The position numbers and the translations under genes were made by a program. Source: a virus. From it: DNA of 45,342 nucleotides. This document shows positions 1-45,342 of this stretch, piece by piece. Within the stretch, counting starts at the first letter, position 1, and each line of letters begins with the position of its first letter. The notes below the pieces were generated by a model. The model worked only from the letters and a program-made list of their open reading frames with translations. It did no database searches and was not told the origin of the DNA. The stretch covers positions 1 through 45,342 of IMG/VR virus record IMGVR_UViG_3300030616_000042; one strand, written 5' to 3'.

Positions 1-127
1 TTCCTCTTGCTTACCCTCTTTGTGAGTAATTTTACTATGTTTATTGAGTATTTTCTCTTTGTGCCTTACACTACACTTTATGTTTTCTTGAGCTTTTGTA
101 GTGTATGGCTTCTCTTTGTGTTCTGTG
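1..127. repeat. Terminal overlap copy A1 (equals 44619-44745)
   Basis: These 127 bp match 44619-44745 exactly; the first mismatch is at 128/44746. Together with 580-691 = 45231-45342 this shows that the window ends overlap through two alternative versions of the intervening ~0.5 kb. Confidence 0.95.
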
Positions 128-357
128 CCTAACAATGTCTCACTTATAGATGGCTTTTCTGCCATAGTTTTCTTTACTTCATCATGGAATTTATCTAATG
201 CTTTATTTATGGCGTTATCTTTTTTTGTTTCATATGCATTGCTTCTGCATTTTGGGCAACTTAGCATTAAATCTTGAGTAAATTCTACACTTGAATTTGT
301 GTTCTCTACCTTATCCCATATCGTTCCACAATTTACACATTTTACTCTTGTTCTCAT
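1..357 (-). CDS. Zinc-ribbon hypothetical protein, 3' end cut by window edge
   Basis: The frame is open from ATG at 357 to the window edge (119 codons seen). Residues C7, C10, C34 and C37 form two CxxC knuckles of a probable zinc ribbon. A charged helical stretch (about 45-65) follows, then a Lys-rich tail with recurring HKE motifs (EHKEKPY, RHKEKIL, THKEGKQ). Its start overlaps the stop of the 354-566 gene by 4 bp (ATGA), so the two are translationally coupled. The last 127 nt shown are identical to part of the 44163-44948 gene, which has a different N-terminal half; the two look like alternative strain versions of one locus. Function unknown. Confidence 0.6.
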   Translation of the reverse strand, partial: MRTRVKCVNCGTIWDKVENTNSSVEFTQDLMLSCPKCRSNAYETKKDNAINKALDKFHDEVKKTMAEKPSISETLLGTEHKEKPYTTKAQENIKCSVRHKEKILNKHSKITHKEGKQEE

Positions 358-566
358 TTCTTCCTCCTTAACATCCTCTTTATTCCCTTAGATGATATTA
401 CTTTGTCCTTCTTGCTCTTTAATCTCTTTAGGGCTATATTGTTCTCGTTTAGCTCTATTAGTGTGGCTTGCATATCTATCAGCTTGTCTGTTAAATGTTG
501 TGCTAATATGGTTGATTTTCTAAGGTTCTTTACAAACTCTTTTGCTAATTTGTCTTGTTTTTTCAT
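354..566 (-). CDS. Small Lys-rich helical protein (70 aa)
   Basis: A 70-residue, basic, mostly helical protein without a recognised domain. The C-terminal half contains IALKRLKSKKDKVISS, nearly the same as the N-terminus of the 44163-44948 protein (IALKRLNNKKDKVISS). Segments have therefore been shuffled between the two versions of this locus. ATG is preceded by a GGGGGG run as ribosome binding site, and the 3' end overlaps the next gene by ATGA. Function unknown; possibly nucleic-acid binding from charge alone. Confidence 0.6.
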   Translation of the reverse strand: MKKQDKLAKEFVKNLRKSTILAQHLTDKLIDMQATLIELNENNIALKRLKSKKDKVISSKGIKRMLRRKK

Positions 567-579
567 CCCTCCCCCCTTC

Positions 580-691
580 AGTCCTTTGTTAGATTTTAAC
601 CCCTGTCCCCATCTTCTAATATATCCGTTTATAGAGTGCTAATTATCTCTCTTACTACGTTTACCGTTACTCCGTTCCCGCATAATTTATA
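580..691. repeat. Terminal overlap copy B1 (equals 45231-45342)
   Basis: 112 bp identical to the last 112 bp of the window, covering the 3' end of the C5-methyltransferase gene and the start of the spacer after it. Position 579 is the first mismatch; a few bases beyond it (ribosome binding site run) match again. Confidence 0.95.
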
Positions 692-1969
692 TCTTTGTGT
701 GTCTGATATATTAGGTTCTTTTGTCCAGTTATCCGGTAGTCCTTGTAATCTTTCAGTTTCTAAAGGAGTCAATCTTCTAATACTACTACTGGCATAAATT
801 GATTTCTTTTGAACATCATTGGATTTCCGTATTTCTTGTATCTCTGATAATGTTTCTCGCAATACCCCAAACCCTTTTGCAGTTTTCCGCATACCTTGCA
901 TACCTTTTTCTTTCTGTGCTGCTTGTTGTGGCAACTTCTGCATATCTCCATTAGATTTTCTACCTTGTTGTTGTGCCAGTCGTTGTCTATATGGTGTATC
1001 TCCGTTTTTTTCTTTTTCTTGCATATCTGACATATTCCCTTTCTGTCCTTGAAATCTCTTCTTGCTCTCCAATGTTCTGTCATCCAGTTTGCCATTATTT
1101 CTCTCCTCCACTATCTCAACTGCATTAGTCCTTCCTGTGTCTAAGGTAAATACGTTACCATCTTCTCTTGTTAGATGTCCTGTTCCACCTTTACCGGATT
1201 TACTGCTACACGGTAGCATATTGTGGACTAATATTGGAACGTGTCCACCACCTTTTCCCATAGCTTCACCTAAACACGTAGACATATCTTTCATAACTCC
1301 TGCATTTTTTTGAGTGCTTCCTATAACTACAAAATTATTTTCTTTCCTTCCACCCTCTCGGGTAGTTATGGATGTAGATAATTGGGTTTCTGGTTCTGTC
1401 CTTCCTTCTCTTCCTGTATGTGCTTTACCATTTTCTCCGATAGGAAATACTTGCTTGAAACATTCTTTTCCAAGATGTCCGATAATGAACACCCTTTCCC
1501 TATTTTGCGGAACTCCGAAGTCCTTGCTGTTAAGTATTTGCCATTGCAAAATATACCCCAAGTCAGAAAAGGTTGAGAGGATAAGTCCAAAGGTTCGCCC
1601 TTTATCGTGTGACAGAAGCCCTCTGACATTTTCCAAGAGCAATAGTTTAGGTCTTTTAACGGATACAATCCTCGCAATTTCATAGAAAAGAGTTCCTCGA
1701 GTATCTTCAAGTCCTTTTCTTTTCCCAGCAATACTGAAAGCCTGGCAAGGGAATCCCGCAGTGAGCAAATCGAAGTCTGGCAATTCTTCTGGAACAATTC
1801 TTGTTGCATCTCCATACTCCTTTATTTGTGGAAAGTGGTATTTATATACCTGAATAGCATATTTGTCTATTTCACTAAATCCTATTGTTTCTATTCCGTT
1901 ATCTCTGGCAGCTATCGTAAATCCGCCATATCCGGTGAACATATCGAAGTGCTTATCAATGTGCTTCAT
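629..1969 (-). CDS. dcm: DNA cytosine-5 methyltransferase with out-of-frame HNH insert
   Basis: C5-cytosine DNA methyltransferase, probably masking phage DNA from host restriction. Motif I is DMFTGYGGF (9-17), motif IV GFPCQAFS with nucleophile C75, motif VI ENVRG, motif VIII QNRERVFIIG, motif IX RRLTPLETERLQGLPDNWT and motif X CGNGVTVNVV. Start ATG follows AAGGGG directly after the 45-aa upstream gene. At 446 aa it is about 110 residues longer than a simple single-domain enzyme. The excess (about residues 292-400) is a low-complexity Lys/Gln/Arg-rich stretch between the target-recognition region and motif IX, and it is exactly where a separate HNH gene lies in another frame (769-1095). Whether the read-through enzyme is active cannot be told; all catalytic motifs are intact. 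Confidence 0.93.
   Translation of the reverse strand: MKHIDKHFDMFTGYGGFTIAARDNGIETIGFSEIDKYAIQVYKYHFPQIKEYGDATRIVPEELPDFDLLTAGFPCQAFSIAGKRKGLEDTRGTLFYEIARIVSVKRPKLLLLENVRGLLSHDKGRTFGLILSTFSDLGYILQWQILNSKDFGVPQNRERVFIIGHLGKECFKQVFPIGENGKAHTGREGRTEPETQLSTSITTREGGRKENNFVVIGSTQKNAGVMKDMSTCLGEAMGKGGGHVPILVHNMLPCSSKSGKGGTGHLTREDGNVFTLDTGRTNAVEIVEERNNGKLDDRTLESKKRFQGQKGNMSDMQEKEKNGDTPYRQRLAQQQGRKSNGDMQKLPQQAAQKEKGMQGMRKTAKGFGVLRETLSEIQEIRKSNDVQKKSIYASSSIRRLTPLETERLQGLPDNWTKEPNISDTQRYKLCGNGVTVNVVREIISTL
769..1095 (-). CDS. HNH homing-type endonuclease nested inside methyltransferase gene
   Basis: A 108-aa HNH nuclease read one base out of frame with the methyltransferase, on the same strand. It has CQICKKKKKTEIHHID, then NNKVENLMEICRSCHNKQH (Cys pairs, HH, N, H of the beta-beta-alpha-metal fold), and a second zinc knuckle CKVCGKLQKGLGYCEKHYQR seen in many phage HNH proteins. 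It has its own strong ribosome binding site (GGAGGAG seven bases before ATG). Its stop lies inside the motif IX coding region of the host gene, so it is wholly embedded. The insertion keeps the methyltransferase frame open. It is most likely a free-standing homing endonuclease that inserted without an intron or intein, or an intron-borne one whose splice sites I cannot recognise. Confidence 0.85.
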   Translation of the reverse strand: MANWMTEHWRARRDFKDRKGICQICKKKKKTEIHHIDNDWHNNKVENLMEICRSCHNKQHRKKKVCKVCGKLQKGLGYCEKHYQRYKKYGNPMMFKRNQFMPVVVLED

Positions 1970-1978
1970 ATCATCCCC

Positions 1979-2116
1979 TTAAAATATATTAATCCCTACT
2001 CCCAGAACCCAGCCGATTGCGAACAGTATCATGGTTATTATACACACTTCTCTTGTTAGGTCTTTACAGTTATCTCTCTTGTAGTCTCTTATTGGCTTTA
2101 ATAAGTCTGTTTTCAT
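1979..2116 (-). CDS. Small membrane protein (45 aa)
   Basis: ATG at 2116 is preceded by GGGTAAGGGAG. The product has a basic N-terminal half followed by one hydrophobic helix (about residues 27-45, VCIITMILFAIGWVLGVGI). The stop codon runs directly into the ribosome binding site of the methyltransferase gene, so the two are co-translated. No family recognised. Confidence 0.6.
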   Translation of the reverse strand: MKTDLLKPIRDYKRDNCKDLTREVCIITMILFAIGWVLGVGINIF

Positions 2117-2122
2117 ACTCCC

Positions 2123-2198
2123 TTACCCTTTGATTGTTGCTATACAAGTTATTGTATGTATCTATACAAATTCTTGTATGCTTTACCCTTTGATTGTT
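2123..2198. promoter_or_regulatory. Paired palindromes ATACAA-N4-TTGTAT flanked by 16-bp direct repeats
   Basis: Two copies of the hyphenated palindrome ATACAA-N4-TTGTAT lie at 2142-2157 and 2164-2179, centres 22 bp apart (two helical turns). They sit between two identical 16-bp repeats TTACCCTTTGATTGTT at 2123-2138 and 2183-2198, which on the minus strand include an AAAGGG ribosome-binding-like core. Arrangement and spacing fit a dimeric-repressor operator pair; the alternative is RNA hairpins in the intergenic transcript. The binding protein is unknown. Confidence 0.5.
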
Positions 2199-2207
2199 TT
2201 ATCTTCT

Positions 2208-2597
2208 CTATAATTTAAGTAGTTTACTTGCTACAAATATACACGTTACTGCGAATATAAGGATTACTATTATCTTGAGTAAACGCCAAAATTTATGCGT
2301 TGTGCTTTCTTCTGCTTGTGCTGTGCCCATTACTATCTCGGCACGGTCTATTACTCCTGATATGGCTTCTACGTTTATTGGCTTTGGGTTGCTTGCTGGA
2401 TATGTAATATCGGCTTCTTTGGGTATGCGTATTTCTTTAGGCATTTCTGTTACTTCATATTTAATTTCTTCTGTCGGCTCTAGCTTGTCTAATATCTCTT
2501 GTTTACTCTCGGTTAATGGTATCGGCATTTCCACTTTTGGACTAACTATGGCCTTGTTACAGCTTGTTAATAAGATTAGTAAGATTAGATACTTCAT
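2208..2597 (-). CDS. Unimolecular spanin (u-spanin) lipoprotein
   Basis: 129 aa. The N-terminus is a lipoprotein signal with lipobox LTSC (modified Cys13). The body is Pro-rich and periplasmic (recurring P and IP), and the C-terminus is a single membrane helix (about 109-126, IIVILIFAVTCIFVASKL). A lipoyl N-terminus in the outer membrane and a helix in the inner membrane is the architecture of T1 gp11-type u-spanins, which fuse the two membranes at the last step of lysis; the length also fits. It implies a host with an outer membrane. It lies in the early/middle gene block, about 11 kb from the endolysin, which is unusual. Overlaps the HNH gene upstream by 4 bp. Confidence 0.8.
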   Translation of the reverse strand: MKYLILLILLTSCNKAIVSPKVEMPIPLTESKQEILDKLEPTEEIKYEVTEMPKEIRIPKEADITYPASNPKPINVEAISGVIDRAEIVMGTAQAEESTTHKFWRLLKIIVILIFAVTCIFVASKLLKL

Positions 2598-2845
2598 TTG
2601 TTCCTCCTGGTTATTTTGTATTTTCTTAATTCCTTGTGTTTATATAGCTTGTTATGTATTATGTCGTGGTGATAGTTGCATATTGCTATTACGTCTTCTA
2701 GTGTGTCTTTTCCCCCTTGTGCCCGGCTTAGTACGTGGTGTACTGCGTCTGCCGGATTACTGCATCTTGTCCCGTTTATCTCTACTTCACATCTGCCCTC
2801 GGATCTGTCCATTAGCTCTCGTTTAAATTTGTCTGTATACACCAT
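2594..2845 (-). CDS. HNH endonuclease domain protein
   Basis: An 83-aa minimal HNH protein: CEVEINGTRCSNPADAVHH gives the first Cys pair and the HH, then N and CNYHHDIIHN complete the metal site. It resembles small phage HNH proteins that nick DNA or help packaging, but here it sits in the nuclease/early cluster, not beside terminase. The start at 2845 overlaps the upstream nuclease gene by 34 bp; a GGAG lies 13 bases before ATG. Its 3' end overlaps the spanin gene by 4 bp. Confidence 0.8.
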   Translation of the reverse strand: MVYTDKFKRELMDRSEGRCEVEINGTRCSNPADAVHHVLSRAQGGKDTLEDVIAICNYHHDIIHNKLYKHKELRKYKITRRNK

Positions 2846-3141
2846 TCTTTATCTATCCACTCCTCTATCTTCCAGGGTTTATAGTTCTGCTTTATCCATA
2901 TCTGTTTTCTACACGCCGTCATGTCATCTGCTATCTCTTGTCTTTCTTTACGGCTTATATATCCGCTCTTTACCTGTATTCCCACTACACACGCCCCTTC
3001 TTCCCTGTTTGTTATCCAGGGTATTGCAAAAAGGTCATATACCCCGTGTGATCCGCCTGCCTTTATTACTGTATATCCCCTCTTACGCATTATATCTCTT
3101 ACCTGTCTTTCCCTACGGCTCCCTTTAGCTTTTGTGTTCAT
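2812..3141 (-). CDS. PD-(D/E)XK nuclease, Holliday-junction-resolvase-like
   Basis: 109 aa from ATG at 3141, which has GGAGA six bases upstream; the longer open frame upstream only shadows the next gene. Order of motifs is that of archaeal Hjc/VRR-type nucleases: E11 in the first helix (GSRRERQVRDIM), D36 (GVYDLFAI) and Q56-x-K58 (GIQVKSG). Likely cuts branched DNA during phage recombination or packaging. Phage resolvases of this size usually act as dimers. Start and stop overlap neighbouring genes. Confidence 0.75.
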   Translation of the reverse strand: MNTKAKGSRRERQVRDIMRKRGYTVIKAGGSHGVYDLFAIPWITNREEGACVVGIQVKSGYISRKERQEIADDMTACRKQIWIKQNYKPWKIEEWIDKEWCIQTNLNES

Positions 3142-3307
3142 GTTGTCTCCTGCTTTTGAGTCTCCAAAGACTACAATAAAATTTTTTGATATTATATGGG
3201 AATATGTTTTCTGGACTATATACATTTCTACTACAATCACTATACCCCTTGTAATATCCTTCTTCAAAAAAGCAATAATACTTACAATTTATACAGCTCT
3301 TTTTCAT
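3125..3307 (-). CDS. Cys-rich small protein (60 aa)
   Basis: 60 aa with SCINCKYYCFF near the N-terminus and single Cys residues at SDCSRN and FYCSLW, arranged like a small zinc-binding module. ATG overlaps the stop of the 3304-3639 gene by 4 bp with GGGAG upstream. The C-terminus is basic (SRRQHEHKS). No function can be assigned. Confidence 0.6.
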   Translation of the reverse strand: MKKSCINCKYYCFFEEGYYKGYSDCSRNVYSPENIFPYNIKKFYCSLWRLKSRRQHEHKS

Positions 3308-3639
3308 CCCATCTCCCTTACCAGTTGTTTAGGATCGGGATATACCGGTATACCCATTTTGTTTGCTATTCTTATCTCCTCTTTTACACCTTTAGAGTTC
3401 TCCCATCCAGGTACTAAAAATACTGCATCACTTACCTTCATCCATTCTAGGCTGTTATAAAAATAGTCGTCACGTTCATAATAACCAAATTTAATCCCCA
3501 TCATTACATCTACACCAGGTATGTATACTGCAAATCCTTCTAATCTTATGCTCTCCGCCCACTCCATCATTATTGAAACGTTCTTAATATACTGCGTTAC
3601 ATCTGCTGTTAAGGCTCCTGCTATGTAAATTCTTTTCAA
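3304..3639 (-). CDS. Nucleoside deoxyribosyltransferase-like protein (DUF4406 type)
   Basis: 111 aa. It begins KRIYIAGALT, has DAVFLVPGWENSKGVKEEI in the middle and ends IANKMGIPVYPDP. These are the hallmarks of DUF4406, a Rossmann-like family related to nucleoside 2-deoxyribosyltransferases and common in phages. A role in nucleotide salvage or base exchange is inferred from fold similarity only; substrate unknown. Lies between the Cys-rich gene and a DNA methyltransferase gene in the same leftward operon. Confidence 0.75.
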   Translation of the reverse strand: MKRIYIAGALTADVTQYIKNVSIMMEWAESIRLEGFAVYIPGVDVMMGIKFGYYERDDYFYNSLEWMKVSDAVFLVPGWENSKGVKEEIRIANKMGIPVYPDPKQLVREMG

Positions 3640-3648
3640 TGTGCCTCC

Positions 3649-5097
3649 TTATAGTAGCCCTGCTTCGTTATGGATTCTCCTTTCAGAAAGATTTACATAA
3701 GATTCATTTAGTTCTATTCCAATATATTGTCTGTTGAGTTTCCTTGCTACCAGGCTTGTAGTTCCTGCACCGCTGAAAGGATCTAATACTATACCACCTT
3801 CAAATCCTGCGTTACAACCACAATCAGAGTATGAATATTCTTTAACTTGGCTCATGCTTTCTAAAATTCTACGTTTCGTTTCAGATGGCTTTTGTGCACC
3901 AGTTCCTTCGTATTCTTTAACTTCTTTACCTTTATATTCTCCCTCTGAATTACACCCTGATACTTTCATACTATCTGTTACAGTCTTACCAATAACCTTT
4001 TCTATTCGTTTCCTTACTTTACCACAATTCTTGCATACATATTCAGGACATCCTGCCTTTATAGGCGTTATACATAGTTCTTCTGGATATACTGCAAAGT
4101 GAGCTTCACTATATGGTTTAGGGTTAATGTTCCATACACAGCGTTTGTTGCGACCTTGCTCGTTTACAAACCTCTCGCCCATCTTTTCGGTATGCACACC
4201 ATTATTACTCTGAGTAGATGGTCTATCGCAATCCCAACCATACTCTGCCCTTTTAATCGATTCTTCCTTTACTTCTTCAAACTGCTGTTCAAAGTAATAC
4301 TTCTTCTGTTTACTGAATAAAAAGATATACTCAAAATCTACTGTAAATCTGTCTTTAACTGATGACGGCATACAATTAGACTTATACCAGATTATAGTGT
4401 TTCTTAATATCCAACCTCTGTTTACCATTTCTATTGCGAATCGGAAGGGTATCATTACAAGGGATTTTTCAAGTCCTCTTGTTGCATCTTGATTACCTTT
4501 GCTTGCTCCCATTTTGCTTGTTGTATATCCTAAGTTTTTTGTTTTATCTGTATGTCCAGTAGAATTACCACTACCACCATAGGTATCACCCAAGTTTACC
4601 CATACCGTTCCTGTATCTTTTAATACTCTCTTTACCTCGTCAAATATGTTGCATAGCTTATTGATGTACTCGTCAAATGTCGGCTCAAGTCCGAGCTGAT
4701 TATCTACTCTGACTGCACCACATTTAGAACAAGTATTTACCATTTCAGATTTTGCTTTTGTCCTTTCCTCATTTGAAAGAGTATTCAGGCATTTCGTAGA
4801 GCAGAATTTATTACCTATTTTGCCATTGAAGTTCTTGCCACATACCTGACATTTTAATAATGTGCCTATTTTATTAAACTCTTTTCTTGATGGTCTTTCC
4901 CAATCTCCCTCATATCCCTTTATGTTATTTTGTGCCTTATGGTCGCAATCAGGATTACCACCTTCCCATTTAGCCGTTCCATAATCCCTTAAAGCCCAAT
5001 ATGGCGGAGAAGTCATACACATATCAACCAGTTTATCAGGCATAGTCTTTAATACTTCTAGTGAGTCACCACAGTGTATTTTGTTTGTCCAGGTCAT
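3649..5097 (-). CDS. DNA methyltransferase, TSPPY (N4-C or N6-A) type, with zinc knuckles
   Basis: 482 aa. Starts CGDSLEVLKTMPDKLVDMC then TSPPYWALRDYG (catalytic motif IV), and ends VLDPFSGAGTTSLVARKLNR plus YIGIELNESYV (AdoMet site). This permuted beta-class order is found in phage and restriction-system amino-methyltransferases; SPPY favours N4-cytosine but does not exclude N6-adenine. Between these blocks are three Cys groups, CQVCGKNFNGKIGNKFCSTKC, CSKCGAVR and CKNCGKVRKR, suggesting zinc-stabilised inserts in the target-recognition region. Start ATG overlaps the stop of the 45-aa gene upstream (ATGA). Probably anti-restriction. Confidence 0.9.
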   Translation of the reverse strand: MTWTNKIHCGDSLEVLKTMPDKLVDMCMTSPPYWALRDYGTAKWEGGNPDCDHKAQNNIKGYEGDWERPSRKEFNKIGTLLKCQVCGKNFNGKIGNKFCSTKCLNTLSNEERTKAKSEMVNTCSKCGAVRVDNQLGLEPTFDEYINKLCNIFDEVKRVLKDTGTVWVNLGDTYGGSGNSTGHTDKTKNLGYTTSKMGASKGNQDATRGLEKSLVMIPFRFAIEMVNRGWILRNTIIWYKSNCMPSSVKDRFTVDFEYIFLFSKQKKYYFEQQFEEVKEESIKRAEYGWDCDRPSTQSNNGVHTEKMGERFVNEQGRNKRCVWNINPKPYSEAHFAVYPEELCITPIKAGCPEYVCKNCGKVRKRIEKVIGKTVTDSMKVSGCNSEGEYKGKEVKEYEGTGAQKPSETKRRILESMSQVKEYSYSDCGCNAGFEGGIVLDPFSGAGTTSLVARKLNRQYIGIELNESYVNLSERRIHNEAGLL

Positions 5098-5231
5098 TTA
5101 TTCTTCCTCTTATTTACTTTTTCTATCATGCTTGCAAAATTCCATTCATACCCATATCGTATCATATATTTCATACCTCTTGATGCTGGCTTTAATGCTT
5201 TGTTAAATTTGTCGTTCTTACGTTTATTCAT
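5094..5231 (-). CDS. Small basic protein (45 aa)
   Basis: ATG at 5231 follows AGAGGAAGAAGAA, overlaps the previous stop by ATGA, and its own stop overlaps the methyltransferase start the same way. The product is basic and helical (starts MNKRKNDKFNKAL, ends VNKRKNK). Unrecognised. Confidence 0.55.
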   Translation of the reverse strand: MNKRKNDKFNKALKPASRGMKYMIRYGYEWNFASMIEKVNKRKNK

Positions 5232-5419
5232 TTCTTCTTCCTCTTTACGCTTACTACTACGTGTGGATCACCAAATCCAAATGTTATTTCCCCTAGCTCT
5301 TCTGCTTTATGGTCGTCTGTGGCTTTTATTTCAAAGTTAAATTCATCTCCATCTGCATATCTCATTGTTATTGTGTAGTCCTTGTGCTTTTTTAGTTTCT
5401 TTTTTAGTTCCTTTTTCAC
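5228..5419 (-). CDS. Small beta-rich protein (63 aa), GTG start
   Basis: GTG at 5419 with AAAGGA upstream. Lys-rich N-terminus (KKELKKKLKKHK), then alternating beta-like segments (YTITMRYADGDEFNFEIKA) and HVVVSVKRKKK at the end. Tight ATGA/stop coupling with both neighbours supports it as real. No family recognised. Confidence 0.55.
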   Translation of the reverse strand: MKKELKKKLKKHKDYTITMRYADGDEFNFEIKATDDHKAEELGEITFGFGDPHVVVSVKRKKK

Positions 5420-5420
5420 T

Positions 5421-5567
5421 TTAATATCCTTTAGTTATCTTCCTTTTATCCCCCGTAGGGTTGTTGCGTTCTTTGAATACTCCTATTACCGGCCTTACTT
5501 TTGTTTTCTTTCTTAACGTACCGTCCTTTTTAAATCTGTTTGTTCTGTTAGGTTTCCTAATGTCCAT
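5421..5567 (-). CDS. Small basic protein (48 aa)
   Basis: ATG at 5567 with GGAG eight bases upstream, lying inside the 3' end of the 5513-5875 gene in another frame and ending one base before the next GTG. Strongly basic (RKPNRTNRFKKDGTLRKKTK), suggesting nucleic-acid contact. Unrecognised. Confidence 0.5.
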   Translation of the reverse strand: MDIRKPNRTNRFKKDGTLRKKTKVRPVIGVFKERNNPTGDKRKITKGY

Positions 5568-5875
5568 TCTTCTTTCTCCGTATTATAAAATATGTTCCAG
5601 TCCCATACATGTAAATGCTCCATTTCTGTGTAAAAATCGTTTGTCTTGGGATCTTTATAGGGTGGTTGCTGTTTGTCTATTTCCCTTTCTACCTTTTCCA
5701 GTTCGTCCCGGGTAAGTCGCCCTATCTTCTTTATCTTCCCGTCAAACATGTATGTCCTCATCTCTAACGGACTGTGTCTCCTCTGGTTCTCTAGTTCCCT
5801 ATCGTGTAGTCTTTCTACGTCAGGTTTAGTAAGTTGCTTAATGTATGCTGCCCTAGGCCATTCGTATATTATCAC
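5513..5875 (-). CDS. Hypothetical protein (120 aa)
   Basis: 120 aa, charged, without Cys. Central helical region RDELEKVEREIDKQQPP, then an aromatic stretch HLHVWDWNIFYN. It overlaps the replisome-organiser gene stop by 4 bp and follows it directly, so a replication-associated job is possible but not shown. No recognised family. Confidence 0.6.
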   Translation of the reverse strand: MIIYEWPRAAYIKQLTKPDVERLHDRELENQRRHSPLEMRTYMFDGKIKKIGRLTRDELEKVEREIDKQQPPYKDPKTNDFYTEMEHLHVWDWNIFYNTEKEEWTLGNLTEQTDLKRTVR

Positions 5876-6594
5876 TCTTCCCTCCCCTTAGTTCTACGGT
5901 CTATTTCCCATTGTGATGCGTTCTTTACTATTGTTTCTATAGTCCAGTCCAGCTTCTTGTGGTTAAACCGGCTCCCTAGTTGATCTATGCAATCTACCGC
6001 AGTTTCCCAGCTAGTGAAATACTCTAAAAGCTGTTTAGCACTCTTAGAACACCTGGGAAAGTTCAGTTTGTCCCATTTCTTGTCATTTAAGTCAAATCCT
6101 TTCTTTACCTTGTAGGCTAGTACTATACGCTGTTCGGGTGTCTTTTCCCGAACCTTTTTCTTTTTATCTCTCTCTTCTTCTACTTCTACTTCTCTATCTC
6201 CTTCTCCTTCTACGGTGTCACTTGGCTTGTAACTTTGGTTTGTAACCTCATTTAGTAACTTCTCTCTGTATGGTTTCTGCCTTTGGTACTCGCTTTGGTA
6301 TTTCTTCCAGTTCATTATTTCTATCTTGCCATTCAGATGAACCCCTATTTTATCATACTGTACTAGCTTATCTATGGTTTTCCCTATCAGGTCTGTGTTT
6401 GTGTTTAATAGGGATGCTAGCTGTTCCCATGTGTACCCCATATCTTTTGTTATGCAAATCTTACCCGGATATGGTGAGTCTCCTGCCAATAACAAAAAAC
6501 CAATCCATACAAATCTTTCAGCTTCGTTCAGTTCTTTAAACATAGTTCCCCTCAATGTTTGGTTTACCCATAGTTTGATCCATGTTCTTCTCAT
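5872..6594 (-). CDS. Phage replisome organiser (DnaD/DnaT-like)
   Basis: 240 aa from ATG at 6594, preceded by TAGGAG; the upstream frame extension has no ribosome binding site. The N-terminal winged-helix region (MRRTWIKLWVNQTLRG, then LNEAERFVWIGFLLLAGDS and ITKDMGYTWEQLASLL) is typical of phage replisome-organiser proteins. These bind the origin and recruit host helicase and loader. A charged linker (about 145-175) precedes a C-terminal helical domain ending WTIETIVKNASQWEIDRR. With no polymerase, helicase or primase seen in the window, replication probably uses the host replisome. It is the first full gene behind the promoter at 6729-6757. Confidence 0.75.
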   Translation of the reverse strand: MRRTWIKLWVNQTLRGTMFKELNEAERFVWIGFLLLAGDSPYPGKICITKDMGYTWEQLASLLNTNTDLIGKTIDKLVQYDKIGVHLNGKIEIMNWKKYQSEYQRQKPYREKLLNEVTNQSYKPSDTVEGEGDREVEVEEERDKKKKVREKTPEQRIVLAYKVKKGFDLNDKKWDKLNFPRCSKSAKQLLEYFTSWETAVDCIDQLGSRFNHKKLDWTIETIVKNASQWEIDRRTKGREE

Positions 6595-6602
6595 TCTAAC
6601 TC

Positions 6603-6722
6603 CTAAATATAGTAGGGGCACACCCTGTCGGCAAGGACAAGACACATCATAAGATGGGTGTTTGTGTGCCCCCATTCGTCGTCAATAATTTTGTTGGATT
6701 TAATATATCTCGTCCTTGCCAT
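6603..6722 (-). CDS. Possible 39-aa leader ORF at the promoter start point
   Basis: An ATG at 6722 coincides with the predicted transcription start of the 6729-6757 promoter, so it would be leaderless. The 39-codon frame (MARTRYIKSNKIIDDEW...) ends just before the ribosome binding site of the replisome organiser. Its first residues resemble the usual start of replisome organisers (MARxRxIKxxxxxDE). It may therefore be a leader peptide or the remnant of an older N-terminus. It spans the hairpin at 6615-6672. Confidence 0.35.
   Translation of the reverse strand: MARTRYIKSNKIIDDEWGHTNTHLMMCLVLADRVCPYYI
6615..6672 (-). promoter_or_regulatory. Leader stem-loop in the replication-operon mRNA
   Basis: Perfect 9-bp inverted repeat GGGGCACAC (6615-6623) / GTGTGCCCC (6664-6672) around a 40-nt loop, in the untranslated leader between the promoter and the replisome-organiser start. 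A second 9-bp pair, GGCAAGGAC (6630-6638) and GTCCTTGCC (6712-6720), could form a competing fold using the extreme 5' end of the transcript. There is no U-run, so it is not a simple terminator; a regulatory leader is possible. Confidence 0.5.
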
Positions 6723-6728
6723 GTTAGT

Positions 6729-6757
6729 AGTATAACACATTTTTAAAAGTTTGTCAA
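6729..6757 (-). promoter_or_regulatory. Sigma70-like promoter for leftward replication operon
   Basis: On the minus strand: TTGACA (6757-6752), 17-bp spacer, TATACT (6734-6729), preceded by ACCCC as in the promoter at 11361-11389. Predicted start near 6722. Drives the replisome organiser and the genes down to the methyltransferase. Confidence 0.8.
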
Positions 6758-6762
6758 GGGGT

Positions 6763-7038
6763 TTAAATAAATTCTTTTTGTGCCCTCCATGCTGATGCTG
6801 TACGTCCTGTCATTGTACAAGGTCTCTTTGTGGCTTCGTATACCAATCCCTTCATCCGGAGTTCAAGGATCCGCGGGGTTATTACATTTATTGCTATTCC
6901 GGTGTGCCGGCTTATCTCCGTGTTGGTTAAAGCATGCTCCTGGTTCTGTAAGAAATCATATATCTGTCTCTGTAATCTGCCTAGTTTTGGTATTAGGTCA
7001 AGATATGCTTGTTTTGATGTATCTGATACATTACTCAT
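6763..7038 (-). CDS. Winged-helix DNA-binding protein (91 aa)
   Basis: Compact wHTH: helices from KLGRLQRQIYDFLQNQEH, then LTNTEISRHTGIAINVITPR (helix-turn-helix with recognition helix) and the wing LVYEATKRPCTMTGRTASAW. Phages carry many such proteins as small regulators or adaptor modules. ATG has GGGGG seven bases upstream. It lies just upstream of the 6729-6757 promoter, so it is a candidate regulator of it; this is inference from position. Confidence 0.7.
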   Translation of the reverse strand: MSNVSDTSKQAYLDLIPKLGRLQRQIYDFLQNQEHALTNTEISRHTGIAINVITPRILELRMKGLVYEATKRPCTMTGRTASAWRAQKEFI

Positions 7039-7088
7039 TATACCCCCTGTTCGTTCAAATGTGAGCGTTTACATAGATATAGAAATCA

Positions 7089-7553
7089 CTATCTACGGTT
7101 CTTTGGTTTACATCTGTGGCAATAGTATGGTGTGTATATCTCTTTTTCCTTTAAACCAGTTATAAGGAATTGTGTCACAGGTACAGCTTTATATTTTATT
7201 CTACTCTTCCCTTCTACCGCCACGCATTTCCTTATCATACATTTACACTTATCACAGGTTACTATCTCTTGGTTGTCATCTATTTTGGTTAGTCTGTCAA
7301 TTAAAGGCTGTATCATTTCTTTTACTTCTTTCTTATGTTCCTTGGTAAACTTCCGTAACCTTTCTATTTCTCCTTCTTCTGTTTTTGCTTCTGGTATTTC
7401 CCCTGCTAATGGATCGCCTAGCCAAATACTTGTGATCCCTAGATACCTCCTTAGTTCTCTGTCTTTTCCGTCTGGTATTCTTACGATTATAACTACCGAT
7501 AAAATCATCCCTAAAAGAAACGCACATACAAGCATTATTACTATTTCCATCAT
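7089..7553 (-). CDS. Membrane-anchored zinc-ribbon protein (154 aa)
   Basis: One N-terminal membrane helix (about residues 3-25, EIVIMLVCAFLLGMILSVVI), a charged coiled segment (about 60-95, EEGEIERLRKFTKEHKKE), then a Cys module: CDKCKCMIRKC and, near the end, YYCHRCKPKNRR. The soluble part is therefore probably cytoplasmic and metal-bound. Coupled by ATGA to the 52-aa gene upstream. Function unknown. Confidence 0.6.
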   Translation of the reverse strand: MMEIVIMLVCAFLLGMILSVVIIVRIPDGKDRELRRYLGITSIWLGDPLAGEIPEAKTEEGEIERLRKFTKEHKKEVKEMIQPLIDRLTKIDDNQEIVTCDKCKCMIRKCVAVEGKSRIKYKAVPVTQFLITGLKEKEIYTPYYCHRCKPKNRR

Positions 7554-7708
7554 TCCCCCTGGTTACGATATATTGTTAGTAGTATATCATCTCCTTCTGG
7601 TGTGTCAAACTTGGCTTCATATACCTCCTGTTTCCCGTCTTCCCGTTTTATTATTACTCTTATCGTGCCTTTCTTTAATGGTGCAAAGGCCTGTTGCTTA
7701 CGTTTCAT
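7550..7708 (-). CDS. Small beta-rich protein (52 aa)
   Basis: ATG at 7708 follows AGGAGGGATA, one of the best ribosome binding sites here, and shares a base with the stop of the upstream gene (TAATG). Basic start, then beta-like segments (TIRVIIKREDGKQEVYEAKF). Stop overlaps the next start. Unrecognised. Confidence 0.6.
   Translation of the reverse strand: MKRKQQAFAPLKKGTIRVIIKREDGKQEVYEAKFDTPEGDDILLTIYRNQGE
7581..7608 (-). promoter_or_regulatory. Candidate internal promoter
   Basis: Minus strand TTGACA (7608-7603), 16-bp spacer, TATACT (7586-7581), inside the 52-aa gene and upstream of the 7089-7553 gene. Good match by sequence, but it is within coding DNA and lacks the TGTGTTATA context of the other promoters. 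Confidence 0.35.
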
Positions 7709-8154
7709 TATCCCTCCTGTAGATATGGCTTTGTCTGGCCGGCATATTTAAGGATGCTCTGTCCCAGGCTTATTCTCTTATCAAATGCGTTTACTATACC
7801 TTCTATCTTGTCTCGGATCTTACGTTCAAGGGCACATTTGGATTTTAGTTTTGTTTCCCTGTCTAGATCTGTTATGTATTTTGTCTTAGGTTCCATTCTA
7901 CTGTCCTCTGCTATGTCCAAATAGGCATTGGCATCTGCTAATAAAGACGTAGCTCTTTCATACCAGGCCACACATTCACCTAGGTCAGTTTCTAGTCCCA
8001 TATGTTCTGGTAGCTTGTTTCTTAAAAGTTTCTTCATGTGTAGTATGGTTTCTATGTTGTCTAAAAGCCATTCATCATATGGTGGTATCTTTTTTGCTCT
8101 TTCTAACAATTCTTGTTGTTTCTTCTGCTCTATTTCTTGTGCTTCTATGTCCAT
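7708..8154 (-). CDS. Helical hypothetical protein (148 aa)
   Basis: Predominantly helical and charged; N-terminal coiled segment (DIEAQEIEQKKQQELLERAK), central helices with WYERATSLLADANAYLDIAE, and a basic end. It lies directly between the PD-(D/E)XK nuclease and small early genes. Phage nucleases of the RecB/Cas4 type often sit next to small helical partners, so a recombination role is possible but unproven. Confidence 0.6.
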   Translation of the reverse strand: MDIEAQEIEQKKQQELLERAKKIPPYDEWLLDNIETILHMKKLLRNKLPEHMGLETDLGECVAWYERATSLLADANAYLDIAEDSRMEPKTKYITDLDRETKLKSKCALERKIRDKIEGIVNAFDKRISLGQSILKYAGQTKPYLQEG

Positions 8155-8865
8155 CTATTTCCCCCTCTGGCAAAAGCCCTTTACATCACAGTATTTATCA
8201 CATTTCTTTCCTTTCCAGGTCTCTTCTATGGTGCATGGCGGTAGGTCTTTGTCCTCTTTTTCATGTGCTTCACGTATGTCGTTTAGTTTGTCTTTTATCA
8301 TCTTCTCTGTTTCGTCTAATGTCATTAGTTTTAATGGCACTTCTACTATTGGGCTTGTAGGATAGCCGTTTTTCACGTTCCTTGCTGCCCAGTCACGTAA
8401 TATCGCTATTATCACCCCTGTGTCCTTTAATATCACCTTCTTTGTCTTGGCATATAGCCATCTATATATGCTTAGTTGTTTAGACCAGTCTAAAAGTCGG
8501 GACTTATATACCAGAGTAAAAGCCGAGGTACACTTAAAGTCGGTTATAGTACCGTCTTTGATTAAATCAAATTTACCGCTTATACTATATCCGTCTATTT
8601 CCGTTGATAGTCTTTCTTCCTGTGCTTCGCCTATTTCTACTTGTTCCAGGGCCAGGTGTACAGCAGATCCAAATAAACTCCATATTCTGTCTGCACTGTC
8701 TATCTCTATTTCGTCTGAATGTCTACGGGTTAATACTATTTCTCTGGTAGATTTTAATAGTTCAGTAGCAGAATAATGGTTCTTGTCCTTGTTGTGATCG
8801 TACATATCTAAACTTAAATACTTGTGTATCACTTCCGGTAATTTGCTCTTATTTACTATTTTCAC
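8155..8865 (-). CDS. PD-(D/E)XK exonuclease, RecB/Cas4-like
   Basis: 236 aa from GTG at 8865, which has AGGAGG four bases upstream; the longer ATG frame only shadows the next gene. Motifs in order: H70 in GSAVHLALE, D100 in SGKFDLI, D109-x-K111 in ITDFKCTS, then QLSIYRW (motif with Q and Y). These are typical of RecB-family phage nucleases. The C-terminus carries CDKYCDVKGFC, which together with another Cys could bind an Fe-S cluster as in Cas4/AddB. Likely processes DNA ends with the SSB-like protein two genes upstream. Confidence 0.8.
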   Translation of the reverse strand: MKIVNKSKLPEVIHKYLSLDMYDHNKDKNHYSATELLKSTREIVLTRRHSDEIEIDSADRIWSLFGSAVHLALEQVEIGEAQEERLSTEIDGYSISGKFDLIKDGTITDFKCTSAFTLVYKSRLLDWSKQLSIYRWLYAKTKKVILKDTGVIIAILRDWAARNVKNGYPTSPIVEVPLKLMTLDETEKMIKDKLNDIREAHEKEDKDLPPCTIEETWKGKKCDKYCDVKGFCQRGK

Positions 8866-8873
8866 TTTTCCTC

Positions 8874-9095
8874 CTATTTGTGAAATATACATCTTTCTTC
8901 CCATTTGTTTTGAATAAATGGCGATACATTTTTTAGTTCTACTATTAGTATAGCCCATACATCGTCTTGTTTTATCACTTCAACCACCCTACTCCATTCA
9001 CTCCCATAATTACCACTATAATTAAGTATATCAGTGGCATCTACTAGGTCATATATCTGAACCTTGTATGCTTTCATGTATGTGTTTTCTTTCAA
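8874..9095 (-). CDS. Hypothetical protein (73 aa), TTG start
   Basis: The start is probably TTG at 9095, overlapping the upstream stop (TTGA) with GAGGGG nine bases before it; an ATG at 9077 is the alternative but has no clear ribosome binding site. A small alpha/beta protein with WAILIVELKN. No family recognised. Confidence 0.55.
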   Translation of the reverse strand: MKENTYMKAYKVQIYDLVDATDILNYSGNYGSEWSRVVEVIKQDDVWAILIVELKNVSPFIQNKWEERCIFHK

Positions 9096-9790
9096 AACGG
9101 TATCCCCTCTTCTTCTACTACCTTACCACCTACCTTCTCTGCTATGCGTTCTACTGTCTTTTTGAAATTCTCTTTGTTCTTATCCTGGTCGGGTGGCTCG
9201 CCAAAACGTCTCGTGTGTTCGTGTGCTTCCATAGGTGTCATTTCATAGGTAAAATCAATACCTCTTTTGGCTACATAATCTGTTCTATCACATATCTCTT
9301 GGAGTGACGGCATTTTTTCATACAAGATTGGGAACATGGTTTTGAATGCCGACTGCCACGTTATACTACGCTTTTCTTTCCATGCTTTATCAGCCCACAT
9401 CTCTCTTTCTTCGTTAGGTTTCTTGTTATCCGATGGCTCTGGTTTCTCTGTGGTGGTAGCTTCTTTTGGCATGGCTTCTCCTCCCAGGTTAAAACTACCT
9501 GATGAGCTTAGTGAGGTTTCTTCTTGTTTTGTCTTTTTGCTCATATACTTGTTTACCTTACATCTGTCTATTACTACCCTTGTACCTTTCATGTCCTCGC
9601 CTATCTGGGCTTTTGTCATAGATACATATATCTTTTCATCTCCGTCTGCTAACATTACATTCTGTACGTCAAATGTCGTTCCTGGCTCCCTACCCGGCTT
9701 TGTTTCTACCTTTCCTATCCATTTTAATGTTCCCTCTACGTCCAGTCCGCTTACTCCGTTTTTCATACCTTTAATGTCTGCGATCTTCAT
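9092..9790 (-). CDS. SSB-like single-stranded DNA-binding protein
   Basis: 232 aa. Residues 1-90 look like an OB-fold (VEGTLKWIGKVETKPG, FDVQNVMLADGDEKIYVSM, GTRVVIDRCKVNKY). A flexible, charged Ser/Glu/Pro linker (about 90-130) and a helical region follow, and the protein ends VVEEEGIPF. Bacterial SSBs end in an acidic tip finishing I-P-F that docks host repair and replication proteins, so this tail strongly suggests an SSB role although the OB region is not the standard bacterial sequence. It neighbours the RecB-like nuclease and replication genes. Confidence 0.65.
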   Translation of the reverse strand: MKIADIKGMKNGVSGLDVEGTLKWIGKVETKPGREPGTTFDVQNVMLADGDEKIYVSMTKAQIGEDMKGTRVVIDRCKVNKYMSKKTKQEETSLSSSGSFNLGGEAMPKEATTTEKPEPSDNKKPNEEREMWADKAWKEKRSITWQSAFKTMFPILYEKMPSLQEICDRTDYVAKRGIDFTYEMTPMEAHEHTRRFGEPPDQDKNKENFKKTVERIAEKVGGKVVEEEGIPF

Positions 9791-9799
9791 AAACCCTCC

Positions 9800-10039
9800 T
9801 TATACTCCAAAGATTGAATTACATATTTTTGCCATTATCGGGTGTAGATTGCTCTCATCCCTTACCCTTCCTGCCTCTTCCTCCCTGTCTTTTAATAGTT
9901 TATCATAACATTGCTCACATAAACCCTCAAATTCCTTACAGTCCTGTTCTGTTATCTCTTCCCCGCAGTTCTCACATACTATTGCCTCTCTTTCGTATAC
10001 ATCATCCGGCTCTTGTCTGTTTGAATACTTTATGTCCAT
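9800..10039 (-). CDS. Zinc-ribbon protein (79 aa)
   Basis: CENCGEEITEQDCKEFEGLC followed by EQC gives a treble-clef-like Cys set near the middle; the rest is acidic. ATG at 10039 uses the leader GGGAGGTAGTGATG that recurs before the next two genes. An in-frame GTG three bases earlier is less well placed. Probably a small regulator or adaptor; not recognised. Confidence 0.6.
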   Translation of the reverse strand: MDIKYSNRQEPDDVYEREAIVCENCGEEITEQDCKEFEGLCEQCYDKLLKDREEEAGRVRDESNLHPIMAKICNSIFGV

Positions 10040-10049
10040 CACTACCTCC

Positions 10050-10643
10050 CTATCCTTTAATAAACACCCAAAAATATGAATGTATCTTTCTCAAGTGTCT
10101 TTGGGTTAGCTTTGAGTTCGCTACCTTGCCTCGTTCTATTGACAATATCGCTAAATCCTTTGCATAAAATCCCTGCTCTCGCGCCCACTGCCATACAAGA
10201 CAATGTGTCATAGTAGTCTTACTGTCAGTATAATCTTGGCACTTGAATATTAGAAGTCCTTTCTTTTTCAATACCCTGTATGCTTCCTTTAGTATTGATT
10301 TGTATAATTCTTCTAACTCTTGAAAATCTTTGAATATACCATGTGTTTTTGATGAGTAGTAATTAGCAGACTTTCCGTGTATTCCAAACATAAAGGGTGG
10401 GTCTAAAATCATACTATCTATGCTATTATTTTCGTGATTAAACAAATTATCTGCTCTGCCAACAGGACAATAATTTACTTGTGGACTAACATCATAAATA
10501 TATGTTGGTATGCCTAATCCATTTTTATAGAAATTTCCCTTGAAATACATTGGGTCAAGCGATATATGTTTACCATCATTATGTATCTCTAATAATGCTT
10601 TTAGTAAATCTTGTTCATTCGTGAATACCGATTTGTGTATCAT
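10050..10643 (-). CDS. DNA methyltransferase-like protein, DPPF type
   Basis: 197 aa. SMILDPPFMFG supplies the catalytic DPPF motif of N6-adenine/N4-cytosine methyltransferases. AYRVLKKKGLLIFKCQDYTD matches the strand-helix that follows the motif in the Rossmann fold. The protein is short and the usual FxGxG AdoMet motif is not obvious, so it may be a minimal or divergent enzyme. Third methyltransferase in the window. Start ATG at 10643 behind GGGAGGTAGTG. Confidence 0.7.
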   Translation of the reverse strand: MIHKSVFTNEQDLLKALLEIHNDGKHISLDPMYFKGNFYKNGLGIPTYIYDVSPQVNYCPVGRADNLFNHENNSIDSMILDPPFMFGIHGKSANYYSSKTHGIFKDFQELEELYKSILKEAYRVLKKKGLLIFKCQDYTDSKTTMTHCLVWQWAREQGFYAKDLAILSIERGKVANSKLTQRHLRKIHSYFWVFIKG

Positions 10644-10653
10644 CACTACCTCC

Positions 10654-10851
10654 CTATTTGTCTGTAATTTCTATTTCATCTATATCGTCAATACTAAAAA
10701 CTTGCCCCGTACTTCTTTTATCACTTTCAAATGCTATCCTGTCAGTATTAGCAAAATTATAGTGTATTTCACTTAACTTAGTATGTTCCTGTTCTTTGCA
10801 ACCATTCTTGTAATATAATGAGTGTTTCTTGAATTTAATAATTGCTTTCAT
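10654..10851 (-). CDS. Small hypothetical protein (65 aa)
   Basis: ATG at 10851 (MKAIIKFKKHSLYYKNGCKE) is chosen because it has the same GGGAGGTAGTGATG leader as the next two genes; the upstream frame extension shadows the 54-aa gene. Beta-rich, ends DDIDEIEITDK. Unrecognised. Confidence 0.55.
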   Translation of the reverse strand: MKAIIKFKKHSLYYKNGCKEQEHTKLSEIHYNFANTDRIAFESDKRSTGQVFSIDDIDEIEITDK

Positions 10852-10853
10852 CA

Positions 10854-11018
10854 CTACCTCCCTAAAAAGTGTATTGCTATGGCTGATAAGACTACTATAT
10901 ATATTATCCATCTTGTTAGATTTACTTTAGTGTGATTTACAGGGTACTTCTTTCTGGGTGGCTGATACTTGGGATTGTTAACTCGATATACTGATAAGGG
11001 TGGTTTACTTATTCTCAT
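10854..11018 (-). CDS. Small membrane protein (54 aa)
   Basis: ATG at 11018 follows GGAGGAGATAG and overlaps the upstream stop (ATGA). Pro/Lys-rich N-terminal part (NNPKYQPPRKKYP) and one C-terminal membrane helix (about 36-53, WIIYIVVLSAIAIHFLG). Tail-anchored topology. Function unknown. Confidence 0.6.
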   Translation of the reverse strand: MRISKPPLSVYRVNNPKYQPPRKKYPVNHTKVNLTRWIIYIVVLSAIAIHFLGR

Positions 11019-11341
11019 TCTATCTCCTCCGTGTATGATATTGTAAACTCAAATACGTAGTTGCGTATCTTTCCGTTCTCTACCTTACATATTATCAGTT
11101 TCTTGTTGTAGCAGGTTATTCCATGTGGCTTTTCCTGGTAGTCAAATGCGGTAGGCATTATCTCAATACAGTCATTAGATATTCCGTGCTTTGCAATGTA
11201 AGAGTCTGGATCAAACTCCGTATATGCTATTGATATGATGAATAATAACAAGGCCACAAGAACTGGTGAGGTACGGACGGAAGTCCGCAGAGGAGTTCTC
11301 TTCTTGTGACCTATCGTGGTTTTATGATTTTGTGTTTTCAT
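11015..11341 (-). CDS. Membrane protein (108 aa), first gene of leftward early operon
   Basis: ATG at 11341 with GAGG upstream; more upstream starts in the frame would fall at or before the start point of the 11361-11389 promoter. Basic, Thr/Arg-rich N-terminus (HKKRTPLRTSVRTS), one membrane helix (about 41-57, PVLVALLLFIISIAY) and an exported-side C-terminal domain with two Cys. First gene behind a consensus promoter, so probably expressed early; it may act at the host envelope. No homologue recognised. Confidence 0.6.
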   Translation of the reverse strand: MKTQNHKTTIGHKKRTPLRTSVRTSPVLVALLLFIISIAYTEFDPDSYIAKHGISNDCIEIMPTAFDYQEKPHGITCYNKKLIICKVENGKIRNYVFEFTISYTEEIE

Positions 11342-11360
11342 TGTCCTCACCATTACCCTG

Positions 11361-11389
11361 ATTATAACACATAAAAAACATTTTGTCAA
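11361..11389 (-). promoter_or_regulatory. Consensus sigma70 promoter, early leftward operon
   Basis: Minus strand TTGACA (11389-11384), 17-bp spacer, TATAAT (11366-11361): a full consensus in both boxes, with CCCC just before the -35 and TGTGT before the -10 as at 6729-6757. Predicted start near 11354, immediately downstream of the late-operon terminator. Confidence 0.88.
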
Positions 11390-11396
11390 GGGGTTT

Positions 11397-11439
11397 AAAA
11401 AAAAGAGCAGGCCAGCGTATAAGGGATAAGACCTGCTCT
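11397..11439 (-). terminator. Intrinsic terminator of the late operon
   Basis: Minus strand: AGAGCAGG (11439-11432), 20-nt loop, CCTGCTCT (11411-11404) then a run of eight T (11404-11397). It separates the late operon from the promoter at 11361-11389. The loop holds the complement of a 20-nt element found in the late leader. Confidence 0.85.
11414..11433 (+). repeat. 20-nt element shared with late-operon leader (terminator copy)
   Basis: Plus strand AGCGTATAAGGGATAAGACC. The minus strand at 39424-39405 reads AGCGTATAAGGGATATGACC, identical at 19 of 20 positions. In the transcripts the two copies would be complementary: the leader RNA carries this sequence and the terminator loop carries its complement. 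Confidence 0.85.
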
Positions 11440-11446
11440 CTTTTGG

Positions 11447-11647
11447 TTATTTGAATTTTGCTATCAGTCTTTCAATAGTCGGAAGTATCTTGTCGTCTAG
11501 TTTGTTCGGGCTTTCTTCTATCAAAGCCTTTAATCCTTCTAAAAAGTCTTTCGCTTCGGCTGCGTATTTCTTTTTCAGGTTCTCAAAAAGTTCTGCTAAG
11601 TCGCTTAACATGTTTAGTAGGTCTAGGATCTGTTTTAACTTCTTCAT
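11447..11647 (-). CDS. Small helical protein (66 aa), last late gene
   Basis: Entirely helical, heptad-like Leu pattern (KKLKQILDLLNMLSDLAELF) and no membrane helix. It overlaps the end of the membrane protein gene upstream by 4 bp and is the last gene before the terminator. It could be a partner of that membrane protein (for instance a lysis regulator), but nothing in the sequence proves this. Confidence 0.6.
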   Translation of the reverse strand: MKKLKQILDLLNMLSDLAELFENLKKKYAAEAKDFLEGLKALIEESPNKLDDKILPTIERLIAKFK

Positions 11648-12063
11648 GGTATCACCCCCTTGTTTCTTAGTTCATTTAATTCTTTTTGATACTTTCGTTT
11701 CTCTTCCTGTAGATTGTTCCTGTGGTTTATTAAGGCAAATAACTTGGTAACTGTCATACTTACTATACCTATTAAGGCTGTTATCACGGCTATCAGTCCT
11801 GCTATGATTTTCTTCATTAGTCCTGTATCGTTGGTTACGTCACGGTTTACAGAGTTGCCTACTCCTACCTGTGCGTTGGCTTGTACTTTCAGTTTAATGT
11901 CCTTTATTTCAAGTTTGTTATCGTTTATCCCTGCCTGTAGGTTAGTATCTACATTCTCTAATTGGTTAACAGTTTTATTGAACAACTTAGGCGAGACACC
12001 GAACAAGGCTCCGAATACATTTGAATACATTGTAATACAAAGTAATACAATTAAGACTCTCAT
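11644..12063 (-). CDS. Signal-peptide membrane protein, holin-region candidate
   Basis: 139 aa. N-terminal signal-like segment (MRVLIVLLCITMYSNVFG, cleavage expected after VFG), a hydrophilic Asn/Asp-rich middle with QLENVDTNLQAG, one long membrane helix (about 83-108, KIIAGLIAVITALIGIVSMTVTK-like) and a charged coiled C-terminus. If cleaved it would be periplasm-out, cytoplasm-in. It is in the late lysis neighbourhood, so holin or antiholin is possible, but a virion or envelope role is equally open. Confidence 0.55.
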   Translation of the reverse strand: MRVLIVLLCITMYSNVFGALFGVSPKLFNKTVNQLENVDTNLQAGINDNKLEIKDIKLKVQANAQVGVGNSVNRDVTNDTGLMKKIIAGLIAVITALIGIVSMTVTKLFALINHRNNLQEEKRKYQKELNELRNKGVIP

Positions 12064-12899
12064 ATATACCCCTCTGTATCTTTACGTTTATAGGTAGATT
12101 TATCCCAGTCTATCTCGCCTTTAGTCATATCACATACTCCGTAACCTATGGTAGAAAACTTGTATTTCATTTTACCATTATAGGGATAGTCCATCTTCCC
12201 TGTCAGGCACCCTGTCATTACTATTCTCTTACCGCCTATTTCAAACTGGTGCTGTTTGTGTGTGTGGCTCTGGTATACTATATCCCATGCTTTTGCCATT
12301 CTCGGTACCAGATCTTCCCATATCTGAAAGGCCGTTGTGTATGGGTTCCGGTGGTTCTTCTCTATATGTGTGAAAATCGCCTTTCCTACCTGAAAGATAT
12401 ATTGCGGGCTTATTACTATGTTAAATACCCCACTCTCTTCAAATAGTTCCTTGTAGGTCTTTATAAACTTCTCTATTTCATGTATCTGTTCTTTGTCCTG
12501 TGACATATAGGTTAATACCTTTAATAGTCTGTTGTCATGGTTTGCCTTTACGAATATTATATGGTCGTATATCTTCTCGGCTACTTTTAGTACCTTGATA
12601 AAACTGTTTATCTCGTCCCAGGGTTTAGATGTATCTCTGCTCGTCAGATGGTATCTGCTGAAAGAGTCCAGGTTCGCTACGTCACCGTTAAATACACACA
12701 TCTTTTTACCTTTCAGTTTAGAGGTTTCCTTAAAGGCTTTCTCTAACAAGTCATATCTGGTGTAGGGTACGTGTAATTCAAAAATGTCAATGTGTCCGGT
12801 AAACGCATTAAACCTGTCTTCTAGTACCAGCCTTTCCGTGCGGTTTACTTCCCAGTTTGATAACTCCCTAACTAAGCCATATCCCTTTATGCTTGGCAT
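12060..12899 (-). CDS. Calcineurin-like metallophosphoesterase
   Basis: 279 aa. Metal-binding motifs in order: FELHVPY (in place of the usual DxH, so Glu replaces Asp), FNGDVANLDSF (GD), VKANHDNRLL (GNHD-like), a later H in FTHIEKNH and SHTHKQH (GHxH-like). Such enzymes hydrolyse phosphomono- or diesters, including nucleic acids or cyclic nucleotides; the substrate is unknown. Its place in the late operon beside lysis genes is odd for a DNA repair enzyme. ATG shares a base with the preceding stop (TAATG) behind GGGGGG. Confidence 0.8.
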   Translation of the reverse strand: MPSIKGYGLVRELSNWEVNRTERLVLEDRFNAFTGHIDIFELHVPYTRYDLLEKAFKETSKLKGKKMCVFNGDVANLDSFSRYHLTSRDTSKPWDEINSFIKVLKVAEKIYDHIIFVKANHDNRLLKVLTYMSQDKEQIHEIEKFIKTYKELFEESGVFNIVISPQYIFQVGKAIFTHIEKNHRNPYTTAFQIWEDLVPRMAKAWDIVYQSHTHKQHQFEIGGKRIVMTGCLTGKMDYPYNGKMKYKFSTIGYGVCDMTKGEIDWDKSTYKRKDTEGYI

Positions 12900-13189
12900 T
12901 ACTCCCCCCTTATTATTTTGTTGTCTTTGTATTCAGGTTGATATTCAAGGAATTTCTTTAGATATTTTTCTGCTAGTACAACAAATCTTTTTTTGTTCTT
13001 TATTATTTTGCATACGCCCCTGGGTGGGATTCTTAGGTTTACTGCCAATGTCACATACGGCATTTTTTCTTTTAGGTGTGAGTATAGTTCTTCATATCCT
13101 TCGTAGTACCATTCTTTGCTTTCTAAAAAATCAGTAATAATTCTTTTTGCTCCTTTCTGCTTGGCTTTCTCTTTTAACCCTGGCATCAT
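12899..13189 (-). CDS. Small basic HTH-like protein (96 aa)
   Basis: The start MMPGLKEKAKQK at 13189 is chosen because AGGGGG lies six bases upstream and because the longer frame would begin inside the -10 box of the promoter at 13219-13247. Lys-rich helices with PYVTLAVNLRIPPRGVCKII in the middle may form a helix-turn-helix. It is the first gene of a transcript that also covers the phosphoesterase. Not recognised. Confidence 0.6.
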   Translation of the reverse strand: MMPGLKEKAKQKGAKRIITDFLESKEWYYEGYEELYSHLKEKMPYVTLAVNLRIPPRGVCKIIKNKKRFVVLAEKYLKKFLEYQPEYKDNKIIRGE

Positions 13190-13218
13190 TACCCCCTTAT
13201 TACTTATTCCTTGAAACA

Positions 13219-13247
13219 ATAATACTAAATAAATAATAGGTTGTCAA
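13219..13247 (-). promoter_or_regulatory. Sigma70-like promoter inside late region
   Basis: Minus strand TTGACA (13247-13242), 17-bp spacer, TATTAT (13224-13219). Predicted start near 13212, 23 bases before the ATG at 13189. It would allow the 13189-11447 genes to be made apart from the long late transcript. Confidence 0.75.
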
Positions 13248-13252
13248 TACCC

Positions 13253-13825
13253 TTATAAATATTTTATATTTTCCTTTAGGAGCCGTCTTATGCCAGCAAA
13301 TTCATTCTTCTTTGTTGCCCGTTCAAATTCTTCCATACGTCTCATCAGCACGCTTCCGTAATATCCGTTTGCGTCTACTACAAAGTTATCTCCGACGTAA
13401 ATACCTACATGTCCTACTGTGCCAGATTTTCTACTGTGTTTGAATAGTAAGTCGCCTACCTTTACTTCTCCGTGAAATTCATCACTGGCTTTATATTGGT
13501 ATCGTGATCCGTCAGGTATTTTTATTCCTATCTGATAATATAAATATTCTATAAGTTCACTACAATCTATTTGTTTTATATCACTTATTTTTGAGTCCAG
13601 TTTTACCTCTGCACCGTATTTATATGGTATGCCTAGCATGGACATGGTTAATTCTTTTATTCTGGCTTGCTGTTCTTCGGTTAGGTTTACAAACATCTCT
13701 TTCTCCTTACACTCTATACATACAAGCGTCCCGTGTAGTATTTTCCCGCACCCCCCGCATCTTATATCGTTACCACCTATTGCCACCCCAGGTTTACGGC
13801 TTCTAAACCATTTTAATAAGTCCAC
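13253..13825 (-). CDS. NlpC/P60 peptidoglycan endopeptidase (endolysin) with zinc knuckle
   Basis: 190 aa from GTG at 13825, which has GGGGG five bases upstream. An N-terminal CGGC/CIEC pair of knuckles (23-39) is followed by the NlpC/P60 fold with Cys88 (IDCSELIEYLYYQ), His139 (GTVGHVGIYVG) and Asn153 (VVDANGYYGS) as catalytic triad. Enzymes of this family cut D-Glu to diamino-acid bonds in stem peptides. There is no signal peptide, so it needs a holin-type exit. The zinc ribbon is an unusual attachment; it might aid binding to the wall or to another late protein. Confidence 0.85.
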   Translation of the reverse strand: MDLLKWFRSRKPGVAIGGNDIRCGGCGKILHGTLVCIECKEKEMFVNLTEEQQARIKELTMSMLGIPYKYGAEVKLDSKISDIKQIDCSELIEYLYYQIGIKIPDGSRYQYKASDEFHGEVKVGDLLFKHSRKSGTVGHVGIYVGDNFVVDANGYYGSVLMRRMEEFERATKKNEFAGIRRLLKENIKYL

Positions 13826-13826
13826 A

Positions 13827-13895
13827 TTAGCCCCCAAATAGTAACATAACTACATATAAAATTAATATTATTACCCATATATATAAAAATGTCAT
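13827..13895 (-). CDS. 22-aa single-span membrane peptide
   Basis: A tiny frame, MTFLYIWVIILILYVVMLLF-GG, with ATG overlapping the stop of the giant gene (ATGA) and stop one base before the lysin GTG. The ribosome binding site of the lysin is formed by its last two codons. Almost every residue is hydrophobic, so the product would be one membrane helix. It could be a minimal lysis/holin-like peptide or merely a coupling device for lysin translation. Confidence 0.45.
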   Translation of the reverse strand: MTFLYIWVIILILYVVMLLFGG

Positions 13896-16800
13896 CTGTA
13901 TTTAAACCTCTTTTTTCTGGGTTTTATTCCTTTAATGCGTCTTTCTATTTTAGGTAAATCCTTTTGCAGTTTGGCTTCGTATTCCCTTGTCTTTTCTCCA
14001 CCCTTGGATATTCTAAGGTACCTGGACAATATAGGTATTTCACGTACCATCTTCTGTAGTGGTGTCAGGTCGGGTTTCTTTTTCTGGTCGTAGTAGCGTA
14101 GTTTAGATCCTATTATCGGTAAGCTACCTAACCCCATTTTGCTTAGTTCGTATTTTGTGAATTTCCATATTGGTATTCCGTGTATTGTGCCTTTTGTTCG
14201 TATAAATTTCATTTCATCATCAGTAAATACCGGCTTGCCTCTCCATGTATCGTATGGGCTTTTCCCCTGGGCGAATTGCAGTATATCGTTTGCTATGGTT
14301 ATACCAGGCGAAAATGTCGGTACCTGCCCGCCCCATACAGAGAATATATCGCCAAAGTCACGTAATATGTTTTTCTTGTTTATGTTCATTATCTTGTGTG
14401 CCATAGCACCTATTATACGTCCTTCTTCGTCCTGGGGTAGTCTTAAATACACACAGTTGCCTTCTTTGTCTATCCATAGCGGTACACAGTTATAGTTTGT
14501 CTTGTCGTATTCTGGTATCTTATCGTACATCTTTTTTAATATTTCGCCGTATACTCCGGCCCCTGCTAGTGTCATCATTAGTTTAGGGAATATGTTAATC
14601 CAAAATGTCTTATACCAATATCCGCTTCTTGTCTTGGGATTACTAAAGGCCATTTCGTATGTAGACCTCATACCTTCTTTGATAGCGTTACTAAATAAGA
14701 ATACGTTGTTATATGCCCTTCCCAGCCTTCCAAACCGTCTAAAGTCAGGGCTTCCCCAGTAGTTCCTTACTATATGTCCTCGTTCTTGTATTGGTATACC
14801 CCTGTTCTCTAGCGTTGTATATCCGGCTACCTTCGGCATGGTTTCTATTACTTCTGATAAGTCACCTATAAATGACATTATTTTCTTTACCGGATATAAG
14901 ATTCCCTTATGTGTATCTTTGCTTGTCATGCCGTATCTCTGGGATATATATTCCATTTCTTTAAAATCTGTCATATCCCCCATGTCTATCAGGTTGTTAT
15001 ATGTCATACCCAAAATCTTGTTGTTTCTCATCTCTGTTATTAGGTAGTCCTCTACGCCTCTTACCCTGTTCATTGCGTGCGGTATTGCCTTGCCGTATTG
15101 CTTTGTTGTGTCTATTAGAGATAATAGCATAGACTTGTGCGGGTTAGCCTTTACGGATCTTAAAAAGTCCCTCATTAGGTTGTAGCTTTGGAAACCTAAG
15201 TTAAATCCTACGAATATCGGCCTAAACCATCTGGAGTTTACAAAGGCCAGTCCTTTTACCATGTTGTCTAATACATCTATTTTTGTATATCCTACTGTGT
15301 CTGCTATGTACGGATCTACGTTATATCCTTCCCATTTTCCGTTACGTTTGAATTTCAGTAGTCCTCTATCGGGTTTAGCTCTAAATTCAAAAAACTTCCC
15401 TGTTTTATATCCACGTATCTTTTCTATGTCTTCTGGGAAATTCTGTGTTAAAAAATCCCCTACTTTACGCCATACCTTGTTTTTGAAGTTTGCCCTTATG
15501 GTACCCATCATTTTAAGTGTCGTGGCTTCTATGGGGTTTGCAGATTCTTTAAAGGTTCCTTTCTGCTGTATAAAGGACGGTGTTACGTACTGTTTTAAAT
15601 AGTCCAAAACTTGCGTTGTAGCGTATTTCGGGTTACTGCGTACCAGGTTTATCTGGTCTTCTGTTAAAAATCCGTCTTCATAGCATTGTTCCATTATGGC
15701 CTTGTTCTGTTCGTGCCAGGCGTTTATTTGGGTTTTCATCTTGTTATATCTGTTCTCGCCCATTCTACGTCTTATATAGTTCAGCATCTCTTTAGATGTT
15801 TCGGGTGTATATCCCAAAGGCCTAGCTATTCTCTTATCTACTGTCTTTGGTACTCCGTTGTCGTCCAGTACCACTTCTTTGGAGTTGGCTATATTCTCGT
15901 GAAATACGTATTCTCCTATGTCTTCCCATGTAAAGCCGTCATCTCTTAGTATTTTAAATGTGTTATCTACCTGCTCTACATAGTTTGTTATCGGCCCAGA
16001 CACGTAGTTAAGTTCCTCTAAAAAGTATACAGGATCATCCTCTGGGTTTATCTTCTTGCCTAGTCTCACGGCTTCACGGTGCTTGTTTATCATTGCCATA
16101 TTCTTGTCTATTAAACTGTCAGCTATTATAAAGGATAGTTTCTTTTTCATTCTAAGTTTCTGGTGTATGTTCTCTGCGTATAGCCTTTCACCTTTTCTAA
16201 ACATATCCTGTACTTCTTCAGACCGTCTTGCGTATTTTACCTCTTCGGGTGCCGTTAGCTGTTCTCTTAGCCATTTATATGCTTTCTCTACTTCCGGTTT
16301 ACGGCCTAGTTCTTCATGCCATATTTCAAAGAATTTCGGTGCTATTTCTTTTACCTTTTCGGGTTCGTTTAAAAGGACGCTTATAGTATCTGCATAGAGT
16401 TCTTTAGCACTATATCTGTATTTAGTGTATTCAGGGTTCAGGTCTTCGTCAAATGGTGTCCAATACTGTGTCAAATTCTCCAGGTCAGTCTTTATTATCT
16501 CGTTGTTCAGGTCGTCTAATATGGTCTTTCTAAAGTTGGTTAATGTATATAGTCTTCCTAGTATGTTCCCACGTTTCATTAGGTGGTCTGGTAGCCAATC
16601 TACTAAATGCCCTATTTCATGTGCCAAAACCTTCTCTGGTAAGCCAGGCTTTTTAAAGATGTCTTTTCTTAGTGCTATTTTACCCTCTGTACCCATATAG
16701 TAAAAACGTCCTATTGCTTTACCCATATAGTTACGTATCTCCGGTACGCTTCCCATTAGGTCTTTAGCCATTCTTACTAGTTCTGGTAAGTTAGTTGTAG

Positions 16801-19800
16801 TGTTAATTACTACTTCAGGATCACGGCTAATAGGCTCTGCAAATGCTGTCCCAGATGGCGTTGTGCCCTTTTTAGTCATAGGCAAATTTGGTTTTTTGTC
16901 ATCTGGTCGCATAGGCATTAAAACGCCTTTAAGTTTCTTGTCTACATACAGCATTACCGGTTCGTCTTTTTCAGTTGCTCTGATTTCCATATTAGGTAAA
17001 TATTTCTTTAGCATTTTCACATAAGAAGGGCTTAAATTTACAAATTCTTTTCCTGTAGAATATATAGCCATTGGAGCAATATCACTTTTAAATCCTATAA
17101 ATTCTAATGGTTTAGTCTGTTTATAAGTCTTCTTAGGGATTACCTGGTCGTAATTAGGTATATTTTCGTCAGCACTTCTTTCACTTTTAACAACTTCGTT
17201 TGCTCTTTTCTGTGCCTGTGCAAATGTCATATCGGTTGTTTTTTGCAGGTCTTTTGTAGCTTTTTTTAATCTATCACTCCAAAATTTGTTTCTTATAGTA
17301 TTAGCTATATTCTCATCTATTATCATGTATCGGCCATCTGTTATATATTGTTTGTTTTTGTCTGAACCTAATGCTGTCCTGTTTTCCCATGTGCTAGTTT
17401 CTTTATGGGGTGATATTTTCTTATAAAAAGTCTCTTCATCAAATACTGAATAACCCCTGTATGATGAGGTGATTTCATTAAATTCAGATACTTTTAGTTC
17501 CTCTGGTTTTTTACCAAACGCTTCTACTGACATTTTTTCTAATAAAGGATCGTAATAATATGTCTTTTGAATTGTATTAGGTTTAACTACTTTGGTATCT
17601 TTAGGTGCTTTCTCTTGTGCCTTTAAGTTTTTTACCTTATTAGTATTCCATATAAATACAGATGAAGGATCTGATATATCGTCTGATTCAAATACTTTTA
17701 TGCCATCATATCCTAATTTTTTTGCTGCCCTTACTATTGATGGTATGCCATCGTTCATGTGATAATCTATATATCCTTGCATGTTTTTGTCTTGTTCTGA
17801 TATAGATTCATTTATTTCTTCTATCATTTTGGGTGTATTAGATTTATCCTGTAATGCAAGTTTCAATACCTTTACTGCTTCTGGGGTTTGTGCAGATACT
17901 ATTTTCACATTACCTATATCATATTTGTCTACACCTTCTGCGTCTGGATCATAATATGTAGATGTTCCCTCTGTGCTAAAATATGCACCACCCTTTTCTA
18001 TTTTGCCTCGCCTTACGGCTATTATTTGTGTATCGCTTACACCTTGTGCCTTGGGTGCTTGAGTTTTCTGTATTGATTCCTGTAGATTCTTAGCAAAAGC
18101 AAACGCTTCATCTGGAGTAGCAAAACTCTTTGTGCCTTGTGGATATTCGCCAGTAGGCTTTAGTCCTTTAGTTCCAAATCTAACTGCTACAAAATCTCCC
18201 TCATCTTTTACTGCTATACCATATTCTTCACTTTCAGCTATTATGGCTGTTCCGGTTTCGTCATAGGTATTCCTGGCATTATCTATATCCATGAGCCTTA
18301 CTTTTTGTATCTCCTGTGCCTTGGTTTCTTTTCCCTGTAGTTTTTCGGCTTCTTTTATTACTGCCTTTGTGTGTGATTTTTTATTCTTTAGTACATGGCT
18401 TGCTAGTGTAGGTGTTTCTTTTAGGTCTTTTAATGATACTACTGGTTCGGTAGTGGGTTTAGCTGTCTTTAGGGCTTCTTCATGGGCTTTTCTTAGTAAC
18501 TGTGCGTCTATTGCCTTATTTACTGCTTCCTGGGTGGCAGGGCTTAGTTCGCTTATTTCCTCTAATAGTACGGTTCTTTCATCTGCTAATTCCTGTACTT
18601 TTATAGGATCTTTAGCTATACTTCTTCCGTATTCTAGTGCTTCTCCTGTGTCCTTAAAACTTATATATTCTTTTTCTAGTTCTATACCTTTATCTGCTTC
18701 TGTTACTATTTCTCCGCCAGGTAGTCTTACACCTTCCCCGGGTTCCCTTGCTCCCGCTATTTCTGCACCTACTTTGGTATTTACCAGTCCTGGCAGTTCT
18801 TGGCTTACTGTATTTACGCTATCTTTTGCCATTGTCTGTATGGTTCCGCCTGCTATTCCCATTAGTACCGGTAATGAAAATGTTACCAAACCATTCAATG
18901 TTTCATCTGATACTTCCTTAAATATCTCTGGGGCTGTCATTTTCTTCAAATCCCCACCTTGTATTTCCTTGCTTATTTCACCGCCTATTATAGTAGAAAA
19001 TCTCTGTGCCCCTTCTTCCATGCTCTCTTCTGCTAATACTTGTGCCTTACTCGCTACTACTTCACCGAATTTCCTTAATGCACTCTTTTTTACTTTATTC
19101 TTTACGGCGTTCCCTGCACCGCCAAACATCTTGAATATATTAGATATTTGTGAGTATTCCAGTAATCCGTTCACTGTTCCTACAGCCGTTGCCATATTCC
19201 CGGCTAGCTTGGGTTCTATTCCCATATCTATATATTCTTTGTATGCGTGGCCTGCTTCTAGTTTTGCTATGTTCTCTACCATACCGTGCATTGTACCTAC
19301 TTTAAATCCTGCACCTGATGCGTATGGTATTAGTTCCGGTTGTCCCCCTACTGCTGCCGCCGTTCCGCCTGCTATCGCACCACCTATACCTCTCTTTACC
19401 CCTTTCAAATACGATCTAGTCCACATAGGTATCTGGCTTGCAAGTCCATTTATAGAGTTCTTAAAGAATTTAGATATTAAACCCCTGTTATTCTTCCATT
19501 TCAAATATTGTGTCTGCTGTTGGTTTAGTATGTTAGGATCGCTTTGCATTACCTTTTCTAGTTCCTCTGCCCTGTTGGGTTCACCAGATAATGCTTTGTA
19601 GTATTCTAGTCCCAAAGAGTAGTTAATATCACCCGTTTTGGCACTCTGTATGGCCTGGTATAATATACCCTTTGTATTGTACTTTTCTGCGTTCTTTATC
19701 TCTTGTCTCTGTTTAGGTGTGAATTTTATAGGTGATTTGAGATATTCTTCGTATGCAGGTTTTGTACTCTCTATTTCAGGGGTAATCTTAAATTCTTCTT

Positions 19801-20086
19801 TTTGCGGTGGTGTCCATTCTAGCTTGGGTGCTTCCTGGTCTTTCGGCCTGGCTAGTTTACTGGGTTGCATTTCAAGGTTGCTTTCCTTTGTCCCTTCGGT
19901 TTCCAGAAAACCCTTTGCCTTTTCATAATACTGCGTTACCTTAGATGGCTCTAGTTCTATGTCAGTTTCACGCATAGATTCCCTGGCTTTCAAAAAGTTC
20001 TGTGCTTTCTGAAAATATGCGTCAGGCTTGTTTGCACCCATTTTACTGTTTATCTTGCTTATATATTCATCTATTCTATTTGCCAT
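13892..20086 (-). CDS. Giant polyvalent ejection protein (ART-like and zincin domains)
   Basis: 2064 aa. Order: two N-terminal helical repeats (about 22-80; YFQKAQNFLKARE and YYEKAKGFLETEG); a Gly/Ala-rich membrane-like stretch (about 234-275, IGGAIAGGTAAAVGG); a region with ART-polyvalent features (about 640-830, GAYFSTEG, GYDGIKVFESDD, SSVFIWNTNKVK); a zincin metallopeptidase (HEIGH at 1156-1160, then SAKELYADT as third ligand); and a long C-terminal LPD-type region from about 1617 (SRWFRPIFVGFNLGFQSYN). Large multidomain proteins of this kind are packaged in the head and injected with the DNA. Probable roles are membrane passage and modification of host targets early in infection. No signal peptide. 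The two genes upstream encode helical ejection partners. Confidence 0.8.
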   Translation of the reverse strand: MANRIDEYISKINSKMGANKPDAYFQKAQNFLKARESMRETDIELEPSKVTQYYEKAKGFLETEGTKESNLEMQPSKLARPKDQEAPKLEWTPPQKEEFKITPEIESTKPAYEEYLKSPIKFTPKQRQEIKNAEKYNTKGILYQAIQSAKTGDINYSLGLEYYKALSGEPNRAEELEKVMQSDPNILNQQQTQYLKWKNNRGLISKFFKNSINGLASQIPMWTRSYLKGVKRGIGGAIAGGTAAAVGGQPELIPYASGAGFKVGTMHGMVENIAKLEAGHAYKEYIDMGIEPKLAGNMATAVGTVNGLLEYSQISNIFKMFGGAGNAVKNKVKKSALRKFGEVVASKAQVLAEESMEEGAQRFSTIIGGEISKEIQGGDLKKMTAPEIFKEVSDETLNGLVTFSLPVLMGIAGGTIQTMAKDSVNTVSQELPGLVNTKVGAEIAGAREPGEGVRLPGGEIVTEADKGIELEKEYISFKDTGEALEYGRSIAKDPIKVQELADERTVLLEEISELSPATQEAVNKAIDAQLLRKAHEEALKTAKPTTEPVVSLKDLKETPTLASHVLKNKKSHTKAVIKEAEKLQGKETKAQEIQKVRLMDIDNARNTYDETGTAIIAESEEYGIAVKDEGDFVAVRFGTKGLKPTGEYPQGTKSFATPDEAFAFAKNLQESIQKTQAPKAQGVSDTQIIAVRRGKIEKGGAYFSTEGTSTYYDPDAEGVDKYDIGNVKIVSAQTPEAVKVLKLALQDKSNTPKMIEEINESISEQDKNMQGYIDYHMNDGIPSIVRAAKKLGYDGIKVFESDDISDPSSVFIWNTNKVKNLKAQEKAPKDTKVVKPNTIQKTYYYDPLLEKMSVEAFGKKPEELKVSEFNEITSSYRGYSVFDEETFYKKISPHKETSTWENRTALGSDKNKQYITDGRYMIIDENIANTIRNKFWSDRLKKATKDLQKTTDMTFAQAQKRANEVVKSERSADENIPNYDQVIPKKTYKQTKPLEFIGFKSDIAPMAIYSTGKEFVNLSPSYVKMLKKYLPNMEIRATEKDEPVMLYVDKKLKGVLMPMRPDDKKPNLPMTKKGTTPSGTAFAEPISRDPEVVINTTTNLPELVRMAKDLMGSVPEIRNYMGKAIGRFYYMGTEGKIALRKDIFKKPGLPEKVLAHEIGHLVDWLPDHLMKRGNILGRLYTLTNFRKTILDDLNNEIIKTDLENLTQYWTPFDEDLNPEYTKYRYSAKELYADTISVLLNEPEKVKEIAPKFFEIWHEELGRKPEVEKAYKWLREQLTAPEEVKYARRSEEVQDMFRKGERLYAENIHQKLRMKKKLSFIIADSLIDKNMAMINKHREAVRLGKKINPEDDPVYFLEELNYVSGPITNYVEQVDNTFKILRDDGFTWEDIGEYVFHENIANSKEVVLDDNGVPKTVDKRIARPLGYTPETSKEMLNYIRRRMGENRYNKMKTQINAWHEQNKAIMEQCYEDGFLTEDQINLVRSNPKYATTQVLDYLKQYVTPSFIQQKGTFKESANPIEATTLKMMGTIRANFKNKVWRKVGDFLTQNFPEDIEKIRGYKTGKFFEFRAKPDRGLLKFKRNGKWEGYNVDPYIADTVGYTKIDVLDNMVKGLAFVNSRWFRPIFVGFNLGFQSYNLMRDFLRSVKANPHKSMLLSLIDTTKQYGKAIPHAMNRVRGVEDYLITEMRNNKILGMTYNNLIDMGDMTDFKEMEYISQRYGMTSKDTHKGILYPVKKIMSFIGDLSEVIETMPKVAGYTTLENRGIPIQERGHIVRNYWGSPDFRRFGRLGRAYNNVFLFSNAIKEGMRSTYEMAFSNPKTRSGYWYKTFWINIFPKLMMTLAGAGVYGEILKKMYDKIPEYDKTNYNCVPLWIDKEGNCVYLRLPQDEEGRIIGAMAHKIMNINKKNILRDFGDIFSVWGGQVPTFSPGITIANDILQFAQGKSPYDTWRGKPVFTDDEMKFIRTKGTIHGIPIWKFTKYELSKMGLGSLPIIGSKLRYYDQKKKPDLTPLQKMVREIPILSRYLRISKGGEKTREYEAKLQKDLPKIERRIKGIKPRKKRFKYR

Positions 20087-20909
20087 ATCTTTCCTGTATA
20101 TATTTTAGGATAGTTTCTGCTCTTGGATCGCTCTTGTTTGTTAAGGCCCAGTCGTACATTTCCTTGTCTTCAGAGTCCATTACTACCTGTGTTTCTACAA
20201 GTCTCTCTTTTCCCAGCCCTAAAAATCCTCCTTTTTTCTTTCTTATTATTGTGCCTATTTCAGAAGATTTCAATGTGTTCCCAGGGTAATGTCTCTGGTG
20301 TGCTTTCTTTATCTCGGCTGCCGTATATTGTGCGTCTTTCAGGTACTTTTCTGCCAGCATTATATCGTCATCTGTTTTGTTCTCTTTTGCCATTAATGCT
20401 TCTGCCTGATCCATATTTATGTTATACTGTTTCTGTAGATATGCCACTTCTTCGTCTTTTAGCGTTCTATTCAGCTTGTCACGTTCTATACTAAGTTTGG
20501 TTTTCGTTATGTCGGTTTCGGTGTCCCTTGTACCCTCTGGTACAAAGCTCGCCTGCATTCCTTCCGGGGTTCTCTTTACGCTTTCGGTTTCCATACCGCT
20601 TGGGGGTTTCTTCATACCCCAGTCTGTTTTTAGACCTGATTCATTTCTCTTTAATACGTCCATTGCTGATAGTGCATCTTCTGTCCCGGGTACTCTGGGC
20701 TCTTCTACCTGCATCCTCTTTTTTATATCCTCTGTTTCCTTTTTTATCCATTCCTGTTTTTGTTTTATCTTTTCTATTTTGTCCTGTAAAAGAGAGTTGC
20801 TTATCTTACTTACTGCACTCTTCATAGACTCTAATCTACTCCACTGTTTCTTGGGTTGCCACATTGCTATATCTTGTACTACGTCATAAAACTTCTGCGG
20901 TCTTGCCAT
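20076..20909 (-). CDS. Probable internal virion/ejection protein
   Basis: 277 aa, helical, with coiled segments (DKIEKIKQKQEWIKKETEDI), a disordered Pro/Thr/Glu linker (about 75-135) and a helical domain with NMDQAEALMAKENKTDDD. Its 3' end overlaps the start of the giant gene by 11 bp. By position (between tail stopper and giant protein) and composition it fits the ejection proteins of short-tailed phages. No sequence family recognised with certainty. Confidence 0.6.
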   Translation of the reverse strand: MARPQKFYDVVQDIAMWQPKKQWSRLESMKSAVSKISNSLLQDKIEKIKQKQEWIKKETEDIKKRMQVEEPRVPGTEDALSAMDVLKRNESGLKTDWGMKKPPSGMETESVKRTPEGMQASFVPEGTRDTETDITKTKLSIERDKLNRTLKDEEVAYLQKQYNINMDQAEALMAKENKTDDDIMLAEKYLKDAQYTAAEIKKAHQRHYPGNTLKSSEIGTIIRKKKGGFLGLGKERLVETQVVMDSEDKEMYDWALTNKSDPRAETILKYIQERYGK

Positions 20910-20919
20910 TATATCCTCC

Positions 20920-21897
20920 TTATATTACTGCTGCTATTACAGCCGGTGCTACTGCCTCTACGAAACTCCATAGCTGGTCTGCTAGTTCCGGCTTTCCGGC
21001 TTCTGCTAATTCTTTCGTAAGGGCTTTATATTCTTCCCAGTCTGCGTTGTCCCATGCCCTCTGTAGTCTTATATAAAAATCTTTTAATTTTACGTCATTT
21101 ATCATATCTATAGCCTGGTCTCTTACTTTACGTTTATACATATCAAGCTGAAACTGTTGGTCGGCTTTTAGTTGTTCTTTGGCTGCTTCACTCTGGGCAA
21201 AGGTCATGCCTCTCTGTAGGGCTTGCCCCATCTGGGTGTTTATTCTGTCTACGTCGTTTTCAGCTAGTTCCAGTTGCATGGCAGTCTTCTTTGCACCAAA
21301 TTCCATTGTCAGTCGGCCTACGTCTTTTATTTTGCCTGTATCAAAAGACCTTCCCATAGCACCCCATTCTTCACTTAGGTCTTTCATGGCCTGTTCGTAT
21401 TGCGGTTGCATTATTGTGTCTACGGTCTCTTTGTAAGATGCTATCTTTTCAGGTGTTACTCTCTCTATTCCTTCGCCTCTTATTAGTCCACCTTTACCAT
21501 CTTCACCGAATAAGATTTTCTCTATTTCCTGTTCCTGTTCGGTCATTTCGGGTTCGTATATGGCACCTTCTGGTTTTACTTCACCCATATATGGTATATC
21601 TATTTTTTCTATTACGTCCTCTACTGTGCCTACTTTTTCTTCGGCTGTTCTGGCAGCATAATCCCTTGCTTCTTTACTACCGCTTACCCATTCTTGCCAG
21701 TGCCCTACATCTGCTGTGTTTGCTCTTGGTAGCCAGTGTGTCTGCCATTCCTGTTCTGTTAATTCTCTACCTAAAAATTGATTATACCAGCTTTCTAAAT
21801 CTGCTCTTTTATCTGCATATTCGGGTGCTGTTTCTTCTGTTACGCTTTCGTCTAGGTCTCGTAAATATTTATCCATTTCTTCTTGCGACGTTGCCAT
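20920..21897 (-). CDS. Probable internal virion/ejection protein with hydrophobic tail
   Basis: 325 aa, acidic and helical, rich in Gln/Glu (FAQSEAAKEQLKADQQFQL), ending in a short hydrophobic segment (SFVEAVAPAVIAAVI). The composition is that of ejection proteins that form a channel through the envelope. It follows the signal-bearing tail genes but has no signal itself. Good ribosome binding site AGGAGG before ATG. Function inferred from context. Confidence 0.6.
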   Translation of the reverse strand: MATSQEEMDKYLRDLDESVTEETAPEYADKRADLESWYNQFLGRELTEQEWQTHWLPRANTADVGHWQEWVSGSKEARDYAARTAEEKVGTVEDVIEKIDIPYMGEVKPEGAIYEPEMTEQEQEIEKILFGEDGKGGLIRGEGIERVTPEKIASYKETVDTIMQPQYEQAMKDLSEEWGAMGRSFDTGKIKDVGRLTMEFGAKKTAMQLELAENDVDRINTQMGQALQRGMTFAQSEAAKEQLKADQQFQLDMYKRKVRDQAIDMINDVKLKDFYIRLQRAWDNADWEEYKALTKELAEAGKPELADQLWSFVEAVAPAVIAAVI

Positions 21898-21906
21898 AAT
21901 ATCCTC

Positions 21907-24291
21907 CTATCTTAATTCCTCTAAGGGTTCTAAATGATATATGTATATTGCTTTCCAGTCATAATACTCGTTTGCGTTGTTGTTTCCTATTCCAAGCTGT
22001 ATTGAATATCCCTTTATAGGCGGGAAATTACCTCTATCCCATATGTTAGATCCATCAGATTTATATAAGTATATGTCTTTATTCATAATTATATCACCGC
22101 TTGAAGCGTTTAATGTATAGCCCCAGCTTAAATTCCATTCACCGGAGTCGTCTGCATACGCATATACGCATGTATAGTCTTTCTCGTTAAATATGTTCTT
22201 GCCGTGCATTACAGGGCTATATACATAGGATTCATACGCATTATCTGTATCAGAGTACGTGTCGTCTACGTCTATTCTATATGTCCTTCCTGTCGTATTG
22301 TCACCTAAATATCCGTAATCTCTGAATGTTCCCATAGTATAAGGATATATATTAGTATAGACATTTTTAGTCCATGCAAAGTCCTGGTTACATACCCATA
22401 CTACACCGTTCTTTGTCATACCCTCGGTTGTTACTGCTATCATATAGCGTGAGTTCTTTCCATCATCATATACCATAGCAGATACAGGGTTTGTGGCATC
22501 ACTTTCGTACCAGTTTATTGTTACCTGGTCTATTTGTGGTGTAGCCCACACATCAGTTGTAGACATACTCGCAAACCATAGTATATACGGTGTAGACGTA
22601 GTATTTATTTCATATTCCGGGGTTACAGCTACAAGACTATTCGTACTAGTTCCACCGGAGTAAGTTGATACACTTACAAACCAGTCTATATCGGTTCCAG
22701 TAGGTTTATTTGTTTCCGCTTCAAATGTACCCCAAGATTTTATAAAGTCGCCTGCGTCTTTTTCGTCCGATTGATATTGTCCAGATGTATAATACATAGA
22801 CATATCTCCATACATACGATATGCAGCCTCTGTACCACTTATTGTCCCAGTACCAGACCAAAAATAATATTCTGGACTAGTTACGGTAGATTTTACAACA
22901 AGATAATATGTTGTTCCAGCAGTTATTGATAAATTCCAATCATAAAAATCTGCTAATACACCAAAATTAGCAATATTACCACAAGGATTTCCTTCTGTGG
23001 GTGGAGCCGGTAATTCGTTGCTTAAATCTAATGTTGTACCATCTATAGATTGTGAAGCTATCAATACATTATCAGCATCTTCTAATTGTACTACTATATC
23101 TTCTGTTCGGTCGCTAGATTCAGCCATTGCTAGCGTTATTGTTGATAAACGCAAAATAGTAAAAGTAGATAACACTATGGTTGTTTTTCTTTCGTTATTT
23201 TGTACTGCTATGTTTTCAGAAAGACATCCATATGGACTAATTCTTCTCAAAGAATCATATACAGTATATGAAGACATCACAATGCTTCCGGGTGTCGTGG
23301 TTGTGTCTATGTTTACCCCTTGCCCTTCTCCAAAGTCCAGAGATGTTGTTTTAGTCCAATACGATTTACTGGGTTTCAGTTGTGCCAGGTCTTTTAGTTC
23401 ACCGCTTATGTTTCGTGATACTATGTTATATTCTACGTCAGAGTCAGAGGTGGTTTTCATATGCACTACACCTTTATGGCTTAAAAACTGTATACCACTA
23501 TTGAATATCTTTATACTTGTGTCATATAGTGCCCCTAGTTCACTTGTTACCATTCTTACAAAAAAGTCGCTTGTTTTAGTTGAGCCGTATACATATTTCC
23601 ATATAGTCGCCCAGATTGAGTAGTTCTTAAATACATATAATATTCCGTTATGTACTATCTGGCCTGTTATTATGTCACCGTCATTCTCTCCTACATATGT
23701 AGAGTCAAAGAACGTATTAAATATCTCGTTACGTGCGTTTGAATAATACAGTCTGCTCCTGTAGTCAGCTACACCGCTTCCCCAGAGCCTTTCCTCGTAT
23801 ACGTCTATATATCTAAATTTAGGGAAAGTAGATGAGCTTATTACTACCCCGTCTTTAAAGAAATATACGTCATTATATCCGTTTGTTATTATTGTGAAGT
23901 CGCCAAAGGTCGTAAAGTCAGGCAAATAGTTAGCGTTTAGAGTTGATATTAATACCGTCCAGTTACCATCACCTGTGGTATAGGACATTGTTGTTCCCTT
24001 TACTTTTAGTAAATACCTGTCACCATCTGATTCCCAGTGGTCGTGATAGCCCAATACGTTACCGCTAGATGTCTGTACGTTATCGTAGTTTATTACTCCA
24101 CGCCTTTTGTTTACCCCACCCGTTTCGTCTATATGTGCGTTCAGTATCTTGGGTGCATATCCCTGGGGCACCATATCAGCTTCTACGTCGTTCTTTATAC
24201 CTTTATATGGCGGTGTAAATGCTTCCGGTACCTCTTGGTATTGTCCGTATAATGGTAAAGCAAATAATATCAGTAATATAAGTTTTTTCAT
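21907..24291 (-). CDS. Tail stopper/tubular beta-rich protein with signal peptide
   Basis: 794 aa. A Sec signal (MKKLILLILFALPLYG, cut after LYG) precedes a long beta-rich protein. The start of the mature part, FTPPYKGIKNDVEADMVPQG then GGVNKRRGVINYD, matches the P22 gp10-like/T7 gp12-like tail protein group, which plugs the portal and carries the tail fibres; blade-like repeats follow. Two lone Cys lie in the mature region. A signal peptide on such a protein is not normal and is part of the block-wide pattern described in findings. Stop and start are coupled to the fibre gene upstream (TAATG). Confidence 0.75.
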   Translation of the reverse strand: MKKLILLILFALPLYGQYQEVPEAFTPPYKGIKNDVEADMVPQGYAPKILNAHIDETGGVNKRRGVINYDNVQTSSGNVLGYHDHWESDGDRYLLKVKGTTMSYTTGDGNWTVLISTLNANYLPDFTTFGDFTIITNGYNDVYFFKDGVVISSSTFPKFRYIDVYEERLWGSGVADYRSRLYYSNARNEIFNTFFDSTYVGENDGDIITGQIVHNGILYVFKNYSIWATIWKYVYGSTKTSDFFVRMVTSELGALYDTSIKIFNSGIQFLSHKGVVHMKTTSDSDVEYNIVSRNISGELKDLAQLKPSKSYWTKTTSLDFGEGQGVNIDTTTTPGSIVMSSYTVYDSLRRISPYGCLSENIAVQNNERKTTIVLSTFTILRLSTITLAMAESSDRTEDIVVQLEDADNVLIASQSIDGTTLDLSNELPAPPTEGNPCGNIANFGVLADFYDWNLSITAGTTYYLVVKSTVTSPEYYFWSGTGTISGTEAAYRMYGDMSMYYTSGQYQSDEKDAGDFIKSWGTFEAETNKPTGTDIDWFVSVSTYSGGTSTNSLVAVTPEYEINTTSTPYILWFASMSTTDVWATPQIDQVTINWYESDATNPVSAMVYDDGKNSRYMIAVTTEGMTKNGVVWVCNQDFAWTKNVYTNIYPYTMGTFRDYGYLGDNTTGRTYRIDVDDTYSDTDNAYESYVYSPVMHGKNIFNEKDYTCVYAYADDSGEWNLSWGYTLNASSGDIIMNKDIYLYKSDGSNIWDRGNFPPIKGYSIQLGIGNNNANEYYDWKAIYIYHLEPLEELR

Positions 24292-25022
24292 TAGTTTATT
24301 AAAGTTACCGACATAAAGGTTAAACTTGAACCCCCGTCTATGTCACTCGTCCCAGCTCCGTCATTATGATATGTATATAATTCTATGTATTGTCCTGCAA
24401 CTGCATATACCAAATCACTAACTTGCACACCTATTTGGTCTGTATTATTTGCTGTATGCCCTCCAGCAGAGGAATACGCCGAACCATTCACATAAATCAA
24501 GGCATAATACGTTTTATCTGCCACTATATTTATATATCTTATAGAGGCATTTACTTGATAATATCCGTTTACCGGAGCCACAAACCTATAATTGCTTGTA
24601 TCAAAATCAGCATTTAAGTCAAAATTCTCTACGTTAATATTTACCTTAACTAACGTTGTATTCGCTATGTTTTCCTGATCGGCACTTAAATACGCCCTCG
24701 CACAGGATTGTGCGTTTTGTGTTACTATTCCGTCATTGTTTACGTATATGCCGTCATTCCCGCCATCTTCCAGTAATTTAAGTCCATTACTATCCCTTGC
24801 ATGTATTTCCTTATACGATATGGTAGAATACTCTAAATCATATAACCTACTTTCTGTTGAGTCAGTAGATGTGTTTACGTCATTCTGCCAACCTTCCAAA
24901 GTGTCCAGTCTTGTTTCACAGCTTCCGGTAGACGTTGCTATTTCGTCAGGATCTACGTAAGGCGTTTCAAATGTTACCGCATATGATATACTTGGTATTA
25001 ATAATATTAGTAGCCATTTCAT
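24291..25022 (-). CDS. Tail-fibre-like C1q-domain protein with signal peptide
   Basis: 243 aa. Signal MKWLLILLIPSISYA, a short heptad region (RLDTLEGWQNDVNTSTDSTE), then a C1q/TNF-like jelly roll (about 105-243: NYRFVAPVNGYYQVNASIRY, YYALIYVNGSAYS, QYIELYTYHN and SLTFMSVTLI). In phages such trimeric domains form receptor-binding tips. One base overlap with the tail-stopper start. Export signal unusual for a virion fibre. Confidence 0.75.
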   Translation of the reverse strand: MKWLLILLIPSISYAVTFETPYVDPDEIATSTGSCETRLDTLEGWQNDVNTSTDSTESRLYDLEYSTISYKEIHARDSNGLKLLEDGGNDGIYVNNDGIVTQNAQSCARAYLSADQENIANTTLVKVNINVENFDLNADFDTSNYRFVAPVNGYYQVNASIRYINIVADKTYYALIYVNGSAYSSAGGHTANNTDQIGVQVSDLVYAVAGQYIELYTYHNDGAGTSDIDGGSSLTFMSVTLIN

Positions 25023-25029
25023 TTATGCC

Positions 25030-25248
25030 TCACACTAGTGATGCCCTTATAATAAAAAATGCCATACTTAATATGCTCACTATTATTACGCTTAAAGCCC
25101 ATTTTAAATAGCTTAAACTTTGTGAGTTGAGCTTGCCTTTAGGACATCCGTCTTTTACTATGTCCTCTACCTTAGTGTGCATATCTGTAACTTTGCTCTG
25201 GATTATCCCTACACTTACAAGTAATTGGTTCTCTTGTTCTTGGTTCAT
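25030..25248 (-). CDS. Tail-anchored membrane protein (72 aa), holin-like
   Basis: N-terminal soluble helix with QNQLLVSVGIIQSKVTDMHT-like coiled pattern, one Cys, and a C-terminal membrane helix (about 49-71, YLKWALSVIIVSILSMAFFI). Similar layout to small phage holins and to XhlA-type proteins (coil plus C-terminal helix). Coupled by ATGA to a 36-aa membrane peptide upstream. It sits within the signal-peptide block, so it may instead help place the exported tail proteins. Confidence 0.55.
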   Translation of the reverse strand: MNQEQENQLLVSVGIIQSKVTDMHTKVEDIVKDGCPKGKLNSQSLSYLKWALSVIIVSILSMAFFIIRASLV

Positions 25249-25355
25249 AGCTTCCCTAACATTAGTAAGATTATAAACGCCATAAAGTTAAATACCTGTG
25301 CCGGTATATATACATAAATGAAAAACTTTGCCATTAGATTCATTGCAAGTTTCAC
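25245..25355 (-). CDS. 36-aa membrane peptide, GTG start
   Basis: GTG at 25355 with AAAGGAGAG upstream, beginning four bases after the stop of the upstream signal-bearing gene and overlapping the next gene by ATGA. The product (VKLAMNLMAKFFIYVYIPAQ, then VFNFMAFIILLMLGKL) is two short hydrophobic segments. Together with the 72-aa protein it may form a holin pair. Function inferred only from topology. Confidence 0.5.
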   Translation of the reverse strand: MKLAMNLMAKFFIYVYIPAQVFNFMAFIILLMLGKL

Positions 25356-25356
25356 T

Positions 25357-25770
25357 CTACTCTCCTTTTGGCGTAGATTCTATAACATCATAATCTTTAG
25401 GTATAGAATTAAATGTTGTGCCTTCCCATGTCTGATATTCGCCAAATCTGTTTTTCTTTGTAACCACGTTACCAGATGATAATTTTGTTATATACTTATT
25501 ATCATTTAGAAACTTGAATACGTTTCTTTCGTCAATGACTTGAGGGGTAATCCAAACAATAGCATATTTACCGTTTTCTGAAAAATCTAGTCTGGTTAGT
25601 CTAAAGGGTTGTCCCTTTGCTTTAGTTATATTTCCGGCACCATAATTTGCTAAATCCTTAACGTCATACGGGCCATGTGAAAATATATCCAAGTCAATTA
25701 AATAAGTGTACATTTCCTGTGCAGAACATATTGAAATAAACAGTAACAGAAAAATAAGTGTTTTTCTCAT
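25357..25770 (-). CDS. Signal-peptide protein of tail block (137 aa)
   Basis: Signal MRKTLIFLLLFISICSA, cut before QEMYTYL. The mature part is a small alpha/beta domain (YAIVWITPQVIDERNVFKFL, then TKLSSGNVVTKKNRFGEY) with no Cys. Start overlaps the previous gene by 4 bp. A tail accessory or envelope protein by context; unrecognised. Confidence 0.6.
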   Translation of the reverse strand: MRKTLIFLLLFISICSAQEMYTYLIDLDIFSHGPYDVKDLANYGAGNITKAKGQPFRLTRLDFSENGKYAIVWITPQVIDERNVFKFLNDNKYITKLSSGNVVTKKNRFGEYQTWEGTTFNSIPKDYDVIESTPKGE

Positions 25771-26501
25771 CTTATGTATTTTCCTTTTGTAGTATTGTAA
25801 TTATCTGCTATTTCGCCCTCTGTAAGTATTCTTGTGTATATTATGCACTCATCCAATACACCCTTAAAACTATGGTCTGACGGATTACCGCCCGAGTGCC
25901 CTATGCGAAACTCTTGGTTTATCGCTGTAGTATCGGTTGTTACCGCTGCCGCCGTCGCTACAAGTTTATCGTTTTTATATAGCTTAGCGCATCCGCCTAA
26001 GCCCCACGTAACAGTCCACATACTCCATTTATCTTTGTCCCATAGGTCTGCCGTCATAGCGAGTACAGCTCTCTGTTCCGCACCCTGATTCCATCCGCAG
26101 TAAAAATTATTGTCGGTATATTTATAAGCTACAAAATATTTTCCGGATGTCTCTGTTCCCCATAAAAAGTAACCCCCAGAGTCATAGGTGTCGGCTGGTT
26201 TCGCCCATATACTTATCGTACCGCTTGAAAGTCCCAGCTCGTTAGTCATCCCACAATCCACATGAGTTTCTTCCAGTCCGTCTACCAGATATACGCCTTT
26301 ATCAAATTTGCCATCTACCCACGCTATTACTCCTTCCAATGTTCCATAGTCGCCATTACCAATACATTCTTTTATTTCTGTTCCTGTACCTTCGTTAAAT
26401 CGCCACATGGCGTAAATATCCTGTGCCTTGCTGTTACCACTTCTGCCATAACATAACTGATTTAATATCAGCACAATAAAAATCAATAGTATTTTTTTCA
26501 T
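25767..26501 (-). CDS. LamG/concanavalin-like fibre protein with signal peptide
   Basis: 244 aa. Signal MKKILLIFIVLILNQLCYG, then a jelly-roll domain: YAMWRFNEGTGTEIKEC, FDKGVYLVDGLEETHV, GTISIWAKPAD, WSMWTVTWGLGGCAKLYKN, FRIGHSG and FKGVLDECIIYTRILTEGEI. This is the LamG/Laminin_G_3 pattern used for glycan binding, so it probably binds the host surface as a tail appendage. Several Cys (CIGN, DCGM, YCGW, GCAK, ECII) could form disulfides if exported. Confidence 0.75.
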   Translation of the reverse strand: MKKILLIFIVLILNQLCYGRSGNSKAQDIYAMWRFNEGTGTEIKECIGNGDYGTLEGVIAWVDGKFDKGVYLVDGLEETHVDCGMTNELGLSSGTISIWAKPADTYDSGGYFLWGTETSGKYFVAYKYTDNNFYCGWNQGAEQRAVLAMTADLWDKDKWSMWTVTWGLGGCAKLYKNDKLVATAAAVTTDTTAINQEFRIGHSGGNPSDHSFKGVLDECIIYTRILTEGEIADNYNTTKGKYIR

Positions 26502-26511
26502 ATACCTATCC

Positions 26512-27819
26512 CTATTCGTATATTAAGTTTACTCCTGCACCTACTTGTAAATCCCCTCCTGCCGTAGATACAGAGTTTACAAACAAACCAATATATGTAT
26601 TCACTGCTGTGGTTGAGGATATTGATATAGGATCGCTTTTTACAGTATTTGCACCTAATGTTACAAGGGATAACTGAGTCCATACCGGAGGATCTAATGT
26701 GTTCGTTCCGGTAGATGTCATTACCTCAAATTCTACTGCCGCTACTGTACCTGCGTAAAGTGAAAATGCCTGTAGTTGCTTAATATCCCATGCTTCCTCT
26801 ACAAATACCATATCTATCGGGGTAGTAGTAGATTTATATATATCTGATATAAACCCGCCTAACTTTAGAGTAGAACTGCTACTGCCACTAGCACTTATTC
26901 CTGTTAGATTAGAACCGTCACCATAGTATGCGTTTGCTGTTACATCTCCTGCTATATCCAAGTTACCGTTAGAAGCTGTATTGGTTGAGGTGTAGGCTGT
27001 GTCAGGATGATAGGATATGTCCCCATTGGGTGCTATTTTTATACGAGTTACAGGATCTTGAGTGCCATCGGTAGACGTTCTAAGCAATAAAGCAGTCGGC
27101 ATATCGTCGCTACCCGGAGTGCCATCCACTACCGCCCTTATTTGTGCGCCGATTGCCGCATCCGTTCCGTCCCATCCCGCAATTTCAATTTGTCCTAAGA
27201 CCATACCGTCTGTAACTAACGCCGGAGAGGCGTGCGTGCCGCTTGCCCTTACTATGACAAAAGTAGGACTATGCGAGGACGATGCTCTATCCATATACGC
27301 TACATATCTATTAGCCGTATCATTTCCATGAATTGACAAATCAAATGTTTTTACTGTACCATTTACGGTCATTGTTTGATGAGTATCATCCCCTATATCT
27401 AAAGATTTTACTGTTGTTGAACCGGAAAATGTACCATAGGATGCCGTTAATTCATCTACTGTTAGGTCGTCCATGGTATAGTCGCCGAATAAATCTCCGC
27501 CAGTGGAATTAAATGTAGAGGTATAAGACTTATAAGGAAATATCCTTACGTGTGGATCGTCTGTTACTATCAGTCTCGCCTCACCGTCAGCCGTAAATCC
27601 TATCTGGTCTGAAGTTACCCGGTATATGCCTGTGTTATCGTCATCAGTAAATGTTATACTAGGATCTGTTGCTGTACCGTTAGCAAAATACCCTAATCCG
27701 CTTATTGTAATGTTTGTAAACGTCGGTGTTAGCGGATTAATATAAGGATTCTGTGTGTCTAATCCCCACGCTGTAACCGTACATACTCCTACTAATAGAA
27801 TTATTAGATACTTTTTCAT
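26512..27819 (-). CDS. Tail fibre/spike-like beta protein with signal peptide
   Basis: 435 aa. Signal MKKYLIILLVGVCTVTAWG. The mature protein has the FTDDDNTGIYRVTSDQIGFT-type repeat of phage fibres, Thr/Ser/Asp-rich beta segments (TMDDLTVDELTASYGTFSG, YYGDGSNLTGIS) and a C-terminal jelly-roll-like domain. The YGDGSNLTGI motif is typical of fibre shafts before a tip domain. Likely a receptor-binding fibre. Confidence 0.7.
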   Translation of the reverse strand: MKKYLIILLVGVCTVTAWGLDTQNPYINPLTPTFTNITISGLGYFANGTATDPSITFTDDDNTGIYRVTSDQIGFTADGEARLIVTDDPHVRIFPYKSYTSTFNSTGGDLFGDYTMDDLTVDELTASYGTFSGSTTVKSLDIGDDTHQTMTVNGTVKTFDLSIHGNDTANRYVAYMDRASSSHSPTFVIVRASGTHASPALVTDGMVLGQIEIAGWDGTDAAIGAQIRAVVDGTPGSDDMPTALLLRTSTDGTQDPVTRIKIAPNGDISYHPDTAYTSTNTASNGNLDIAGDVTANAYYGDGSNLTGISASGSSSSTLKLGGFISDIYKSTTTPIDMVFVEEAWDIKQLQAFSLYAGTVAAVEFEVMTSTGTNTLDPPVWTQLSLVTLGANTVKSDPISISSTTAVNTYIGLFVNSVSTAGGDLQVGAGVNLIYE

Positions 27820-27831
27820 GTTGTTCCTCCG

Positions 27832-28275
27832 TTATGGTAGTAAGTCTTCGCTCTTTCCTGCGGGTTCTTTTCTAAGTTCAAAAAGTGATATGGTAGTAGA
27901 TGATACAGGACAAAGCCCATATATAGGACTGTCGTTGCGTTCATCTATTATTACCGATTCTCCTGGTTCAAGTAAATATCCTGTACTCATATATCCGTTT
28001 GCTTGGCTTACGCCTGTTACTACTGCAGTAGATATTACTACAGACGTATCTATAAACAGATTATATCCGTCACTCCAGTTCTTTATAATAACCTTGTTCA
28101 GCATATACTTGGCAGCCGCAGATGATATTATTACCTGCCCTACGCCTTCGTTATATCCGATAAATTTACTCTTGGCATCCGCCCATTTCCCGCCTTCCTG
28201 TGCCACAGATAAAGGCTCTACTGCACTTGCTACGCTTGCTACTAACATCATTAAGATTACTAATACCTTTTTCAT
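27832..28275 (-). CDS. Signal-peptide beta protein of tail block (147 aa)
   Basis: Signal MKKVLVILMMLVASVASA (textbook ASA cleavage site). The mature part is a small beta protein (GQVIISSAAAKYMLNKVIIK, YNLFIDTSVVIST, YLLEPGESVIIDE), as in small tail or fibre-attachment subunits. It lies between the head-tail adaptor and the fibres. Unrecognised family. Confidence 0.6.
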   Translation of the reverse strand: MKKVLVILMMLVASVASAVEPLSVAQEGGKWADAKSKFIGYNEGVGQVIISSAAAKYMLNKVIIKNWSDGYNLFIDTSVVISTAVVTGVSQANGYMSTGYLLEPGESVIIDERNDSPIYGLCPVSSTTISLFELRKEPAGKSEDLLP

Positions 28276-28286
28276 TTACTTCCTCC

Positions 28287-29063
28287 TTATTTATTCCTTG
28301 TTCCGTCGTATTCCTCTGCTATCAGTCCACCCCGATAACTAGAGTTTTTTGGTACCTCTATAGACATCATTACTACACCTTCCCTATATAGCTTATAGTA
28401 GTCACTGGCTTCACTTGTCCTTTTCTGGTCTCGTTTACACCACGCTACTGTTCCATATATTATAAGATGATGGTATGGCTCCAGGTATTCTACACCGTTA
28501 AATGGTACAGATGTGTCTCCTGATAGGTCAGGGGTTTTCATTATATATCGTATTCTTAAAAAGTTCGTTCCGGTATGGCTTACGTTAGGTGAGGGATCTA
28601 TTCCTATTACTACGTTCTTAGATGTATACCGTATATAGTATTTCTCTGGTTCCTGGCCCGCATCATCTTCCCAGTATTCGTCCTCTGCAAATAAGGACTC
28701 TAATGTAGTGGGTTGCAGTATCTCGTAATATGTCGTGCCCCGTGTGGTTGATTGGTATATAGACGCTTCCTGCATAGCCAAAAAGTCGTCTGGCAGGTCG
28801 TATTCTACCTGGGTTGAGATGGTAGTTATATATCCTTCCCTGTGGGTTACTCCGCTTTTTCTGCATACGTCCTTGTGAAATATCTCTATTCTTGTATTCA
28901 GTTGGTCGTCAGTCCAACGGACTTTGTTTGCGTCTATGTCACCGTTAGAGTCTGTTATATAGTCGTTTGTTAAAAGTCTTACCTCTTCACGTATTTCACT
29001 TAATGTCAGAGCAAATACATTTGTGGCTAAACCTAATACTAATAGTATTGTTAGTTTTTTCAT
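28287..29063 (-). CDS. Head-tail adaptor (connector) with signal peptide
   Basis: 258 aa. After a clear Sec signal (MKKLTILLVLGLATNVFA) comes LSEIREEVRLLTND, VRWTDDQLNTRIEIFHKDVC, EYDLPDDFLAMQEASIYQST and YHHLIIYGTVAWCKRD. This is the helical adaptor family (tail-tubular-A/gp6-like) that binds beneath the portal in podoviruses. The adaptor must meet the portal of a DNA-filled cytoplasmic head, so an export signal is the most puzzling in the block. Confidence 0.75.
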   Translation of the reverse strand: MKKLTILLVLGLATNVFALTLSEIREEVRLLTNDYITDSNGDIDANKVRWTDDQLNTRIEIFHKDVCRKSGVTHREGYITTISTQVEYDLPDDFLAMQEASIYQSTTRGTTYYEILQPTTLESLFAEDEYWEDDAGQEPEKYYIRYTSKNVVIGIDPSPNVSHTGTNFLRIRYIMKTPDLSGDTSVPFNGVEYLEPYHHLIIYGTVAWCKRDQKRTSEASDYYKLYREGVVMMSIEVPKNSSYRGGLIAEEYDGTRNK

Positions 29064-29078
29064 AGTATAATTCCATTA

Positions 29079-29130
29079 GGGGAACAAGAAGCTCTCTGGG
29101 TTATCTATATATTTGGTGAGTCTTGTCCCC
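29079..29130 (-). promoter_or_regulatory. Intergenic stem-loop in tail operon
   Basis: Minus strand GGGGACAAG (29130-29122) pairs with CTTGTTCCCC (29088-29079), one bulge, 33-nt loop, between the 29139 and 29063 genes. No U-run follows, so it is probably an mRNA processing or stability hairpin, not a terminator. Confidence 0.5.
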
Positions 29131-29138
29131 CTGTTTAT

Positions 29139-29852
29139 TTACCATCCAGTTGGTGTCGAGCTGCCGTCTACCGCCTGTACAAATTCTCCTGCTCCAGTAC
29201 CGCTAGATACTACTATAGCGTTATTGGTAGAGTCAAAGTAAATCTCTCCAGCCCTTGAAGGTGTAACGGCTTTAAGTTCATCTTCCGTTCCTTCAGGTAT
29301 GCAAAGTCCACCGTCAAGATTACCATATCCTCTCTCAAACCAGAATCCATACAACAGTTGAAGTTCCAGATAGTCATACTGATCCAGTATAACTTCATCT
29401 GCTGAAAGGTTTACCAGCGTTCCAGCCAGGTCGTCAGTACCTTGTATAGTCAGTGAATGAGTGCTGAAATTTACAAGAGTTATCTTCGTTCCTGATGTAA
29501 AACTGGTAGTGCTTATTAAAGGCTCGGCTTCTGATTCAATATCAGATGTCATTGTAAGCAACATTACTCTGTCCGTAGGTACGATTGCTGTTCCGGTTGC
29601 AGATATTACCTGCGTTCCAGATGCTTCTATCAGTAATCCGTCTAAAGTCATGTTTCCTGTTAAACTTACAGATTCACCTATCGCATCAATATAAGCCGTT
29701 CCATCAATATACAAATCTTCCCACTCAAGCGAACTTGAACCTAAATCATAGGTTCCGTCTGCATGAGGGAGTACATCAGCTCTGCGGTGAGATCCTGCTG
29801 CAAAGCAATTCACAGCCATTAACATAATTAATGGGAGTATCATTTTCTTCAT
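29139..29852 (-). CDS. Fibre-like protein with signal peptide (237 aa)
   Basis: Signal MKKMILPLIMLMAVNCFA, then HADGTYDLGSSSLEWEDLYI, the PDGDGTYDLGS-type motif repeated in phage tail fibres. Central Thr/Ser-rich beta region, and a final DSTNNAIVVSSGTGAGEFV. First gene of the signal-peptide block after the capsid genes. Likely a fibre or head fibre; export signal again unusual. Confidence 0.65.
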   Translation of the reverse strand: MKKMILPLIMLMAVNCFAAGSHRRADVLPHADGTYDLGSSSLEWEDLYIDGTAYIDAIGESVSLTGNMTLDGLLIEASGTQVISATGTAIVPTDRVMLLTMTSDIESEAEPLISTTSFTSGTKITLVNFSTHSLTIQGTDDLAGTLVNLSADEVILDQYDYLELQLLYGFWFERGYGNLDGGLCIPEGTEDELKAVTPSRAGEIYFDSTNNAIVVSSGTGAGEFVQAVDGSSTPTGW

Positions 29853-29867
29853 TATCTATCGCCTCCT

Positions 29868-30266
29868 TCATTTAGGAGTTACCCTTCTCCTTTTCTTGTA
29901 TGCTTCATCCCTTTCTGCTTTTTCTTTTAAACGTTCTTCTTTTGTTTTTTCAATCTTCTTCAGGTCTGCTTTTTCAACCAATTCTAAATCGTCCTCGGTA
30001 AGAAAGTATTTCTCTACTTCTTTCTTGTCCTTGTTAAATTTGTACGCATCACTTACATACTTTAACGGATTGGTTATTATTTCTTTCAATTCCACCGTTC
30101 CTTCAAGTACATAAATTTTGTTGTTTGGTATCATCAGCCTCTTGTCAGAAGTGTCTTTTACGTTCTGTACTTCAACGCATACAAAGCCATTCTTCTGTAA
30201 CTTGTCAGCCAACTTAGACCTTCTGGTACATATTACTACTTTCTTCTGCTTTCCCTGTTCAGACAT
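29868..30266 (-). CDS. Hypothetical protein following capsid genes (132 aa)
   Basis: N-terminal alpha/beta part (KKVVICTRRSKLADKLQKN, IYVLEGTVELKEII), then a long Lys/Glu helix (DLKKIEKTKEERLKEKAERD) and a basic end. Overlaps the previous gene by 8 bp. Located where head-completion proteins usually are. Unrecognised. Confidence 0.6.
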   Translation of the reverse strand: MSEQGKQKKVVICTRRSKLADKLQKNGFVCVEVQNVKDTSDKRLMIPNNKIYVLEGTVELKEIITNPLKYVSDAYKFNKDKKEVEKYFLTEDDLELVEKADLKKIEKTKEERLKEKAERDEAYKKRRRVTPK

Positions 30267-30600
30267 AAACTTTTGCCTCCTTCCTTAATCGGACTAGTTC
30301 CTCGTCATTATCTATGTAACTACACTCTTTTAAGACCTTGTTCTTTATGGCTTCCATTTGCGGGCCACTCAATCTTTCGTGTACTCCCCACAATGTATAC
30401 TTAGGATAAGGCCTCTTCTTAGTGGTAGTCGTAGCTAACAACTCAAAACCTTTGTTTTTGATTAGATACTCTGCCAGCTCCCTGTCAAAAGTCTTATATA
30501 TCCTCTTCCTATATGTCCTTACTTCACCGTGACTACATCTGGTTACGTAAGGTTTCCTAAGAAAATCCGTATATGCTCTGTTGTTAAACTGGTCAAACAT
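30259..30600 (-). CDS. Hypothetical head-completion region protein (113 aa)
   Basis: Basic; starts MFDQFNNRAYTDFLRKPYVT, middle YRKRIYKTFDRELAEYLIKN, end ELVRLRKEAKVYV. Lies between capsid and tail genes. No recognised family. Confidence 0.6.
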   Translation of the reverse strand: MFDQFNNRAYTDFLRKPYVTRCSHGEVRTYRKRIYKTFDRELAEYLIKNKGFELLATTTTKKRPYPKYTLWGVHERLSGPQMEAIKNKVLKECSYIDNDEELVRLRKEAKVYV

Positions 30601-30608
30601 ATTTCCCC

Positions 30609-30866
30609 CTACTCATTGTCGGCATTCTCGTAAGAAAAAGATCGGCCTAAAGCATTAAGAAAATCTTTCAGCTTTTTGCCCCACCTTCGTTCTTCCGGCC
30701 ATTTCTCCCGTCTTCGGCCTCGGTGCGTAGCATACCATTTACCCTCTACCTTCATACAGTTAGGGTATTTACGGTCTTCTACTTCATCTTTGGCTATCAG
30801 TCCAAATCTGGGCTTGCGTGAATGTCTTATCATATTATAAGGGGGCAACGCCAGGGTAAACGTCAC
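30609..30866 (-). CDS. Small basic protein after capsid gene (85 aa)
   Basis: GTG at 30866 with GGAG seven bases upstream; an ATG at 30833 is the alternative but has only CCCCC before it. Arg/Lys/Trp-rich (WYATHRGRRREKWPEERRW). The 5' end is covered by the hairpin 30841-30870, which would hide the GTG. Unrecognised. Confidence 0.55.
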   Translation of the reverse strand: MTFTLALPPYNMIRHSRKPRFGLIAKDEVEDRKYPNCMKVEGKWYATHRGRRREKWPEERRWGKKLKDFLNALGRSFSYENADNE

Positions 30867-30870
30867 CCCC
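30841..30870 (-). promoter_or_regulatory. Hairpin after capsid gene covering next start codon
   Basis: Minus strand GGGGGTGACG (30870-30861) faces CGTTGCCCCC (30850-30841): five G-C pairs, a 2x2 internal loop and three further pairs. It lies 12 bases after the capsid stop, ends in TTATAAT, and contains the GTG of the next gene. It could reduce read-through or translation after the most abundant gene. Confidence 0.5.
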
Positions 30871-30881
30871 AGTCTCCTAGT

Positions 30882-31934
30882 TTACGAAGTTGAGAATTTT
30901 GATCCCGTGAAGAATCTCCAGTTATGGAAACAGCAACCTATAGACCACTCAATCGTGGCACAATATGTCCTGTTACGTTCATCCTCAAAGAAATTCAGTT
31001 TCGGCTCTAAACCCATAAGTGCGTAAACACCTTTTTTCTTGCAACCGAAGAAATACGCATCTGTATCGGTAAGGAAATCCCACCTTACAGGCTGTACGTA
31101 GTTATTCAGTACGTTGGTGTCGTTATCGTCACTTCCGGGAATATTCACTGATTCCAAAAGTCTACGGATTGTAAATTCAAGCTGTTGAGGATAAAGGACG
31201 TAGTTCATTCTAATAGAAATCACTTCGTCGTTTTCATCCCTGTTGTTTGTTCCCTGTGCAAGATTCAAGATTGTTTCAAAGTTGTCTGCGGTCGCTTCAA
31301 GTGCGTGACCGTTATAATATGTCCCTCCACCCTTAGAAGAACGGGTATTATTAGACAAATTGAACAAAGGCTCTGCATCATACAGTACGTCTCCGCTAGA
31401 GTCTGTTACAGCACCAGATTCCGGTGTACCATTGAAATACCTGTGTCCAGCAGTCTTTCCGCCTTCATTGAAGAAAGTCGCAAAGAATGTGTTACGGGTA
31501 GTTTTAAGGCTTCCACCCCAAATCCTGGCCTGTTCTTTTGTGATGTCTTTGATTTTCTGGTGATAGTTTACCGTGTTCTTGGACACTTCTATCATGTCCG
31601 TGAAAGTAAACATACGAGAATATACCGTATATCCTTCTGTCGGTGTCCTGGGGGAGAAACCCTCTGATTCTGCTGTTTCCCTCATTGTACCCAATCCAAC
31701 TACTGAAGTCGTCTGGAAATATTCTCTTGATTCCTTTTTAACTTCCATTATGTCTCTCCAAGGTTCAGGAGTAAGATCATAATTTTCTGCATCCCACATA
31801 TATCCGTAATTCTCGTCTATCATCCCTTTTGTGAAGTTCTGTGTAAGTCCGATTGCAAAATGGACTGCACCTATTCTTGCCATGAATGACATGAGAATCT
31901 CATATAATCCATCTAAAAGCATTTTTTTAAACAT
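30882..31934 (-). CDS. Major capsid protein (HK97-like)
   Basis: 350 aa. Pattern of HK97-fold capsid proteins: N-terminal helical arm (MFKKMLLDGLYEILMSFMAR), SRMFTFTDMIEVSKNTVNYH (E-loop/spine-helix region), MNYVLYPQQLEFTIRRLLE and PVRWDFLTDTDAYFFGCKK (A-domain), and VYALMGLEPKLNFFEDE near the C-terminus. It has the perfect eight-base GGAGGTGA ribosome binding site, shared only with the two decoration-like genes just upstream, as expected for an abundant virion protein. The hydrophobic N-terminal arm is unusual, but it is not a signal peptide. Confidence 0.85.
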   Translation of the reverse strand: MFKKMLLDGLYEILMSFMARIGAVHFAIGLTQNFTKGMIDENYGYMWDAENYDLTPEPWRDIMEVKKESREYFQTTSVVGLGTMRETAESEGFSPRTPTEGYTVYSRMFTFTDMIEVSKNTVNYHQKIKDITKEQARIWGGSLKTTRNTFFATFFNEGGKTAGHRYFNGTPESGAVTDSSGDVLYDAEPLFNLSNNTRSSKGGGTYYNGHALEATADNFETILNLAQGTNNRDENDEVISIRMNYVLYPQQLEFTIRRLLESVNIPGSDDNDTNVLNNYVQPVRWDFLTDTDAYFFGCKKKGVYALMGLEPKLNFFEDERNRTYCATIEWSIGCCFHNWRFFTGSKFSTS

Positions 31935-31963
31935 TGTAAATTCACCTCCGTTTTAATTCGCTA

Positions 31964-32476
31964 TTACGCAAGTCCTTTAGCACAAATTACGCTTGCTGTA
32001 GTTCCCGTTATATTCCTTCTCGTTATCACTGTGTTGTTAGCAGAATCAGCTTCATAAGCTCTGAAGTCTACTATCTGCAATATGTCGTATGTACTGGCAT
32101 CAAGGTCAGCATACTGCACATTACTTGTTACCACTATATCACAGCTTTCCCACAATACGTCCAGAAGATCCGCTGCAGACTGTGCTGCATCTATAGGCAT
32201 TTCATAGATTGTGTCTAATGAAATATCTACATTAATCTTCGTTACTTCGTCTGTAGAGCTGGTTGTAATAGCACCACACATTGCCCATCCGTTTATATTA
32301 GTAGTAGTCGCTCCGCATACCACCACTCTTCCAGCATCAGCATCGTTTGATACCCATTTTCCACCGCTATTAGTGAATACTTCGCTTGCACCCGTAGGTA
32401 CGTTTATCACTATAGGATTTCCTGCTATCAAACCAAATACTAATGGTCTTTTGTGTAATTCTGATGTCTTTCCCAT
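31964..32476 (-). CDS. Capsid decoration-like protein, paralogue 2
   Basis: 170 aa, beta-rich, about 70% identical by eye to the protein encoded by the adjacent gene. KRPLVFGLIAGNPIVINVPT, DADAGRVVVCG and IYEMPIDAAQSAADLLDVLW are shared cores. Placed immediately before the capsid gene with the same GGAGGTGA ribosome binding site, as for cement/decoration proteins made in capsid-like amounts. The two copies differ most in the middle (TTTNINGWAMCG). Confidence 0.65.
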   Translation of the reverse strand: MGKTSELHKRPLVFGLIAGNPIVINVPTGASEVFTNSGGKWVSNDADAGRVVVCGATTTNINGWAMCGAITTSSTDEVTKINVDISLDTIYEMPIDAAQSAADLLDVLWESCDIVVTSNVQYADLDASTYDILQIVDFRAYEADSANNTVITRRNITGTTASVICAKGLA

Positions 32477-32502
32477 TATTTGCTCACCTCCATTTTGTCT
32501 CT

Positions 32503-33015
32503 CTAATCACCTGCACCCTTTGCGGTTATTACGCTTGCCGTAGTTCCTGTTATATTTCTTCTCACTATCACAGTGTTATTAGCAGAATCAGACAAATATG
32601 CTCTAAAGTCTACTATCTGTAATACGTCAGTTGAGCTTGCGTCAAGATCCGCATACTGGTACGTGTCTACAGCTATATCACAGCTTTCCCACAGTAAATC
32701 AAGCAAATCAGCAGCAGATTGTGCTGCGTCTATCGGCATTTCGTAAAGTGTATTTAGTGAAATGTCTATATCTATCTTTGTTGCTTCCTCTGTAGCAGAG
32801 CATGTTTTATCGCCTACCATCGCCCATCCGTCTATGACAGCGGCACTTGCCCCTGCCGAAATTACCCTTCCGGCATCAGCGTCGTGTGTAACCCATTTAC
32901 CACTAAGGTTATAAAACACTTCATCTGCTCCTGTAGGAACATTTATCACTATAGGCGTTCCAGCTACTAATCCAAAAACAAGTGGCCTTTTGTGTGACTC
33001 TGAAGTTTTTGCCAT
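32503..33015 (-). CDS. Capsid decoration-like protein, paralogue 1
   Basis: 170 aa, tandem duplicate of the 31964-32476 gene; KRPLVFGLVAGTPIVINVPT, DADAGRVISAG and LYEMPIDAAQSAADLLDLLW align without gaps. GGAGGTGA ribosome binding site. Located between scaffold and capsid. A two-copy cement could sit on different lattice positions (for example hexons and quasi-axes); this is inference. Confidence 0.65.
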   Translation of the reverse strand: MAKTSESHKRPLVFGLVAGTPIVINVPTGADEVFYNLSGKWVTHDADAGRVISAGASAAVIDGWAMVGDKTCSATEEATKIDIDISLNTLYEMPIDAAQSAADLLDLLWESCDIAVDTYQYADLDASSTDVLQIVDFRAYLSDSANNTVIVRRNITGTTASVITAKGAGD

Positions 33016-33032
33016 TATGTACTCACCTCCGC

Positions 33033-33794
33033 TTATTTCTTAGATTTCCCAAACCTCTTTTCGTAAAGGTCATATATCTCTTCTGGAGTATGGTCTAAGT
33101 CAAGATCCATCTCTTTAGCCCATGTTTTCATCTCTGATGTCAATGTAGTTCTTTTAGCTGGTTTTTCGGGTGCTTTAGGCTTTATTGTTGTTGTTCGGCT
33201 CTGTGGCACCTTCTTCAGTACTTCTGGCACTTCCGCCTCGGGCTCTTTAGGTTTTCGGATTATGTCAAAAGCTACGTCTTTCACTACCAGCTCAACTGCA
33301 CGTAAACTCTTTAAAGAGTCTGTCTTTTTTAGATGTTTTCTTACGTTCTTTTCAAGCTCGGTTCTATGTAATTCTAGTTCCGGGTACCTGTCAATTACGT
33401 CATCTAAATTGGACTGGAATTTCCTTTCCGCATATTCTCGTTCTTGTTCGTATTGGCTTATTCCCTCTCGCACTTTACGGTCAATAGCAGCCAGTGTCCT
33501 TCTATCCGAACCTTCTTTAGCCTCACGGTCAGCCCAATACTTTTCAGCATTTTCGCTTTCGTCGTTAGGATCATAAGATACAGATTGGGGCACTGGAGAA
33601 ATGTCCTTTTCCTCTTCAAGTCTACGAATTTTCTTACGCAATCTTTCCATTTCCAGTTCACGGTTCTTTTCAGGTACTTTCGGTGTCTCTTTGGGTGTTT
33701 CAGGTGTCTCGGGCTCTTCTGGTGTCTCTACTGTTTCCTTTTCTACCGGTTCCTGGTTTTCTGGTGTTTCATTGTTCTTGATTGCTTCGTCCAT
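33033..33794 (-). CDS. Scaffold protein
   Basis: 253 aa: disordered Pro/Glu/Thr N-terminus (about 10-45), coiled segment (LEMERLRKKIRRLEEEKD), a central helical part ending VVKDVAFDIIRKP, a Pro/Lys linker and a C-terminal helical domain (SEMKTWAKEMDLDLD to the end). This composition and position, just upstream of capsid genes, is that of phage scaffolds. AAGGAGG before ATG. Confidence 0.75.
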   Translation of the reverse strand: MDEAIKNNETPENQEPVEKETVETPEEPETPETPKETPKVPEKNRELEMERLRKKIRRLEEEKDISPVPQSVSYDPNDESENAEKYWADREAKEGSDRRTLAAIDRKVREGISQYEQEREYAERKFQSNLDDVIDRYPELELHRTELEKNVRKHLKKTDSLKSLRAVELVVKDVAFDIIRKPKEPEAEVPEVLKKVPQSRTTTIKPKAPEKPAKRTTLTSEMKTWAKEMDLDLDHTPEEIYDLYEKRFGKSKK

Positions 33795-33877
33795 TTGCTT
33801 CCTCCTTAGTTTTATTACGCCAGTTCTCTACGCCCACTGGGAAGGGGTACTAAGAGAGTTCCCTGTAATTCAAAGAA

Positions 33878-34192
33878 CTATCTTGACTTTATTTTTTTAT
33901 ATCTTTCTACTGATATACCTAATTCCTCTGCCTTTTGTCTTTCGGGTTTTTTGTTAAGTACGTCACCCTCTTTTATTTCTATTACGTATGTCTTTTCGTC
34001 TTTCAGCTTTTCAGGATGCTCGTTATAGTCTACTTCACCTTCGGGTTGCATTGGCATTGTTACCTTTGCTACCCTGCCCTTAAATGTTACCTCTATATCG
34101 TCGTTCTCGTTAAAATCGCCTACTTCTTCAAAGTTCTGGTTGCTTATTGTTATGAAATACGCTTTACCGTTCTTTCCTGTAATGTCTTGCAT
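33878..34192 (-). CDS. Hypothetical head-region protein (104 aa)
   Basis: Beta-rich first half (YFITISNQNFEEVGDFNEND, IEVTFKGRVAKVTMP), then acidic and Lys-rich end. Coupled to the upstream gene by one-base overlap; 83 untranslated bases separate it from the scaffold. Unrecognised. Confidence 0.6.
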   Translation of the reverse strand: MQDITGKNGKAYFITISNQNFEEVGDFNENDDIEVTFKGRVAKVTMPMQPEGEVDYNEHPEKLKDEKTYVIEIKEGDVLNKKPERQKAEELGISVERYKKIKSR

Positions 34193-34572
34193 TATTCCCC
34201 CCTGTAATATCCTTCTTTTCTTATCTGGTTCTGTCTGTCTATATTTTGTTTATATTCTTCAAGTTTACTTGTGTATGTTTCTGGTGCGTCCAGTATTAGT
34301 CTGGCCTGATGGATTCTACCTGATATAAACGCTGCATCTAATGCACTCTTTCTCGGATCTCTTGTGTCCGTACCTACTATTACAAGTTCATCCTTACATA
34401 GGTTTATGCTAAATTCAATTAACTTTTTGAAAGGTTCATATCTTTTATCAAGGAGCATCTCTCCGGCCATTTTTGCCATCTCTTTTATAGACTGCTCTTC
34501 TGCTATGGCTTCTTCTTCGTGTTTCTTTTTCTGTTCTTCCTGTTTCTTGTGATACTGTCTTTTCTTGTTCAT
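34192..34572 (-). CDS. Hypothetical helical protein (126 aa)
   Basis: Lys/Glu/Gln-rich coiled N-terminus (KKRQYHKKQEEQKKKHEEE), then a helical domain with MLLDKRYEPFKKLIEFSINL and FISGRIHQARLIL. Situated between the portal and the scaffold. No family recognised. Confidence 0.6.
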   Translation of the reverse strand: MNKKRQYHKKQEEQKKKHEEEAIAEEQSIKEMAKMAGEMLLDKRYEPFKKLIEFSINLCKDELVIVGTDTRDPRKSALDAAFISGRIHQARLILDAPETYTSKLEEYKQNIDRQNQIRKEGYYRGE

Positions 34573-34584
34573 AAATCCCCCTGT

Positions 34585-34716
34585 TTAGCCCTTTCTATAC
34601 CTTCCCTTACCTCTGCCACCGCCTCGGCCATGTCCCGGCCCGCCACGTCTACATCCACCCCTGTTACGGTTCCTTCTGCGTCTGCCTCTTCCACATCCTC
34701 TTCCAAATCCAAACAT
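34585..34716 (-). CDS. Arg/Gly-rich peptide (43 aa), with an alternative overlapping frame
   Basis: ATG at 34716 with GAGGTG directly before ATAT-ATG. The peptide consists almost entirely of RG/RGG repeats (MFGFGRGCGRGRRRRNRNRG, then GCRRGGPGHGRGGGRGKGRY), as in RNA/DNA-binding RGG tails. A second frame of 53 codons over the same DNA (ATG at 34730, acidic, ends in ATGA with the next gene) is the alternative, but it has no ribosome binding site. The stretch is far richer in G+C than the rest of the window. Confidence 0.5.
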   Translation of the reverse strand: MFGFGRGCGRGRRRRNRNRGGCRRGGPGHGRGGGRGKGRYRKG

Positions 34717-34719
34717 ATA

Positions 34720-34953
34720 TCACCTCGCATATCTTAATGATTTTATTATCATGTCCCTGTTACCTATACATCTTAATTCGCCTGCTGTCAGTATGAATAT
34801 GTCGTCTTCGTACAAGTACATTGTATATCTGTGCAAATTTATTGGACAAAACTGGTTAAATAACGTCTCGTTAAATTTAGGGTTATCAGTTTCAAATTCT
34901 GCCAGACCTACTTTTCTTGCCAGCTCTATTAATTCAAATACCTTATCTCGCAT
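34720..34953 (-). CDS. Hypothetical protein after portal gene (77 aa)
   Basis: Small alpha/beta protein (LIELARKVGLAEFETDNP, MYLYEDDIFILTAGELRC). Its start overlaps the portal 3' end by 11 bp. Unrecognised. Confidence 0.55.
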   Translation of the reverse strand: MRDKVFELIELARKVGLAEFETDNPKFNETLFNQFCPINLHRYTMYLYEDDIFILTAGELRCIGNRDMIIKSLRYAR

Positions 34954-36874
34954 TCCCGCCCTCCGGAGTCATTTCTTCTGGTAGACCTTCTACTCCTGTT
35001 TCCTGTATTTCAGGTGATTTCAGTCGTTTCGTTATCTCGTCCATTGGCTCCTTCGGTGTACCCATCCCTTCGCCTTCTTCCGGGAAAAACTCATCTATAT
35101 AGTTAGGCCATTCACCCTGTGCCCCTCTCAAGAATAGCTGTCCTAGTCTGTTCATCTTTTTAGGATCTTTGCCGAGTATTGAACCCCATATCTTCAGCAT
35201 TGTCGCCATAGTGCTTGTGTCTATGTCGTGCTGTAGGGCTTTGTTTATTGTTAAAGGACTGTTATTAGCTTCATATTCACAAGGTGTGAATAAGTCCTCT
35301 TCGCTTATTTCAAATGTCTTGCCGTCTATTGTCATTTTCTCTATTTTATCTTCTGTACTAAATTCATAAAACTGTTGATAGAGTTTATCTATCATTTCAA
35401 ATAATTGTTCGTTCTTACGGTGTACGCTTCTTATTACTCTGCCTATATGTGAGTTTGTTTCCTGTAATAAGGCCAAGGTCTTACTTGCCGGTGCGTTAGG
35501 ATCTATTTTAGACTCGCCACCGCTTGCATAGTCCGATACCTGGGTTGTAAGGCTACCTTCACGCATTAACATTTCAATAAACTTAAAGTTTTCAGCAGAG
35601 CTTGCATGTATAGGGAAATGCTTTACATTCTCGGCCTTTTTTACCCACCATATCATTGCCGGGCCAAACTTCTGTATTACTTTGTCAGGGTTCTGCGGAT
35701 CGCCTACGGCTGCAAAACTCGGTGCGTTCTTCCATAAGGCCGTATCTGCTGAAGTGTTCCAAAAATCGTTCAGGGCTTTTATTACATGTCTAAGTTCCCA
35801 CCAGAGTCCGTCACCATATATACTGTCTTTACGCTTTTCATATGAATAGTCTATATAGTCCAGCATACCGTGTGCGTATACGTATGTCTTGGATTCTATC
35901 ATACGGTCTTCTACTCTTAGATATGTCATAATAGTCCATCTTGCACCTTTACCATCATAATCATATTTATATCTGGCTTCTACGGCTTCATATACCCTGT
36001 CTAAATATTCGTCGTTTTCACCGTATTTCTCTTTAAGCTCTTCTAAGACCTCTTTATCGTATTTGCCTTCTCTTACGCCCTCTTCTATATCGTGATAGCC
36101 TAAAAGGATTATTTCCGGTACTATACGGTTCTCTTCCAATTCTGTTATGTTAGGTTTAACGTAAAGCTGTTTTATAGGTACATAGCTCACTCTCGCCCTG
36201 TCCCAGACTATCTTAATCTTGTTAGTAAATATCTTTACCGACTCCCCGGACTGAAGTTTACCTAATGCCTTTAAATATGCGTCGCCTTGCTGTTCACCGT
36301 ATTCTTCTATAAATTCTTCTATCTGTTCAGAGCTCCAGAGTTCTATTTCATCTCTCGGTTCTACCCTTGTGTCCCAATAGCCCTTTACAAACCCTGTACC
36401 TTTAACGTACATATCGTCATAGGCCATCATTAAAGGCTCTTCAATCTTTACTCTCTTTATTAGGGTTGCATTAAGCCATTTTTCCTTGTTCTGTAATTTT
36501 TTCTCTATATCCTTGTTACCGGAGTCTTTCGGTCTAGGTTTACATAAAACTAACGGATTAGTAAATACTACCTGGTTAGTCTTGGTAAGTAATACCTTCT
36601 TTTTCTGCTTTACCAGGCCTATATTAAAATTACTGCATAATTCAAAGGGGAAGTCTTTATATGGCATTATGCCGTCTTGGTCGTCATCAGCATCTTCCCA
36701 CTTCTTTTCTATAAAGTCCTCTTTTCTTAATGACTCTACATCACCTATCCAGGCCTCTATATCACGTATTATTAGTGATTCCTTTTCTTGAGTGAGTTTT
36801 ATCTTTTTCCCCAAGGGACTGCTATCTTCACCGCAAATACCTAAGACTACTGCTTTATTATCAATGTTTTTCAT
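34943..36874 (-). CDS. Portal protein
   Basis: 643 aa, the length of podovirus portals. Recognised features: FELCSNFNIGLVKQKKKVLL (stem region), TRVEPRDEIELW, VSYVPIKQLYVKPNI, YEKRKDSIYGDGLWWELRHV followed by IKALNDFWN (crown/stem helices) and SKTLALLQETNSHIGRVIRS. C-terminus acidic and disordered (PEEMTPEGGNAR). Twelve copies form the channel for DNA entry. It sits between terminase and scaffold genes, in the usual order. Confidence 0.8.
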   Translation of the reverse strand: MKNIDNKAVVLGICGEDSSPLGKKIKLTQEKESLIIRDIEAWIGDVESLRKEDFIEKKWEDADDDQDGIMPYKDFPFELCSNFNIGLVKQKKKVLLTKTNQVVFTNPLVLCKPRPKDSGNKDIEKKLQNKEKWLNATLIKRVKIEEPLMMAYDDMYVKGTGFVKGYWDTRVEPRDEIELWSSEQIEEFIEEYGEQQGDAYLKALGKLQSGESVKIFTNKIKIVWDRARVSYVPIKQLYVKPNITELEENRIVPEIILLGYHDIEEGVREGKYDKEVLEELKEKYGENDEYLDRVYEAVEARYKYDYDGKGARWTIMTYLRVEDRMIESKTYVYAHGMLDYIDYSYEKRKDSIYGDGLWWELRHVIKALNDFWNTSADTALWKNAPSFAAVGDPQNPDKVIQKFGPAMIWWVKKAENVKHFPIHASSAENFKFIEMLMREGSLTTQVSDYASGGESKIDPNAPASKTLALLQETNSHIGRVIRSVHRKNEQLFEMIDKLYQQFYEFSTEDKIEKMTIDGKTFEISEEDLFTPCEYEANNSPLTINKALQHDIDTSTMATMLKIWGSILGKDPKKMNRLGQLFLRGAQGEWPNYIDEFFPEEGEGMGTPKEPMDEITKRLKSPEIQETGVEGLPEEMTPEGGNAR

Positions 36875-36949
36875 ATATTGTCCTTGATTACCTGCCTATC
36901 AGTTTATTTCATTATATAATCATATTTGTTTATTTAGTGCCATAAGTCT

Positions 36950-36977
36950 ATTTTATATAAGACTGTGAAATTGTCAT
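36950..36977 (-). promoter_or_regulatory. Candidate promoter upstream of the portal gene
   Basis: Minus strand ATGACA (36977-36972), 16-bp spacer, TAAAAT (36955-36950), in the 99-bp gap before the portal gene. One mismatch per box, so only a moderate candidate. The rest of that gap is AT-rich without other features. Confidence 0.3.
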
Positions 36978-37285
36978 TTTCTGAATATCTTGTTCATTTT
37001 AGGGTTCTTCTTTATATTCTGCAATATATCGTCACTTCTCGGTACCATTATCTTCGGCGTGTTCTCCATTGTATATGCTGCTCTCTTTGATATATAACTG
37101 CTTGCATCTAAAAAGCCCTGCATTATACATGTATCTGCATATGTCTGCGGTCTAGCTAAAAATTCTACCCTGTAAGGAAATACATCTTTTTTTATCTTAA
37201 CGTGTAATTCTATGTATTCATCTGCTTTCTTTTCTGGTTCTACGTCCGTTTTCTTCTCTGCTTCATACTTCTCTTTTTCTTCCAT
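36974..37285 (-). CDS. Hypothetical protein between terminase and portal (103 aa)
   Basis: Acidic coiled N-terminus (EEKEKYEAEKKTDVEPEKKA), then a beta/alpha part (VFPYRVEFLARPQTY, MQGFLDASSYISKRAAYTM). Unrecognised; position suggests a packaging accessory. Confidence 0.6.
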   Translation of the reverse strand: MEEKEKYEAEKKTDVEPEKKADEYIELHVKIKKDVFPYRVEFLARPQTYADTCIMQGFLDASSYISKRAAYTMENTPKIMVPRSDDILQNIKKNPKMNKIFRK

Positions 37286-37309
37286 TATTCCCCCTGTTTA
37301 TGTAAAAGT

Positions 37310-37408
37310 TTACTTTAACTTTATTTTAGCTAAGTGTAATATATTGTCTATTACTGATTTAGCTTTTGCTTTCACTCTTATACGTTTTAATCGTTTTATC
37401 TTGTTCAT
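37310..37408 (-). CDS. Possible 32-aa basic peptide
   Basis: MNKIKRLKRIRVKAKAKSVI, then DNILHLAKIKLK; ATG has AGG seven bases before it and lies inside the 37359-37502 frame. Very basic. Uncertain; could be a leader for the downstream gene. Confidence 0.35.
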   Translation of the reverse strand: MNKIKRLKRIRVKAKAKSVIDNILHLAKIKLK

Positions 37409-37502
37409 TTCCTAGTGCCCTAAATACTTCCCCGTATTCTTTCATTGCACGCTTTATTACCTTGCGTATACGTTTTTTGTCTTTTTCCGTTAGTTTATTC
37501 AT
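37359..37502 (-). CDS. Possible 47-aa basic helical protein
   Basis: ATG at 37502 overlaps the terminase stop (CATGAATAA). Basic helix LTEKDKKRIRKVIKRAMKEY and a Lys/Ser-rich end. No good ribosome binding site close by, so translation would depend on coupling to terminase. Confidence 0.4.
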   Translation of the reverse strand: MNKLTEKDKKRIRKVIKRAMKEYGEVFRALGNEQDKTIKTYKSESKS

Positions 37503-38844
37503 GTTTAATATATACGTCCCTTGGCGGTTTACTATACATTGGAGTGAATACCTGTCTTTTATCCGCTCTAACGCTTGTTTCTGCGTAATCTATCCAATAT
37601 AAGCCCATTATTAAACAGTCTGCTCTATCCGGGCTACGTCCTAACCTCTTTGCTTCCTTTATATCTTCCTTGGCTTCTATTTTAAGTTTCCCGTTCCGGA
37701 ATGTATATTTAATTGCACTTAATTGCTCAAATAGTTCTTTTTCAACGTCTAAATATACTTTGTTCTCTTTTATCTTATCTGCTACACGATCATATGCTAA
37801 TGCTCTTAAATTCAGATATTGCTTCTTTACGTCTTCCTGGTCTTCTTCTATTTCAAAGTTCCTTGAAGCCCCGTTAAACTCTATTACGTTTATTCCTGTC
37901 ATTTCACGGAGTCTATCTACCACTCCGGCCCCTATACCTATACTGTCTATTATTATATCGCTTGCCTTGTGCTTATGTGCCATATACAGACATCTGCTAG
38001 CTGTCTGCATAAGGTCTTGGCCTCTTATATATATATGGTCTAGTATATAGTTGTTCTTTATTACATATATAACGGTTTCATCATCTCCGAACCTTGCGGG
38101 ATCACATGACACTATTATCCTATTACCGATATATTCCTCTTTAGGCACGTTTACGCTCATTTCAAGGTATTTACCTGGTATAAGATAATCACTGATATTA
38201 TCCTCATCATCACTATTAAGGACAAATCTGTTATATATAGCGGGTTTCTTATCTTTCATTAACTCCCAGGTTCTGAATGTGTCTTCTGGGATTACGTCTC
38301 TATTATCGTAACTTGTCGCTGTTATATAGTCTATTAGGTTCTCATTGGTCTGGGGATCTATTAATCCCTCTATTCCGAGCTTATATATCCAATTATGCCC
38401 ATTAGCGTTAGCTAATAATATACCCTGCCTAGATGAGTCCTTACGCCTTAATCGTCCCATTAATAGATAGAATACGTTATCAGTCTCTAGCTCTTCGGCC
38501 TGTTCTATCATGAACGCCCCTAGATTAATGTTCTGTAAGTTCTTCTCGCTAAGCTCTTCCAGGTGTCTGAACATTATTATACTGCCATTAGCGAATTTTA
38601 CCTCTCTAGAGCTATCCGGGGCCATCCCCGTATATGTAGTAAAGTCCTTGATTGTACTGTCTCTTAGATCAGTGTATTCAGCCCTACATATCATTATTAG
38701 GTTGTTCGGGTAGTTCTTAGCTAGATTAAAGCATTTCAATATACCAAAGAGCGTTTTTCCTGTACCCCAGGCCGATTTAATGATAACAAACTTCTTTTTG
38801 CTTTCAAGTACACGTTCCTGGAATGCTTTACATTTAATTTCCAT
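37495..38844 (-). CDS. Terminase large subunit
   Basis: 449 aa packaging motor. Walker A SAWGTGKT (24-31), Walker-B-like GAFMIEQAEEL (110-119), coupling motif ILLANANGHNW; the nuclease domain has D248 (SCDPARFGDDE), D300 (DIIIDSIGIGAG) and a C-terminal SPDRADCLIMGLY. These are the acidic clusters of the RNase-H-like headful-type nuclease. Length and motifs match PBSX/P22-like terminases. Headful packaging would fit the circular permutation suggested by the overlapping window ends. Confidence 0.92.
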   Translation of the reverse strand: MEIKCKAFQERVLESKKKFVIIKSAWGTGKTLFGILKCFNLAKNYPNNLIMICRAEYTDLRDSTIKDFTTYTGMAPDSSREVKFANGSIIMFRHLEELSEKNLQNINLGAFMIEQAEELETDNVFYLLMGRLRRKDSSRQGILLANANGHNWIYKLGIEGLIDPQTNENLIDYITATSYDNRDVIPEDTFRTWELMKDKKPAIYNRFVLNSDDEDNISDYLIPGKYLEMSVNVPKEEYIGNRIIVSCDPARFGDDETVIYVIKNNYILDHIYIRGQDLMQTASRCLYMAHKHKASDIIIDSIGIGAGVVDRLREMTGINVIEFNGASRNFEIEEDQEDVKKQYLNLRALAYDRVADKIKENKVYLDVEKELFEQLSAIKYTFRNGKLKIEAKEDIKEAKRLGRSPDRADCLIMGLYWIDYAETSVRADKRQVFTPMYSKPPRDVYIKHE

Positions 38845-38995
38845 TGATTTACCCTGTTATATACTATATATTACCTATATATACGCTGTTTTACGTGTTT
38901 ATTTGCTTGTTTTATTGTACTAGTGTTATAGTATTATATTGGCTTAGTACTTATATATATTAATGAGCTTACTCTCTTATATACCTATATATGTG
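38845..38995. other. AT-rich gap between terminase genes
   Basis: 151 bp without a convincing gene. It holds two copies of TACCTATATAT and a 6-bp inverted repeat GTACTA (38917-38922) / TAGTAC (38945-38950). Possibly a pac/cos-proximal region, because pac sites often lie in or near the small terminase gene; not demonstrable from sequence. Confidence 0.4.
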
Positions 38996-39352
38996 TTATT
39001 TAGTGTCTTCTATATAGTTTAATACTCTATTAGGGTGTTTCTCTAGTTTCTGGGCCTCTTCCTGTTCTAGTTCGTGCAGTCTTTCCCTGTATTGCTCTAT
39101 TTTCGGCTTGTCTTCCTTATTAGCTTTTATTATTACGATCGGTTCATGTGCGTTTATATCGGCCTCTAGCTTACTAGGTAACATCTTAGCTACTATTTTG
39201 TAGAAGTCCCCCGGGTTAGTCTTAGCCCATTGTTCCAGGTTATACCTTGCCCCCGGATCCTTGGCCTGTAATAGATTGAACACTTTTAAAAAGCTGTCTT
39301 TCAGATTGGTAAATTTATTCCTTGCCCCTTTCGGTCGGCCTTTAAGTTTCAT
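38996..39352 (-). CDS. Terminase small subunit
   Basis: 118 aa. It begins with the basic GRPKGARNKFT motif of small terminases (DNA-binding, resembling an AT-hook-like GRP), followed by helices (LKDSFLKVFNLLQAKDPGAR, FYKIVAKMLPSKLEADI) and a coiled C-terminal part (EQYRERLHELEQEEAQKLEK). First gene of the late operon. Start ATG with GGAT upstream. Confidence 0.8.
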   Translation of the reverse strand: MKLKGRPKGARNKFTNLKDSFLKVFNLLQAKDPGARYNLEQWAKTNPGDFYKIVAKMLPSKLEADINAHEPIVIIKANKEDKPKIEQYRERLHELEQEEAQKLEKHPNRVLNYIEDTK

Positions 39353-39368
39353 TGTTTATCCTTAATAT

Positions 39369-39425
39369 AAAAAAAGCGTATAAAAAATATACCCCGGTTT
39401 CCCTGGTCATATCCCTTATACGCTT
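39369..39425 (-). terminator. Leader terminator/attenuator of the late operon
   Basis: Minus strand AAGCGTATAA (39425-39416), 32-nt loop, TTATACGCTT (39383-39374), then seven T (39375-39369, two shared with the stem). It lies between the late promoter and the small terminase start, so late genes need read-through or antitermination. The 5' arm overlaps the 20-nt element shared with the end-of-operon terminator. Confidence 0.75.
39405..39424 (-). repeat. 20-nt element shared with late terminator (leader copy)
   Basis: Minus strand AGCGTATAAGGGATATGACC, 19 of 20 identical to plus strand 11414-11433. It forms most of the 5' arm and first part of the loop of the leader terminator. Transcribed within about 10 bases of the predicted late start point. 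Confidence 0.85.
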
Positions 39426-39440
39426 GTCTTATCCTTACAT

Positions 39441-39469
39441 ATAATAACAGATATACCTTATTCTGTCAA
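39441..39469 (-). promoter_or_regulatory. Late-operon promoter
   Basis: Minus strand TTGACA (39469-39464), 17-bp spacer, TATTAT (39446-39441) with CTGT before the -10. Predicted start near 39434. It fires leftward into the terminase genes, back-to-back with the rightward promoter at 39593-39621. Confidence 0.8.
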
Positions 39470-39501
39470 GAGGGTAAACCTTAAATTTATGTTAAATATG
39501 T

Positions 39502-39518
39502 GTATTGTTTTGCAATAC
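39502..39518. promoter_or_regulatory. Inverted repeat between divergent promoters (candidate operator)
   Basis: GTATTG-N5-CAATAC, directly followed by TATAAT (39519-39524), in the 120-bp region between the two divergent promoters. Possible operator. The same region also has a 10-codon frame (39564-39596, MRKNLFLFSY) behind GAGGAG whose stop overlaps the -35 box of the rightward promoter; I do not call it a gene. Confidence 0.4.
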
Positions 39519-39592
39519 TATAATATTTTATTTTTAGTCTGTTTTCTTTTTTCCGAGGAGAAAATGAGAAAAAATCTTTTTTTATTTAGCTA

Positions 39593-39621
39593 TTGACAAA
39601 TCCATGAATGTATGTTATAAT
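39593..39621 (+). promoter_or_regulatory. Consensus promoter of the rightward operon
   Basis: TTGACA (39593-39598), 17-bp spacer, TATAAT (39616-39621): full consensus, preceded by the TATGT motif. Start near 39628, then GAGGGGG before ATG at 39660. Confidence 0.88.
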
Positions 39622-39659
39622 GTAGTACAATAACATTTCAAAACTGGTGAGGGGGTAAA

Positions 39660-40130
39660 ATGGAACACACAAAATTAAAAAAGGTAGCTTCGTGGCATGA
39701 TGATGAGATTTTACAAAATGAATTGGAGTACATCAGGGAACAAGTAAAGGAACAAGGGGAAGAGCATTGGGCTTATGGTTTAGATGATGATAAGATTATG
39801 GAAAACATTAGTACCGGTTCAATTTTTGAAATTGAAGCAGATACTCTAACAGAAACCATTAACGAATTATTTAAGGAACGCGGGGAGTATTGGCATGTTA
39901 AGGGCTATAATATGGGTTGGCTTAACAGAAATGGGGAAAAGTACGCTAAAATTACAGATTGGAACAGTTTACTTGAAGAGGTGTTTCCTAGGACTTCAGA
40001 CTTCAGCTTTGATATGTATTCTTATTATAAGGGATTCAAGCTAGTTGTCTATCATCATGACAGCCCAATGGGAGAACACTACATATTAAAGCCCATTAGT
40101 GCCGATAAATACGAAAAAGAGATAAACTGA
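39660..40130 (+). CDS. First gene of rightward operon (156 aa), unknown
   Basis: Acidic, Trp/Tyr-rich protein (SWHDDEILQNELEYIREQVK, HWAYGLDDDKIMENI, GYNMGWLNRNGEKYAKI). Ribosome binding site GAGGGGG. Being first behind a consensus promoter and acidic, it may be a DNA mimic or host-factor inhibitor; this is speculation from composition. No recognised family. Confidence 0.6.
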   Translation: MEHTKLKKVASWHDDEILQNELEYIREQVKEQGEEHWAYGLDDDKIMENISTGSIFEIEADTLTETINELFKERGEYWHVKGYNMGWLNRNGEKYAKITDWNSLLEEVFPRTSDFSFDMYSYYKGFKLVVYHHDSPMGEHYILKPISADKYEKEIN

Positions 40131-40137
40131 CTCCCTC

Positions 40138-40163
40138 TAAGGCACATCTTAGGGTGTGTCTTA
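40138..40163 (+). promoter_or_regulatory. Intergenic hairpin 1 of the rightward operon
   Basis: TAAGGCACA (40138-40146) pairs with TGTGTCTTA (40155-40163) with one G-U pair and an 8-nt loop, just after the first gene. No U-run. The following TAGTTAAATT recurs after hairpin 2. Confidence 0.5.
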
Positions 40164-40197
40164 ATAGGTAGTTAAATTATATTACAAGGGGGGTTTT

Positions 40198-40608
40198 ATG
40201 GTAACAGCTACAAAAGGATTAAGGGAACAGTTAAAGGATTTAAGAGAAAGGGAAACAGGGTTGAGATTAGAAGTAATCACGGAAGTAATTGATTGCTCTT
40301 CTAATGATGATGAAGTGCAGGGCTTTTTTGAGGATCTAGCCCGGCATGGTTGTATCTCGGGTATGGTTGGCGGTTTAATATACTATGCCGATACTGTTAG
40401 ATTTTATGATACATACGAGGACGAGATAGAAAATTTATTAGAAGATACCAGGGAACAAATGGGCTATAAAAACAGGATTGAGATGATAGCTTCATTAAAT
40501 GGGGCGGATAACGTGGGTAGTATAGAACAGGAAAAAAATCTATTATCATGGTTTGCGTTTGAAGAAACAGCCCGAACAATAGCGGGCGAATTGGGGCTTG
40601 AGATTTAA
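40198..40608 (+). CDS. Hypothetical protein, DUF7222-like (136 aa)
   Basis: Helical. RHGCISGMVGGLIYYADTVRF and LLSWFAFEETARTIAGELGL resemble, from memory, a family of small phage/plasmid proteins (DUF7222) often found among early or anti-defence genes; this is low certainty. GGGGGG before ATG. Second gene of the rightward operon. Confidence 0.6.
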   Translation: MVTATKGLREQLKDLRERETGLRLEVITEVIDCSSNDDEVQGFFEDLARHGCISGMVGGLIYYADTVRFYDTYEDEIENLLEDTREQMGYKNRIEMIASLNGADNVGSIEQEKNLLSWFAFEETARTIAGELGLEI

Positions 40609-40648
40609 CTATTTACCCGTATTCTAAAGGGGTACGGGCTAAGTAGTT
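40607..40648 (+). promoter_or_regulatory. Intergenic hairpin 2 of the rightward operon
   Basis: AACTATTTACCCGTA pairs with TACGGGCTAAGTAGTT (about 15 pairs with one G-U and one bulged C). It overlaps the stop codon of the preceding gene. Like hairpin 1 it is followed by TAGTTAAATT and a GGGGG ribosome binding site. Confidence 0.6.
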
Positions 40649-40672
40649 AAATTTAACAGGGGGTGTGGTAAT

Positions 40673-40855
40673 ATGAACAAGAAAGATTTAGCAAGAGATG
40701 AATTTGAACAGTTGCTTAATGATGATGAGGATTTTTTTCTTCAGTATGGCAATCAATTATATACTGATGAAAACGGAAAGCCAATTTACAATGAGGCAGA
40801 TTTTAAGGAGTGGTATCAAGACGTATATTTAAACGCTAAACAATGGAATAGATAA
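40673..40855 (+). CDS. Small acidic protein (60 aa)
   Basis: Acidic, Asp/Glu/Tyr-rich (DEFEQLLNDDEDFFLQYG, ADFKEWYQDVYLNAKQW). ATG preceded by GGGGGTGTGGTAAT. Third gene in the operon. Composition again suggests DNA mimicry or protein inhibition, but this is not shown. Confidence 0.55.
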   Translation: MNKKDLARDEFEQLLNDDEDFFLQYGNQLYTDENGKPIYNEADFKEWYQDVYLNAKQWNR

Positions 40856-40865
40856 GGGGGGGGTT

Positions 40866-41036
40866 ATGGCTAAATGGATTGATTTACTCAAGTTTAAGCT
40901 GTTAAGCGGACGTCCGGTCATTAACATAGGTCATGAGCGGTTCACATGGGTTGAAGTTAAAGATTTATACGATCGGCTGCTAAGAGGCGAACAGACTGAT
41001 AGAGAAGAAGAATTATTAAAGATTGCTTTAATTTAA
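40866..41036 (+). CDS. Small protein (56 aa)
   Basis: ATG at 40866 behind a run of GGGGGGGG. Amphipathic helical sequence MAKWIDLLKFKLLSGRPVIN, then HERFTWVEVKDLYDRLLRGE. Next ATG follows 10 bases after the stop. Unrecognised. Confidence 0.6.
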   Translation: MAKWIDLLKFKLLSGRPVINIGHERFTWVEVKDLYDRLLRGEQTDREEELLKIALI

Positions 41037-41046
41037 GGGGGGTAGC

Positions 41047-41223
41047 ATGGCTAAATACAAAAATATCAAATGGAAGTTTGTGCCCTATACTTCGGCATGG
41101 TATGGCTTGTTAGTGTATCAGGGTAGAAAGCAGATAGCAGACCATAGGTTTAATACTATGGAAGATAGACAAAATTGGATAGATAATGCCATAGAAGAGG
41201 CGAAAAGAATTACTAATAATTAA
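41047..41223 (+). CDS. Small protein (58 aa)
   Basis: MAKYKNIKWKFVPYTSAWYG, then DRQNWIDNAIEEAKRITNN: a beta-strand followed by a helix, the typical build of small phage regulators. GGGGGGT before the start. Not recognised. Confidence 0.6.
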   Translation: MAKYKNIKWKFVPYTSAWYGLLVYQGRKQIADHRFNTMEDRQNWIDNAIEEAKRITNN

Positions 41224-41233
41224 AGGGGGAAAC

Positions 41234-41377
41234 GTGGATTATTATTTGATACGTATTTGTGCCTGGTGCGGTAAAATTATAGGCAAAAAAGCCTGTAAAT
41301 ATAAACCGGCTAAAGGTGAGAATTTCACTCATGGAATGTGTAAGGAATGTCTAAAAAAGAGGGAAGAAAATGGATAA
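41234..41377 (+). CDS. Zinc-ribbon peptide (47 aa), GTG start
   Basis: GTG at 41234 with GGGGG five bases upstream. ICAWCGKIIGKKACKYKPAK and THGMCKECLKK give CxxC...CxxC with the THGxC motif frequent in small phage zinc ribbons. Overlaps the next gene by 8 bp. Confidence 0.6.
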   Translation: MDYYLIRICAWCGKIIGKKACKYKPAKGENFTHGMCKECLKKREENG

Positions 41378-41555
41378 AAAGCTACTAAGTTTAATGTTTC
41401 AATGTCTGTATGAATGTAAGGCCCAGGGTATAAGGGCGTGGCCTAAAAGACGGATTTACTGTGCAAAGGCCTTTAGAAAGTCCGGGTATAATCTAGTATA
41501 TACCACGGATCAGTTTATTGAAGCATGGGAATTTGCTAAAGAGGTGAAGAGATAA
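41370..41555 (+). CDS. Small basic protein (61 aa)
   Basis: MDKKLLSLMFQCLYECKAQG, then YNLVYTTDQFIEAWEFAKEV. Helical, two Cys. Sits between the zinc peptide and the 21-aa frame. Unrecognised. Confidence 0.55.
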   Translation: MDKKLLSLMFQCLYECKAQGIRAWPKRRIYCAKAFRKSGYNLVYTTDQFIEAWEFAKEVKR

Positions 41556-41566
41556 AAGGGGGCTAA

Positions 41567-41632
41567 ATGAGAATTAAACTTCAAAGAGTTGATGGAAAAT
41601 GGGTTTTAATAGTTTATAGGAGGACAAAATGA
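41567..41632 (+). CDS. 21-aa peptide upstream of RHH gene
   Basis: MRIKLQRVDGKWVLIVYRRT-K; ATG behind GGGGG, stop overlapping the ATGA of the next gene. Its last codons contain the AGGAGG ribosome binding site of the RHH gene, so it probably couples translation of that gene. Confidence 0.5.
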   Translation: MRIKLQRVDGKWVLIVYRRTK

Positions 41633-41808
41633 AAAATAACAGTTTTTCGGTAAGGCTTTCGGATCAAGAGTTAAGTATTATACGCAAAACCGCTCAAAGT
41701 GAGGGTATAAGCGTAGGAAGATTGTTTGTTAAGGTGGTTACAGCTTACAATACTATTATGAAGGATTATTGCTCACAATGTGGGCGTAGGCTGCCTTCGA
41801 ACAAATAG
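41629..41808 (+). CDS. Ribbon-helix-helix (CopG/Arc-like) regulator (59 aa)
   Basis: SFSVRLSDQELSIIRKTAQS (strand and first helix) and ISVGRLFVKVVTAYN (second helix) are the standard ribbon-helix-helix pattern; such dimers repress promoters by binding inverted repeats. A C-terminal YCSQCGRRLP adds a Cys pair that may bind metal with a partner. Best ribosome binding site of the operon (AGGAGG). A natural candidate for autoregulating the divergent promoters at 39.4-39.6 kb. Its 3' 53 bp overlap a minus-strand gene. Confidence 0.75.
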   Translation: MKNNSFSVRLSDQELSIIRKTAQSEGISVGRLFVKVVTAYNTIMKDYCSQCGRRLPSNK

Positions 41809-41923
41809 GACACTTAATTCTACTGCCCCAGGTGTATAGACTCTTATTACATTTGGGGCATTTTACTGTCTGGTATTTACTTTTCTTTGGCTCTCTTTTT
41901 GTCTTCCTGGCTCTTCCTCTCAT
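41756..41923 (-). CDS. Zinc-ribbon protein (55 aa), antisense-overlapping
   Basis: ATG at 41923 with GGAG eight bases upstream, inside the 3' end of the radical SAM gene in another frame. Basic N-terminus (RGRARKTKREPKKSKY), then VKCPKCNKSLYTWGSRIKCP followed by IC: a C4 zinc ribbon of the kind found in small phage regulators such as Com. The last 53 bp run antisense to the ribbon-helix-helix gene. Last gene of the leftward transcript. Confidence 0.65.
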   Translation of the reverse strand: MRGRARKTKREPKKSKYQTVKCPKCNKSLYTWGSRIKCPICSKAAYAHIVSNNPS

Positions 41924-42851
41924 CTGTCCACTCCTTTAATATTATTTTTATGGTTTCATAGTCTAGCCCTATTGTTTCATTAGTAGTGTTTTGTAATAGA
42001 TTTCTACATATATCACAATGCCTTTTATTTATCAGATCTTCCCATGTTACAGCTTTATATTTACCATATTTCATACAGCAAGAGTCATACGTTCCGTCAG
42101 GCAATACTATACACATATATCTTCCGAATTGGCATTTTGGGTAGCCGACACATCTATTGTATATGTATTCATCATGCCTTATTGAAGTTTTTAACATTCT
42201 GTTTATTATATGGGTTGGCTTTATTATGGGGTATTCTTTTTTGTATTCTTTAGTTTGTTCCCAGAACCTAAAAGTTTCTTCCATAGACAAGGCATCTTCA
42301 TACCCGCCTACACATTCCGCCGGCAGTATCTTTGCCCCTATCTTCCTTGCATATTCCAGGGCAGGCCTGTATTCTTTTATGTTGTTCTTGGTTACAGTAA
42401 ATATAAGTGATACCTTTATGCCCTTGCTAAGTGCCATCTCAATATTGTCTAATATCCTGTTTTTGGTTCCGGGTTTACGGTCTATCTCATTCGGATAGCT
42501 TACAAATACCCTTCCTATGTCTTTGATAGTATCTATATGTTTGTGTATATTTGTTCCATTTGTTATTAGATTGCAGATACATTTCTTTTCCAGTATATGA
42601 TTGATTATTCTATCTATACCCTTTTTTAATAATGGCTCTCCGCCTAATATTGAAAATACCCTTGTGCCTAGACTATATAATTGGTCTATTCTAGCTATCC
42701 ATTCTTCTGTGGTTAATTCTTTAGAGGTCTTTTTTACATAACAATACTTACAGTTCATATTACACTTGTTCGTTATGTATAGTTCCACTATATAGGGGAT
42801 TTTCTTGCCTAATAACTTCGCTTTGATAAGCGGATATACTATATCTATCAT
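41877..42851 (-). CDS. Radical SAM protein with SPASM-like C-terminus
   Basis: 324 aa from ATG at 42851 (GGAGG four bases before). CNMNCKYC (Cys30, 34, 37) binds the catalytic [4Fe-4S] cluster, and ILGGEPLLKKG is the GGE motif that binds AdoMet. The C-terminal Cys set (CVGYPKC, YMC, CCMKYG, CDIC) is SPASM-like and should hold an auxiliary cluster, used for peptide or sugar substrates. It is rare in phages. Paired directly with a glycosyltransferase gene (4-bp overlap), so substrate modification of a glycan or peptide at the cell surface is plausible; which one is unknown. Confidence 0.85.
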   Translation of the reverse strand: MIDIVYPLIKAKLLGKKIPYIVELYITNKCNMNCKYCYVKKTSKELTTEEWIARIDQLYSLGTRVFSILGGEPLLKKGIDRIINHILEKKCICNLITNGTNIHKHIDTIKDIGRVFVSYPNEIDRKPGTKNRILDNIEMALSKGIKVSLIFTVTKNNIKEYRPALEYARKIGAKILPAECVGGYEDALSMEETFRFWEQTKEYKKEYPIIKPTHIINRMLKTSIRHDEYIYNRCVGYPKCQFGRYMCIVLPDGTYDSCCMKYGKYKAVTWEDLINKRHCDICRNLLQNTTNETIGLDYETIKIILKEWTDERKSQEDKKRAKEK

Positions 42852-43846
42852 CTGTCCTCCAATATTCTGGCTGTTTCTTTGGCACATTTCTTCCAGCTAA
42901 ATTCTCTGGCCCGTTCTACACTCTTCCATGACATATCTAGTTGTAGCTTGCTAGAGTTTAATACCTGTTTTATTGCCTGGCGTAATTCTTCCGTGTTATA
43001 GGGGTTTACATATATCGGGGCGTACCCGCCTATGTCAGGCAATACACTAAGACTTGATGTAATACACGGCACCCCACAGGCCATGGCTTCAAGTAACGGC
43101 AGACAATATCCGTCATAACTCGGTATGGTTACAAAAAGACTCGCCCCGGAATATAGATAGGGCATATCCTCCTGGGGTACATGTTCATAGTGGATCGCCC
43201 CTCTTATGTCTATATTACACGGGTTTTGGCCTATTAATACTAATTTGGCATCTATATCCTTACAGGCCCGGACAATCCTATCTACATGACGTCTCTTGAA
43301 CATAGAGCCTACGTTCAAGACGTATCTGCCCTTTATGTTATATTTGCGTTGTACCTCATTATCTATTCTGGGGTAGTAAAATTCGTCCACTCCTAATGGA
43401 ATGACTTTTATCTTTTTGTCCGGCACGTTGTAGTATTTCATTATTTCGGTCTTAGAGTGGTTACAGTCTGTTATTATTGTACGAGCCTTTTTTACTGATA
43501 GTCTTACCCTATGTCTTATGTATCTGGTAAAAGACTTATCATACCATTCGGGGTGGCTTTCAAAGGATATATCATGTATGGTTACTACGGAGTCAGTCAA
43601 TACAAAATAGGGTAAAAAGTAATAAGGTGAAAAGAAGGTGTCTATTTTTAACATCTCTTTCGGCATGGTGTATAAGTTCCAAGGCCTCTTAGGTCTTACA
43701 AGCCGGCAGTCAAATCGCTCATATCCTAATGGAATACTATCCCTAAAGTATAGCCTGCATCCATGCCAATACTTTAATAGGTTGCTTAAATATGTCTTTA
43801 CTCCCCCGAAACCGCCCTCTAATACTGTGGCATCTATTCCTATCAT
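42848..43846 (-). CDS. GT4-family glycosyltransferase
   Basis: 332 aa GT-B enzyme. N-terminal GGFGGVKTYLSNLL, TIHDISFESHPEWYD and SKTEIMKYYNVPDKKIKVIP (interdomain), then YDGYCLPLLEAMACGVPCI, the GT4 nucleotide-sugar motif (D-x7-E in place of the usual E-x7-E). Such enzymes transfer hexoses to lipids, glycans or DNA bases; the target here is not evident. Together with the 107-aa membrane protein and radical SAM gene it may alter the host surface and block superinfection. Confidence 0.88.
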   Translation of the reverse strand: MIGIDATVLEGGFGGVKTYLSNLLKYWHGCRLYFRDSIPLGYERFDCRLVRPKRPWNLYTMPKEMLKIDTFFSPYYFLPYFVLTDSVVTIHDISFESHPEWYDKSFTRYIRHRVRLSVKKARTIITDCNHSKTEIMKYYNVPDKKIKVIPLGVDEFYYPRIDNEVQRKYNIKGRYVLNVGSMFKRRHVDRIVRACKDIDAKLVLIGQNPCNIDIRGAIHYEHVPQEDMPYLYSGASLFVTIPSYDGYCLPLLEAMACGVPCITSSLSVLPDIGGYAPIYVNPYNTEELRQAIKQVLNSSKLQLDMSWKSVERAREFSWKKCAKETARILEDR

Positions 43847-44166
43847 TTTTCCCTCGTCTGGTCTAATATTTTCAGCATTGTTTCATTTCTTTCGTTGTGT
43901 ATTAAGACCTCTGTTTTCATTATACCTAACATATCGTATAAAGTCCCTATTAGTAAGGCAACCAAAAATCCCACAAAGACTATACCTACCATAAGCCATT
44001 TACTCTGTATATTAAAGACTTTGTATATTACTAACATCTGTAATACAAAGTTCGCTATACCAGTAAATTGTAATGCAAGTTTGAACCTGAACCATTGTAA
44101 TGTAAGTCCATATCTTATACCATGTCTTTTGGGCATCTCTACGCTTAGTTCTGAATTGTATTTCAC
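43843..44166 (-). CDS. Two-helix membrane protein (107 aa)
   Basis: Two membrane spans (about 34-50 and 57-79; FTGIANFVLQMLVIYKVF and WLMVGIVFVGFLVALLIGTL) with basic flanks. It overlaps both neighbours by 4 bp, so it is co-translated with the glycosyltransferase and may anchor it. No family recognised. Confidence 0.65.
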   Translation of the reverse strand: MKYNSELSVEMPKRHGIRYGLTLQWFRFKLALQFTGIANFVLQMLVIYKVFNIQSKWLMVGIVFVGFLVALLIGTLYDMLGIMKTEVLIHNERNETMLKILDQTREK

Positions 44167-44948
44167 ATATCCTCCAGTATTTTGATAGCTTCGTCTATAC
44201 CTCTATCAAACTCTATTTCATAATCATAATTATCATTCTCCCACATAGTTTCATCTTTTGGATTAACTTTCAGGTCTTCCAACCTCCCCTTGATATTGTT
44301 GATTAGAGATGATTTGTATTCACTTATAACACATTTATTTATATTCTGTCCGTATTCAAATATCATTGAGTATTTTTCTTCGCTTGTTATAAGGTTATTG
44401 CTAATTAGTTCACCTATAAGCATTGATAACGCTTCAAATAATTCACTTTCCCATTTTTCCATTTCATCTTTCACGAATATCTTTTCTATATCCCCCTCTT
44501 TGACCTCTTGCTTGACGTTATCGGGATAATATAAATGGTCACATTTCCCTGTTGGATTTCTGATTGCAGTATCCCCTCCACATACAGGACATACTTTATC
44601 CCATATCTCACACTTCCTTTCCTCTTGCTTACCCTCTTTGTGAGTAATTTTACTATGTTTATTGAGTATTTTCTCTTTGTGCCTTACACTACACTTTATG
44701 TTTTCTTGAGCTTTTGTAGTGTATGGCTTCTCTTTGTGTTCTGTGTCTATCGGACACTTATCAATATTGCATTCTCCAAGTATATCACAACATCCTATAC
44801 CATGCGTAGATTTGAAATGCTTACACTCTTTGTGTTCTGTCTTATAGTAACCATGCCCATCAAAACCCTCTTTCATCTCCTCTGATGATATTACCTTGTC
44901 CTTCTTGTTATTTAGTCTCTTTAGTGCTATCTCTTTGTCCTTACTCAT
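44163..44948 (-). CDS. Cys-rich zinc-binding hypothetical protein (261 aa)
   Basis: Begins with IALKRLNNKKDKVISS as in the 70-aa protein at 354-566. Then a Cys/His-rich part (HKECKHF, GCCDILGECNIDKCP), HKE repeats, a second module CEIWDKVCPVCGG, and a helical C-terminal domain (LFEALSMLIGELISNNLITS). Part is identical to the protein at 1-357, so this is the second strain version of the locus. Possibly nucleic-acid binding; unrecognised. Confidence 0.6.
   Translation of the reverse strand: MSKDKEIALKRLNNKKDKVISSEEMKEGFDGHGYYKTEHKECKHFKSTHGIGCCDILGECNIDKCPIDTEHKEKPYTTKAQENIKCSVRHKEKILNKHSKITHKEGKQEERKCEIWDKVCPVCGGDTAIRNPTGKCDHLYYPDNVKQEVKEGDIEKIFVKDEMEKWESELFEALSMLIGELISNNLITSEEKYSMIFEYGQNINKCVISEYKSSLINNIKGRLEDLKVNPKDETMWENDNYDYEIEFDRGIDEAIKILEDM
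44619..44745. repeat. Terminal overlap copy A2 (equals 1-127)
   Basis: Exact match to the first 127 bp of the window, within the 44163-44948 gene. It contains four spaced CTCTTTGTG/CTCTTTGTG-like words encoding the HKE motifs. Confidence 0.95.
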
Positions 44949-45217
44949 TTTTGCCTCCGTTTCATTTTATCTAATTTATCTTGATTTCTTACATTTCTTA
45001 TGCATTCCCTTTCGGCTTTCATAAACATACTTATTATTTTATTGACAAATTTATATGCTTTCGTTTTCCCTTTAATTGTTACCCTATACCCTAAATCCTT
45101 GCTTTCTTTTCCGTAAACTTCTTTCCAATGAGGACTGCGTTTTAACTGTTTGAATATTGTGAAATCAACTATTATAATATACCGATTATCTCTCTTGTCA
45201 ATAAAACATCTTGTCAT
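44945..45217 (-). CDS. Small basic protein (90 aa), variant-locus gene
   Basis: ATG at 45217 behind GGGGGGAG; the GTG three bases earlier is too close to that site. Alpha/beta N-terminal part (YIIIVDFTIFKQLKRSPHW, YRVTIKGKTKAYKFVNKIIS) and a basic C-terminal helix. It occupies the place that the unrelated 70-aa gene has in the other version of the locus (354-566). Unrecognised. Confidence 0.6.
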   Translation of the reverse strand: MTRCFIDKRDNRYIIIVDFTIFKQLKRSPHWKEVYGKESKDLGYRVTIKGKTKAYKFVNKIISMFMKAERECIRNVRNQDKLDKMKRRQK

Positions 45218-45230
45218 CACTCCCCCCTTT

Positions 45231-45342
45231 AGTCCTTTGTTAGATTTTAACCCCTGTCCCCATCTTCTAATATATCCGTTTATAGAGTGCTAATTATCTC
45301 TCTTACTACGTTTACCGTTACTCCGTTCCCGCATAATTTATA
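45231..45342. repeat. Terminal overlap copy B2 (equals 580-691)
   Basis: The final 112 bp of the window repeat 580-691 exactly, including the last 63 bp of the methyltransferase gene. Confidence 0.95.
45280..45342 (-). CDS. dcm: C5-methyltransferase, C-terminal end only (overlap copy)
   Basis: Last 20 codons plus stop of the methyltransferase whose complete copy is at 629-1969 (CGNGVTVNVVREIISTL end). Partial because the window ends here; it is the wrap-around overlap and not a second gene. Confidence 0.9.
   Translation of the reverse strand, partial: YKLCGNGVTVNVVREIISTL

Follow-up and report, generated by a model that had tools for sequence, protein, structure and literature searches.

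The window studied here is a 45,342-nucleotide stretch of viral DNA (positions 1 to 45,342 of record IMGVR_UViG_3300030616_000042), and our analysis focused on a minus-strand block at positions 21907-29852. We read the block as the tail module of a short-tailed, uncultured phage, with its genes in an SU10-type order. Its genes are listed below, SP standing for signal peptide and a slash marking the predicted cleavage site:

29139..29852, minus strand: SP and 219-aa fibre/decoration-like protein; signal 29799-29852, site NCFA/AG; AGGAGG Shine-Dalgarno (SD) sequence
28287..29063, minus strand: head-tail adaptor with SP; signal 29010-29063, site NVFA/LTLSEIR
27832..28275, minus strand: SP and 129-aa beta-rich protein with no assigned role; signal 28222-28275, site VASA/VE; AGGAGG SD
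26512..27819, minus strand: SP and tail fibre; signal 27763-27819, site TAWG/LD
25767..26501, minus strand: SP and LamG/ConA-like lectin-domain protein; signal 26445-26501, site LCYG/RS
25357..25770, minus strand: SP and 120-aa protein without a family match; signal 25720-25770, site ICSA/QE
25245..25355, minus strand: 36-aa single-TM protein, GTG start, holin-like candidate; position of the SU10 'putative holin'
25030..25248, minus strand: 72-aa protein, hydrophilic N-terminus and C-terminal TM, XhlA/hemolysin-like candidate; position of the SU10 'lysis protein'
24291..25022, minus strand: SP and short-fibre-like protein with a C-terminal virion/fibre domain; signal 24978-25022, site ISYA/VT
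21907..24291, minus strand: nozzle/stopper (tail stabilisation protein) with SP; signal 24244-24291, site PLYG/QY

Signal-type N-termini of the tail block

The eight SP-bearing ORFs were confirmed at their given starts, and their frames are open. Their products begin with MKKMILPLIMLMAVNCFA, MKKLTILLVLGLATNVFA, MKKVLVILMMLVASVASA, MKKYLIILLVGVCTVTAWG, MKKILLIFIVLILNQLCYG, MRKTLIFLLLFISICSA, MKWLLILLIPSISYA and MKKLILLILFALPLYG. Each has an M-K/R start, an uncharged hydrophobic core of 9-16 residues and A or G at position -1 after 15-19 residues; all eight thus show the make-up of Sec/SPase-I signals (positive n-region, uncharged hydrophobic core, small -1 residue). Judged by these features, the eight genes open with textbook Sec/SPase-I-type N-termini. 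Signals were detected with a rule-based N-terminus scanner run with controls, the 36-aa ORF being left out of the count. The scanner flagged 8 of 9 block genes versus 2 of 46 other curated minus-strand genes (Fisher P=3.2e-7), and its pass rate for residue-shuffled N-termini was 0.5%. With this block enrichment and shuffle rate, a chance origin of the eight signals was rejected as negligible. No structural protein of the SU10, P22 and T7 controls was flagged, the flagged genes of T7 and P22 being Rz-type. Among the Bacteroides/Cellulophaga controls, it flagged one gene in B124-14, one in crAss001 (part) and three in phi38:1 (part), none of them annotated as structural.

Strong SD sequences (AGGAGG or GGAGG) precede the genes starting at 29852, 28275 and 27819, and the start of the gene at 24291 overlaps the upstream stop (TAATG). 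The given start is the only ATG, GTG or TTG within the first 60 codons of both the adaptor gene and the gene starting at 27819; alternative starts are absent before codon 40 of the nozzle gene and before codon 42 of the gene starting at 25022. An in-frame start further upstream is absent for all eight. Because there are no alternative start codons near their N-termini, the starts of the adaptor, nozzle and main fibre cannot be moved, and true starts lying downstream, without the signals, were rejected on the start-codon scan. A recently copied leader cassette was likewise rejected, since both the codons and the sequences of the signal peptides differ from gene to gene across the block. The original prediction of eight products with Sec-type N-termini is thus borne out by the ORFs, their start codons and the scanner counts.

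The portal, capsid, scaffold, ejection-type and terminase products are signal-free, just as had been claimed for the capsid, portal and ejection neighbours. Head and tail thus differ in export tags, hinting that the tail is assembled outside the head's compartment. Two more SP-like N-termini occur elsewhere in the window, at 12063-11644 and at 2597-2208 (lipobox-like). The mature parts of the SP proteins show no disulfide-type cysteine enrichment, cysteine content being uninformative as a mark of export.

Family cores and SU10-type gene order

The adaptor matches Pfam SU10_adaptor over residues 20-229 (E 6.6e-17, above the curated cut-off), and its core starts precisely where cleavage is predicted: relatives begin with MLISEIRDEI or MLISEIINEL, as against NVFA/LTLSEIREEV here. 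The family profile of the nozzle matches from residue 25 onwards (E=7.5e-29). By tblastn this protein also matches the 'phage stabilization protein' of MW202497, and its relatives match phrog_3287, a virion structural protein. In sequence terms, therefore, the putative signal of each protein is an addition ahead of a complete family core. As to kinship of the block nozzle with the SU10 nozzle gp17, a PDB sequence search gave no direct match to a solved nozzle, and the AlphaFold model of the block protein was unusable (pLDDT 31); the model of the 27832..28275 product (147 aa) has a low-confidence fold (pLDDT 50).

Most of the other SP-bearing products resemble fibres or virion proteins. The mature part of the 29139..29852 product is matched by phrog_36222 (E 9e-4), while the 26512..27819 product matches the tail fiber families phrog_18345 (E 1.5e-16) and phrog_9942 (6e-13). 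The lectin-domain protein is recognised by PF13385 (E 1.4e-17) and phrog_8510, a virion structural protein (1.2e-14). For the short-fibre-like protein we found phrog_12754 (1.4e-8), phrog_13989 virion structural protein (1.3e-5) and phrog_35360 tail fiber (1.9e-4). The gene at 25357..25770 is tightly coupled to both small membrane genes.

The Escherichia phage SU10 (Kuravirus) has the order adaptor, fibres, holin, lysis protein, short fibre, nozzle (PMC9509320), which is the same tail-module order as in the block. It also shares with the window the SU10_portal (E 2.1e-14, above the curated cut-off) and SU10_adaptor families. However, the SU10 tail proteins are signal-free, whereas the adaptor, nozzle and fibres in the window bear signals, and the window's fibres and nozzle are unrelated to those of SU10 or strongly diverged in sequence. 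The original prediction was right in calling the other two block products small membrane proteins but counted them among the tail genes; because of their SU10-syntenic position, a holin/lysis-type pair is a better reading than two tail parts. Their identity is weak at the sequence level: the 36-aa protein has no family match, and the 72-aa protein, whose ORF has an ATGA overlap with the preceding one, matches phrog_1193 at E 0.031.

Distribution among uncultured relatives

Scanning viral contigs with the adaptor, portal, nozzle, capsid or giant protein as query yielded no relatives; the terminase query alone gave some (the window TerL matches phrog_2 at E 1e-28). In INPHARED, tblastn returned nothing for the portal, capsid and adaptor, and weak matches for the nozzle and terminase. 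Signals were found on fibre, lectin and decoration-like proteins in 14 of 23 records of terminase relatives. Examples are IMGVR_UViG_3300018080_003095, 3300022673_000047, 3300020195_000192, 3300020215_000038 and 3300042731_004234, with runs of two to five SP-bearing fibre/LamG/decoration-like tail-block genes. SP-bearing tail-region genes occurred in 14/23 close versus 1/16 distant terminase relatives (P=7e-4), with a score threshold that was set post hoc. When terminase loci were pooled, 24 of 422 genes downstream of terminase had an SP versus 12 of 370 others, a difference that is not significant (P=0.12). Five SP-gene families span different records, and signal character is kept in all of their full-length members. 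In five homologous pairs, the signal peptides are 21-65% identical and the mature parts 32-58%; in three pairs the signal peptide has diverged more than the mature part, the pattern to be expected if constraint acts on signal function and not on the exact sequence.

Given these signals on fibre-, lectin- and decoration-type products of terminase relatives, fibre export seems to be characteristic of this uncultured group. The adaptors (about 9) and nozzles (about 16) of the terminase relatives, unlike those in the window, have no signals. With no relative bearing an SP on either protein, putative signals on the adaptor and nozzle are known from this contig alone. The trait as a whole is consequently not confined to this phage, whereas its adaptor/nozzle part is. 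Signal-free adaptors and stoppers in close relatives had been named in advance as evidence against the prediction; yet the relatives' adaptors are only 16-20% identical to the one here, too distant to refute it. Terminase relatives were also located in genomes of Elusimicrobia, Deltaproteobacteria, Zixibacteria and Gastranaerophilales, but these placements yielded no host assignment: SP tail genes are absent from the nearest ones, those in Elusimicrobia. A search for SU10_adaptor in the genomes of the four groups found none.

Possible assembly of the tail outside the cytoplasm

Tailed-phage assembly is taught as wholly cytoplasmic, the adaptor and nozzle plugging the head right after packaging. 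In P22 (gp4/gp10) and T7 (gp11/gp12), proteins with adaptor and nozzle/stabilisation roles are cytoplasmic and are added to the filled head; they have the same roles as the window's adaptor and nozzle, but are signal-free. In filamentous phages (Inoviridae), virion proteins have Sec-type signals and assembly takes place at the inner membrane (cf. PMC4823517). Signal-bearing virion proteins are thus shared with the window, but Inoviridae have no capsid, terminase or portal and are extruded without lysis, whereas the window, with its genes for terminase, portal and a capsid-type head, represents a tailed dsDNA phage. Filamentous-type membrane assembly does not fit, as the major capsid candidate is signal-free and both TerL and portal are present. 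A phage-coded Sec signal is also described for an SP-endolysin of a tailed phage (PMC8951688); phage SP-endolysins and spanins, however, are single lysis proteins, not parts of the virion structure. In the open literature that we searched, Sec signals have not been reported for the adaptor, nozzle or fibre set of any tailed phage, in line with the view that this is not an established pattern.

Signal-type N-termini that are added ahead of intact cores, kept across diverged relatives and absent from head proteins are seen directly. From these we infer export, cleavage and the site and timing of assembly. We put at slightly below even odds (about 0.48) that the eight tail-block products are exported via Sec and that the tail meets a cytoplasmic head at or after membrane opening. 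More tentatively, head and tail might be built in separate compartments, the whole tail, from adaptor to fibres, being exported and put together beyond the cytoplasm and meeting filled heads only once the membrane ruptures or later, with export of fibres only in the wider group. In the first of these readings, the eight products would be synthesised as precursors bearing Sec signals, reach and cross the inner membrane and be trimmed by host signal peptidase I. The adaptor, nozzle and fibres would then gather beyond that membrane, either in the periplasm or on the membrane's outer face, while DNA-filled heads form in the cytoplasm. The tail would join the heads when lysis opens the membrane, or shortly beforehand at a docking site on it. 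Among relatives, fibre, lectin and decoration proteins alone would be exported, the adaptor and nozzle staying cytoplasmic; here the boundary would have shifted up to the portal. One point against the export model is that an adaptor and nozzle outside the cytoplasm would be unable to close a head inside it in the normal manner, and no substitute plug for such a head was identified.

The main rival to export is tethering, in which the N-termini are inserted in the inner membrane but cleaved slowly or not at all and the tail parts act from there, with packaging and tail attachment at a membrane-bound factory. It would ease the DNA-sealing problem, accounting for the adaptor and nozzle signals while keeping both proteins near the portal, and the c-regions CYG, AWG and LYG are less canonical than AxA. 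We nevertheless consider it unlikely: with the orientation given by the K-K n-region and h-region, the C-terminal domain comes to lie on the non-cytoplasmic side unless the topology is inverted; cleaved signals typically have such short cores and small -1 residues; and the adaptor core begins right at the cleavage site. It is improbable that the products resembling fibres, lectins and decoration proteins are instead secreted to coat the host or the surroundings (as adhesins, decoys or for receptor masking) and form no part of the virion, since this leaves unexplained the signals on the adaptor and nozzle, neither of which has a known off-virion role, and the genes sit, in SU10 order, inside an operon of late structural genes; the LamG and fibre-type domains do resemble adhesins, though, and the relatives export precisely this class. 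Cryptic or inefficient N-termini, with cytoplasmic assembly as in other podoviruses and the hydrophobic residues either buried or cut off by a phage protease, would agree with the fact that every recognised relative has a cytoplasmic-type adaptor and nozzle. We find this very improbable, as 8/9 by chance is negligible, relatives keep the signal character despite sequence divergence, and a buried role needs no K-K, core and small -1 residue in eight unrelated proteins. An artefact, whether a chimeric contig, misassigned starts or frameshifts, is barely credible: although this is a single uncultured IMG/VR contig for whose terminase, portal, capsid and nozzle the scanned collections yielded no close relative, 8 kb of open frames, SDs and tight gene overlaps, key genes without alternative starts, SU10_portal, SU10_adaptor and nozzle on one strand in conserved order, and independent contigs with SP genes of the same kind all argue against it.

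If Sec export of the tail is the correct reading, head and tail assembly would be separated in space in this phage and its relatives. This would raise the question of how packaged DNA stays inside the head before the tail arrives, and it would mean virions with receptor-binding proteins folded in the periplasm.

Gene layout and signal-type N-termini of the tail block

The minus strand of the window, an IMG/VR virus record of 45,342 bases, carries in order the terminase, portal, capsid candidate, tail block, ejection-type proteins and endolysin; the block is a variant of the SU10-type tail module. No close relative of the terminase, portal, capsid, adaptor or nozzle was found in the collections scanned.

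37495-38844, minus strand: terminase (phrog_2, E 1e-28)
34943-36874, minus strand: portal (SU10_portal, E 2e-14)
30882-31934, minus strand: capsid candidate (position and weak PHROG matches)
25355-25245 and 25248-25030, minus strand: small membrane genes (ATGA overlap, coupled to the gene starting at 25770)
20920-21897 and 20076-20909, plus a 2064-aa protein, minus strand: probable ejection-type proteins (position)
13253-13837, minus strand: NlpC/P60 endolysin (E 1e-16)

Tandem 170-aa decoration-protein-like paralogues (31964-32476 and 32503-33015) lie upstream of the capsid gene, and adjoining radical SAM protein and group-1 glycosyltransferase genes (41877-43846) may serve surface or virion modification.

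All eight block N-termini claimed to be signal-like are present as described. A rule-based scanner, requiring a positive n-region, a stretch of >=9 uncharged residues with mean Kyte-Doolittle >=2 and a small residue at -1, passed 8 of 9 block genes vs 2 of 46 other curated window genes (P=3.2e-7) and 0.5% of shuffled N-termini, and flagged none of the SU10, P22 and T7 structural proteins. Outside the block, signal-type N-termini also occur on two products, of 139 aa (11644-12063) and 129 aa (2208-2597, with a lipobox-like LTSCN), possibly of spanin or lipoprotein type.

The starts of the signal-bearing block genes are firm: none has an upstream in-frame start, and in the adaptor gene and the fibre gene starting at 27819 codons 1-60 hold no alternative ATG, GTG or TTG. 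The earliest alternative start is at codon 40 in the nozzle gene and codon 42 in the gene starting at 25022. At the nozzle gene, start codon and preceding stop overlap (TAATG), and near-perfect Shine-Dalgarno-type sequences stand before three block genes.

The two small membrane proteins, which the original prediction also listed in the tail block, keep their membrane type, but a tail role is less likely. They occupy the place where SU10 has a 'putative holin' and a 'lysis protein', between the long fibres and the short fibre/nozzle, and the 72-aa product weakly resembles a phrog hemolysin family (E 0.031). We infer that they are holin/XhlA-like candidates, lysis-type rather than tail proteins.

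Signals ahead of the adaptor and nozzle cores

In both proteins the signal is an addition ahead of the family core. The match of the adaptor (28287-29063) to the Pfam SU10_adaptor profile runs from residue 20, aligned to profile position 2. Adaptors of terminase relatives start MLISEIRDEI or MLISEIINEL, whereas in the same alignment the window adaptor has 18 extra residues, ending in NVFA, followed by LTLSEIREEV; the predicted cleavage site thus coincides with the relatives' initiator Met. The nozzle, the 794-aa product of 21907-24291, aligns from residue 25 onwards to a profile built on 11 nozzle/stabilisation proteins (E 7.5e-29), the family members being recognised by a match to phrog_3287 (virion structural protein) or the annotation 'phage stabilization protein'.

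No signal was found on roughly nine distinct adaptors and sixteen distinct nozzles inspected in relatives; one nozzle (L091) trips a lax rule with MGAKLNIALPVLGL, a proper signal being absent. Adaptor and nozzle signals are therefore known from one contig, the window. In a subgroup of ~320-aa adaptors (L022, L089 and L091; genes near 9865, 7837 and 14016), an extra N-terminal domain (MANEISGVAATGNTAYAIV...) precedes the SU10_adaptor match.

Signal peptides in terminase relatives

Terminase alignment yielded 68 viral and six bacterial genome loci, and many close relatives have signal-peptide genes in the tail block, for example four in a row after the adaptor (L024), three between capsid and adaptor (L091), or several around the nozzle (L094, L096-L097). 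Their products are fibre-, LamG- or decoration-like. Among records with >4.5 kb downstream of the terminase, at least one flagged gene (>=90 aa) occurred in 14 of 23 whose terminase score exceeded 250 vs 1 of 16 below (P=7e-4), the threshold being chosen post hoc and the records not independent; the 14 include one probable false positive, whose removal gives P=0.002. In relatives, counting all genes together gives no significant enrichment (P=0.12). Five homologous fibre/decoration-type families, each from at least two records, have a signal-type N-terminus in every full-length member. Between homologue pairs, signals are 21-65% and mature parts 32-58% identical, a drift that, judged from sequence, has the look of function-constrained signals.

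Prophage-like loci with related terminases occur in Elusimicrobia genomes (L107, L108); the tail block of the longer, L107, has no signal peptides. One terminase ORF (L014:957-3272) has 771 aa vs ~450 aa in relatives, with homology stopping near residue 211, possibly through an intein or inserted element.

Proposed export and tail assembly

The best reading of these sequences is that fibres, adaptor and nozzle would be exported by Sec, cleaved by signal peptidase and joined to the DNA-filled head either when the membrane breaks down or at a docking site on it. Hardest to fit into this reading are the adaptor and nozzle. SU10 has a chain of portal, adaptor and nozzle, each bound to the one before, and in P22 and T7 the equivalents of the last two close the head. 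With both exported, the DNA would have to be retained by something else until head and tail meet; the small proteins encoded between capsid and block (30609-30866, 30259-30600 and 29868-30266) are candidates. Tethering, with packaging at the membrane, would remove this difficulty but fits the clean junction between cleavage site and core less well than export does. The phage Sec precedents that we found in the open-licence literature are only filamentous phages and endolysins with signal peptides; export of these tail parts, if shown, would be categorically new in the cell biology of assembly.
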